This document shows, in pieces, positions 1-64,000 of a stretch of 64,000 nt of DNA. The notes under the pieces are model-generated. The model saw only the letters and a program-made list of their open reading frames with translations. It was not told the DNA's origin and searched no databases. Origin of the DNA: Telopea speciosissima (Eukaryota > Streptophyta > Magnoliopsida > Proteales > Proteaceae); the NCBI RefSeq assembly GCF_018873765.1, contig NC_057925.1, positions 13,403,568 to 13,467,567 on the forward strand, in the 5' to 3' direction. Position 1 is the stretch's first letter; every line of letters begins with the position of its first letter. Both the position numbers and the translations under genes were made by a program.

Positions 1-208
1 TGTGGCCGTGCCTGGGTGGGGCCGCTCCTGGGTGAGAGGCCGCCTGGGTGTGGCCGCGCCTAGGTGAGGCTGCGCCCTAGTGGTGGCCGCTCCTGGGTGA
101 GGCCGCGCCTGGGTGCTGGGACCCCTGTTCGTTCCCCTTGGTTCTGGAGCGGGTCGCCCTGTGACACGTGGTGGCCACTGATTGGCCCGATGAATATTGG
201 ATGTATCA
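1..208 (-). mobile_element. LTR fragment related to the Gypsy LTR at 30106, cut by the window edge
   Basis: Read on the minus strand this begins TGATACATCC and continues with a CCAATCAG...CCACGTGTC block, then GC-rich short repeats of the GGCGCGGCCTCAC type. The same order of blocks occurs at the start of the LTR near 30106, and the CCAATCAGAGGC...CCACGTGTCC block is also in the LTRs at 58032 and 61471. I infer the outer end of an LTR of the same Ty3/Gypsy family, in opposite orientation and continuing beyond position 1. It is a fossil fragment; whether it is a solo LTR or part of a longer copy cannot be seen. Confidence 0.55.
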
Positions 209-517
209 CTCTGTAACTCCTGTTATGGGTGACAGTTTGTAATCCGTCTTCCTTATTTTAATACATGACTCTTTTCACCAAAAAAAAAAACAAAAGTCTA
301 TATATACTTTGATTCTTTCACTTGCATCATACTCATCATACCTTAAAAAAAAGCTTACATTAACTAAAATAAAAGAGAAAAATGCCAAAAACTACAATAA
401 ACAACAATCCAAACTCACTTCCCTCCCTCGAATCAAGAAAAAAATCAACACAAGCTCAAAAGTCTCACAATTCTATGACATCATACACACACAATTGCAA
501 TGATGGCATACAACTAA
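209..517. other. Sequence between LTR fragment and O-methyltransferase 3' end
   Basis: AT-rich sequence with an A-run near 281-292. It presumably includes the 3'UTR and polyadenylation region of the minus-strand O-methyltransferase. No gene is seen. Confidence 0.4.
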
Positions 518-3500
518 TTAAGGATAAACTTCAATGAGGGATCTCAAACCAAGAATATGAGTTATCTTGTAGTGGCTAAAACCAGATCGGAAGAATAGTT
601 CTTCCCATTCCTTTTGGGTTCTCTCTTTTCCACCGACATGAACCATAATCAGCATGTCAAATAAAAGTTGTGTTTCAATTGATTTGTTTTCTCCTTTGTG
701 CTTGTCATCCACTACCATGTCTATGATCATCACTTTACCTCCCTCATCTCTAGAACTAATGGCTTCTCTGCATCTTTTCAGTATCTGTATACATTCTTCG
801 TCGTTCCAATCATGCAAGATCCACTGTAGTGAAGCACACACATTTTAGTTGAATTATTACAAGAAAATTAAATTTGGATTTAGCAATGGTATTTACTAGG
901 GGTGTCAATTTAGGACCCGATCCGGACTGACAGAAACTGGAACTAGACCACCCAATAGCTTATTGGGACGGATCTGATCCTAGTGATATACTATTGGTCC
1001 AGGCCGGTTCTGGTCTGGGTCTCCCAACGTTTCCAGAACTGATAGCCCATTAAGGGCTAGGTAGCACCGGACCCATTGGAACCAGATGATATGTAAACAA
1101 ATCGAATGGGAAATTAGAAATCTGAAACCCTAAAAGGCTTTAAACCCTAACCTATTTATTAATAGTATTACATTGCTTGGGACTTTTAAGTGGCGCTCTT
1201 TTGTTGCTCTTTAAGTCATCAGTATATGAGTTGAGTTTGAAATGGAAATCATGAACTCTTAAAGTTGTCTCCTTATTTTTATATGCATCAATGTCTTTAC
1301 TTTGAGCTCTACAAGACTATATTAATGTATGATGAAGCACCCGTTTTCCTAAAGAAACTCTCATTGTCCTTGTTTTGGGCTCAATAATGTTTGGAACTGA
1401 TTAGGAACTGGAACCGGACCACCCATTAGTTAACAGTCCTGGATCTCAGATTTGGATCCGGTAAGCTTATTGGTCCGATTATGATCTTGATACCTCAGAG
1501 CCGGAACCACTAAGGATCCGGACCAATAGCCCAGAACCGGACCAATTGACACCCCTAGTATTTACCGTCGCTAAAGACCCAAAAACCACTATTATATCAT
1601 TTACAATCGGTTTTTCCACGTCAAAAATCCACCATGAATTGTGCTGCAGTTAATGACTTGGGTCAGTATTAGCTACTGTGTGTAGATTTAGCTACTGTAA
1701 TTTCACGGTAATTAAAAGGTGTAAATTTAGTGGCGGTCACTACTACTACTAAATATTCATATTTTATTATTAAACCCAATAAAAAAAAAATTTGGATAAA
1801 CATTAATAAATCCATTATGATTAGAGTGGTTAGGGTCAGTATTTTTTTTTGCTAAAGGATCATTTGAATTAAAGAAAGAAGAAAAGAACGAAAAAAATAC
1901 AATCTGGACTTAGCTAGCCAGAAAAAAATACACCAACAGAAAAGCAAGGAAACCCCTACCACCTATGGCATTGCCATTAGCGGGAAAGGAAAGCTCGCAG
2001 CACTAGACATAACAAAAGATGGGAAAATATCATAAAATACTATATCTAAGACGGTCTCTGTGCTTCAATCAAAAGTTCACCATGCATAGAAGGGGCAGGG
2101 TCACCATCGAAGAAGAAACTTCCAAGCACTCTGCTGACTTTGCTAAAAAATCTGCAAGGGGGGGTTGGCTTCTCTAAAGCAGTGGGAGATTTTCCACTCA
2201 ATAGAAGAAATGAATGACTGAAGAGAGAGTCACGCTTGGTGAACAAACCACGGAACAACTTTCGATGAAATCAAAAGGAGTACTGAAACCGAGTCACACT
2301 CCACCCAAATCTTTTGATAGCCAAGGTCGTTAGCCCATTCCAATCCATGAATAACGGCATAGAATTCAGCTTCAAAGTTTTATTTTCACCCCTAGAAACT
2401 TTCTAAAGGAGAAAACAACATTGGCCTACTCATCAAGAAAAAACTCCTCCCGCTCTAGCCCTTCCTGGATTTTCCAAAGAGCAAACCTCAACGTTCAACT
2501 TCACTCAGCCAACATGGGGGGCACCAAAAAATTTCCAGCGGATCTCGATGAGGTCTTGGGAAAAACGGGATACCCAGGCACCTAGATAAAATCAGATCTT
2601 CAACTGAAGCAATCTGGCTCTTAAAATTGATAGATAGGAGAAATAATTCATGCTTCACAAAATCCCAAACCAGGGTGTGGGAATGCTTTTTCCCTTCAAA
2701 GCTCCTTGCATTGCGTTCCAACCAAATGAAAAATGGGATCAGAACGGACCCCACCAACCAAGGTTCTTTGAGAGAAAAGATATGAGCTTTTCTTTTCCAC
2801 CATGCAAAAATATCCCCAATAGACGATTGTTGCTGCCAAGCCACTCCGAAAAGTCCAAGAAAAGAGCACCAGAGGGCTTACACAAATTCACAATTTAGAA
2901 AAATTTAGAGACTCCTCCTTGTGACAAAACTCACAACGGGAAGAGAGAGAAATTCCTCTATTCCTCACCTTGCCATCGGTCGGCAATTTACTATGAAGAA
3001 GTCTCCCAGCAAAGACCGAGTGGCGTGGAAGGAGAGCTTTACCCCAAACAACCTTAGACCATGAGACCTTTGGCTTAACCTCATGCAAAGCATTCCAAGC
3101 TGATTTTACAGAGAAACTCCCCAAAGATGTTAAACACCAAGAAACTACATCCTCCACAGCCAGGTTTGGAAGCTTCACAGAGTATGCCAAGGAAAAAATA
3201 TTAGAAAGACAATGGGATTCAAAATCTGGTAAACGCCACTCTGAATTCTCTATAAAATCATTAAGATGTGAAACCATCCCTTGGAAAAAAGACAATCCAG
3301 GCCAGAGAGTTCTTCAATAGAAACAAACCCAACCATCTATCTTTCCACATTAGAATTTTTTTTCCATCACCTACTGTCCAACGTTCATGCTCTGCCACAA
3401 AATTCTCAAGTGTTCTCACGCAGGCCAAATTGAAGATGATTTATAACCTCTCTTGAGAGAACCATCTTTGCTAACAAATCTAGCACGAAAAAAATTACTC

Positions 3501-6500
3501 ATACCTGACGCCCCGTGCTTGATTTGCCACACAAGTTTAGAAAGCAGAGACTTATTAACATCCCTCAACCATCTAATGCCCAGCCCCCCTTCAAGCTTGG
3601 GTCTGCACACATCAACCCATTTAACAGAAATTTTTTTGATAGTTTCCATATCTCCACTCTGAATAAAATTTCTCATCCATCAAGAGATTCAGGCCACCAG
3701 TAAATAGAAAATTATGAACTGACCTGACCAACTCAACTCTATCCGCCATCGTAAGCAGCTTGCCCTTCCATCCTATCAACTAATTTTTCATCTTATTCAA
3801 TAAGGGAAGGAGATGATCTTTTTTAACTCTACCTCTGAAAATCTGCACTCCTAGGTATCGGATGGGGAGAGAGCATGCTGGAATATCCAGAATCTTTGAA
3901 ATACTATGTTTGTGGTGAGGAGAAACCTTCCCAGCAAATATTTTACTCTTCTCCAAATTAACCTACTACCCTAAGAACTGTTGATATTTAGATAAGAAAA
4001 CCTTCAGATTATGCACATACCTCAACGAACCATTCATGAAAATAAAAACATCATCTTCTTCATAAGCTTTTTGTGGGATAATGATTCTGGTGACATTACC
4101 CCACTGTATAGGTTCAGGTAAGACCTCAAGATTGAGAAAAGCAGAAGTTCCCATCGCAGCCACATAGGATTTTCTATTTACCGGTGGTGGTGGTGGGCTA
4201 CCATCGACTCTAGCTGCAGAAGGCAAGTGACCTGCTCCTTGCAAAGCTACACCCCGTCCCAGAGATTCTCTGCACCAGGAATTAGAGTCCTCCTCCTCCA
4301 ATGCCTCCCTTCCACACACCTCTCACACAGCACTCTCCATCCCTCAAATTCTCGTACAAATAAGGAATGTGTATTCTCTCCAATTCTTCTTCTCCGGGGC
4401 AGCATGTTTATTGCCACTAAAAGTAATATAATCATTGCCATAAATAAACCAACACTAAGTGTATTTATTTAAAAAAAAAAAACTGCCCTGCCATGCCCCC
4501 ATCCTACCCCTATTCTCTGCCTTGGCCACCCCAACCTAGCCTCCACTGCAATTCCCTTCCCCTGCCCATCTTGTCCCCACCCCGCCATCATCCCCCCCAC
4601 CCCTACTCCCTAAAATGCCCACCCCCATCACTGCCTGTTCCCATCCCCTACCTTGTGCTCCTTGTCAGCTTAGCGCCCCCCCCCCCCCTTCATCTCCCCA
4701 TCCATCGCCCCCAGTATAACTCCCCTCCTTGCACATTTTCCTACCATTGCACCCTGAAACTCCCAACCCCATCACTACTTTTCCCTAAAACGCCACCCTC
4801 ATTACCGCCAACCCCAACCGTTACCCCATGCTCCATGCCAGCTTGCCCCCACCCCGTTTTCATCTCCCCTCCACCTCCCCATACAATTCTCCTACCTTTT
4901 CCATCCTGCCCCTTCCACTGCTCCTTAAGACTCCGAACCCCATCACCCCCGTCCCCATTCTCTTCCCCCGTCCTCCCTACCTTACCAGCTTATCCACACC
5001 CCCTCTTGATTTCCCCCTCCACCACCCCCATTGCTACACCCCTCCCCTACCCTCCCTTGACTCCATCCCCCTTCTGCTACTCCTTTTCTGCCCTAAATAT
5101 ATTATCTTGTTATTGAACACATTATGAGGAAATTAAAATTGAGGGATGGCAGGTCCTAGTCTAATTATGTATCAGGTGATGAAGTGAGTCAACCATAGGA
5201 ATTGTCACCTATTCTAGTTTGAATGATTGTACCCATAAGGCCATAACGGATGAAGGTTGGTGGGTTCATAGGGTTGGTCAAGAGTTATCATAAATCTTGC
5301 TAGGTGGAAAGAAAGGATTCATTCCAATCCAAAAAATAATAAAAAAGAAAGGATTTTCTTTCCTCATCACTATGTCTAGTGAAGTACAATGCTTAACTAT
5401 TAGCCACTTGATAGTACATGAGTTAATCATAGGATAGAAGACCAGGCGAGCATCTCATTGGTACAATTTCTGTTTAAAATCAGTAGGGGGAGTAATTAAA
5501 ATTACAAAAGATGTCTTTTGTATTTTATATTCATCCCCATTTGATGGCATTTTGGTAATTCAAAAAAATTACCTTGCTTACTTCGAATTAGAATTTTGTC
5601 AATGAGATGTATGAAGAGTATCGTATCTCATTAAGTAACCCATGTGAAATAGTGAAGTGTTATACTTCACTAGGCATAGTGATGCCTAGTTAAGTATAAC
5701 CAGGGGGGAAAAGGACACAAATAGAACTAGCATCATACCTTGAGCAAAATTGCATGTGCTTTAGGAATGCCATCAAACATGTCTCCTTCAACGTACTTCA
5801 AGTTCTTAGTATTCCCTTCCAAGTCAGCAACTACATGTGGCAGATCAAAAACTGTGCACTTCAAGTCTGGAAATGTCTCGGCAATGGCCTTGGTTGTAGT
5901 TCCTGTGCCACCCCCCACGTCTACTAGTGACCCTAACCCTTGGAAGGCCACCTTACACTCTGTGACAAGTAATCTTGTCACCATTATAGAGTCACTAGAC
6001 ATAGCTTCATTGAAGGCAACATTGAAGTTGGGATTTTCATTAGCGTAGTTCCACATAGAACACTTGTGGGTGGTTTCAAACGGTGTCACATCGCTCCCTT
6101 TGAACCACTCACTCATTAAATTAAATGGTTCCATGAGAACTTGATCTAGTTGTACCAACAGGAAGGGCAACACACTTGTGGGATTATCCTTTAAGAGGAA
6201 CTTTGAGCTTGGTGTGAGAACGTAACCTTCTTCCTGCTCATCTTCATGAACTTTTCGTAGAGCAAAGAAGCCAGAGTGCACCATTAAGCACATGAGGCGA
6301 TAAAGGTTATCAGTTTTCTGATGAGGAATTGCAAGCTTGGTGACCAACTCTGAGAGTGTTATGGGTTGGCTATGGTTGTTAACAATGTTAATTATACCTA
6401 GTTGGACTACACATCTAAGGGACATGGACCTTATGAAGCTAAATATATGGTTCCATATGTGAGCTTGAGCTTGGAACATCTCCATTCCTTCCTCCTCCAT

Positions 6501-6515
6501 GGCAATTAGATCCAT
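518..6515 (-). CDS. COMT-class plant O-methyltransferase, two exons (trans-resveratrol di-O-methyltransferase-like)
   Basis: An S-adenosylmethionine-dependent O-methyltransferase that would methylate a hydroxyl of a small phenolic or alkaloid in the cytosol. Exon 1 is 6515-5739 (259 codons) and exon 2 is 823-518 (101 codons plus stop). The splice sites are CTCAAG|GTATGA and CACTACAG|TGGATC, in phase 0, giving 360 aa, a normal family length. Residues 1-100 form the dimerisation region. The SAM motif DVGGGTGTTTK is at about 199-209, DLPHVV at 224-229 and GDMF at 244-247. The splice rebuilds LLKWILHDWNDEE, where His263 is the expected catalytic base; GGKER (Glu326) follows. The start is supported by a TATA box 75 bp upstream. 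The 4.9-kb intron holds a hAT MITE, a LINE and a C-rich tract. The phrases DLPHVV and WILHDWNDEE resemble the resveratrol/orcinol O-methyltransferase group, but the substrate cannot be read from the sequence. The gene looks intact. Confidence 0.9.
897..1557. mobile_element. hAT-type non-autonomous element (661 bp) in the O-methyltransferase intron
   Basis: Perfect 14-bp terminal inverted repeats (TAGGGGTGTCAATT at the left, its complement at the right) are flanked by identical 8-bp duplications GTATTTAC at 889-896 and 1558-1565. An 8-bp duplication with a TAGGGGTG end is the hAT hallmark. The interior repeats short blocks such as GGAACCGGACC and has no transposase, so this is a non-autonomous derivative. 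Confidence 0.9.
1843..4360 (-). mobile_element. L1-type LINE with large internal deletion
   Basis: Minus-strand LINE with its tail as a T-run at 1843-1852. From 5' to 3' on the minus strand it has an ORF1-like N-terminus (about 4319-4060; RKSYVAAMGTSAFLN, then WGNVTRIIIPQKAYEE). This is joined directly to the thumb region of the reverse transcriptase (DDVFIFMNGSLRYVHNLK) at about 4055. The downstream ORF2 follows (KLEGGLGIRWLRDVNKSLL near 3570; the zinc-binding/RVT linker near 3290-2900; a C-terminal region to about 2400). The rest of ORF1, the endonuclease and the RT palm are missing. Reading frames are broken. No clear target duplication was found. Confidence 0.8.
4480..5110. repeat. C-rich, G-poor degenerate tandem tract
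   Basis: About 630 bp of strongly C-rich sequence with very few G on the plus strand. Related blocks recur at roughly 150-175 bp spacing (for example the CAGCTT-containing block near 4666, 4838 and 4986), so it looks like a degenerate minisatellite. A 207-codon Pro/Ser/Leu-rich open frame crosses it, but this follows from base composition and I do not call a gene. Confidence 0.6.
5111..5738. other. Remaining intron sequence of the O-methyltransferase
   Basis: AT-rich intron sequence with short runs of CTTCACTAGGCATAGTGA-type dyads near 5650-5690. No coding signal or recognisable element. Confidence 0.5.
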
Positions 6516-6589
6516 TAATACAAAATTTTAAGACTTCTAAATAACACCAATTGATATAAAGGCTCTGTCAAATCTCCTACAAATTTAAG

Positions 6590-6597
6590 TATTTATA
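6590..6597 (-). promoter_or_regulatory. TATA box of the O-methyltransferase
   Basis: TATAAATA on the minus strand, preceded by CAC, 75 bp upstream of the ATG at 6515. It would give a short leader of roughly 45 nt. Confidence 0.6.
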
Positions 6598-6785
6598 GTG
6601 GAGCAAAGTGCACTATGATGTATTTTTTTTTCTTGATGGATGCTTTACTTTGGTCATATCGAAAAATATTACTTTGGCCTACATATTAAATTTTATAGTC
6701 TAATTTATAAAACCACGGAATCATGAAATAGTTTCACATCATTTGGGGATTTACTATGGAATGCGGATATATGTGAGTTGGGCTC

Positions 6786-6915
6786 ACGTTCACGTACGTG
6801 GGCGTACAAGAACGGCTCCCAGCTGTTCAGATAGAATCCATCCATGTGGGTCCCACAAAATGGATTCCATTTGAACAACTGGGAGTCATTCTCGTACGCT
6901 CACATACGTGAACGT
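6786..6915. repeat. Fold-back (hairpin) MITE in the O-methyltransferase promoter
   Basis: Two arms of about 55 bp pair with each other (ACGTTCACGTACGTG...TCCCAGCTGTTCA... against its near-complement ending CGTGAACGT) around a short centre GTGGGTCCCAC. It lies about 270 bp upstream of the ATG. Arms are about 85-90% complementary by eye. Confidence 0.7.
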
Positions 6916-7129
6916 TAGCTAGACTCGTATATGTTGTAACTTCCATATTTGGTATGATGCGGTTTAAAACTATGCGGGGCTCGGTCCAAAACAGACGATA
7001 TCATATCATCTGTGGGACCAAGTTTGTGGCACTTCAAATATAAAATCAAATACCTTTCTAACAAACCCTCGTGTGCTTTTTTGTTAGCCCAATTATATAA
7101 AATTTTGTAATTCGTTTCATGCGACTTTC

Positions 7130-7590
7130 CCCCCAGCCACTACCCCACAAAGTCGTTTCTCTGAAAGCATGATTCTTGCATCTCCCTCTTTCCTCCCTCC
7201 TTAGAGTTTGTCCACTTGTTTCTTTGAAAGCATGGTTCTTGCCTCCCTCTCTCCTCCTTTGGAGCTTGTCCATTCGTTTCTTGGAAATTATGATTTTTTT
7301 AGTTTTTTGCTAAAAGGTTTGCAAGAATTATACTAAATCAAAAAAAAAGAAGAATACAAGTGTTTAACGTCCAGGCATACCCAGAGGACTACAAAGAAAC
7401 AAGAAGATCGATAGGGGAATAAGATGGAAATCATGGTTCTTGCCTCCCTCTTTTTCACTCCTTGGCCATTGTCCCTGTTGCTTTGAAAGTATAGTTCTTG
7501 CCTCCCTCCTATCCTCCCTCTTTGGAGCTCGTCCACTCATTTCTCTAAACGAATGGTTTTGCCACCCTCCTTGGAACTCATCTATTCGTT
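7130..7590. repeat. Minisatellite of ~58-65 bp units, interrupted by a LINE tail
   Basis: Units like TTTCTTTGAAAGCATGGTTC, then TTGCCTCCCTC, then TTTGGAGCTTGTCCA, recur at about 7151, 7217, 7275, 7425, 7480 and 7540 with divergence. The array is split by the insertion at 7289-7420. No gene is seen in it. Confidence 0.65.
7289..7420 (-). mobile_element. Short 3' fragment of a LINE
   Basis: A T-rich start (TTTTTTAGTTTTTTGC) is followed by TAAAAGG...TACTAAATC, the same minus-strand LINE tail pattern seen at 1843 and 46518. Flanks GGAAATTATGATT and GGAAATCATGGTT look like a diverged target duplication. Confidence 0.55.
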
Positions 7591-7924
7591 TGATGTTCCT
7601 TACTCTCATGTTCAAGTGTTTGCTCTTCATAGACACCCCATTTGTCACCTTCAGGATGCACAGAACGACGATGAAAAATGTTTTGGAATGTGGTGTGAGG
7701 CTCAATCTTGGCTGGAGAAGTCTCTTCTGACCTTGAATCTAACAAGTAGAATCACCCTACAAAAAATTTTGAAAAACTATCCATAACATGACCGAAATTC
7801 CCATGATACGGTTTTACTTGAACAACGTCGAATTGGCCCAAACATCACAATTAGGTGTATTTTATCATTAAAACTCAATTCCAAAAGAAGTGCAAAAATG
7901 TTGGTTTTTTTTACTGTTATTTTA

Positions 7925-10900
7925 AGTAAATTGATACCCTTGAAGGAAATTTTTTAAATTGCTCACATATCTTGTACTGCATTCATGAAAATGAAAACAG
8001 TAGCTGCAAAAGGCAGATAAGTGTGGACCATAGCACCTCTCGGATCTTGAAGAGCCTTTAGCTTCCCCTTAAGCCGTAGTGTCAAAATTCCTCTACAAAG
8101 AACTTCTTTTGATAAAATAAAAAAGAAACGGAACAAGGAGATCACCCTCACACAATCCACATTCTATGTCAAAAAAACACCCACTGGGCCATCATTAAAT
8201 AAAATAGATAAATTTGCAGAAGAGTAATTTGTGGACCCATTTTATTCATAATTCACATAAACCAAACTTTCTCATCACATCAAACAAAAAATCTCATTCA
8301 AGAGTATTATAGGTCTTCTGAATGTCTAACTTTAACCCAATACTGCCCCAAAAAGCTTTTTGTGTAAAATATTGGTAAGCCCCGCGAAGCCATGTTGATG
8401 TTTGTAAAAAGTGAAATTATCAACGCCACCCCCTGACATTTGCCTATATTTTAGAGCATATCCATTAACTATCATAATATCAATCGTTACCCATTATTGG
8501 ACGGTGTTAACTTTTAAAATTCTTTTGACCAAAATACCTTTTACACTAAAACATAAGGATAAATAGCAACCAGAATACCTAATATTGTCTTAACAAATTG
8601 TAATTTAGGTATTTGACGTTTCATATATTGTGTTTGAGGTGTCAAAATCAGATTATAAGTAACCTAATTACTCAAATTTTTTTTTTTCTTTTTCTTTTTT
8701 CCATTTTTTTTTTCAATTTTACCCTTAAAATAAACCCACCCCATCACTGCCTCTGCTCCTCCTCGTTCTTCTTCTTCCTCATCCTCTACAATCCTCAACA
8801 TCACCCCACATCCTCTCTCCTCTCTGCATCCATCCCCGTCACCTTCTAGTTGCTATTGGCCACTACCGTCACGGCGTCACCTACTACCCCGCTTTATAGA
8901 TCCCCCTCCAAGAACATCCACAAGGTCTTTGATGAGATATGTTGTTCCATCCAGATCCCAAAATCAAATCCAATTCAAACCCTCGTTGATACAACAATCT
9001 ATGGAGAAAAAAACAAGAAGACATTATTAAGTCAACAAGTTAACGTTTTTTAGGGGAAACCATATAAAAATTCAAGTGATAGATTAGGATAATTTGGGAA
9101 AAGACAGAAGAAACTGTTAAAGATACCTTTCGTTTTCTTCATTAGAAAAAATCAAATCAAAAATAAAAGATCAGTATTGAAAGATTGTGTGAGAAATTGA
9201 AAGTGAGATCTGTTGGGATGAGAAATTAAAAGACAGGAAAATATTGGGTGGTGGTAGAACCCAAGATGCAGTTTATAAATTTTTTAAATTTCTGACCCTA
9301 GAGAAGCAATTGCAATTGAAGCCCGGTATTCAGCTCAAGAAAAACTGCGAGAGGAACAGAGAGATATATGGCTTTAATTTGCGCAGCTGGGGTTGCGGGG
9401 AAGCAGGGGTTGGGGAAGGAATAGACGGAGAGGGAGACGGGTGGGATATGGTGGTGCGGTTGGGTTGCAGCGGGGTAGTGGCGGGTGGGGTGGGATTGGG
9501 TTGCAGCAGGTGGTGGGGCCAGTGGGTTGCAGAGGAGGAGGAAGAAGGAGGGGCAGGAGGGGAAGAAGGGACGGTGATAGGGTGGTTCCCATTAAATTTA
9601 TTTTAAGGAAGAAGAAGGGTTTGTGGGTGGTTTAATTGAAAGGGTAAGTTAGGTACTTCATCCACTAAGAAGGATAGAATTGTCTTTTAAAAAATATTAT
9701 ATAGCTGACATCAGCACTTAACAGTTCTTAACTAACGGTAGGAAGTTTATGTGAAATTAATTTGGTAAAACAGGAGGTGGCGCTGATATTATAGTAGTTA
9801 GTGGGTGTGCTTCAAAATATGGGCAAACATCAAGGGATGGCGTTGATAATTCCCTTGTAAAAATTACTTTACCTCTTTGAAATACCCTTTGCTCTTTAAA
9901 AATTAACTCTAGATGCCAAAAATTTTTAAATCAATTTGTAGAAAAAGTTCCCCAAGCATATTGGTATGAATTTATCCATTCAAAGTAATTGCTCCTTCAA
10001 CCTTTGGGATCATGGTTAAAAAGTTATTGTTCACCCCCTTAGTAATGAAGTCTTCAGAAAATAAATTCTTAAAAGCCTTGCAGGTATCTTGCCCAATGAT
10101 ATGTTAGCATTTTTGAAAGAAGGCACCTAGGAATCTATCGGGCTACCGCTTTAATCTCATTAGAAGAGGGAAAACCAGTAAGAGAAACATTATCCGACTG
10201 ATCAACAAGATTTGGGATGCAAGAAAGCTGGTTCAGTTGCTCGGAGCAGTCAGCCTTCTTAAGAAAAAATTCATAATAATCAGCAATGTACTGACCTATG
10301 ATATGAGGTTGTAATCTGAATAAGAAGCCATCCTCACATTTCAATTCCCAGATAGTGTTTTTGAAGCTCCCGAGCTTTGTTGAAAGGTGGGAAATTTTAG
10401 TATTCCTAACCCCACATTTTAACCACCCCACTCAAGAATTTTCACCCCATAATTTTTCTTGCAATTGAAGAGCCTTCTGATGCGCATTATTAGCTTCAAG
10501 TACCTCACAGTCAAATAAGAAATCCATCATGCCAAAGGTCTCAATAGAGCATGATCCAATGAAACCCAGGGAAGAACCCTCTGGTAAGAATCATGGAAAA
10601 AGTTTTTATCCAAGCTTCATTGCAAAAACTTAAATCAAGCACAAAAGTGACGTTACCCATTTTCTATGGGGAGGATAGGCTAAGTAATGAGCAAGAGTCC
10701 ACCATAGCTGCAAACTCTTGTGCAAAACCCATTTTGAATAGGCCAGACATAAATATCTCCTACAAACAGTCAAAGAAGAGAAGCAGAGATGGACATAGCA
10801 CAAAGGTCAATCCAAAGATTTCCACGAAGAGCTTTGAAACATCTTGATTGAATGGCCGTAATGAAAAAAAAAAATTCTCCTTTGACATCAAAAAATTAAA

Positions 10901-11740
10901 TATGGTGAGTTGCTGATCTGAAGAACTGATAATAATCAGCTTGTGCAAATCCCTCAAGATAACCTAAATGTTAGGATTCTTAGCATCGTTCCCAATGACT
11001 ATGAATCGGATCCAATTAAGTTGTAACCAAGAGATTGACATAAAAGCTTTGGGAACCAACAAAAAGACTTACCAGAGGCTCAACTAAACATATAACTTTT
11101 TTGGGAGATTTCTGTTTGATTATACTCTTGAAGGTTATCTTACACTTGCTGTTTTTAATATCCACTTTCAAGCCTCCAAACAATTTGATGGAGAAAAAAG
11201 ATCCAAGTTACCAGACAAGTGCCAAGAATCTTTGGCAAACTTGCAAATGCTATGCTAAGGAAGAATTTTCAGATTCAATCTCCCTATCAAAGAGAGAAAA
11301 ATCAACGATGTTTCTCCATTAGAGATTCATACACCATCTGCGCTGTTTCTTGATCCTGGTTAACTCCCCATCCTTAACAAGAACAGGCAGGTTATCACTT
11401 GCAGGCACCGCAACTTAATTCCCAACCACGACAACCCGAAAGAGAGAGCTTGTCTTTGTTCACCATTGGAGGCTGATCAACAACCACATTCAAAGCAAGG
11501 ATTGCAGATCAAAATTTGAAAAAATCTATTATCCTATGTTTAAACCTAGGAATAACCCTAGAACCATTGTCGTCTTCTCAATTATCAGAATCCTCTTCTG
11601 AAGACTAGGAATGGCTTGGTTTTTTATTGCCCAGATTCCTAGACTAAAGACACCAAGACAACCACACGGGATGAAAGCTACAAAGAAAATCCAAGGGTCG
11701 ATAAGATGCAGAGAACCATAAGGGGATGTCATTAGATGAC
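7925..11740 (-). mobile_element. Degenerate LINE split by a MULE
   Basis: Minus-strand LINE remains. The endonuclease begins near 11042 (MSISW, then IGNDAKNPN and RDLHKLI). The EN-RT linker is at about 10431-10135 (GFPSSNEIKAVAR). The start of the RT lies at about 10130-9864 (GAFFQKC, HIIGQDTCKAFK, IPKVEGA in shifted frames). After the MULE at 8411-9854 the RT resumes at 8400-7925 (KTYNTLEW, ILFNDGPVGFF, HLSAFC, YVSNLKNFLQGYQFT). The stretch 11050-11740 is presumably ORF1 but is too decayed for me to confirm. Frames are heavily broken, so the copy is old. Confidence 0.65.
8411..9854. mobile_element. Mutator-like element (MULE), non-autonomous
   Basis: Terminal inverted repeats GTGAAATTATCAACGCC and GGCGTTGATAATTCCC extend for tens of bases. 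They are flanked by identical 9-bp duplications TTGTAAAAA at 8402-8410 and 9855-9863. A 9-bp duplication with long inverted repeats is typical of MULEs. No transposase is seen. The interior has a T-rich part (8650-8720), a C-rich part, an unassigned stretch at 8850-9060 and a G-rich stretch at 9390-9590. It may contain captured host DNA, but I do not recognise it. It sits inside the LINE's RT region. Confidence 0.85.
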
Positions 11741-12170
11741 TATGAGAGCATGAATGACTTGAGTTTTAGATTAAAAATAACAAAAAATAAATCTTATTCG
11801 TGGATTACCAATGGCCACAATCGCCTTCTTTTCATATATAAAGAGATTATGGGTAAGAAATCTATCACAATAATCCCAGTGGTAAAGAGAAGTAAAATCT
11901 AAAAGGTACCAAACTGGATATCTAGGATAAGCAGAAAGATATGAATAGAATAAAATTATTTATACAAAAAAAAAAACAACAAAGAGAGGAGATTTAAAGA
12001 AGATGGCACTCTGAATAATCCAAGTTCCAAATCAAACTGATTTGAAGGGAAACTAATTGCATCGACTTACCATCGAGTTCTTGTATTAAGAAAAACCATA
12101 AACAGTACTTCATCCAGAAAGCCAACACCATAACTAGAATGCAGTACTTACCTATGATGTAATTCATTAC
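11741..12170. other. Intergenic sequence downstream of SMG7
   Basis: AT-rich sequence between the decayed LINE and the presumed SMG7 3' end. No gene or clear element. Confidence 0.4.
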
Positions 12171-12175
12171 TTATT

Positions 12176-13063
12176 TATCATTCAAAGTCCCATTGGACTT
12201 CTCCATAACCAAACCCAACCCCCCCCTCCCCTGCAAATATCAAGCACTTGATGCTCCTCTCAAAGGCAGGCAGCTCTAACCCTATATATGGTATATCTAA
12301 CTTGATATCAGCCACCTACTACTGCTGCTGACAGTGATGATGACAATGACTAATTAACATTGCTCCAATAGCAAGACCAGTTCCACAGCATTAGTAGAAT
12401 AGCATTTAATATTCTTCTCACTTCACCACACTTCCTGGAACATATGGCGCCAAACCCGTCCAAGATGTTGATGAACATTAAGAATCTCCAACCCATTGAC
12501 AAGGCATTTACTTACTCTTAGGAATATCCAATCATTATTATCCCTTTAACAATCTGGGTTCCTCCGGTCTGGAACGCATGGCACACGCTGCAAACAAAAT
12601 AAAATAATTGAATTCAGTCTAACTACATGCTTATGGGGCTCCATGGTTCCCGTCAAAACAGATGAAGTAGCTTTATGCTTGGACATACTTTTGATTCAAT
12701 TTGGGAATATATTTACTAAAACTAAACTGATATTTTAACACCGACCAGAAGTAAATTAGCATAGGTGCGACTCACCTGTATCAGAAGCAAGTGCCCGCAG
12801 CACTCCAAGACCATCCATGCTCCAACAGAAACTTAGTAACATTGAAAGGGCTGCAGGAAAGGCGGAGGCCGAATCCAGTAGCACCAGGCTGCAGGGCAAT
12901 CACCATTACAGATTCTTGGCAACCTCACGAACAAAGGAAAAAATCTAATCAGCAAATATACAATCAATAATCTAGAAGCTTGGGAAAAGAGGGGAAAAAC
13001 ACCATGAATCTCAAGCAATGCAGGAACAAGCAATATCTTACCAGCTATGCTCTGACAAGGACC
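12176..13063 (-). other. SMG7: SMG7 3'UTR with two probable introns
   Basis: Downstream of the stop codon at 13064 the minus strand shows consensus splice sites. Donor CTG|GTAAGATATT at 13041 pairs with acceptor TGCCCTGCAG| at 12889 (intron 12889-13041, 153 bp). Donor ATACAG|GTGAGTCG at 12775 pairs with acceptor TTTGTTTGCAG| at 12588 (intron 12588-12775, 188 bp). The first splice junction lies about 22 nt after the stop and the second about 135 nt after it in spliced RNA. The end of the UTR near 12176 is an estimate from composition. Plant SMG7 transcripts are known NMD targets through 3'UTR introns, so this layout is expected to mediate feedback control. Confidence 0.7.
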
Positions 13064-16000
13064 TCACACAAAGAAACGACCAGCCCACAAAGACTGTCCC
13101 TGGTATTGCTCCGGCAGCGGAGTAAATTGCTGATTCCCATGCTGGAGCTGCTGCTGATGCTGCTGTCCTTGGTATAGTTTCAGTTGCTCCTGAAGCTGGT
13201 ACTCCTGCCAGATTTTCTGATTTTCCACTTGCACCTGCACATTAGGAGCTTGCTTTCCAGGAAAAGGGAAGTTGATTGCCCCAGTCAAGCCACTGCTGCT
13301 CATGAGATGTGGGGTCAAATTTGTCATATGACTCATAGAGTTCTGTGCGATGCCGTTGGTCGAAGATGACAACTGATATCCGTCCAACCAGCTATAATCA
13401 TCCATTGGTAAATTTTCATTCTTCAAATCTGAACCGGCCATGGGTTCATCGAAATGCTTGGGAGGAAAAGGACTAAAACCTGGTGGAGGCCCAAAATGCC
13501 TAACTGGTCGACTCACAGGGTTCTTCCTTGAATTTGGTGGCAAGGCTGACGAGAGCTTCACCATTAAATTATCAGCAATTGCTCCTGAAGACATGATCGA
13601 ATCAAATTTTGATGGTATCTCAGCCTCTGGGACTTTTGTTAGACCAGATAACATATTTCTATTAGTTGTATTCACAGGAGGAAGGGCAAGTGTAGGCGCA
13701 TGAGACTGTACAACACCAAAGGTACCCTGCATGTCATGTTTGGGAACTGGCCCATTGCCAGCGAAGCCGAGATTCATAATCCCATTAGCAAGAGAATCAT
13801 GTTCTTCTGCAAGCCACTTTGAAGCACTTATATTAATCGGTTGCAGATGCTGAGGGATAATATTAGCAAAAGAAGCAGGTGGTTGAGAACTGGTATCCAA
13901 AGCATTCTGCAATGAAAGATTATTCAGAGGGGCCGAATGAGTACTCATATAACTACTCCATTCACCTCGTGAAGCATTTTCAGTAGTCTCAAGCATCTGC
14001 CACTTTGGAGCAACCATGCTGGCAGGTTTCTCAGCAACCGTTGGCTTAAACACAATCACTTCATCCTCTTCCTCTCCTTCCACATACTGTGCTTTTGATT
14101 GCACAATACCCAAACTCATTTTTTTATCCACAGGAAAATCTGGTGACATTCCATTTGACATGGTTATATCTGAACTAGAAAGCATGAAATCATCAGCCAT
14201 TTGAGGCTCAACACCAATAGCAAATTTCTTCAGCTTCTGGTCAAAATATACTCCTTGCTGATCAATCCGTACTACATTTGCAAGGGCCCTTCCGGCTGCT
14301 ATAATCCTTTGAACACGAGCTTTTTTCTCCTCGTTCCCACCTTCACTGCCGATGGAATGCTTTCTCGAGAAATCCAATATTAGCTGCGCTGGAAGAATAG
14401 GCAAGAACCCCCTTAACTCAAAATCTTCCCACAATGCAAGTCGGTTGCCAGTTTCCCCCTCATCGTACCTGCTCATATTGAAAAAGCAAGTCTCATCTTT
14501 GTCATCATCAACAGAGACTAAACTGTTCAACATGAGCTTGTTTAGGAAGGATATGCACTCATTCCAAAAGAATGATCTAGCAGCAGCTTGTTTTTCCTCG
14601 GAGTCATTGCCAGCTGCAATATCTGGTCGACAAGCTAACCATTCAACAAAAACCAAAATACCAGGCAGGAGATAACTTGATGAAGGATCCTGCAAATGTA
14701 TGCATCTCTTTAGGATGTGTCCCATAAACTCAAATGCAGCAGTGAATGCATTCTGAAGTAGAAATGAACGCTGTAATATCTCAGCATATGATTGCCCTTC
14801 AACATCCCTATTTACATTATGTACTGTGAATATAAGAATCGCTACAAGCCTAACAATGACAAGACCATTTTCAACAGTATCTGAACCAAAATTTAGCTCC
14901 TCTGGCCCAGAAGAAAGAAGCTCTTGCAGATCGCTGGTGACTGAAGAGAAGACTTCTCCAAAGGTCTCCAAGCTGAAGAAACACAACAATGAAAATGAAA
15001 AGAAAAGACTGTGTTACTTAAGCATTTGCAGACATAATTAGCTTGTAAGCCACATCATTCTAACATGTAAGTAGAAGCAGAGTTTTCAGGTTTGAGATTA
15101 AAGACCTAGTCCGTGTGAAAAGAATGCCATTTAGCCGGACAAATCGAATGCAAAATGCTTTAAAAGTCTCATGTGTAGTAGCTGTTCTCTCCTTGGAAGT
15201 GACTTCAGGTTTGGTATCTTTTGATGAAACTTTTGCTTCCCCTTTTCCTCTTCCTTTCCCAGTCATTCGCACAGGAACAACCTTGACAGAATTCTTTGTC
15301 TCCCCAGGTAGCTGTGAGTAGCTCTGACGGTTCTGCAACAGATAAAATGTAAATCGAAGACTACCTCAAAGAATTTATAGGGTCACTAAAGCAAAACTAC
15401 ACTGCATACATTAAACCCTTTGATAATACATGAAAAGCAGTAAAACAGCTCAATCTTTCACTTCACTAATCAATTGATACAGCAGAAAAGAAGAGGAGGA
15501 AGGGCTAGCTCAGGGGGTTTGTTTTAACTTTGGTTTTAGTAATTGAGAATTCCATGTTAGTATTTGATTGGATCCTATGTATATGTTGTGAGACCAGAGA
15601 CAACACACACCCACCCCCCCCAAAAAAAAAAAAACATGGCAACCAATATTTTAGGAGTAGAGCATTGATCAAGTGCTGTAAAAATTTTGCAGTATTGCTT
15701 GGTGAGATTCTCAGGTGGCTGACTGGTGAGAGTCCAGTAGCGTCGTATTTCTGCTTCTCTATCCCTCCTAATTTTATATTCATCCCTTTAATTTCACCAG
15801 GTCAGTCTACTCCTCACTGAAGCTTGTGGCAACCCAGTTTTGGCTATTACTTTTGGTAAGTTACAATCTGTTATAACTCCCTAGTATTTCATCTGAATTG
15901 CATCAAATAGGTCCCTGTTAAGGCTATTACTTTAGGTAAGTTACAATCTGTTATAACTTCTTGGTATCTCATCTGAATCAAATTTTATATTCATTACTTT

Positions 16001-19000
16001 AAGTTCACCAGGTCAGTCTATTTCTCACCGAAGCTTGCGGCAACCCTGATGCAGGTGTACTGCCTTGGACCGATCCAAACCCATCTGGGTATCCAGAGGG
16101 AGATGAACCAAGCCCAATTAAGTTTTGGGTTTAGTAGGATATCTTTGTTTTATTAGTCGGGTTTATCTGAAACTGGGTCGATTAGAAGTTTGAGTAATTT
16201 ATAATCTCCTTTTATTGCTATTGATAGAGTCTTAGATAGGGTTGAATTAAAGATAGCGTGTAGCTGGTTTAAGTCTATTTAGAGTTTTATTTAGGATTTT
16301 ATTTCAGTTATCAGTCCTAGTTAGGAGTCTTTATTTGTTGGGTCTTTAAATACAAGGTTGTAACCCACGCAAATTTCAGATTGGATGAACAAGCTTTGTT
16401 TATTGTTACCGGTGAGGTACAATGGCGTAGCAACGTTGCGCGACCTTCTCTCTCCCCTCCCCTCCCCTGGTCTTCTCTTCTCTCTCCTCTGAGATTCTCT
16501 TTTTTCTCTTCTTCCTCCTCCGTCCTGTTCTAGCGGTAACCAAGGTTATCCAAGGCATAGTTGTCAAGGCGCTAGGCGATCCAATGCGTTTGAGGTCCTT
16601 CCAAAGCACTTAGGCACCGACGGCATAGTTGTCACGGCATCTAGGCAACCCAAAGCACTAGAGAGGGGCAAAAATCAAGGCGGCACCAAGGCGCCCAAGT
16701 CGACCAAGGCGCCTAGGCGATACCTTGACAACTATACGCCTAAGCGGCCTAAATTGCGTTCCAGTATTATTTTTTTAATATATCAATTATATGTGTGAAA
16801 CAATCAAAACACAAATTTGGTTTATATGTTCTTGGAATTGGTCATTTTCAAGTATACCTAGTCTCACATTTGGTTTATACTGTTCTTAGAATATATGATG
16901 TTCTCAATAAGTAATTAACCTGCTCTCGATTTAGAGAAATGTTCTTGTTCTCTAAGAAATTTGATTAATCAAATTATTTTATTTTTACATGAGACTTTTT
17001 GTAATAAGTAGAGCTCAAAACCAACTTCCCAACAAATCCAAGATTGCTTAAATCTGATTTATATTGAAAGAGTTATGTTCCGGTCAAACCTTATTTCGTG
17101 TTCGCGAATGCTGTCAAAATCGCTCTGAATGAAAATATTTTTTTACATATCAAAACAAATGAATATTATACCGTACTTTCAGTTTTTAGCGATGTTTTAC
17201 CATATTAAGATTTATGGAATTTTTGTTCTTGAACTAGGGGGTTGAATTTTGATCCTTTTGTAATTTGATTTTGAGTAAACCTCTTGTACACCCCCTGAGG
17301 TTTGTTCACCTGCCATGTAGGCCCCAAGATTTTTAAAACCTTACTTACAGACCCATTAACCTCACAGTGTTAGTTAGGTGTTAGTGTAACAATGTAAAAG
17401 ACCAAAATAACCTTTGTACATCTTCTTCCATAATCTGTTTGTAACCAATACAGTTACTTGTAACCGGACTTATTTACCCTCTCACATTACTTACAAATTA
17501 CTTAAAACAAGGATTTATTTTGTAATTTCCTCCCCTCCTCCCCATTCCCCTTTGTCCCCTTCTTCTTCGTCTCCGATACCCATTCCCCATCCCTCGCCCT
17601 CTCCCACCACTAAACTCTGGACCAATCTGCAAGCGTCCATATTGTTTGTCACTGGGACGCATGGCCCTATCTCCCCTTCTCCCGCGCATCGCAGTGCCAT
17701 GAGAACATCATCCCAAGCCCCCAATTTCCACCGAGACACCAGCACCACCCAAACCACCGAAACCCATCTCCATTTCTGAACCCAAAAAACAAAAAAACCC
17801 ATTTCTCCCTTATTCCAGCCCATGGCCACTGACCTCTAGAAGAACCAAAACCGATTTTTCCTTCTTCTTCTTCTTCTCATTTTTATTTTCATTTTTAAAA
17901 TAAATCCTCAACGCCTCATTTGCTGAGAGAAACTGTACTTTCTCATTTTCCTTCAATGATGAATAGCCAAGAGCTATCGATTTGTCAAAAACATCTCTTG
18001 CAGGTCATAAAGAGCAACCTATTTCGTTCAAAGAGAGAGAAAAAAATTGCAGGTTATAAAGAGCAACCTATTTCGTTCAAAGAGAGGTTTTTCACTAAAA
18101 CCTGGAAGAAAAAAAAAAAAACCTAATCTTGCCGTTTACACCTGGTCTTTATTTGTTTTTCTCAGAGAAAATGAAGTTATTCAGTAAAACCCAAGAAAAA
18201 ACTAATCTTGTTGGTTACCACCTGGTCTTTATTTGTTGTTCTCTATTTTAATCCTTTTTCCAGCTCTGCTCAATTTCTCTGATGGGTTTCCAAGATACCA
18301 CTACCTTTCTGATTCTTCTTGTTCTCAGCTGGTTCTCCTGTCCGTTCGCTTCCCTGCTACACTGTCGGCAGCGGCAGGGTTCAGTGCTCCAGGCGTCGCC
18401 ACCTTCACCATCAAGAATGGGCTCCATTGCCCTCGGCGTCAAGATCGTCCAGACTAAAGGCGTCGCCACCCTCTTTTCCGGCGTCTCTGCAACCATTCTC
18501 TGCCAAACACACTCAAACTTGATTTTTTCTTCCAATAGATTCTAATTTATCCAAAAGGGTATTATGGTAAACTCCTATCGCCATAAGGGTATTTTGGCCT
18601 TTTACGAATTTATGGCCTGCTGACATCATCACTTAACAGGTTCACCCTAATGGAATGGGTATTCCGTCAGTCCCAAGGGGGCTGTAAGTAAGGTTTAAGA
18701 ATCTTGGGGGCTACATGACAGGTGAACAAACCTCAGGGGGTGTACAAGATGTTTACTCTTTGATTTTTTAACTATTTTTATTGGATTCAAATAGGGGGTA
18801 TTTGCTTATTTATGAATAATATCTTTAGTAAATAATTAACAAATATAAAAACATTTATTTAACCAATGCAAGGGGCCCTACAATAAGGCGGCAGCCACCT
18901 AGACACTTAGAAATCCACCTGGACGCCTAAGCGACGCCTTGACATCTATGATCCAAGGTTCTGTTTTACTTCCCCCTTAAACGCTATTCCTTCAGCCTCA

Positions 19001-22000
19001 TATTTCAAGAGTTAAATCATCACCCTAAGGTGATTCATACTTTAGAAACTCATGCCCAGAAGCTTCCCTAACTGTGACATTCGAGCACTTGTAGAAACCT
19101 GCAACTGTGAAGATCGCCTGGTGTGGTTTCAAACTGGTCCAACCAATATACTGCCTCTTATTCCAACTCGATATGGATCTCATTAGGAGGGCCAGTAGAA
19201 AGGATCTTGCCTCAGTACTTCCAGGTCAAATGGATCCCTATCGAATGAGTTTTCCTCTTTCGATCAATCCTGGTTTCTGCCTCAGGTAGAAGACGACCTC
19301 TCTAATCCCCCTTTTTCCACGATTCTTTGTTCCTTTATTTTATTATTTGTAGTTTTCCTTAATACCCCTCTCTTTCTCCCTTATTTTCCTTTGTCCTTAT
19401 TTTTATTTTATTTCCTAGTTTACCCTTTCCACTAGCACTTTACAAATCCATTGCTTTTGTTTGGGAGTTCTGAATACTTTTAACTCTGTCATCCCTTTAT
19501 GAACTTCAACTTATTTACAAAACTGCCATCCTCCTTTGGACATTGAATTATTTACTATTCCGCCATAAAAACTGGGATTTGAGTGATTCCTTGCTTGGGC
19601 GGGCCTGCAAGCGATCCAATAAAAGTTAACCCAACCCGGATTGCACCAAACCCTGTTTTGGCTTTACTTTTGATAAGTTACAATCTGTAATAACTCCCTA
19701 GTATCTCAACTGAATTGCAACAAATATGGTCCCTTAGTTTCTAACTATCTGATCTCTTGAATTTTGTTCGGAGTTGAGTATAGCTAGAAATCAGGTTATA
19801 TTTCTCTGCCCTGTTTTCCTAGTGCCATTAGGAGTTTGTGTCCCCCCCCCACCCCCACCCCCACCCCCCACCCAAACTGATCTCAGATCAATGAGACCTT
19901 TTGTCAGCATGAATTCCGCTTAAGACTACTCAACTGAATTTTCAAGCCCGTCTGACCTGCCTTTGAATGGTTACAGATTTAATCCTTTAATCCTAGTCTG
20001 GATTTCCTTTTAGAGTGCTATTCTGTTCAATTTACTTTCTGGTTGTTGGAGATCCTTGGCTGATCTATATTCCCTTAGCTCATAGTTGCCAAGGCGGAAA
20101 GGTGACCCAAGGCGGTGGAGGGGTGCCTAAGCGCTTAGGCGACAAGGTGCCCGCCTAGGCGTTGCCTAGGATGTCAAGGCACCCAAGTGTTATTTTTTAT
20201 GTCCCCTCTTTTCTAACATTATTTAGTATGCTACAATATATACCTTATATCATTAAAAATCAATATTAAGCCACATCAAGTCATCAAAAATCAACATTAC
20301 GCCACATCAAGTCATCAAAAATCAACATTAAGTCACATCAAGTGATTAAAAATCAACATTACATCACATCGTCATCAAAAATCAACATATAACTAGAAAA
20401 CAGCAGAACTGAAGAAGCAAGCTATTGATAGTTCGAAACAATCAAAACATACATTTGCTTTTATACTGTTCTTGGAATTGAACATTGTCCTGGTATACCT
20501 AGTCTCACATTTGGTTTATACTATTCTTCGAAAATATGATTTTATCTATAAGTAATTAAACTGCTCTCAACTTAGATAAATGTTCTTGTTTTCTAAGAAA
20601 TTTGAATGGTCAAATAATTTTATTTTTACATGAGATTTTTCATATTAGGTAGAGCACAAAACCAGCATTTCAACAAATACAAGATTGTTTAAATCTGACT
20701 TATATTGAAGGAGTTATGTTCGGTTCAAACCTTATTTGGTGTGCGCAAATGCTGTCAAAATCGCTCTAAATGAAAATAATTTTTTTAGATGTCAAAACAA
20801 ATGAATATTTTACTGCTCTTTTGGTTTTTAGCAATGTTTTACCATATTAAAATTTATGGAATATTTAAATTTAAGAAAAACCCCAACATTACAAAAGTTC
20901 AAAATTTTACCTACTGCCAAAAATTCAATTGTTGTTCCTGAACTAGGGGTTTGACTTTTTATCCTTTTGGAATCTGAATTTGTAACTATTTTTATTGAAT
21001 TCAAATAGGGGGTATTTGTTAATTTATGAATAATACCTTACGTAGCATAAATAAGGGCCAAACCTGGTTCAATACCACTAGCCGATAGTCGCCTAGACCC
21101 CAAAAAATCTGCCTGGACGCCAAGGCGATGCCTTGACAACTATGCTTAGGCTCAAGAGAATATGATCGCTATTATCTACTCTGCTAACTCCTAACATCGA
21201 AATTAGAAGAGGCTACCAAATGGTCAAAAATGCTCAGCAGAAATCCACATAGTAACACTACAATAGTTTATATACCTGAGGGTTTCATGTCTTTTCTCAT
21301 TCCAAAAGCACTATGGATCTCCATTTCATAACTATACAACCTACCCATAAAAGCCACTTAAAGCTTATTCCCCCTTTCCCTCTTGGAAATCCAAAATGAG
21401 ATTCACATTTTCCAAACAGCTAAACATCACTAAGACATTTTGAAATTGACGTGGCAAATCCAAACCACTCATCTGACGTGGGAACCTCTAGAGTCTGGAT
21501 GGGTGTGTCATTAGTGTCCAGGTCCACAACAACTCTGTATTTCACTACATACTAGACTTCTCCTGATAATCCTCACTGTTGAAGTTTGAAACTTCTAAGC
21601 AAAGATTGCTGTCATCATATACGGAGTGACCTGAAACCCATCAATTAACAGAAAAACAGATAATATGGATACAATCATAGTTGTCGCTGCAACTAGGGAA
21701 AGACGTTGGAGGGGCACCTAGGCGACAAAGCGTACACTTACGCATCGCCTAGGAACCCTATTATGTAAAATAGCAGTGATAACATATAATAAACAAAGCA
21801 TAGGCTATAATATAAGAATATTCATCAAAAAACAAAACAATAGACATAAATCAACGTAAACTCAAGAAGTATCAACAAGCATGCTGTCGTCTTGGACCCA
21901 AGAAAGAGCCTGATCGCCTAGGAGCCTCCTTGATGACGCTTTGACAACTATGGATACAATGTCTAGCAGCCTGCCGTCTCAACTTCCACAAGTAAAATTC

Positions 22001-25000
22001 CAAGGTTCTCCATATTCCTAAGCTCAACTGACAAATTCATTCTCATGCATAATACCAATTATTGTAATACAGTCTAATTATAAATTAGAACTAAAGAATA
22101 TAGAAAAAGCAAATCAAGTAAAAGATCTATACCTAGAGAGAGGAAGATGGATCATTATTGTCTATGGACACAAACTATTGATACAGCGTATGTACATAAT
22201 CAAAAAGAAAATAAAAACGAAAGGAAAAAACGAAGACTATCAACATTTAAACATATATATTTATCTACACTCATATATATAAGCAGTGCCCAAAACTATA
22301 GCCATCTACTGTTAAAAAAATTTATGAGTCTAGCATGACTTTCAACTACATGATAGACTCGTGAAGCTTAGCCAAAAGAAAAGGCCAACCAAAGGGCACG
22401 ACACACAATACATACATAACAAATATTTCTCATCTCACCAGTTCTCATGCACAAAGTAATACCTTCTCAAATGCGATAATCAAGTTGTCCCTTGCAGTAG
22501 TAAAAGGATTATCCACTGCCAGACTCCTAAAGTAGCGGTAAATTGCCACCAGCTCATCTCCAGAATAAGAAGCCAGTATTGCAAGCTGAGAACCGGTAAA
22601 GGATACATCCCATGCAAAAGATTAGAATCATAACCGAACCAAGAATTAGAAATTGAAATTGATATGCCCACAGAAAAATTTGTTCAAATCTAAATACAGC
22701 ATGACAAGAGAACCCAACGAAAGAAAACCTGATGATGGGGGTTGCCGCTCGAAGGCCACAGTGAGGCAGCTTGCATGTAGTAACTTGAAGCCGCTGCATA
22801 ATCACGAGCTTTAGAATCACCCTCCCCATATAATCCTTTGTAACGTGCAAGGTCACCCAAATATATCAGACAACGATGACAGGACAGAAAGCCTTTCTTT
22901 ATCTCAGCAGACTTCTTTGCATCCTTTGCCATAATGGTTTGGTTCTCCGGATCATCGGAGAAATTACCCAGAGGCAGCCCATATTTTGCTCTAATTTTCA
23001 ATATTAGATCATGATAAAATCCAGTTGCTTCTGAAAGAAAAGTTTTAAACTGAGAACGGATTTTAGCAACACGATCAGGACGAGCGGGTCCTTTCACACC
23101 TGGAGAAGTGGTCGACCCTGTAGAAGCTAGAGCAGCACTGAGATGTGATCTCAGCTCCTCAATTCTCCTGTAGTGCAACTGCCATAGCGCATATTCTATA
23201 TCATGTTGTTCAGAAAAATCATGATCCTCAAGAATTATGGCTTCATAGTTCTCACGCATATGTTGCCATGCATTGGGATCTGAGGGAATTCTTGCCTGCA
23301 CTGACTTCCGGTGCTTATTCTCCAACTCGATATTCTGTGCAAAGAACAATTCAATCAAATACACTGCTAAACTTATCACTTTTAACATGAAAAAGAATTT
23401 ATTGTTAAAGACCGTTCACTTCTTATATCAAGGAATCACCATGACTCCCAGTCTACATACAGAAGAAAGAACTGAAACAAGTATTGGGCATTAAAAGGGC
23501 CAAAACATACTAACGAGAACAAAATTATGTCCACCCATAAACAGTAACTCAAAGTTCTAAAATAAAGAGAACTCAAACAAAAATAAAGCACATATTTCCA
23601 AATCCAGAGTAATAAAGATGCCAACCACCCATCAATTATTTTTCTAAGAATAAGAAATATCACTCCCTGGATAAAAAGGAGGAACCAAAAGGATCGGAAA
23701 GTATACAATTTCCAACATCTCCTAATGCCAACCAACTACCCCAACCCCAACAGAGAAATGACCATGCTGCAACTAGACATAGGGATAGTTAGGAATTTCC
23801 TTTTTAATTTAGGGCTATTTTGTCATTTGCTATTTATTCATATTGTAATTCCCCCACCCTACCCCACAGTTAGCACCATTGGGTTGAGTCGACGAGTTGA
23901 ATTTGATTCAAGCTCTATCGCCAAAATAGAGTATGATAAAGATGATAGAGATTAGTTTTGATTTCTTTAAATATACATGTAACCATTGGTTCAAGAGATT
24001 GGAATTTTAATAAAAAGGTGATGGTTGCTCTCGTTGGAGACCATCACACTGTTCTATCTAATGTCTCTTTCTAGTACTGTTTCAAATTCTTCAATCTCCA
24101 ATTCTGATTCTCTCCATTAATTCTCTGTTACATCTGATATTATCATCTTCACCCCTTATTTTTATGTGAATTTTTGGAGTATTTCACATTATTTACTTAT
24201 GCGATGTTTCTAGGGGTAACAGTCGATCTACAGAATCGAGTTCATCTTGTTAGTTGCATCCTCTTCTGTCCTGCGGCCTAGGGTACCAGTACCTCTCATG
24301 GAGGCGACCCATTATACTGAGTCCCAGGTTAAAACTCAAAGGAAGTTGTGGAATATCTTCTTGACCTCAAACCTGAACCTATAACTACCTCCCTATCTGA
24401 TATCAGGGATTTTTTTGTTCAACTTTACTTTGCAATTCTCATTTTTTTTTTTTTTTTGGCTTGCATTCAAAAAGGCAATTGGTATTACACTGAACGAGTT
24501 TCCTCCATTCTTGCCTTGCGGTTTACTGCCACTAGTAAGTATCATGGGTCAAAGAAGATGGGCCTTCTTCGAAATATCATATAAGACCTAGATGTAGATC
24601 AAGAGAAGTTCCAATACAAGTATTCACGCCGGAACAAGCCCAAATCCTAGTCTAATGGGTTAAATAAAGAGCCTAATAGGTTATATGGGCTGGTAATTTT
24701 TATGTTTTCTATTGTAATGGGCCTATTTTGAAAGCCCATATATGAGTGATAAATGGCTCATACGAATTTTTCTAATTAGTTATATCTAGTCCTCTAAAAT
24801 TTTGAAGTCTTGGGGATGTCAATAGGTTAGTTTCATTGTTAGTTGTGAAAGACCTTGAAAATGAAAAGTTCATTAAATATCTTGAAAAGAGTCCCAATGT
24901 AAGTCCTTGTAAATGTATAGGTCAATATAGGAGAAAGTCTCAATGAGTCTAAAACTCTCCCAACCACTCTAAAAAAGGGCAGCATGTAAGAACTTTGAAT

Positions 25001-25982
25001 TAAAAAAGGTTAAGAATTTGAATGAAATTTGGTTTTTACCATTCTTCTGTGAAAGACAAGACTGCAGTGAGATGTTTGTTACTAGTGAGATGCTAGGGTG
25101 GTTACTGGTTAGTGAGATTCTAGCCTAGGTTTGCAGTGAGACTCTTCAAGTCACATCTTCTATGTTTCTTACTTCTTCCTTTGTTATTAAAATTGCTCAC
25201 TTTTGGATGTGTTCTCATCTCCCTACGATCGCGTCTATTAAGGATTCTGATTTTGTTGCAAGATCTTCATTTTAGTCTTTGAATTTACAGAGTTACCCCC
25301 ATTAAAATAATTGTTTCCAATTAGATTCCTACTCTATTCTACGTACTCGTTAGTCATCAAAACTGTTCATCATATTTACAAAATCGCCATTATCTTTAAA
25401 TGTTAAAGTTTAGCACTTGAATTCCATAATCAAGGTTATTGAACCTGGGATCGCTACCAAACCTTCTTTATTTCTCAATCAACATAAACACCACACTCAG
25501 CACCGACTATCCCCCCCCCCCCAATTCATAATATATTCAATTGATTTAAAATTTCTGGTCACAGAAATCCCTAGCAGTCAAATACAGACACCAACATACA
25601 TAAACGTATATTAATAATTAGTGAACTGGTAATCCAACAGACTATTGCCCAATTCTCAGAAAGTAACAATGCAATAACAAGGGTTTTCCAACATTTCAAG
25701 TGAACAGGAAAGGAATGGGTAGGGGATGTATTGGTAATTAGCTGCCAGATCACAAGACTATCCTTGTGATCCAAGATCTGGCTTTACATAGCACAAAAAC
25801 CACATGCTTGACCTACTGGAAGGAAACAAATTTCTTATTCATGCAATACATTGTAAAACAAAATTAAAAAATTAAAAGATGCAACATGTACCACAAAAGC
25901 AATAATATACCTTCTTGTGAAGACGTTGGACAAGCTCCCGTGATGAAGGAGCAGCCAAGTTATCCATCCGAACAGTCATCAT
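13064..25982 (-). CDS. SMG7: SMG7 (EST1-family nonsense-mediated mRNA decay factor), five coding exons
   Basis: Encodes a 978-aa SMG7. SMG7 binds phosphorylated UPF1 through an N-terminal 14-3-3-like/TPR domain and directs target mRNAs to decay in cytoplasmic bodies; in Arabidopsis it is also needed for meiotic exit. Exons on the minus strand: 25982-25911 (MMTVRMDNLAAPSSRELVQ), 23334-22729 (NIELENKHRKS...RIPSDPNAWQHMRENYEA...NPHHQ), 22585-22463 (LAILASYSGDELVAIYRYF), 15332-15106 (NRQSYSQLPGETKNSVKVV) and 14972-13064 (SLETFGEVFSS to AGRFFV stop). All junctions are GT-AG and keep frame; the exon 4/5 junction splits a Ser codon. Residues 25-300 form the EST1 N-terminal domain and the middle is the helical EST1 domain (RGFLPILPAQ...RVQRIIAAGRALANVV). 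The tail is disordered, with GPPPGFSPFP and a Gln-rich stretch. Intron 3 is 7.1 kb and full of transposons, intron 1 is 2.6 kb. The start choice among tandem ATGs follows the family N-terminus. Confidence 0.93.
17273..18758. mobile_element. Pack-MULE carrying a mitochondrial carrier fragment
   Basis: Long inverted repeats (GAGTAAACCTCTTGTACACC to GGTGTACAAGATGTTTACTC, extending over 90 bp with GGTTTGTTCACCTG) are flanked by identical 9-bp duplications TTTGATTTT at 17264-17272 and 18759-18767. It holds a plus-strand fragment of a dicarboxylate-carrier gene (18393-18511), two internal direct duplications (AAAGAGCAACCTATTTCG at 18008 and 18057; CACCTGGTCTTTATTTG at 18139 and 18219) and an unassigned stretch at 17515-17830. 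No transposase is present. Confidence 0.88.
18393..18511 (+). pseudogene. Captured fragment of a mitochondrial dicarboxylate carrier / uncoupling protein (DIC/PUMP) gene
   Basis: The plus-strand reading ASPPSPSRMGSIALGVKIVQ, followed by TKGVATLFSGVSATILCQT, closely resembles the segment GPIALGVKIVQxEGVAALFSGVSATVLRQT of plant mitochondrial dicarboxylate carriers. About 40 residues match; sequence beyond CQT is unrelated. A continuous 87-codon frame (18282-18545) spans it, with a hydrophobic stretch before the match (TTTFLILLVLSWFSCPFAS), so a chimeric ORF is possible but unproven. The Arg before QT is Cys here. Confidence 0.75.
19842..19873 (-). repeat. G-quadruplex-type tract on the minus strand
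   Basis: Plus strand C9 then ACCCCCACCCCCACCCCCCACCC. The minus strand (the transcribed sense of SMG7) therefore has five or more G-runs separated by single T. It lies in SMG7 intron 3, so the G-rich strand would be in the pre-mRNA. Confidence 0.6.
20081..21144. mobile_element. hAT-type element, second copy of the CATAGTTG family
   Basis: The left end CATAGTTGCCAAGGCG pairs with CGATGCCTTGACAACTATG at the right. The interior (TACCTAGTCTCACATTTGG; TAAGTAATTAA; TTTACATGAGA) matches the element at 16556. Flanks CCTTAGCT and CTTAGGCT may be an eroded 8-bp duplication. An AT-rich tandem array of about 31-bp units (CATCAAGTCATCAAAAATC) is at about 20260-20390. Confidence 0.75.
20260..20390. repeat. 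~31-bp tandem array inside a hAT element
   Basis: Four units of about 31 bp of the form GCCACATCAAGTCATCAAAA followed by ATCAACATTA, with few differences between units. Confidence 0.75.
21676..21952. mobile_element. hAT MITE, third copy of the CATAGTTG family (277 bp)
   Basis: Ends CATAGTTGTCGCTG and GCTTTGACAACTATG, flanked by identical 8-bp duplications GATACAAT at 21668-21675 and 21953-21960. It has GGCGACAAAGCG and GATCGCCTAGG subterminal motifs like its larger relatives, and is a deletion derivative. Confidence 0.85.
23765..25440. other. Unresolved repeat-like sequence in SMG7 intron 1
   Basis: Long non-coding stretch with retroelement-like features: a TTTAAATATACATGTAACC promoter-like segment near 23968, AATTTTAATAAAAAGG near 24003 and GTGAGAT repeats near 25068-25140. 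I could not find paired ends, a primer-binding site or a coding domain, so I leave it unassigned. Confidence 0.3.
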
Positions 25983-28100
25983 CCATCAAATATATGCACA
26001 ATGCACCTTTTACCTGCAAACAACACAACTTTAACACCAGCAAATACCATTAAATCTACACAAAGCATGCATTCATCACAAAAGCTAAAATCAACAGAGG
26101 GGTAAGGGAGCAAAGTTCTGTGGGCAAATAGATGGCAACATTGAGTCAAGTAAATTCAATTTCATCTGATAATTAAACAAATATTATTCAATTGTATCTT
26201 AAAACTAAGAAAATATACCCTTCTCTGCCACTATAATATAATAAAGATTACCCTAATCTTATTGGGGGGGACAACTGATGATGACTACAAACATGAAAGA
26301 TTTTTGAGAAATTTGCACCAAGAACTGAAAGAGAACTGCTGATGACATGGAATGTGTTTGGAGCAGCAGATCATGGTAGTTGGCCAATGTGTTAACAAAA
26401 ATGCACCACTTACATAAGATCATATAGCTTGACAACCTATTTATAAAGTAATTTCTGCCATAAAAGCAAGTAGGAATTGCTTGCTTATAGGCTATTTTCT
26501 AAGTTACAATAGAAGGAAGACGGCACTAAGAGAACTTTTTTCCCCAATAAATAAAAAAAAATAAAAAAACCACTCAGATTTACTTCTTCAATGAATATAG
26601 TCTTCTATTTTGTGGAACCAATCATAAGTACCTTTCTATTAATCTTAAATTAGCAAGAAAGAGATAACATAACTTATGAGTGAGCTAAACTCAGCTTCCA
26701 ATAAACCACCTAAAAGGAATTTTTTCCGTCCCTGAAAACCCCTAAAAGAAAGAAAAATCCCTACATTTTTGTAGTATCTGTAATGATTACAAGAAGTCAA
26801 TATTCAGATAATGGCTCCCACTGCTAGCTTTCCATTTTAAAAGGGATTACTTTGAAGCATAGTATTAAATCTCATCTCGAAAGGCCATTTCGGCCAGACC
26901 GGAATTTCGGCAAAATTTAGCCGAAATATTGTAATTTTTTCTATGAGTTTTGCTTGGCCATTTTGGGGTGTAAAATGCCGAAATTTCGACGGAATGGTGC
27001 ATTTTTAGACTGAAATTTCCGAAACAAGATGACTGTAATTTACAAAATATTGCATTTTTTCGTTTCGACATAGCATCTCGTCTCGGCTTAGCCAAAATTT
27101 CCGAATTTTCGGAGAAATTTTGGCAAGATTTTGAACTATGCTCTGACGAGGTAAAATTGTCTTTTATTCTAGTAAGACTAGTAAGATTTACATATATACT
27201 ACATGGCAAACTCCTCTTTTGAAATTAAACTCTATCAAAAATAAGAGTTTCGACTAGATTATTTATATCAAACCTATGGCATTAAAATTGTACAATGATT
27301 TCCTATCATACACACAAGCAGGACCAGCTTCCCAAGCAAACATAATTTGAATAAGATTCAGCCAATGATAATAGTCTGTATGAGGTTCAGATTATGATCA
27401 AGGGAATAATGGTACGTCTTTTTATTTTAGTTGTGGAATGGTTTCGATCGAGGAAACGAATAACTATCAGCATTCAAAGCCTATCGGAAAGACTGCCCTG
27501 GTCAAACAACAAAATCCATCCCAGCAGAAGGAACCAATCGGAAAAATACTGAACAAAAACCAGTAGTCAACAACAAATTTATACAAATAGTAAACTTCTA
27601 GCAGAATACAAAAGGCAAGGTCAAATATTTACGGCTCGATGAAATTAAACAAAATTAAATTTAATAATTCGACTTTTTCTTTTTTATTCTTTTTCCCCTT
27701 CCTTCCCAGGCGATCTTGTTTTCCCCCAAAGTTCCTAAACACTGACATGGGGAGGGAGAAGAGAAAATCAATAATACAACAAATTTCCTTCAAAACAGAA
27801 AATCCTAAAACGCAGTAAACACGTGATCGGATCCGCTGCAGCCTTTATTTGTAAATTGATAAGTAATCTTATAGCTTTAGACGATAGATAAGGGAAATTG
27901 TGGAAGAAAATTCACCTTCTGAGTCAGATCTACGGAGATTTGATTCTCCGCTGCAAAGGTCGATCGATTCCTCTGCCGATCGAAAACCCTTTTTTAAGTT
28001 CCTCCAAGACCCAAAATCCCCGAGGGAGAGATTGAATTTGGGGAAGAAATCTAGGGTTTCAGGGTGCTTTGTCCATTGAACAACAATCTTTTTCCACACG
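25983..28100 (-). other. SMG7: SMG7 5'UTR with one intron
   Basis: A short UTR exon precedes the ATG (25983-26013; acceptor TGTTTGCAG| at 26014-26016). It pairs with a first exon at about 28100-27916 whose donor is CAGAAG|GTGAATTTTC, giving a 1.9-kb 5'UTR intron (26014-27915). The first exon contains only a very short ATG-started upstream frame (MDKAP). The transcription start near 28100 is an estimate. Confidence 0.6.
26858..27140. mobile_element. hAT-like MITE in the SMG7 5'UTR intron
   Basis: Inverted ends CATAGTATTAAATCTC and AAGATTTTGAACTATG, rich in GCCGAAATTTCGG-type motifs. Flanks CTTTGAAG and CTCTGACG could be an eroded 8-bp duplication (6 of 8 match). Confidence 0.6.
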
Positions 28101-28181
28101 AACCTGACTTATCTATATTTAATCTCTTTTTTTCATTTTTTTTTTATTTTTTTATTTTTTTCTCTTTTCTTTCTCTCTTGA

Positions 28182-28188
28182 TTTATAA
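28182..28188 (-). promoter_or_regulatory. Candidate TATA box of SMG7
   Basis: TATAAAT on the minus strand within TCTTATAAATC, followed by a long A-rich run (28125-28165). It is the only TATA-like match close to the estimated transcription start, and weak evidence on its own. Confidence 0.3.
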
Positions 28189-28199
28189 GACGATAAGAG

Positions 28200-30105
28200 T
28201 CGGTTCGGGGCAGTAAGTCGGACCTCTTAACACGGGAATATATACGATGGATGGCAATGCAAGGGTATCTTCGTAATTCCACTGGTCGAAGAAATTTGAA
28301 CCTTTTGAAATCCGCTAACACAGTCAGGGACTCAAGGGTAAATTTACAATGCCCAACTTGTGGGACCAATATAACACATAAGATCATCGTCAGCCATCTT
28401 TCTCAAGGACAACCCCAGGATTGGAACAAGTTGCTTCCAGAAGATTATATGGTTCGCAATTTGTCTTTAAAAAATAGAAGAAAAGTTCCATATGTGGAAC
28501 GCAGGGGCCACGCCCAAACACAGTGGAGGTCGTAATGATTGCCTCGTCCCCATGAATGGCTGAAATTCCTTCTCTAATGTATCACAGTGTGCTCTCATTG
28601 GCTGACGAATGTGTGTGACCCTACACTCTCATGCAAAGAACGGGCCGTCGAATCATAAAAAGAAAAAGGAAAACAAATAAAAAAAAAATGACATAATCTT
28701 GGGGGTCTCACAATAATGTGTCATTAAAACTCTATGAACAATAAGAGATATAGGTATTGGGATCGGCTGATTGACAAACTGATATTGATTCGAATCATCC
28801 AGTATCAGTGTGGATCGGATAATTTCATCTTTACTTTTCTTTAAGCATTGAGTTTTTGATGATTTTACCCTTGATACTGATACCCAATTTAGAATCGACT
28901 AAGTATCTGTATAGGGCTCGATCAATACCGATACTTCATTCCATATTCATCAGATACTTAAAACCCGAAAATGGACCCACGAAAGGAAGACTTTCGGGTT
29001 TTTTTTTTTTTCTTTTTTTTCTTTTTTTTAAACGAGATTAAGATTAATTGGAACTAAGTATAGGAGTACCTGTTGTTTCACTTGTGCTAATTTTGGGTTT
29101 TTTTTGGGTTTTGGTACCTCTAATTTTGGAGGAGTAACCATAGAAACTCTTATTAGGATTGAGATAAATAATAGGTTTAGCAGGCAAGGACGATAGATGA
29201 CATGACCATCCATAAATATAGCAACTTGGAACGTGATTCCAAAGGGTTCAACGTGGAGCCACATCAAAACCTAGCTGGTGTGCTTTGACATAATAGGAAA
29301 GGGTCTATATTGATGACATAGGCTTTTAACACAAACAGTGTAGGGAAGTTGTTCCCACTCAAATAGCCTTTTGCTTTTTTCATTGGTATTTTGGATTTGG
29401 TTTTTTTTTTTAGGTAATTTTTCATGTAACAATGGAAGGTGACGTTTAAGAAAAGGAAAAAAAAAAACTGTCTGGGAGATTGGCCTACGCCAGTTGTCTC
29501 ACAAATCTAGCTCTCTGCTCCCCATATGAAAATACATTATACCCTTGTTTTGATGAGGACAGAGATAGACTCATCACTCATGAGAGTTTTGGCGTCGGCC
29601 ACACTCATCGGAATACTGGCGTAGGTCACACTCTGTTACGTATATCTTATTTAATAATTAATTAATATTAAGCAGTTAATTAGTAGTAGTAAGTTTATTT
29701 AATATTAAGTAGTTAGTTAGTAGTAAGTGTATAATTAATTATTAGCAATCAAATGAATTAAAGAGAAAATGTAGAAGTTGTAGGAGTGAAAAGTGGGTAG
29801 TTGTGATAACCAATTATTTTACGTGTATTTATTTGTGAATGGTGAAATAGAAAGAAGATTTTGGAAAATTAAAACTAATCTGGAGAGAGGTCGGCTACCT
29901 CCCAACAACCCAGACGTCATTGCTTTGTTTGTAGAGCAAAACTCTATCCCAAATTTATCTCTTCCTCTCTTTCTATCCCTATTAATTCTCCATTTTTGTT
30001 ATTTTATTTTGAGATTACCTTGCACGTAACACACTCCCAGACAGGAAACTACTTCCCTTTCAAAAATTACAAAACAAATCTTAGCCATCAATTTTTATTA
30101 TTTTT
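28200..30105. other. Intergenic, no gene recognised
   Basis: AT-rich intergenic sequence upstream of SMG7. It contains GTATCGGTATTG-like motifs near 28755-28940 typical of a decayed MITE, an AT-rich duplication near 29650-29735 (TTAGTAGTAGTAAG) and a short inverted pair CTGTCTGGGAG/CTCCCAGACAG (29468, 30038). Open frames here lack codon structure or homology. Confidence 0.4.
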
Positions 30106-33100
30106 TATACATCCAAGATTATACAAACCAATCAGAGGCTGCCACGTGTCCCGGTCCACGAAGTAACCCATTCCAGAAGCAAGGGAGAACCAACTCGAAA
30201 GCAGGCCTCAAGGAAAATCACGGGCGCGGCCTCACTCCTCGGGCGCGGCCTCACTCCTCGGGTGCGGCTTCCTCACCACAGGCGTGACCTCTCCACGGGT
30301 GCGGCCTCATAGTCGCGACCCCCTGACATGACCTAAGCGGACGTCGAGACACCTAGCCTATGATCCAGTCATCACTATAAACATACACCACCTCCAGGAC
30401 TCTAGGCCACCGCCTAGAAGTCACGTCGCCCAGACAGACTCAAACACCAAAGGAGCTATCACCGCACACACGGATATCTATCTATTAAGGATCCCAACCC
30501 CACTGGGATACTCCCTCCCACAAGGAGTCGACCAACCATGGAAGAGCCCTGCTACCCAGGGTCTCTATCCACTCTACGGCTCACTCGCCATCAAACTGGG
30601 ACTCTCCACACCGCCATACTCTACTATAAAAGGAAACGTACTCAACCCCATCAAGGGACATCTTCACTCATCTTGAATACTACTATTCATCTGTTTGGTC
30701 AAAGAGATCTAACTTAGGCATCGGAGAGTCCTAGGCTGGAACCACACCAGTTCTCCTTTGTCACCCAGGGTCTTTTGTAGGTTACGGCACTCGCTGAGTG
30801 ATTTCTTGGCGCAATAGATTGGCGCCGTCTGTGGGAACGACACTAGCCATCGTATCTACTAGCTTGTTTCCATAACTGTTCAATCATGGCACCACGGGGT
30901 AAGAAGATTGTTCCCTCCACCAACAATGCCCCAAGGAATGGATCACCTCCTCCAGAGAGCTCTCGTCGCAGAGCCAATGACCATGACCATGTCTCTCTGG
31001 AGAGGGAGATCCCAGACGATGATCTAGTTGCCGTAGTTGAACCCAACAACGAAGTGGTGGTGGAGGTGGTACCTGACCCCAATGCCCCAGCAACTATGGG
31101 TCAGATCAATGACCTACAGCGACAGATCCTCGAGGATCAACGACTCTTACGCGACTACCTGAGGCAGCGTGCAACATCACACTGTCGTAGGACGGATCCT
31201 CGGTGGGAACAGAGCCCTAAGAGGTCCCCTCCCAGGGGTGACAGATCAGCGAGGCACACCAAGCAGCGGGGAGAGCCTTCCCAACCTAGGGGGAGATTAG
31301 CAGATCCTCCAGCACGGTCAAATCAGGGGAGAACACCATCACACCGATCCATGGTACCTAACCCTGAAGGGTCCATCCGGAGGTCGGTGTTTGATGGTCG
31401 ACTAAGAGGAAGTTATGTACAAGGGCAAAGCCGAAACTTACCATGAAGCAAGCCCCTTGCGATCAAGACAAGATTCATCACGATGTGACCCTTCACCATC
31501 TCGCCAACAGTCAAGACGGGAAAGGACTTCCAGGAGAGGACGAGAACGAGCTCGCAACGAACTACCAGTCAGACGTGAAGGACAAGCACGGGATGAAGAG
31601 TTTGACAAGAGACTCTGAGAGTTGGACAAGAAGCTGGAAGGATTGAAGAAACAGACCAAGGGTGAGACACACTCAATCCCTGGACAACACCTCTTCTCAG
31701 AAGAGATCATGTCAGCCTCACTCCCATCCAGGTTCAGGCTACCCACCTTTGAACTCTACAGTGGTACCACCGACCCTAATGACCATATCAATTATTTCAA
31801 CGAGATGATGACCCTATACGGTGGATCAGACGTGGTATCCTGTCGAGCATTCCCTGCATCCCTCGAGGGTGCAGCGACCTCATGGTTTTCCAAACTGCGC
31901 TCGCGGTCGATTGGGTCGTTTGCAGAGCTATGCGAATAGTTCGTGACCAGCTTCCAGAGCAACGTCAAGTAAAAGAAGACCATGGTCAATCTACTGCACG
32001 TGATACAAAACCTTGGGGAGTCCCTCAGGGAGTATGTCAACAGGTTCACCAAGGAGTCCTTAGAAGTCAGAGACCTAGACGATCAAACCCAGCATGCTAC
32101 CTTGGCTAGGGGCATCCAAGACATAGAGTTGATCAAGGACCTGGCATGTTATGAGATCAGGACTATAAAGGAGCTCCTGGAGCAATACAACGAGTTCGCC
32201 AATATAGCAGAGATAGTACAAGCTCGGAAGAAGGCAATTGAAGCCAAACCACAGGACAACAAGAGGTCAGCGCCAAATGACCGTAAAGATAATAAGAGGT
32301 CAAAGACCGAGAGCCGATAAGAGAAGGGCGACCGCCCATCTAGGAGAAGTGATTGTCGCCCAGAGAGGAGTGAGAGAGCAAGCAGTCCAGAGTTCACACC
32401 GTTGAACACCACCAGGTCCCAAATCCTTATGTAGATTCAAGACCGTGACCTACTCCGTTGGCCACAACCCATACTAGCAGGACCTGAGAAGTGTAACCCC
32501 AACAAGTACTGTCTCTTCCACAAAGAGAATGGACATGATACAGAAGACTGCTACCAACTGAAGAGGGAGATAGAAGGCCTTGTGAGGGCAGGGAGTTTGA
32601 ACAAGTACGTGAAGGGGAGACGTGATGGTCGTTCGGGCCAGGGAGATAGAGGTTGTGATCGAGAAAGAGAAGAACTAAGAAGGGAAGAAAGGAGAGTGGA
32701 CCGAGATAGGGAGAAAGACCGCACTGACGAAAGAAGAGATACGCGGGAGCCCAGCGGTACCAAGGGAGCCCCCATCCTCACCATACTTGGAGGACCAGGG
32801 CAGGAATCAACCAGGAAGGTCAAAGCCTATGCCAGGTTCGTGGGAGTGGCAGAGAAGCCAAGTAAGATAGCAAAGACTGAGACGACGATCTCCTTCTCGG
32901 ATGAGGACTTGGAAGGTGTGAGCTTTCCACATGAGGATGCCCTGGTAGTATAGGTGGAGGTAGCCAACCAACCCGTACACAGGGTGCTGATAGATACAAG
33001 GGCGTCCGTGGATGTGCTCTCACTGGAAGCCTACCGCAAGTTCGGATTTGGAGACGATCAACTCAAGCCAGAGCCCACTTACCTCCATGGTTTCTCGAGT

Positions 33101-34515
33101 GCCACCGCCTCCGTCAGGGGTACTATAGAGCTACCCGTCACCTTTGGAGAGCATCCTCGACAGGTAACCATCATGGTGAACTTTATGGTCGTCAGGTCTG
33201 TGGTGCCATTCAATGGCCTCTTAGGATGATCGTCTCTGTTAGCCCTTAGAGGTGTCGTATCACCACTCCACCTGAAGATGAAGTTCCCCACTGACAACGG
33301 AGTGGGTGAAGTCCGAGGCGATCAGAAGAAGGCCAGAGAATGCTATGCCACCTTCATGAAGAAAAATAATGGCAACACATGGGGGATGGCACTGTGCATG
33401 GAGAACCTGGTCAGCGACCAGAGAGATGAACTAACAGAGAAGAGAGGAAGGCCGGTGGAGGACCTCATCTCCTGGCCACTCAACAAAGACGACCCTTCCA
33501 AGGTCGTATAGGTTGGCTCATTATTGAGCGATGAGCAGAAAGAAGAACTGGGGCACCTCCTCCAAGCTAACATGGATGTCTTCGCATGGTCAACTGCAGA
33601 CATGCCAAGCATACCCAAATCCATAGCAGAGCACAGATTGCATGTAGACCCAACCAGGAAGCTCGTCCAGTAGAAGAGAAGAAATTTTGCCCTCAACCAA
33701 CAGGCAGCCATCAAGGAAGAGGTTGAGAAGTTGAGCCGAGCAGGGTTCATCAGAGAAGAAAAGTTCCCTACCTGGCTCGCGAACGTGGTCATGGTACCCA
33801 AGCCTAATGGGAAGTGGAGAATATGCGTCGGCTACACTGACTTGAACAAGGCGTGCCCAAAAGATGAGTACCCACTACCCAGGATTGATCTGCTGATTGA
33901 CGCCACCGCCGAACATGAGATGTTGAGTTTCATGGACGCCTACTCCGGTTACAATCAGATCCTCATGCATGAGGATGGCAGGTCTTACAACGCCTTCCGA
34001 ACAGACAAAGAGAACTACTGCTACTGTGTCATGCCGTTCGGACTAAAGAATGCAGGAACCACCTATCAGAGGATGGTCAACAAGATGTTCGAGGAACAGA
34101 TTGGGTGCAATATGGAGGTGTACGTGGATGACATGCTCGTGAAAAGCGTTCAAGCCCATCAACACTTGGCCGACCTAGAAGAAGTGTTCGCCGTGCTGAG
34201 AAAGAACCAGATGAAACTAAACCTTGCAAAGTATGCCTTCGAAGTTACATCAGGGAAATTCCTGGGGTTCATGGTCTCAGTATGGGGAATAGAAGCCAAC
34301 CCATCCAAGATCAAGGCCATCTAGGAGATGGCACCACCCCGGACAGTCAGAGAAGTACAGAGGTTGAATGGAAGGGTTGCTGCCCTTTTCAAGTTCGTGC
34401 CATGGTCGGGAGACAAGTGCCTACCATTCTTCAGGATGTTGAAGAACCTCCGAAATCCTAAAGACTTTGCATGGACGGAGGAGTGCCAAAAGGTATTACT
34501 CTAGGCTATTGCGAC
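30106..34515 (+). mobile_element. Ty3/Gypsy (Tat-like) retrotransposon, broken and 3'-truncated
   Basis: A 5' LTR (about 30106-30816, GC-rich GGGCGCGGCCTCAC repeats inside) is followed by the primer-binding segment TTGGCGCCGTCTGTGGGAAC. A gag region comes next (N-terminal MAPRGKK near 30886, retrotransposon gag domain about 31700-32250, zinc-finger-like FHKENGHDTEDCYQL near 32517). Then come an aspartic-protease-like region (about 32950-33230) and reverse transcriptase (about 33660-34320, with VMPFGLKNA and YVDDMLVKS). Traces of RNase H end near 34510. There is no integrase and no 3' LTR. The copy is broken in several places and is a fossil. Gag, RT style and primer site fit the Tat lineage. 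Confidence 0.85.
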
Positions 34516-36205
34516 ACTATCCTCAAAGTCATCCCCAATCATAAACTCATCATCATCATCGTCATCCTCTGCTGCTACTGGTGTTGGATGGTGTCCATGA
34601 TACAACACTCACTTGGAGGAGAAGAGAAAACTCACGTGGAGGAGGAAAATCTGATCTCACATAATTAGATTCATGGTTCAATATATATTTTCATGTTTCA
34701 TGGTTTTGATTTTCAATTTTATGATTTTAGATTCCAATTAAATAATAGAATTCAGATTTCATAGATTCAAAATGTCTAATTAGTTCGTACCCAGAAAAAA
34801 AAAATGTCTGATTAGTCGCATGGTGTTTTTAATGATCCCTCTCTGTCGTTACTTACTTTTATCATTTTCCAATAGCATGGTGGAAGGGGTTTCAGATTAA
34901 GGCATGGAACCACCTTATTTATTTACATTCTTTTAATATGTCAGGTGTATAGTGGTCATTAGATATTGTGTTAACTGTTGCCCTTATGGTTCTTTAAGTG
35001 GTAGAAAAAATATAAACTCGGTGTTTCATCTGCAAGAGAACTAAACAAATCAATAAAAAAAGAAAGGGAAAAAAGAATGTTAATTGGTCATGTGTCTCCT
35101 GCGAAGACAGGAGTATGCAAAATTACTATTCTGCCCCTGTGAAATAAAAAAAATTTAATCCATGTTGATGCCTTTGCATTGTTTTCATTGACCCCTATGC
35201 TGGTGCGAGGGCCATGTGACAAGGCAGCGATCTCTTGCCCAAAAAGAAAAAGAAAAAACTAATTAATATAATAATGATAATAATAACTTATGAATGCAAA
35301 CGATAAAACAATTTTGTTAATCCATATTCATAAGAGACAAAATTATATGATTTCATTAATCTTTAAGCTCCCATTTTTATAAGGGTCTTTTTGGTATCAT
35401 TTTCCATTTTGTGTTTGGCCTATTTTTAAAAAAAAAATCATTATTGAAAACTATTTTTTGATCAAAAAATAAAAATTACTTGGTAACTACTAAACACAAT
35501 AGATTGTAGAATGAAAAATAAGTTTGGTAACTACCTATGTGTAAATAATTTTTATAACATTTTTAAACAAATGGGCCAAAGTCATGGAAATCCAATATTG
35601 AAATTACGTTTTTTTTAGAGAAATTGGCCTAAAGCCCATATATATTTTAGTGATAGGTGAAAAAAATCTCCCATCACTCATCTTCTTTCTCAAATCAACT
35701 CTAAACCAGAAGGGATGGGGATTCAGAGATAGAAAGGGTTGAAGGATTATATTAATCCAATGAGATATTTCCATATTTCTTTTGAAATGAGCCATTAAAT
35801 AAGAGAATGATTGAAGGATTCGAGAATCTACAAAGGAGGGAGAAGGTTCAGAAATGGATGCTGAGGTTGTGGAAGTGGCTGAAGAGAGGGATAGAACTAA
35901 CTGAGAGAGGCAGCGGCAATTGATGGGTTGGGAGGAGGGAAAGAGGGTCTGCACGAAGGTCTCTGTGAGATTGTGAATTAAAACAGGGTCATGGAGGATA
36001 GGAACTGGCGGTCAAAAAGTTATCAATTATGGTATTTATTACCACTTGGTTCAGTAAGGAAATCTTATATGGGCTTTAATAATTTTTTAAAATTTCCTAA
36101 GCACTGCCTCAAAAGATAAAAATGGCTAATAGCTGCCCATATATTAAGATAGCTTTACTAAATCTATTAGTATACTCAAGTCTCACATTTTTCAAGGACA
36201 CCCTG
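34516..36205. other. Intergenic, no gene recognised
   Basis: Sequence after the Gypsy truncation, with an (ATC)n patch near 34545-34565, AT-rich elsewhere. No gene or bounded element. Confidence 0.4.
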
Positions 36206-36915
36206 TTTTTATTAGGCCAAATTTCATGGACACCCTCTATAACTATTTGAAAAGACAAGTACACTCAAAATTTTGCAAAAATATCAATCTTCCCCCTGAC
36301 GTTAAGTAAAGTTACCCCCAAAATTAAAATGTCAATTTTACCCTCTTAGTAATTTAAATCCTTCCATCTCTTGCTCCCTTGCAGCTGTTTCTTCCGCCGC
36401 CGCCGCCGCCACTACCACCGCCTCCAACCCTCCTCATCTTGCTCCCCTGCTGTTGTTTCTTCCGCCACCGCCACCACCAGCACCGCCACCCCTTCCAGCC
36501 CTCCTTCTCTTGCTCCCCTGCAACCCCGCCACCCCTTCCAGCCCTCCTCGGCTCGTCGTCTCTCTGCTGTCTCTGTGGGTTTCTTTCTCTCTCTCTGTGA
36601 AGCAGGAAAAAGGCAAAAATGGACATCAGCGAAGAATCCATGGCAGCTCACAAGCGAACTTTCGTGGATTTCTTTCTCTCTCTCGTGCATAAGAATTCAG
36701 GGGAGTTTTGGTCGGATTCGAGCAGTGAACAATCGGTTTCCAGGAAAAACGATTTGGGTTGTGGTGATGTGAGAGACGAAGCGGGTTTTGAAGAATCTGG
36801 GGAAAGCAAACGAACTGAACCTAAAAGCATGGATTCGGTGTTAATCAACCCTTTTCCTTCTAAACCCAACCTCTCCTTTCTTTCTCTCACTCTCTGTCTC
36901 TCCCCTTTTCCCCAC

Positions 36916-37576
36916 CTTCTTGCTCTTATCATTTATTATTCTTCTCTCTGTGTGTCTCTCTGCTTCTGTGTTTCTCTGAATCTGATTATGTTAAGATTGT
37001 AAGAAATCAACTGACTCCACCGCCCAAACTGAATTGAATTGAGAGGTCCAGTTCTCTAGGGTGGGTGAGTGAGTCTGCAATCTTTAATTTAGAGAGTATT
37101 TGGTTTTATCTAATTGGGGGTTGTTGCTCTACATTCTTCTTGTTCTTATCATTTATTATTCTTCTCTCTGTGTGTCTCTCTGCTTCTGTGTTTCTCTGAA
37201 TCTGATTATGTTAAAATTGTAAGAAATCAACTGACTCCACCGCCCAAACTGAGCTGAATTGAGAGGTCCAGTTCTCTAGGGTGGGTGAGTGAGTCTGCAA
37301 TCTTTAACTTAGAGAGTATTTGGTTTTATCTAATTGGGGGTTGTTGCTCTACATTCTTCTTGTTCTTATCATTTATTATTCTTCTCTCTGTGTGTCTCTC
37401 TGCTTCTGTGTTTCTCTGAATCTGATTATGTTAAAATTGTAAGAAATCAACTGACTCCACCGCCCAAACTGAGCTGAATTGAGAGGTCCAGTTCTCTAGG
37501 GTGGGTGAGTGAGTCTGCAATCTTTAATTTAGAGAGTATTTGGTTTTATCCAATTGGGAGTTGTTGCTCTACATTC
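36916..37576. repeat. Three tandem copies of a 220-bp unit inside a MULE
   Basis: ATCATTTATTATTCTTCTCT recurs at 36929, 37149 and 37369, so the period is 220 bp. Copies two and three differ at very few positions, which suggests recent amplification. The unit is non-coding (CT-rich then AACTGACTCCACCGCCC). Confidence 0.92.
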
Positions 37577-37767
37577 GTCTCAACTCGTCGATCTGCAACC
37601 TGTTTGGTGGTAGTCATTCTAGCCGGATAAGAAGCCTCATAGTGACCATAATCCCTGTAAATTTGATTCACCTAAGCCCCTGATCCAATCAGTGAAGATT
37701 GTTGAGGAGATTGTTTAGGAGATTTAGGAGATCTAAGAGACTGATATCGATGTTTCAATGAAGAAAG

Positions 37768-38067
37768 CTAATTTCGAAGTCTATAAGCTTTGACCAAATC
37801 AAATATTACATGGTTCGGGATGATGTAGAAGACTCTTCCTGGTTTCAGAACAGAATCAGGCTGGATGACGATCCACGGATACCTCCAAAAATCTGGACGA
37901 GTGACACTGTGATTTGGATACTTCTCCAAGACTTCATGGGCAGTAATGGGTTCCCAATACAGCTCAACATACCCAGGTGAACCAATTTCAGCACACCAGG
38001 ATTTGAAGCGTAAGGTGTTTTCTTCCCCATTGCCCGCTTCAATCATCTCTGAGGTCGATATCTGCAA
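37768..38067 (-). pseudogene. Captured PADRE (DUF4228) domain gene fragment
   Basis: The minus-strand reading includes GSPGYVELYWEPITAHEVLE, KYPNHSVTRPDFWRYPWIV and QPDSVLKPGRVFYIIPNHVI. This is the pattern of plant DUF4228/PADRE proteins, small proteins of unknown biochemistry often induced by pathogens. The frame runs to a stop at 37768, so the C-terminus looks whole. Upstream, a splice-acceptor-like TTGCAG precedes ATATCGACCTC near 38061, suggesting an intron was captured too. Being inside inverted repeats with a 9-bp duplication, it is taken as a captured copy and not the parent gene. Confidence 0.7.
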
Positions 38068-39117
38068 GCACGATCGATGGGATTTGCCAGGTTAGCTCCT
38101 TCACACACATTAAAAGAGGGAGGGGAAAAAAGATCTGTATAATCTATTCTCCCCAATTTCAAATAATAACGAAACAGAGCTTCAACAATGGCATTCCAGT
38201 ATGGCTCTAAGCCACTATAAACTTTCTGACTAACTGAATCAAAAAGACCATGAAGCCTGCAAATGGGTTGAGTTTTTGCATTCCAAATGGGTCGTGATTC
38301 TCTACGGCACCCTACCCAAGGGGCGTACCCATACCCTCCACCTCCACCAGGTTATCGGCCGTGGTTTTGGGCTTGGGACGACGACGCTGCTCTTGTTTCT
38401 TACGCCACCCGATGAAAACGATGAACAGAGATAATGAGATTTAGGGTTTTACCCTTAAGGGTATTATGGGGAGTTCACCCTATTGAAAGGGTAATTTTGC
38501 CATTATAAAAATATTAACAACAACTTAACTGCAAAAGACTAACGGATTGGATTTAGTTGAAATATAATCATAAAATAAGGATAATCTTTGATATTTTTGC
38601 AAAATTTAGGGTGTTGTCTGTGAAATTTGCCTTTTTTATTATTATTAGGGAAATTTATGAAACATCTCCTGAAAATGGGCCGATACTCAGATCACCCCCT
38701 CATATTTAAAAATACTCAGATCACTCCCTCTACACTAACGGTGTTAGTCTGCTATTAGTTATTGGTGTAAAAGGATTATTTTACCCTTGTAAATATTTCA
38801 CCCTTATTTTTATGGGTTTTTTTACAATCGCCATCCCAAAATCTTTCATATTTACTATTATCCCTCCAAAAAACTTTGAAACAACTGTGACCCTCCCCTG
38901 TTGCATAGTAATAACTAACTGGCCCCAACCGTTACAGACTTGTAACGGAGGGAGTTAGTCGTGACAGTGTGCCGTTATCACGAATTTTTTAAAACCAAAA
39001 TGCCCTTTTGGGATGGTAATTGTAAAAAACTCCCACCCCATCTTCTCCTCCTTCTCTTGCATCTTCTTCCTGCTCACATTAACCGTATCAAATCCCAACG
39101 TGCCTGTAACTAGAATT

Positions 39118-39324
39118 TCAAGGGCTGAAGAAACCCAAAGCAAAATTGCTTCCAGTGGAGACAACGATTTGGCCAGCATCATCGGTGATTGATTCAGTTG
39201 GGTTTAGGGTATCGATAGGAGAAGGGTTGGGGACAACGGCGGAGGCGTTGAAATGGAAGAGTAGGAAGCATAACCATAACCATGTTGGAGAGAACATGAG
39301 ATCTGATCGTTGTTTTCTTCTCAT
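39118..39324 (-). pseudogene. Captured N-terminus of a G-type lectin S-receptor-like kinase
   Basis: The 68-codon minus-strand frame has a signal-peptide-like start (MRRKQRSDLMF, then TWLWLCFLLFHFNASA). It continues with DTLNPTESITDDAGQIVVST and GSNFALGFFSP, the opening of the bulb-lectin domain of S-locus-type receptor kinases. A stop follows FFSP, and after it the reading NSSYRHVGI continues the lectin domain. Only the first part of the exon is present, so this is a transposon-captured fragment. Confidence 0.75.
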
Positions 39325-40140
39325 TCACAATCATTGAATCACACAAGCAGTTTATCAATGAAAGAAAAAAAACGCATAATCAAATCGAAATCATAATCAA
39401 CTGAGAAGGAGAAGAAAAAGAAGAAAAAGATAAATTTGTATCAAAATCAACTGATCTAAGCCAATTTTATTCGCTCGAAACCATAATCAAATCGAAATCA
39501 TCGGAGAACAACTTTATAAATCAATTCCGTATCGTAGAACCTTGTAGGTATATGATTCCCTAAAAAAAAAAATTGATCGGGGCGACATTCAAAGAGGAAG
39601 AAATTTTAGGTTGCAGAAATATTCATACGACCCGTTTTACAGCAAAAGAAATGGAATAAAAAAAATATTTTTAAAAAATATTATAATTTAGGAAGGGATT
39701 TGTGAACCGTATGAAGAAATGAATTATTCCATTTCTTTGATTGCAAGTCCAGCAGGAACATTCCTGCAACTGAGGTGGGTGAATACTCACATTCATGAAT
39801 GTATGTGAACAGAATTTACTTCTCTCAATTCTTAGGTGTTGGTAGACAGAAAACAAAAGCTAATGGAATATACTATAAAATGCAGAGCAGACACAGATGG
39901 TTGAACCATTCAGAGCATAATTAAGCCTGGATAACCTGCTCTGGCTTTTAAACCCGTTTGTCCTCGAGACTGTTCGAAGCTCCACCGTAAAACTGTTCGG
40001 CCTGCACTCGTCCCCTTTTACTTTTCGCAGGCGCGCAGTTATGTGGCTGAAACCAGCATCATTTCAAGCCCTTTGAAGCCACTAGAAACCACTGAGAGAT
40101 GCTATACAGCATGGAATCTGGACTATTTTCATGCTGCCAA

Positions 40141-40227
40141 ATCGTTGTCTCCACTGGAAGCAATTTTGCTTTAGGTTTCTTCAGCCCTTGAAATTCTAGG
40201 TACAGGTACGTTGGGATTTGGTACGGT
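40141..40227 (+). pseudogene. Second copy of the lectin receptor kinase fragment in the opposite arm
   Basis: The plus-strand reading IVVSTGSNFALGFFSP, stop, NSRYRYVGIWYG is the mirror copy of the fragment in the left arm. It carries a little more of the lectin domain (GIWYG) intact. The shared stop shows the two arms descend from one capture. Confidence 0.7.
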
Positions 40228-41772
40228 TAATGTGAGCAGGAAGAAGGAGAAGGAGAAGAAGAAGGAGGAGGAGAAGGGACGGTGATGGGGTGAGAGTTTT
40301 TTATAATTACCATCCCAAAAGGGCATTTTGGTCTTAAAAAATTCGTGACAATGGCACACTGTCACGATTAACCCCCTTCGTTACAGGTCTGTAATAGTAA
40401 GGACCAGTTAGTTATTAGTATGCAACAGGGGAGGGTAACAGTTAGTTTTACATTTTTTGAAGAGATAATAGTAAATATGAAAGATTTTGGGATGATAATT
40501 ATAAAAAACCCTTTATTTTTTCCCCCTTCCCCTTGTTTATACCTACTCTTTTGATAATGTAAAATGGGTATTTTGAATTAGTACGAGCTTCTCTCTCTGA
40601 AACTTGGAATGAAGATGATCTCTGTCTTTTGATGATAAATGTGGTTTTGAGCAGAGAGAGAAAAAGAACAACCCACCCCTTCTAATCCATGAATTTCTTC
40701 TTTTTTTTCCCCTTTTTTTAATTTTTCAGGTTTAACTTTTCTTTTCAACTGTTATTCTTTCTCCACTTCTTTTTTATTAGATTCCATATCTTTACTCTTC
40801 TTTTTGTTCTTCTTTTCTTTAAATCCATTACATAAATGGATGGACTTGCAGGTTTTATTTTCAGGAATACTTTCAGGTCATGAGGTTGTCAAAATAAAAC
40901 CCTGTCCCTGTAGCCTTAGTTGAATCAAGTCTGCAACTTGATCTTCTTCCTCTTCTCCTCTCTTTCATTCCTTTCCCTTCAAGACCCATGTCTCCATTAT
41001 TTCTGCAACTGATAATAAGAAATATTTGATCTTTAAAGACATTGGAAGTGATGTTGACAACGATGGTTACCTTTTGCAGCTGTAATTTCTTCACTCTTCA
41101 TTGTTTAGGGATGTTTGGAGTCATTGCAATGAGAAAAGTTTGAGAATTGACAGCTTGAGGTGAGGTGCATTTCCAAAACTGCACAAATGAGGGATTCAAA
41201 GAACAGTGGTAGAAATGTAGAAATGGAGGTGTGATTTGAATTTGGAGTGGAGGGTATCATGGTCAAGGAAGGAACTGAAATTTTATCCAGTCTGTGGTGT
41301 GGTCCTTGTCGCCATTAACGAGGACCAGTCTCTTGGAAGAAGAAGGTAAGAAACGAGATTAAAAAAAATAAGAGATTTGGCTGTACGGGTTTTTTCCTTC
41401 AAGCTGGTTCATTGAATCTTCACCTTTCTCGACGAGGTACGTCGACAACGGCGGCGGCGACGGTGCTACGAGCAGAGTTGCAAGAAAAGGGTGGGGTATT
41501 TTAGGTTGAAGATGAAGGGTAGTATTGTAAATTTAATAGTACATGTTGGGTTCTTAGACCTAAGGGTAAAATAGTAATTATACTCTTCTCAAGGGTAGTT
41601 TAGGGTTTTCAAAACATTTAACTAACTGACTTCATCAGTTAACTAACGGTAGGGTCTAATTTGGGTATAGAGCTCTAATGTAGGGGGTGATCTGAGTATT
41701 TTCAAATATGAGGGGGTGATCTGAGTATCGACCCATTTTCAAGGGGTGTTTCATAAATTTCCCTTATTATTA

Positions 41773-45044
<3,272 letters not shown>

Positions 45045-46184
45045 TCATTGTGAAGTGGGTTGAATACCTTTGATTCTTCTGAGCTCATATGCCACTTTCA
45101 TCATAGTAGGCCTTCCCTCAGGATTCACTTTGACACATTTCAGAGCAAGCTCTGCACATGCCATTGACTGCTCTCTGTTTCTTTCCCTCAAGATATTTGC
45201 TTTTAAGTACCTTTCAAGATCATTTTCAGTTTTCATAACAGTATCGCAATCCTTTCCATTCTGCTCAACCAACAGTTCAGTATCGTTTTCACCATCAAAC
45301 ACCTCCTCGAATATATGATTAACCCTCCTACCTGTCAAAATCTCAAGCAATACACATCCAAAGCTATAAACATCGGTCTTCTCTGTAAACCTCCCAGTGG
45401 AGAAGGCTTCAGGAGCAATGAACCCAATTGACCCAACAACCTCTGATTCTACATATGTTTCACCCAAAGGAATCGATATGGAAAGCCCAAACTCGAATAG
45501 TTTGGCAACAAAGTTTTTACCTAAGAAAATATTTCTGGGTTTGATTTCCCTATGGATGATGGGCTTGGAAGTACCTTTGTGGAGATAGGTTATTGCATCT
45601 GCTACCTCAGTCGCAATCCTTAACCTGTTATCCCACGTTAATAGTGGATGGTGCTTCGAAGGAGCTTCCAACTTCTCGTAAATATGATCAGAGAGATCTC
45701 CGTTCTCTGCAAATTCATACACCAGTGTAGGAACTTGGGTCTCTAAGCAACAACCCAAAAGTTTCAAAACATGCTTCTGATGATTCATCTGCGATGCGAC
45801 TGCGAGTTCATTTATGTACCAGTGGATAAAACTCTCAGCATCATTTTTAGTAAACCACTTGACCGAAATTTCACGATTTTCTAGGGTTCCTTTATACAAT
45901 TTATAGGTCAAATCACTATGAAGAACTCCATCTTGAGCATAATTGTTGGTTGCAATCTGGAGTTCTTGCTTGGAGAAGTTACGGAAGGGAGTTGATTTGC
46001 CACCGAAGGAAGAAATTAGCTCTTCTAATATCCGACCTCCATTCTCTAACATGAATGATTCCTCGTCTGTTCTTCCCTTTAAGAATCTGAATTGCTCCTG
46101 TTCTGGGTTTTTCTTCTCGAGAGATCTGGATTCCTTTTCTGTTGGGTTTCTTCCATTGTTGGGTAATTTAAAACATGACCACAT
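45045..46184 (-). CDS. ZED1/ZRK-like receptor-like cytoplasmic pseudokinase (RLCK XII)
   Basis: Single-exon 379-aa kinase-fold protein without a transmembrane segment. Residues 70-110 are FSKQELQIATNNYAQDGVL...YKLYKGTLENREISVKW. There is no glycine-rich loop, but a lysine is kept (K109). The catalytic loop is HREIKPRNI (211-219), so HRD is HRE. The metal-binding DFG is EFG (231-233). IAPEA (256-260) and DVYSFG (271-276) are kept. ENREISVKWF and the single-exon form resemble the ZED1/ZRK family, which acts with the NLR ZAR1 as decoys or adaptors for bacterial effectors. The N-terminus (MWSCF) has a Cys that could be acylated but no Gly2. A splice-acceptor-like GGTTGCAG just upstream (about 46220) hints at a 5'UTR intron. 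It looks intact. It could instead be a weakly active wall-associated-kinase-like RLCK. Confidence 0.85.
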   Translation of the reverse strand: MWSCFKLPNNGRNPTEKESRSLEKKNPEQEQFRFLKGRTDEESFMLENGGRILEELISSFGGKSTPFRNFSKQELQIATNNYAQDGVLHSDLTYKLYKGTLENREISVKWFTKNDAESFIHWYINELAVASQMNHQKHVLKLLGCCLETQVPTLVYEFAENGDLSDHIYEKLEAPSKHHPLLTWDNRLRIATEVADAITYLHKGTSKPIIHREIKPRNIFLGKNFVAKLFEFGLSISIPLGETYVESEVVGSIGFIAPEAFSTGRFTEKTDVYSFGCVLLEILTGRRVNHIFEEVFDGENDTELLVEQNGKDCDTVMKTENDLERYLKANILRERNREQSMACAELALKCVKVNPEGRPTMMKVAYELRRIKGIQPTSQ

Positions 46185-46517
46185 GCTTGCTAGTGGTGGA
46201 GACTACTGTAAACCTGCAACCCCTGTCAAAATACTCCTAAACTGAAGAAAGAAAAATGGAGCAATGAAGGTCGTATGTTCAAAAACGTGTTTGCAGGGCA
46301 GATTTGAAGATCAACAACAATAAAAAGAAGAAAATCAACACAAACCAATACTGAGAGAACATGAGTACTGCTCTGGATCTGAATGCTCATAGATTAGATC
46401 TTATTTTTGAAGATGAAGAAGAACGATAGTTGACTGAATGGAAAAAAGTCAAAAAACTACGTCTGGTCGAAACGACAGGCCAATCAAACCCTGACAAGCG
46501 GAAAATTTGTGTTTGTG

Positions 46518-49500
46518 TTTTTTTTTGGTAAACAAGTCTTTATTAAGAAAAAAAAAAGACATGCAAAGCTCACGGTAGCGAAGAATGACACATCTCACGC
46601 AGGCACGCAGCCATGGGGTGGAAATGGGCCAGTAAGTTGTGCATGTTAACGACAAAGCTTTCCTAGCCAAGGAGTCAACCACGCTCCCCGTGGAATATAA
46701 GTGAAGCTACAACATACAAAGAAGGAAGAAAGGTGGATAATGTCATCAATGATCACTCGAATCAGCAATGGTGAAGTCCCACCACCATCCTGGATATGTG
46801 TAATGAGATTTATATTATCTGATTCAACCATAACTTGCGCAAATCCAGTCTTGATCATCTCCAACAGTGCCATACGAATAGCATGAGCCTCACCAACCAT
46901 AACATCCGAAAAAGAAATTGGATCGGATACAACTATCAAAGGCATTCCCCTGTGATCTCTACAAATGAAACCAATCCCAGATCTGCATAAATCCAAAGAC
47001 AGACTGGCATCACAGTTGCACTTGATAAAATCTGCAGAAGGTGCTATCCATCGTTGTGTTAAGATTAGAGTTGTTGGAGAAATAGTAGCAGCAATAGATT
47101 GTACATCCATAAACTCCTGAAATGCCTTTACAGCTGCAGAAATTATTTCACTTGGATGCCAAAGTCTACGCCCAAAGACCAGATCAATGCGTGATAACCA
47201 CAAAAACCAACAAACAAAGCTGCATAAGGTTATCAACGATCGAGCTTCCTTCTTTCCCTGGTTAGAGAATGACTTCCAACCATAAATCCAATCTGATATG
47301 GATGGATTTCCATTCATTGAAGAGATAGAACCAAGTGGACAACCAAACCAAACAACTTTAGCATATGCACAGCCCAAAAGAATATGTGAAGTCGTTTCAC
47401 ATTCACCACAATGACCACACAACGGATCAACATTGATATTACGCCGATTAAGTGCATCTCCTATTGCTAAGCCACTTGCACAAGCTCGCCATAGAAACCG
47501 TTGAATCTTGGGCATAGTGCTACAATTCCAGATGATTTTCCAAACATCAGTAGGAATTGTACTCCAATCATTTAACCTTGAGGCAGACGTTGCTGATAAA
47601 TGACGTACGTGCTTGTTCCTTATTAGAAAGAAGATGATAAGTACTTCGAATAGAGAAAACTCCATTCCTACTTCCCATCCATTCCAACTTATCAGGTTGT
47701 GGAAAGAGTGACAAATTAATCTTCTTAATTGCTACTATATCAGCATCATTAAAATAGGAAGATAGAACATCATCGCTCCAAGTCCTATTTGATTCATCAA
47801 TAAGGTTTGAAACCTTTGAAGGCCATATTAGCGGTGTATAAGGTGTGGTAACCTTAAAATCTGCCAACGTAGGAACCCAAGCATCTTGCCATATATCGAC
47901 ATTCAAACCAGTTCCAATTCTCCAACATAAACCTTCAGCCAAGACCCGGTTTCCTTCCATAAGACTTCGCCATCCCCAACTAGGCCGATGTCCACAAGTA
48001 GCATCCAAAAAGTCATTGTGTGGGAAGTATATAGCCTTTAAAAAATGAAATAAAAGACTATTGGGATCAGACCATAAACGCCAAGCCATCTTTGAAAGAA
48101 GTGCACTATTATGAAGAGAAGAATCACGGAAGCCCAAACCACCATTCTCCTTTGATAAACATAGGCGCTCCCAAGAAATCCAATGCATCTTTGGCCAGCC
48201 ATCAATGTCACCCCAGTAAAAATTTGAAGCCATTTGGCGTAAAGATTTATGATATGATGCTGGTAATTTAAAATGCATACATGCATAATTTGACATAGAA
48301 AAAACCACAGACTTTAACAACACCTCCTTACCAGCATGTGATAAAAGTTTAGACTTCCATCCTTGTACTTACTGTCGCACCCTATCAGAGAGATAAAATG
48401 AATTAAGAAACACCAAAATCATTAGGAAGCCCCAAATACTTTTTAGGTCCAGAATCATATGGCACTTTCATAATTCTGGAAAACCATCTCTTGATCCTTG
48501 GATGAGTATTTGGTGAAAAAGTCATACAAGATTTTTCAAGTTAATCTCCTGACCAGATGCCTTACAATAAGTAGATAAACATGACTTAATTACATATAAT
48601 TCTTCCAACTTTCCTTCAGCAAATAGGAGACTATCATCTGCAAATAAGAGATGTGTAATTGGTGGCGCACGATTACGAACTCTTATACCTTTAATGTCAC
48701 CATCAGATTCAGCCTTTTGTAATAAACAACTCAAAGTATGAGAACAAAGAATAAACAAGGCTGGTGATAAAGGATCTCCTTGTCGAATACCTCGTGAAGG
48801 AACAATAGTGCCCCTAGGTGCATCATTGATAAGAATTTGATAAGAAACAGGTAATAAACAAGCCATAATCATTTTCACCCAATGTGATGCAAAACCCATC
48901 TTGAGAAGAATATGCTCAATAAATTGCCACTCCAATCCGTCATATGCTTTCTTCATATCAAGCTTTAACGCCACCAATTTTTTCTTCCCTTTCTTCATTT
49001 TGTTAATATAGTGGAAAAGTTCATGAGCAATTAAAACATTATCAGAAATTGCTCTATTTGGAATAAAAGTAGATTGAAAAGGAGAGATAATATCATCCAA
49101 TATGGATTTCAATCTTGTAGCTAGCAATAATCTTAGTGATAACTTTGCATACAACAATACAAAGAGCTATTGGCCTGAATTGATCTGTAAATTCTGGTTG
49201 TAAAACTTTTGGTACAAGACAAACCAAAGTTTCATTCAATACAGAAGACATGACTCCCATCTCAAAGAAGTTTGTAACAAACAAATACAAATCATCCTTA
49301 ATAATATCCCAATATTTATGATGATTTAAGAGGACTCATAGCAAATAAAGCCATCTTCATCTCTTCTATAGAAGGTACATCACAAAGCATTTCATTTGTA
49401 GGCTGAGATATACATGGAACAACCGAATCCAAGCCAACATGAAGGGAAGTGGAATCAATACCATCAGATTGAAAAGCCAAATTAAAATGAGCAAGAATCT

Positions 49501-51750
49501 CCTGATATAACTCATGATCAGTTTGAGTCCATTGACCATTGGGCAATTTAAGTTGTACGACCCTATTAAAACTCCTTCTTTGTAATGTAGAGGCATGGAA
49601 AAAATTGGTATTTCTATCTCCTTCCTTTAACCAAGATGTCCTTGATTTCTGCCTCCATAATTCCTCCTCATTAGCAAGGGCATCATCAAGCGAACGCTTG
49701 AGATGCATAATTTCAGAATTAATGGAATCAGTTAATGGCATACTTTGTAACCTATCAATTTCATCAATAAGATTCTTGATTTCAATTTGAACATGGCCAA
49801 ATACCTCGTTATTCCACCGAATATAATCAGACCTACATTCATTCAACTTTTGATGCAAAATAGAAGAAGGAGAATCCATAGAAGAAGAAGACCATGCTAG
49901 TTGTGCCACTGTTTTACAATCAGGGTGCTTGAACCAAATTGATTCAAAACGAAAGAGCCGTTACCCTCCAAAACGCCGTCCATCCATATTAATCAAAAGT
50001 GGTGCATGATCTAAACCAATTTGAGACTTAGTATAAACATAAACATCTACAAATTTCAATCTCAAGGCCTGGTTACATAATGCATGGTCCAAACGAACCT
50101 TAACATTAGCATCTCCTGTCCATCTATTACACCAAGTAAAGGTGGGACCATGACAACCCAAATCCATTAAAGCACATACATCAAGCATATTTTGAAATAG
50201 AGACATATCTCTAGGCCGGATCACTCCGCTTCCCTCCTTGTTTCTCCTGCCCAAGTAAGATGAGAATTGAAATCTCCAAATAACAGCCAAGGCAAACTTC
50301 TTTGCTCCCCAATTGATTATCAAAGAATCCCAAACTTGATGTCTTAAAGCTTTAACAGGATCACCATATACGCAACTCAAGAGAAAAGAACAACCAGCCT
50401 CATTAGTAATATTCATATCCAGAATTCTTGGAGAAAAAGATACTAATTGAATAATAATAATAGGATCACGCCACAATAGAGCAAGGCCACCTGATAAACC
50501 AATTGGGTCAACACAAAATAAATGATCCAACGCCGCCTTATATATTCCATGCGTGGACGTTTACATTTATTCTCCATAAGAAAAACCACATCTGGCCTAT
50601 CAACACGGGAGAGCTGTGATAAAAACCGAACTGTCGAAGGTCTCCCGGCCAATTCCTTGACAGTTCCAACTTAAGAATTTCATTGTTGCCCGTGGTGTTG
50701 ATGAATATCAGCCACCACGGGGGTAGGAATCTCATCCCATTCCTTAGGAGAAGAAGCATCAGGAGAAGACAGTCTTGGGCGTTTATGCGACTCTGGACAA
50801 ACATCCATAGGAAGAGTGATAGAATTACACCCAACATGTGTCATTGAACGCCGCATCGCTTAACATGAATCATTGAACGTAAACTCTTAGGAATGTCCAT
50901 ATTGATCCTACATCTGTAGAGCATAGATCGCACACCATTAATGTAATAGGTTGTTTCCATTAATAGTCGTGGCTCACCAAATCTCTGAGCAATACCTAAC
51001 AACACCTCAGTAGAGCGTAGATCAATTGGAACATCCAGAAATTGAACCCAAAAATCACAATGGGTGAATGCATTATCCAAGCAGCCATGCCATTTCTCTA
51101 GGATTAACAAGTTACCATTCACACTCCATGGGCCATCAAGTAGAACATTTTGCATATCTATTTCATGTTCAAACTTGATTAGAAAATGATCAGCCTCCAA
51201 CGGATGCACTTGAACATCCTTTACAGCATTCCAGGCACGCAACTAACCATCCGAAACAGATTGTTTACGGTATGGCTTATCAACAATGATCTTTCCAACC
51301 AGACAATAGGCATAGTCAGCAACAACCAAACGATCTTCTAAATCATCAGCGAGAGAAAAGGTATCATCATCAGATAATACAGATTCATTTTCAGTGAGAT
51401 TAACTGCAGCAGTAGACGATGATGGAGGTAATGGGTTAGGCAATGGGGCAGAAGAAGACAAAGGATTAGTACGTGGGAATTGTAGATGAAGAAATTGGTA
51501 GGGTTATTGAAGGAGAGGAAATTATTAGTGGTGGAAGCGATGGTTGTGGAAATGATGCATGAGATGGTGCATGAGTAGGTTGAAGAGATGATGGAAGGGA
51601 GTCAGAATGGAGAGGCAAAGTATGAGAGCGTTCACCAGTTTGGTCCTGGGAATGATGTGATGAAGACGGTGGAGACGCCATTAATGAAGAAAAAATGCAG
51701 AAGATAGTAGAAGGATTTGAGGAAAAGCAATAGAGAGAGAGAGAGGAAAC
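46518..51750 (-). mobile_element. Near full-length L1-type LINE with RNase H domain
   Basis: The tail is the T-run at 46518-46526. ORF1 starts near 51681 (MASPPSSSHHSQ), runs through a DUF4283-like region (51242-50841; DGPWSVNGNLLILEKW) and ends near 50840. ORF2 has an endonuclease (about 50690-49961; GLSGGLALLWRDP, CVYGDP), reverse transcriptase (49300-48520; LDMKKAYDGLEW, GIRQGDPLSPALF, LLFADDSLLFA) and zinc-binding region (47630-47300; IPKIQRFLWRACASGL). It ends with a C-terminal RNase H (47060-46650; KCNCDASLS, GEAHAIRMALLE). Several frame breaks separate the pieces, so it is dead, but overall order and length are complete. Its 3' end lies about 330 bp upstream of the pseudokinase ATG. 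Confidence 0.88.
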
Positions 51751-51786
51751 ACGCCAAAAAGCGGAGTTAGCACCCAAAGTTGAAAT

Positions 51787-52549
51787 ACCAAACTTTGGAA
51801 AAATATCAACCTTCCCCCTAACGTTAAGCACAGTTAGCACCCAAAGTTGAAATGTCCATTTTAACCCCCAAGTAGTTATTTAAATAAATAAATTAAAGAA
51901 TGAAATCCCATCCTCCCATCTTCAATTTTCTTTTCTTTTTTTAATTCTTAAAATATTTCCGTTTGCTGTAGAAAATCAGACAGCAACTCCGGCATTAGTT
52001 AACCCACCGGCGGTAAAGTCAAATATGCGAGATCGGTGGTTCTTAGCATTTGTTTGTAAAATATTCATGGGAAGAGAAAGAAATGAAAAAACCATGTTTA
52101 TCGTGGGAAGCCCACATTAATATAATGTATGCATCTATTTGTATGGATCTGTCTGTACTGTAATCTTTGTGTGTGTAAATGTACTTCTGACTTTCTGAGT
52201 GGTGGTGGTGGTGGTCGGATGGAGAGGATGAATGGTTGGTCGCTGTGGGTCTCTCTCTAAGCTTTGATAGAAGTTTTTGTCTTCTAGTATTCATTCAATT
52301 TACAGTAAACATAGACTATATTATACACTAAATCAGCTTTCAAAATAAATAAAGAGAGCATAAGTGAAGGGGAAATAACTCTGCAATATTGCAAAGGGAC
52401 CTTGAAGGGACGTTTGGGGGTAGGGAAGAAAGAGTCGGTGATGTGTTTGTGCTTATGTGTGAGAGAGAGGAGACCGGAGTTTTAAGGGTTTGACATCCGA
52501 CGACTGGGCGAAGGTCGAGGGTCGAGGGGTGTGTTTGTGTTGTGTTCAT

Positions 52550-52616
<67 letters not shown>

Positions 52617-53142
52617 CCAGTGATCTTGAAGAGAAAAGGAAAGATTTCCATATTCAGGGATCCTGGAAGCCAGTGACACCGGCGGAGCCCATTCCGATGA
52701 GGTTACAACTGATCTCGACAAAGAGGCAAGGGAATCAGATAGGTAGGACGAATTGGCTGGAATCAGTGGTATTCCCTGCTGGGTTCTGTCAAGAGACTCC
52801 CCCTACAAATGGGGCAGCTGCATGCGTTGATTCCATGGCTTCTCTCAGTCAGAACAGGAGGCTTAGTAATTGGGAATCAGCCATGATTTGAAGACAGATG
52901 AAGAGAATAGTTTGTAATTTAGGGTTTTACGCTTAAGGGTATTATGGTAAGTTTACCTTGTGGTAAGGGTAATTTCACCATTATAAAAGAATTAACAGCA
53001 ACTTGACTGCACAGACCTAACGGAGTGGACTAAGTTGAAATAAAAACATAAAGTAAGGGTAGTCTGTGATATTTTTCCAAAGTTTGGTATGTCCGTGATA
53101 TTTCATATACTTACAGGGGGTGTCCGTGAAATTCACCCTTTT
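51787..53142. mobile_element. Partial MULE related to the element at 36215
   Basis: The right part (TTACGCTTAAGGGTATTATGG near 52927; GATATTTTTCCAAAG; GTGTCCGTGAAATTCACCC ending about 53142) matches the right end of the MULE at 36215-38632. Its left counterpart (AAAATATCAACC and CCCCTAACGTTAAG at 51800-51830) is present. The outermost left bases are absent, with the LINE lying next to it. The interior includes an (AG)n run and an unassigned plus-strand frame at 52673-52891. Confidence 0.65.
52551..52612. repeat. (AG)31 microsatellite
   Basis: An uninterrupted AG dinucleotide run of about 62 bp. Confidence 0.97.
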
Positions 53143-53180
53143 TTTTATCCCTTCATTCTATGCTTCACCAAGGTTTTTAA

Positions 53181-53437
53181 TAGGGTGTAAATGAATAGTC
53201 GAAAGCTGTTTCCGTATCCGTGTCCATATCCATTTAGCACTATCCGAATCCGTTCGAAAGCTAAACAGTTACGGATGCGGATAGGCTATAGCTATCCGAA
53301 AAGCTATATTTACATGTAAACGGATAAAATATCCAATCCGTATCCATTTAGCACTATCCGAATCCGTCCGAAAGCTAATCGGATGCGGATGCAGATATAG
53401 CACTATCCGAGCCAAATCCGATCAGTTTACATCCCTA
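53181..53437. mobile_element. hAT MITE (257 bp) inside a LINE
   Basis: Ends TAGGGTGTAAATGAAT and CAGTTTACATCCCTA with identical 8-bp duplications GTTTTTAA at 53173-53180 and 53438-53445. The interior is a set of repeated ATCCGAATCCGTTCGAAAGC-like blocks with inverted counterparts. Confidence 0.9.
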
Positions 53438-53691
53438 GTTTTTAAGGCAAAATATTTTGCATCTTCTTCCTTTCTTGAGGCTAAGGCTACAAGCTCTTGC
53501 TCGTGGGCTTGGCCCCGTCTTCTTAAAGGAAGAGATCTTTTAATCGAAGGACTTACAAAAAGGCTGGTAACGGGACTACTATTGATGCGTATAGGGTCGC
53601 CTCCCTTCCAACTGGCAAAATTACCAGTCCTAGAGTAGGGAATATTCAATGGGTTTCAGATCTTTTCTCTTCTGGAAATCTTCAATGGAAT

Positions 53692-53853
53692 TTTTTTTTT
53701 TTGGTGAAAAGAAAACTCATTTATTGAAGCGTGTTGAATGCAAGGTATCCGAGTTACATACAAGACATGGCCCTCCGAGCCAAGGAGTCAGCTACGCTGT
53801 TAATCTCCCTAGAAATGTGGTGAATGGAGCAGCTTCTGAAATATCAATGGAAT
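53692..53853 (-). mobile_element. Truncated LINE 3' end inserted in another LINE
   Basis: A T-run at 53692-53702 is followed by minus-strand sequence ending an RNase H domain (VADSLARRAMSC). The 10-bp duplication TCAATGGAAT is found at 53682-53691 and again at 53844-53853, as expected for target-primed insertion. Confidence 0.85.
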
Positions 53854-55372
53854 GAATCACTAATATTTGCACCTTTTTCTGCAGATGAAGCTAAAGAAAT
53901 CCTTTGTATTCCCTTAAGTGTTTCTTCCATTTCAGATTCATGGCTATGGGAACCTTAAAAAATTGGTAAATTCTCTGATAAAATTGCATATCATGTAGCT
54001 TGTGCTGATTCTCATAGATCCCAATCCCCTGAATATTCTAGAAATGCACATGACTCTATTTGGGAACATATTTGGAAGCTCCCTATCTTACCTAAACTTA
54101 AAACATTTTTGTGTGGAAGTGTTGTAAGCATGCCCTGGCTGTGAAATTAATGCTTTATAAAAAACATCTTACTGTTGATTCATTATGCCTTGTATGTTCT
54201 AACAATGAGGAAACAATAGAACATGCGTTATTTTTCTGTCCATTTGCTTCTGAGTGTGATCTCCTTTTAGACTAAATATATGTTTCAAGGTTATGATTTT
54301 AAGAGTATATTGTCTCACTTCCTTAGCTGGGCTAATAATTTCCATGATAAGAAAGATGCTATTCTTCAATGGATTGCCTTAACATGGCAGATCTGAAAAG
54401 CTAGGAACAATTTTGTTTTTAACCATTCTAACCTTTCTATGTTTGGTACTATTCAGGCTTTTCATCATGCTGTGGATCCGGAAGATGGTCGTTAACTCGT
54501 AAGGGTTTGTGTAGGGACATGAATAAGTATCAAGCCCCTCTTGTGGCTTTAAATAGTTTTTATCCTTCTACCAATATAGAGAAATTTACTATTTTTGTTG
54601 ATGGAGCATGGAAAGCTAATTCCTCTTTGAGTGGCAGCGGTGTGCTCATTAGGAACCATAGAGGCAGATTTGTGGCAGCGAAATGCAAGACGGGAAGAAG
54701 CTTATCAGCTGCATCCATGGAGGCAGAAGCTGTTAGAGACGGTCTTCTTTTAGCTCAGAGCATGCAACTTTGGCATAACATTGTCTTCTCAGACTCAAAA
54801 CCGTTGGTTTCTTTTCTTAACAAAGAAGTTGTATCTTTGGACTGGTCTACTGAACAGATTGTTGTAGATTGTTTCTCTTTGTTAGATTCTTTTGTTTTCC
54901 TAGAGTTTTTGTACGTTCCTAGAATTTTGAATGTGGATGTCCACATTCTAGCTCAAGGAGCCTCTATGTTAGGTCTTTCAATGGTTTGGTGGATTAAACC
55001 TCCAGCGTTCATTGTAAATCCTGACTTCATCGGTAGGAACGTCTCGTCTTTTCAATTGATTTGGGTCTTCGGGCCCTATTTTGTCTCCCTCAAAAAAAAA
55101 AAAACCCTATAGTTATAGACGAGGAATTTTTATCTGCTCCAAATCTATCAATTTCCCCGTTAGATTGTTGGCATATGACATGTTTAAATTCTAAGATTTG
55201 AGTTATGACATTCACCCATCCAACACTAACTTAACCCAAGTTACCCATTCTCTCTCCTCTCTCTTTAACTCTCAGAAACGGCGGAATGATGGCAACTCTT
55301 GCCATTGAAAACAATGTTGACATCGAATCTCTTCTCAGCAAAGAGATGCCCCCAAAAAGAAGATGGGAAAAT

Positions 55373-55964
55373 GAAGATCTGGAATGCTTGCCGCCTTCCT
55401 TCACACAACCTGTATCAGAATTTGTAGAGGCATTTGAAGATGCTACACGGATAAGCATTATAGTTGCAGTATGAGGTTTTACCCACCAGTCCCACATGAT
55501 ACCAAATTATAGTTGCAGACAACGTAAAACCAGATGGGACTTTTGTAAAGAAAGAAACGGGAGTTACATATAAACCTTATGCAATGGGGAGAACAAAGGC
55601 GCTTTGGGGCAAAGATTGGCCGGTGTTTCCGCCGGAGAGATAGTTGGAGTAGGAGGAGATTTCTGGAAAGTGGAAATTCTAGGCGAGGGATCCCTATACA
55701 TACCCGGTTTTCCAAGCGGGGCCAAGGATTTGCTTAGGGAAGGACATGGCTTTCTTGCAGATGCAGAGAGTCGTTGCAGGGTAATGCAGAAGTACCGGGT
55801 GGTGCCGACGGAGGCTTTGATCCGTTTTTCACTTCTTACCTGTCAGCCAAAATGAAAGGAGGTTTTCCAGTGAGTGTTTTTTTTTTTTTTGTTTTGGTAC
55901 GATTCCAGTGAGAGTTGAGGAGAGGAAAGAAGTTAGAGCAGTGGAGGCTACTAAAATTAATTAA
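55373..55964 (+). pseudogene. Captured, internally deleted cytochrome P450 fragment (CYP94-like)
   Basis: Pieces in different frames read EDLECLPPSFTQPVSEFVEA and FEDATRIS, then after a missing middle MRFYPPVPHDTKL, then [60 protein letters not shown] and [19 protein letters not shown]. The end is DGGFDPFFTSYLSAKMKGGF, then [19 protein letters not shown] (55710-55739) is the heme-cysteine motif and the C-terminus runs to a stop at 55962-55964. The wording matches the CYP94 clan of fatty-acid/jasmonate hydroxylases. The region between DATRIS and MRFYPP, including the I-helix, is deleted, and frames are shifted. An upstream frame (MMATLAIENNVDIESLLSKE) fused to the first piece is not P450 and is unassigned. 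Confidence 0.8.
55875..55902 (-). mobile_element. 28-bp poly-T micro-insertion with target duplication
   Basis: TG then a T-run, GTTTTGGTACGA lies between two copies of TTCCAGTGAG (55865-55874 and 55903-55912) inside the P450 fragment. It looks like an extremely short retrotransposed tail. Confidence 0.7.
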
Positions 55965-56235
55965 TGGTGATTAATAAATCTATGCTATGGACAATGATGT
56001 AGTCTATTATTTCTATATCATTTACATCTTCAAATGCATCTGCAAATTCGTCCTCTTCTTCTCTTAGTTTTACTTTTTGTTTCTTTCATTCTCTTTTTAC
56101 GAGAGAAAATAGATTCATGTTCATTGTTAAAGAAAATAAAAGAAAAACAGAACCCCAGAACTTGTAGATTCGAACATCAAGGTGTTATTCTGTGAAGAAG
56201 AAGAAGATGGGAAAATGAAGAACCACGGCAAGTCG

Positions 56236-56402
56236 GGATTGAGATCCTCTCCCGCACGGCGCACATCGTCCAGCTGGGGAGGCCTCGATCCACATGCCAC
56301 TACATCGGGATGTGTGCGGTGGTGTGGATCAAAGCCCCCCAGCGGCACGATGTGCCCTGGACACCGTCCGGCGCACAAGTGCGCTGGAGAGGATCTCAAT
56401 CC
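56236..56402. mobile_element. Fold-back MITE inside the P450 Pack-MULE
   Basis: GGGATTGAGATCCTCTCC and GGAGAGGATCTCAATCC form 17-bp inverted ends. Inner segments (CACATCGTCC / GGCACGATGTG; GATCCACATGCC / GTGTGGATC) also pair. No clear target duplication. Confidence 0.7.
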
Positions 56403-58031
56403 AGCAAGTTGCCGTCTCCAAGAATTGAAATAGAGAGAGAGTGAGTGAGTGGGTAACTCAAGTTAGTTTAGGGTTGGATGGATGAATCCCATAATTCAAA
56501 TCTGGCTGTAGGATTTAAGCATGTCATGTGTCGATAATCTAAGGGGGAAATGGACAGAAATGGAGCAAATAAAAATCCAATGGGCGAGTCTGATGAATCT
56601 TCACTCACGTGAAGTAAGTAACCTCTTCACATACGTTGTTCCCACTGTCATGGTTTTTTTATTGAGAAAGAGAACGCCACCCAATTGAGCAGTGCATGCC
56701 GCCTGGCCTGACACAGGGGCGCGTGAAATGATCACTGCACCCCTAGTCATTTTCGGGATTCCAAGGGTAGCAAGCATTTTGCGCCCCAGTGTCAGGTGCA
56801 AGGATGGCGTGTGTTTGGCGTGATCGAATGGCGTTGTTTCTCCCTGTTTCAATATACCAAGGTGGGATCCATTTCTTTTGGGTTTTTGTCAAATGCCCAT
56901 TTGTCCAAATGCCCCCTTACAACTTTTTTAATTGTAAACTCCCCCCTACTTTCAAAACATTGTAGCAATTTGGTCCTTGCTGTTAATTTTGGATGTTGAA
57001 CGTTAGTTTTAAGGAATCTAATGGCCAAAATGCCCTTATGATAATAACCCACCAAAATAAAAAAAATGACCAAAATGCCCTCATCTTCCCCAAATCGTTC
57101 AAGGTTGAAACTGTAAATTTTTTCCTTAGGGTTTGAACCCATCTGGAAATCATTGAGATTCTGATCTTGTTAATCTGAAATTTTTTTCAATCGATTACTG
57201 TGGGTCTGGGCATTATTTGTAGCCTGAAATTTAATTCAACCAAATAGGCTTGGATGGACCTGAAAAATCAGAGGTAGATTGTTTCATTCTCTAAGCTAAT
57301 AACTGCATCACACCATTTAGCGATTCAGCAACATAAGGACCCACGGTAATCGACTAAAACCATGGCTGGTAGGAAGATCAAACTAAGTTTTATTACAGGT
57401 TTTGATATCAGTGGAGGGGAGGATTTAAGGAACATACACCTGGTGTTTGGGTTGCCCAAAGGGGGTGAGTTAATTCCCAAAACCCTAGGTTGATTGGGTA
57501 AGTATTCAGAGAGTTCGAACACAATATCCATGGCTACAAATAATGCCCAGAAACAGAGTAACAGCAAGAGAGGAAAGAGAGGAGAAGGAATGGAGAACAC
57601 TCACGGTAGTGGTAATATGATGAAATCGAATTTTTAGTTGTTGCTGGGTCTTTGTTTTCTTCAATTTTGTTCCTTTATACCATTTACATATCAAATTTCC
57701 CTGGGTACTTATGGGGATTTTGTCAAAGTTGAAACTCAGGATTACTAAGCTGTATATATTTTGCCGAAAAAAGACACACTAAGCTGTATATTCAGTTTTC
57801 GCCTTAGCAAGATTAAGAATGGTATTCTGAAATCACTTTTGCTTCTTAGAACACTTCAGTGAGGTGTTGCCGTGCTGCCATAGTTGTTTTCCTTAATTTG
57901 AGAATGGTTAATAGGTTATGTGAAGTTCGTACGTTTCTAATTTATTGAAGCTTGATAAGTGTTAGATATATTAGCTTCAAGCTACTTACAGATTAACAAG
58001 ATCAGAATCTCAACGATTTCCAAATGGGTTC

Positions 58032-58758
58032 TGATAAACCCAAAATCACACCAACCAATCAGAGGCCGCCACGTGTCCCGACCCCAGGTAGGAAGACCAT
58101 CCCAAAGCAGGCCACTTTACATTTCACTCGATTGGCCTGTACGGGCTACTACCAACAAGGAAGTCCAGGTACTACGGGCTACTACCGCCAACAACAAAAT
58201 ATACGTCATCTCATGGGTACACGGCGACCACCACCATCAACAAGACATGTTTCATCACAGAGGACTCTAGGCCACCGCCTACCAGTCACGTAGTCTGGAT
58301 GGACTCATACACAGGGAACCTCATCTACCACGTAGATAGGTCTATCCATTAAGGATACCAAGTCTATCATGACACCACATCTCACGAGAAGACAACTACC
58401 AAGTCTATCATGACATACGTCTCCCGGGAAGACAACTACCAAGTCTATCATGACACCACGTCTCACGGGAAGACAACCAATCAAGGATGAGCCCTGCTAC
58501 TCAGGGACTCTACAGACTACGAAGGCCACTCTACATCAACTTGGACTCTCCACACTGCCACACTCTACTATTAAAAGGAAGGTACTCTACCCCAACAACC
58601 CATCTTGAATACTATTATTCATCTGTTTGCTCAGGAGATCTAACTTTGGCATCGGACAGTCCTAGGCCGGAACCACACCGGTTCTCCTTTGTCATCCCCT
58701 GGTTCTTTTACAGGTTACGAGACTCGAAAGGACCCTTGAACGATTTTTTGACGCAACA
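58032..58758 (+). repeat. 5' LTR
   Basis: 727 bp, TG...CA ends. It contains about three copies of a 41-bp repeat (CTACCAAGTCTATCATGACA, then CCACGTCTCACGGGAAGACAA) and a TATTAAAAGGAAGG promoter-like segment near 58570. Confidence 0.9.
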
Positions 58759-60372
58759 GATTGGCGCCGTCTGTGGGAACGACGCTAGCCATCATATCTA
58801 CTAGCTTGTTTCCATACCTATTCAGTAATGGCACCACGAGGCAAGAAGACCGCTCCCTCCACCAACAATGCCCCGAGGGAGGGGAATGGATCACCTCCTC
58901 CAGAGAGCTCACGTCAGAGGGTCAATGACCACATCTCTCACGAGGAAGAGATCCCAGAGAGTCAACAGGCTGAGATAGTTAACCTCAACCCCGAAGCAGC
59001 CATCGAAGCCACCGTGGAGCCATTACCTGATCCCAATGCACTGGCGACTGTAGGTCAGATCAACGACTTGCAGCGCCAGATCCTTTACGACTAACAACTC
59101 TTCCGCGATTACCTGAGGTAGCGTGCAACATCCCACCGCCGTAGAATGGATCCTCGACGGGAGCAGAGCCCTAGGAGGTCACCTCCTAGGGGTGATACAA
59201 GAGAGGGCACCAACAGGCGCGGACGAGGAAGCGAGTAAGACTAATGATCAAGGTCGTGTGCACGAGACTATGAGTAGAACCAAACTCCAAGAGGCACCAT
59301 GCCAAATGCAAGCCAAGCGAAGAGAAGAGAATGAGTCCATACCAGCCACGGATCGCGGGCATTGATCGAACAGGCGCAAATCGAGAGAGCGATGATCACC
59401 AAGCGTAGATCAGATTAAATGGGCGTCACCGAACGCGAATCGGATCGAATGGGCGTCACCGGGCGCCATCAATGGGTGTCGACTCTTAAGAGAGAGGAAA
59501 AAAAAAAAAACAAGACCAAGGGTCCACGCCCAAAAAGCCATGGGCACGGACTCTTGAGTGAGAGCAAAGATAGGAGAGAGGAGAGAGAGAAGAAAGATTG
59601 AAAAAAAAATCATGAATGGGCGCCATCCATCAATGGACGCCGCCCAAAAGCAAAAGAGAAAAGCAGGAGAGAGAAAAGAAGAAGAGAGGGAAGAGAGAAA
59701 AGAAGAAAAAGAAGAAAAGAAAGAACAAACAACTAATACTAGATACAGATCAAGGCAGCACGGGCACCGATCGAGCAGGCGTGGATGCGGATGAGCATCG
59801 ATCAAGCAGGCGCCAACCAGCGTCAATCGAGCAGCCGTGGAGCGTGGAGGGCGTTGCTCGAGCAGGCATGGACCACGGACAGGCGTCAATCGAACACAGG
59901 CGCAGACCCCCGGCAGGCGTCGATCGAGCAGGCGCGGACCACGGGGACGACGCGGATCGAGTACAAGCACAGAACGATGGGCGTTGATCGAGTGCAAGCG
60001 TAAGTAGGTGGTCGATTGAGTACAGGTGCGGACCACGGACGCGTTGATCGAGCAACCAGGGCGAGCTAGGCATAGACCAACGAGCACGAACGTAAGCACA
60101 AAGCAAAGGCCGAGCACCAAGCATGCCCGCTACAAAACAAGCCAAAGCCCAATGGTTAGACAAGAACAAGAGGCAACAATCAAGAAATAAAGAGGTGGCA
60201 CACAACTCTTTGCCACCCAAAAGCAAACACCTTGGGGGCAACGAAAGATGAAGACCAAGTGCAAGGCAAACGAGAAGACTCAAAAAATCAAAAAGTGGAA
60301 AAGCAAGAGAGAAAGAAAGAAAAATAAAAATGGGGTCTTTGGCCATGGCCAAGGACCGCGATCAACATGCCA

Positions 60373-60560
60373 TGGGCATGGACGAGGTTCGAGGTCCGAA
60401 GTCGGAGTTCGAGGTCCAAGGTCGAAGTTCGCGAGGGTTCGAGGTCCGAGGTCAAAGTTCACGAGGGTTCGAGGACGAGGTTCGAAGTCAAAGTTCGTAA
60501 GAGTTCGAGGACGAGGTTTGAGGTTGAAGTTCGTGAGGGTTCGAGGTCAAGGTTCGAGCA
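60373..60560. repeat. GTTCGAGG-type tandem repeats in the LTR element interior
   Basis: Repeated GAGGGTTCGAGGTCCGAGG and AAGTTCGTGAGG blocks, about 35-40 bp apart and diverged. Confidence 0.75.
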
Positions 60561-60844
60561 AAGATGTGTCTGTGGCTAAAGACCAATTCGGGTCAATATC
60601 AACCAAAAAGAAAGGGGGCCACGGCCAAGGGCCGTATGTGACAGGCCATGGCAGGAACAAGGTTTGAGGTTCAAGGATCGAGGTCTGAGGTCCAAGGTCG
60701 GAGTTCATGAAGGTTCGAGGCCGAGGTTTGAGCGAAGATGTTTCTGTGGCCAACGACCAATTCGAGTAAAAAAAAAAAAAAAAACGAAAGTACGAGACGT
60801 CATATTTGTCACGAGTTCGAGGTTTAGAAGCAGAGTTCGAGAAG

Positions 60845-61410
60845 GTCCGTTGACCACCAAGGCGTAATGTCACCAAGGCCCGTTGGCCACCAAGGCGCAA
60901 TGCCACCAAGACGTAATGCCACCAAGGCCCGTTTTCTACCAAGGTCCGTTGACCACCAAGGCGTAATGCCACCAAGGCCCGTTGGCCACCAAGGCGTAAT
61001 ACCACCTAGGCCCGTTGGCCACCAAGGTCCGTTGACCACCAAGGCGTAATGCCACCAAGACGTAATGCCACCAAGGCCCATTGGCTACCAAGGCCCGTTG
61101 GCCACCAAAGTCCGTAGACCACCAAGGCGTAATGCCACCAAGGCCCGTTGGCCACCAAGGTCTGAAGACCACCAAGGTGCAATGCCACCAAGGTTCGTAG
61201 ATCACTAAGGCGTAATGTCACCAAGGCCCGTTGGCCACCAAGGTCCGTAGACCACCAGGGCACAAGGCCACCAAGGCACAAGGCCACCAAGGTCCACGGA
61301 CCACCGAGGCGTAAGGCCACCAAGGTCCGCAGACCATCGAGCACAACGCCACCAAGGTCCATAGACCACCAAGGCTCGAAGCCACCAAGGTTCGACAACC
61401 ACTAAGGCTC
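60845..61410. repeat. ACCAAGG minisatellite (16-17 bp units)
   Basis: About 30 or more units of the form ACCAAGGCGTAATGCC, ACCAAGGCCCGTTGGCC or ACCAAGGTCCGTAG, arranged in mixed order. Open frames on both strands are repeat artefacts. Confidence 0.9.
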
Positions 61411-61470
61411 AAAGCAAAAATGCAAAGTCTACTCTCTTGGACATTCTGATCCAAGAGAGTGGGGGGCAAA

Positions 61471-62197
61471 TGATAAACCCAAAATCACACTAACCAATCA
61501 GAGGCCGCCACGTGTCCCGGCCTAGGTAGGAAGACCATCCCAAAGTCGGCCACCTTACATTTCACTCGATTGGCCTGTATGGGCTACTACCAACAAGGAA
61601 GTCCAGGTATTACGGGCTACTACAGCCAACAATAAAATATACATCATCTCATGGGTACATGGCGACCACCACCATCAACAAGACATGTCCCATCACAGAG
61701 GTCTCTAGGCCACCGCCTACCAGTCATGTAGTCTAGATGGACTCATACACAGGGAACCTCATCTACCACGTAGATAGGTCTATCCATTAAGGATACCAAG
61801 TCTATCATGACACTACGTCTCATGGGAAGACAACTACCAAGTCTATCATGACACTACGTCTCACGGAAAGACAACTACCAAGTCTATCATGACATCATGT
61901 CTCACGGGAAGACAACCAATCAAGGATGAGCCTTGCTACTCAGGGACTCTATCGACTACGAAGGCCACTCTATATCAACTGGGACTCTCCACACCGCCAC
62001 ACTCCATTATAAAAAAGAAGGTACTCTACCCCATCAACCCATCTTGAATACTATTATTCATCTGTTTGCTCAGGAGATCTGACTTTGGCATCGGAGAGTC
62101 CTAAGCCGGAATCACACCGGTTCTCCTTTGTCATCCCTTGGTTCTTTTGCAGGTTACGACACTCGAAAGGACCCTTGAACGATTTTCTGATGCAACA
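61471..62197 (+). repeat. 3' LTR
   Basis: 727 bp, the same length as the 5' LTR, with the same internal 41-bp triplication. Preceded by the purine tract and followed by GGTTC. Confidence 0.9.
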
Positions 62198-62672
62198 GGT
62201 TCATACCCTAATCGAATTGGGGAAAAAATTTCAGTTTCAAATCCTAAGGGGAAGATGAGGGCATTTTGATCATTTTATTTTTAAATTTTGGTGAATTTTT
62301 ATCAGAAGGGCATTTTGGTCATTAGATACCCTGAAACTAACATTTAATGTTCCAAATTAACGGCAGGGACCAAAGTACTGCAAAGTTTTGAAAGTAGGTG
62401 GGAGTTTGCAATTAGAAAAGTTGTAAGGGGGCATTTGGACAAATGGGCATTTTTAGGAGGGCATTTGACAAAAACCCATTTCTTTTTCTTCCTTCTCCTA
62501 AGAAGAAGGAGGGGTTAAGGCATGAGAGGGAGACCGACGGGGAGAAAGATGGAGATAGGGGAGGAGATGAAAGTCGAAGTTGGGGCAAGGGAGGGAGACC
62601 GATGGGGAGAGAGATGGAGATAGGGGAAGAGAAGAGAGAGATAGTGGAGGAGATGAACGGATTTGGGAATTT

Positions 62673-62838
62673 TTATCGTATGCGGTTCCCTGACCGTTGC
62701 GGTTCCCTAGTGCCTCTCACAAGAGGAGGGTGGACCCCACCTGGGCAGAGTGTTCGGTCAGGTGTCCCAGGTGGGTCACACCCCCCTTTTGTGAGAGGCA
62801 CTAGGGAACTGAACCGATCGGGGAACTGTAGACGATAA
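62673..62838. mobile_element. Fold-back MITE, copy 1
   Basis: TTATCGTATGCGGTTCCCTG pairs with CGGGGAACTGTAGACGATAA. The inner AGTGCCTCTCACAAGAGG pairs with TTTTGTGAGAGGCACT. A near copy is at 63143. Confidence 0.8.
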
Positions 62839-63142
62839 CAAGGATTGCAACAGCTAGCGGAGAGAGAGAGAGAGATATAGGGGCTTGTGGTAAAAAACTT
62901 TTTTTTGGTAGCAATAGCACCCTCATTAAGAAACAGATATTCATTAAAGTTTTTAGCATAAAATAGTTGAAATAGATTTCTTCCGAAATAGGTGAAATGA
63001 CCTCTCAACTATTTCAGGAATTCTATTGAAATTGATTTCAATTTCATGAAAATAAGGTGCAAAAATAATACCAAACACCTTTGGAAATTGAAATCACCTC
63101 TTGTAATAATTTTCAAAATTGTACCGTACGAGAGAGTAATTT

Positions 63143-63307
63143 TTATCATATACGATTCTCTGACCGGTGCGGTTCCCTAGTGCCTCTCACAAGAGGAGGG
63201 TGGATCCCACCCGGATAGAGTGTTCAGTCAGGTGCCCCAGGTGGGTCCCACCCCCCTCTTGTGTGGGCCACTAGGAAACCGCACCGGTCAGGGAACCGTA
63301 GATGATA
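63143..63307. mobile_element. Fold-back MITE, copy 2
   Basis: Same structure and length as the copy at 62673 (TTATCATATACGATTCTCTG ... AGGGAACCGTAGATGATA). The two copies are about 300 bp apart in the same orientation. Confidence 0.8.
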
Positions 63308-63399
63308 GTGGTTCGACCAGAGAGTGTAAACCTTAGGAGAGGTAGAGGACCAAAATGTCATTCTTCAACAGTAATTTGGAAATTGGAACCGCTTACATG

Positions 63400-64000
63400 G
63401 TTAGCAGTAAAGGGTATATTAGTCAATTCAATTGTAAGACATACTCATTATAAAGGGACTGGGTATTGACTTCTTTCACCCACGATTCTGTATTAAATCT
63501 CGACAGGCGCCCGTCTCTGTAGGTACGTTCCCCTCTCAAACATCTCTTCTCATCTGAAAGAGTAAAATTTCTACTCTCTGATCGAACTCGGCAACTACCT
63601 CTCTGATCCATCTCTGTGATTATGGATTTCAACTAATTTCTTAGTTCAGTGGATTTTGATTTGTTTCTTTAATGTTGATTGGCCTTTTGTTTTTCTTATA
63701 TGGTTGAAGTTTCCAGATGTATCAGAATTTTCTGAAGTTGTGATTTTGTTACCTAAGACCCTTTTTTACTTCCATTCTGCTGATCAGACTCTTCGGTTCC
63801 TGGATCTTTCAACTGGAAGTTTTGATTGAAAATTATTAGTGCATTCTTATTAGATGTGAGTTTTTATGGCCTTTTTTCGCCTAGATTCGATAAATTATTC
63901 GGGTGAATTTCTATTTGCTTTATGGGCTCTTTACCAAGTTCACTGGATGCCTGGTCTTTCTTATTTTCAGTGTTTTTAAAAATTTTTTAATTTTATTTTA
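63400..64000 (+). promoter_or_regulatory. Possible promoter and 5'UTR of a gene running off the right edge
   Basis: ATTATAAAGGG at about 63448 resembles a TATA box. It is followed about 30 bp later by CT-rich leader-like sequence with CTCTGTAG|GTACG-like splice signals (63514-63525), then a T-rich intron-like stretch to the window end. No coding exon is visible. Confidence 0.3.

Follow-up and report, generated by a model that had tools for sequence, protein, structure and literature searches.

The inverted repeat that spans positions 38814-40511 (1698 nt) of the window (i.e., the whole 64-kb stretch of DNA analysed) is probably a decayed non-autonomous MULE-type DNA transposon, which lies inside a second such element, carries a captured fragment of a receptor-kinase (SRLK) gene in its extended arms and would be silenced in cis. 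This explanation is supported by the arms themselves, by the two SRLK copies, by the stop codon that these copies have in common, and by a 9/9 target-site duplication around the outer element (Table 1); an evolved role against receptor kinases is unnecessary as an explanation. The inner repeat is most likely built in part from MITE-like sequence, and the SRLK fragment in it was most likely already broken. Every ingredient of this arrangement is already known, and here they are combined, with both arms of a MULE-type element containing an SRLK piece; our search of the open-licence literature (titles and abstract openings) found no description of an SRLK fragment in MULE arms, and the available passages of a lectin-family paper (PMC2846932) had no bearing on it. 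The locus clearly illustrates how a gene fragment can become part of MULE-type arms and how DNA transposons can be nested, and such elements are known raw material for new plant small-RNA genes.

Table 1. Elements, arms and captured fragments, with their positions in the window.
Feature	Positions	Strand	Basis or remark
Enclosing non-autonomous MULE-type element, 3.1 kb, GGGAAATTTATGA ... TCATAAATTTCCC	38648-41763		Inverted ends and 9-bp duplication
Left target-site duplication of enclosing element, TTATTATTA	38639-38647		TTA run; a second register 3 bases outward also fits
Right target-site duplication of enclosing element, TTATTATTA	41764-41772		Copy of the left 9 bp
Left arm of inner inverted repeat	38814-39179	+	Alignment to 40131-40511
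Right arm of inner inverted repeat	40131-40511	-	Alignment to 38814-39179
MITE-like unit, 219 bp, outer portion of left arm	38814-39032		Own inverted ends
MITE-like unit, 218 bp, outer portion of right arm	40294-40511		Own inverted ends
SRLK lectin-region fragment, left copy	39082-39171	-	Translation; two stops, one common to both copies and one its own
SRLK lectin-region fragment, right copy	40138-40227	+	Translation; one stop, common to both copies
Loop, without recognised gene	39180-40130		Pfam and in-window copy search

The arms of the inner repeat face each other across the loop, and their alignment comprises 333 matches, 30 substitutions (23 transitions and 7 transversions) and 21 gap columns, for an identity of 91.7% with gap columns excluded and a divergence of approximately 8%; by a region-wise count, 17 of 20 gap columns fall within a CTT/GAA microsatellite. 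Long terminal inverted repeats, as used to recognize MULEs, are hence present in the inner repeat (approximately 370 bp at 91.7% identity), and both the arm length of about 370 bp and the outer borders proposed in an earlier, sequence-only reading of this DNA agree with the arm alignment. That reading overlooked the MITE-like units in the arms as well as the larger element around them. Each unit has inverted ends of its own, at 38818-38841 and 39006-39029 in the left arm (24 nt, 92%) and at 40293-40320 and 40485-40512 in the right arm (28 nt, 93%), and the GGG end of the unit is the point at which both arms start. A blastn comparison within the window found no copies of the repeat besides the two arms, with the leftover matches being short and located mostly within purine-rich microsatellite, and five stop-free stretches of the loop matched no Pfam family at E values up to 1. 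A 31-base piece of the inner end of the unit had no match among viral contigs, a comparison that is uninformative for a plant repeat.

Close to its inner tip, each arm has approximately 90 bp that derive from an SRLK gene. The right copy translates as QIVVSTGSNFALGFFSP, a stop and NSRYRYVGIWYG, and the left copy as QIVVSTGSNFALGFFSP, a stop, NSSYRHVGI, a second stop and YG; the stop after SP thus occupies the identical residue in both. A phmmer search of this peptide against PDB (E up to 10) returned three matches in all, namely SRK8 (6kyw; residues 49-75, E = 4.5e-4), SRK9 (5gyy; residues 23-47, E = 0.16), and an unrelated nucleoside diphosphate kinase (E = 1.5). When the window was scanned, ungapped and in six frames, with the 27-residue SRK8 segment, the right and left copies scored 77 and 62, respectively, and the next-best place in the window scored 25; the best places in five mononucleotide-shuffled windows scored 21-29. 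Because of the phmmer matches and of scan scores far above those of the shuffles, the piece is identified, from sequence similarity, as the N-terminal lectin region of an S-locus-type receptor kinase; the element thus contains part of a host gene, as is characteristic of Pack-MULEs. That a short low-complexity stretch resembles a receptor kinase by chance alone has, in our judgement, a vanishingly small probability; while Pfam returned no family for the three strings tried (one frame-mixed and two overrunning the true frame at their ends) and the best PDB E-value is modest, the similarity to SRK8 extends on both sides of the common stop, and the segment scan rejects chance similarity within the power of five shuffles. 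The proposal of the sequence-only reading that a lectin-domain piece is mirrored in both arms is hence borne out by translation, phmmer and the segment scan, and the stretch is longer than the 14 residues spotted at that time; the left interval then given (39118-39324) was wrong, as the arm ends at 39179 and positions 39180-39324 belong to the loop. The common stop indicates that one already broken fragment was probably duplicated; two independent captures are unlikely, since both copies have the identical stop position and the same flanking arm sequence. Across the whole 64-kb window, the two arm copies were the only matches to the SRK8 segment, and there is thus no such gene within the window.

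The enclosing element contains the whole inner repeat, and its identity as a MULE is well supported. Its termini, GGGAAATTTATGA and TCATAAATTTCCC, are mirror images, and its terminal inverted repeats (38641-38729 and 41682-41770) match at 91% over 89 nt, a stretch that includes a few bases of the duplication; any further extension of these ends, with more of the left end sought beyond the inner repeat, is weak (local score of 24, reached in 11 of 300 shuffles). A target-site duplication of approximately 9 bp is a signature of MULEs, and TTATTATTA stands on both sides of the enclosing element with 9/9 identical bases. Just one of 40400 neighbouring offset pairs equalled this value, and no pair among 3000 random pairs compared without swing was identical over 9 bases; for all-A/T 9-mer pairs, 1290 of 200000 were identical. 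As TTATTATTA is low-complexity TTA sequence, the duplication is somewhat weakened as evidence, and this counts against our preferred explanation. Of the 41 stop-free frames in the enclosing element that reach 35 aa or more, 10 were scanned with Pfam; these 10 contained neither a transposase domain nor a sign of additional captured genes, with nine having no match and one matching DUF2732 at E = 0.19, far below the cut-off.

The sequence-only reading had applied the name MULE to the inner repeat; the name is well supported for the enclosing element, with its inverted ends and 9/9 duplication, and is only possible for the inner repeat, the duplication of which lies in T-rich flanks and reaches 6/9 at the exact borders and 8/9 with a 1-base swing. 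The controls for this value are in disagreement: 8/9 was reached by 42 of 39872 random pairs, by 6364 of 59113 all-A/T pairs and by 4880 of 8042 pairs matched for T content, and an exact 8-mer within a 10-base swing was rarer (29 of 3000 random and 9 of 952 A/T-matched pairs). Because the flanks are T-rich, the 8/9 duplication is uninformative, and that over half of the T-matched pairs equal it is a further point against our explanation. For comparison, the pipeline described in the available portion of PMC4858842 allowed MULE duplications of 7-11 bp with limited mismatches. A different origin of the inner repeat, which we consider possible but rather unlikely, is that it is not one element with long TIRs and consists of two MITE copies of approximately 218 bp that face each other; in such a case, a local inverted duplication would have copied a MITE together with an adjoining piece of SRLK pseudogene, and the enclosing MULE would carry the product as cargo. 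In line with this origin, the outer 218-219 bp of each arm carries separate inverted ends of 24-28 bp, no convincing duplication flanks the inner repeat itself, and the outer inverted repeat has diverged as much as the inner one (81:8 vs. 328:31, with 81:8 derived from 91% of the 89 nt at the ends of the enclosing element; Fisher p = 1.0), so that the inner one is not visibly younger and the test finds no difference from which to order the two by age. By contrast, both arms start at the GGG end of the unit, as expected if this end was used as the end of a single transposed element; each unit alone lacks a target-site duplication (2/9 on the left and 2/9 on the right), and the 8/9 duplication of the whole inner repeat is compatible with transposition.

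A transcript of the inner repeat is predicted to fold arm to arm from either strand, which agrees with the suggestion in the sequence-only reading that a transcript could form a hairpin. The predicted folds of the 1698-nt stretch have energies of -776.1 kcal/mol (plus strand) and -777.5 kcal/mol (minus strand), as compared to 12 mononucleotide-shuffled versions of the plus strand (mean -401.8, minimum -419.0 kcal/mol); they contain 332 and 336 arm-to-arm pairs and longest unbroken runs of 47 and 64 pairs, respectively (G-U allowed), with the 64-pair run located nearly entirely within the SRLK piece. A long hairpin containing SRK sequence, as expected of a hairpin-type small-RNA suppressor of SRK, is hence present here as a predicted fold, and Rfam returned no family at gathering score anywhere in the window. 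Arm divergence of 8%, together with transitions that show no bias towards retention of pairs, is a sign of decay; transitions that preserve a G-U pair are split 10 vs. 13 between the two transcripts, so that selection for pairing has left no trace here. Between the arms, the SRLK side has kept a higher identity than the outer unit (matches to substitutions of 104:4 vs. 193:25, or 96.3% vs. 88.5%; Fisher p = 0.022, or p = 0.075 without CpG-type changes), in a comparison that was picked after the alignment had been inspected; this difference is not predicted by neutral decay alone and also counts against our explanation.

The sequence-only reading went on to propose that small RNAs derived from such a hairpin act in trans on SRLK genes, a role that we regard as improbable. 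The strength of the predicted fold and its 64-pair helix of almost purely SRLK sequence are consistent with this role, as is the better preservation of the SRLK side, and a precedent exists in the SRK inverted repeats that suppress SRK in Arabidopsis thaliana (PMC7075917). According to the available text of that study, these repeats measure 502 bp in Col-0 and 434 bp in C24, with suppression shown for Col-0 and suggested for C24, and reads from the C24 repeat that perfectly matched SRK alleles numbered 329 at 99.7% identity, 20 at 84.4% and none at 73.1%. Set against these figures, the SRLK sequence here is short (approximately 90 bp), and the failure of reads from the precedent to match perfectly an allele at 73.1% identity also counts against the role. 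An mRNA for the SRK8 segment, whatever its codons, would differ from the right copy at no fewer than 16 of 81 nt, and its best codon-aligned 21-nt stretch would still have at least 2 differences; as SRK8 is an outside yardstick, a trans role would need a host gene closer than SRK8, which may exist. In addition, 21-mers exact in both arms begin at just 23 of 71 starts in the right-hand SRLK stretch (40136-40226), as compared to 19 of 208 in 40284-40511, a pairing bias is absent, as described above, the window contains no SRLK match beyond the two arm copies, and the common stop suggests a fragment that was broken before it was duplicated. The further claim that immune or self-recognition receptors are the targets is speculation. 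In its fullest form, the trans role would make the element a mobile hairpin gene, with the captured SRLK piece in both arms and with small RNAs that damp host receptor kinases, and we give this version very little credence; if it were true, the element would parallel, on a transposon, the SRK inverted repeats of Arabidopsis, the preservation of the SRLK side would be a trace of its role, and the transposon would have made out of a scrap of a receptor gene a silencer that acts dominantly on self-recognition or immune receptors, like the SRK inverted repeats of Arabidopsis (PMC7075917).

Under our preferred explanation, that of a decayed MULE-type element nested in another, a single non-coding SRLK fragment would have been captured through the poorly understood acquisition process behind Pack-MULEs and incorporated into an extended terminal repeat; any transcript through the element would be predicted to form a long hairpin, and small RNAs from it would act mainly in cis, in the silencing of the element and its relatives through 24-nt RNA-directed DNA methylation. 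Silencing in cis is, we infer, probably the fate of the element. In rice, 24-nt small RNAs map to the TIRs and internal regions of MULEs, and the authors, in the available part of PMC4858842, suggest that these small RNAs direct methylation.

Among known systems, Pack-MULEs and MULEs with extended or multiple TIRs, as described by Ferguson & Jiang (2012; PMC3310237), are likewise non-autonomous and have long arms with a captured gene fragment; unlike these, the nested arrangement described here has a good target-site duplication for the enclosing element only. In the accessible sections of that paper, multiple TIRs resemble each other over at least 100 bp and are arranged mostly in tandem, and elements with tandem TIRs are more numerous in dicots than in monocots; by contrast, the additional ends found here measure 24-28 bp and face the outer ends in inverted orientation, which sets the inner repeat outside the tandem-TIR definition. 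The A. thaliana SRK inverted repeats (PMC7075917, available text) are likewise made of SRK-type sequence that can fold back into a hairpin; these repeats belong to relic SRK genes of the S locus, and small RNAs have been mapped to them, whereas the approximately 90 bp described here lie in a transposon and have a hairpin predicted from sequence. MITEs and inverted gene duplications have been proposed as sources of miRNA genes (PMC10004981), and S-locus dominance modifiers are miRNA-like hairpin precursors (PMC13128112); to judge from the available parts of these two sources, such loci resemble the element in that a piece of a gene is duplicated in inverted orientation, in the MITE-like ends and in the hairpin (here predicted); for the element, small RNAs and targets would be hypothetical, and it has no Rfam family.

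The surrounding parts of the window contain both genes and further repeats, and in its content the window resembles nuclear DNA of a plant. Directly outside the enclosing element lies the first copy of a repeat (38500-38628 and 52978-53103, 80.6%), and a 220-bp unit is present at 36916-37580 in three head-to-tail copies that are 97-98% alike. An O-methyltransferase has its best PDB matches among plant-type enzymes (e.g., isoflavone O-methyltransferases), the source organisms of which we take to be plants, and the window also contains EST1-domain exons, presumably of SMG7 type. A 385-aa open frame, stop to stop, at 45045-46202 on the minus strand has RKS1 as its nearest PDB match (E = 7.7e-62, with the next match at 2.3e-38); RKS1 is a pseudokinase that acts as a partner within the immune complex of ZAR1. 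Since HRE and EFG replace the HRD and DFG of active kinases, this RKS1-like frame probably encodes a ZRK-type pseudokinase, as judged from its translation. Adjoining it at 46646-50560 (minus strand) are pieces of a LINE-type element; these include zf-RVT and RNase H-like domains, together with an endonuclease match that is weak and does not reach its cut-off. Other retroelement remains include broken frames at 30847-34324 (plus strand), with a reverse-transcriptase domain at 33674-34324, and, apart from the other pieces, an open frame of 226 aa at 54432-55112 (plus strand) that contains an RNase H-like (RVT_3) domain. Finally, two pairs of direct repeats (58083-58382 and 61521-61820, 94%; 58416-58715 and 61855-62154, 93%), spaced by 3438-3439, are probably LTRs of a GC-rich element at 58083-62154, the interior of which is full of minisatellites (approximately 60383-61412).
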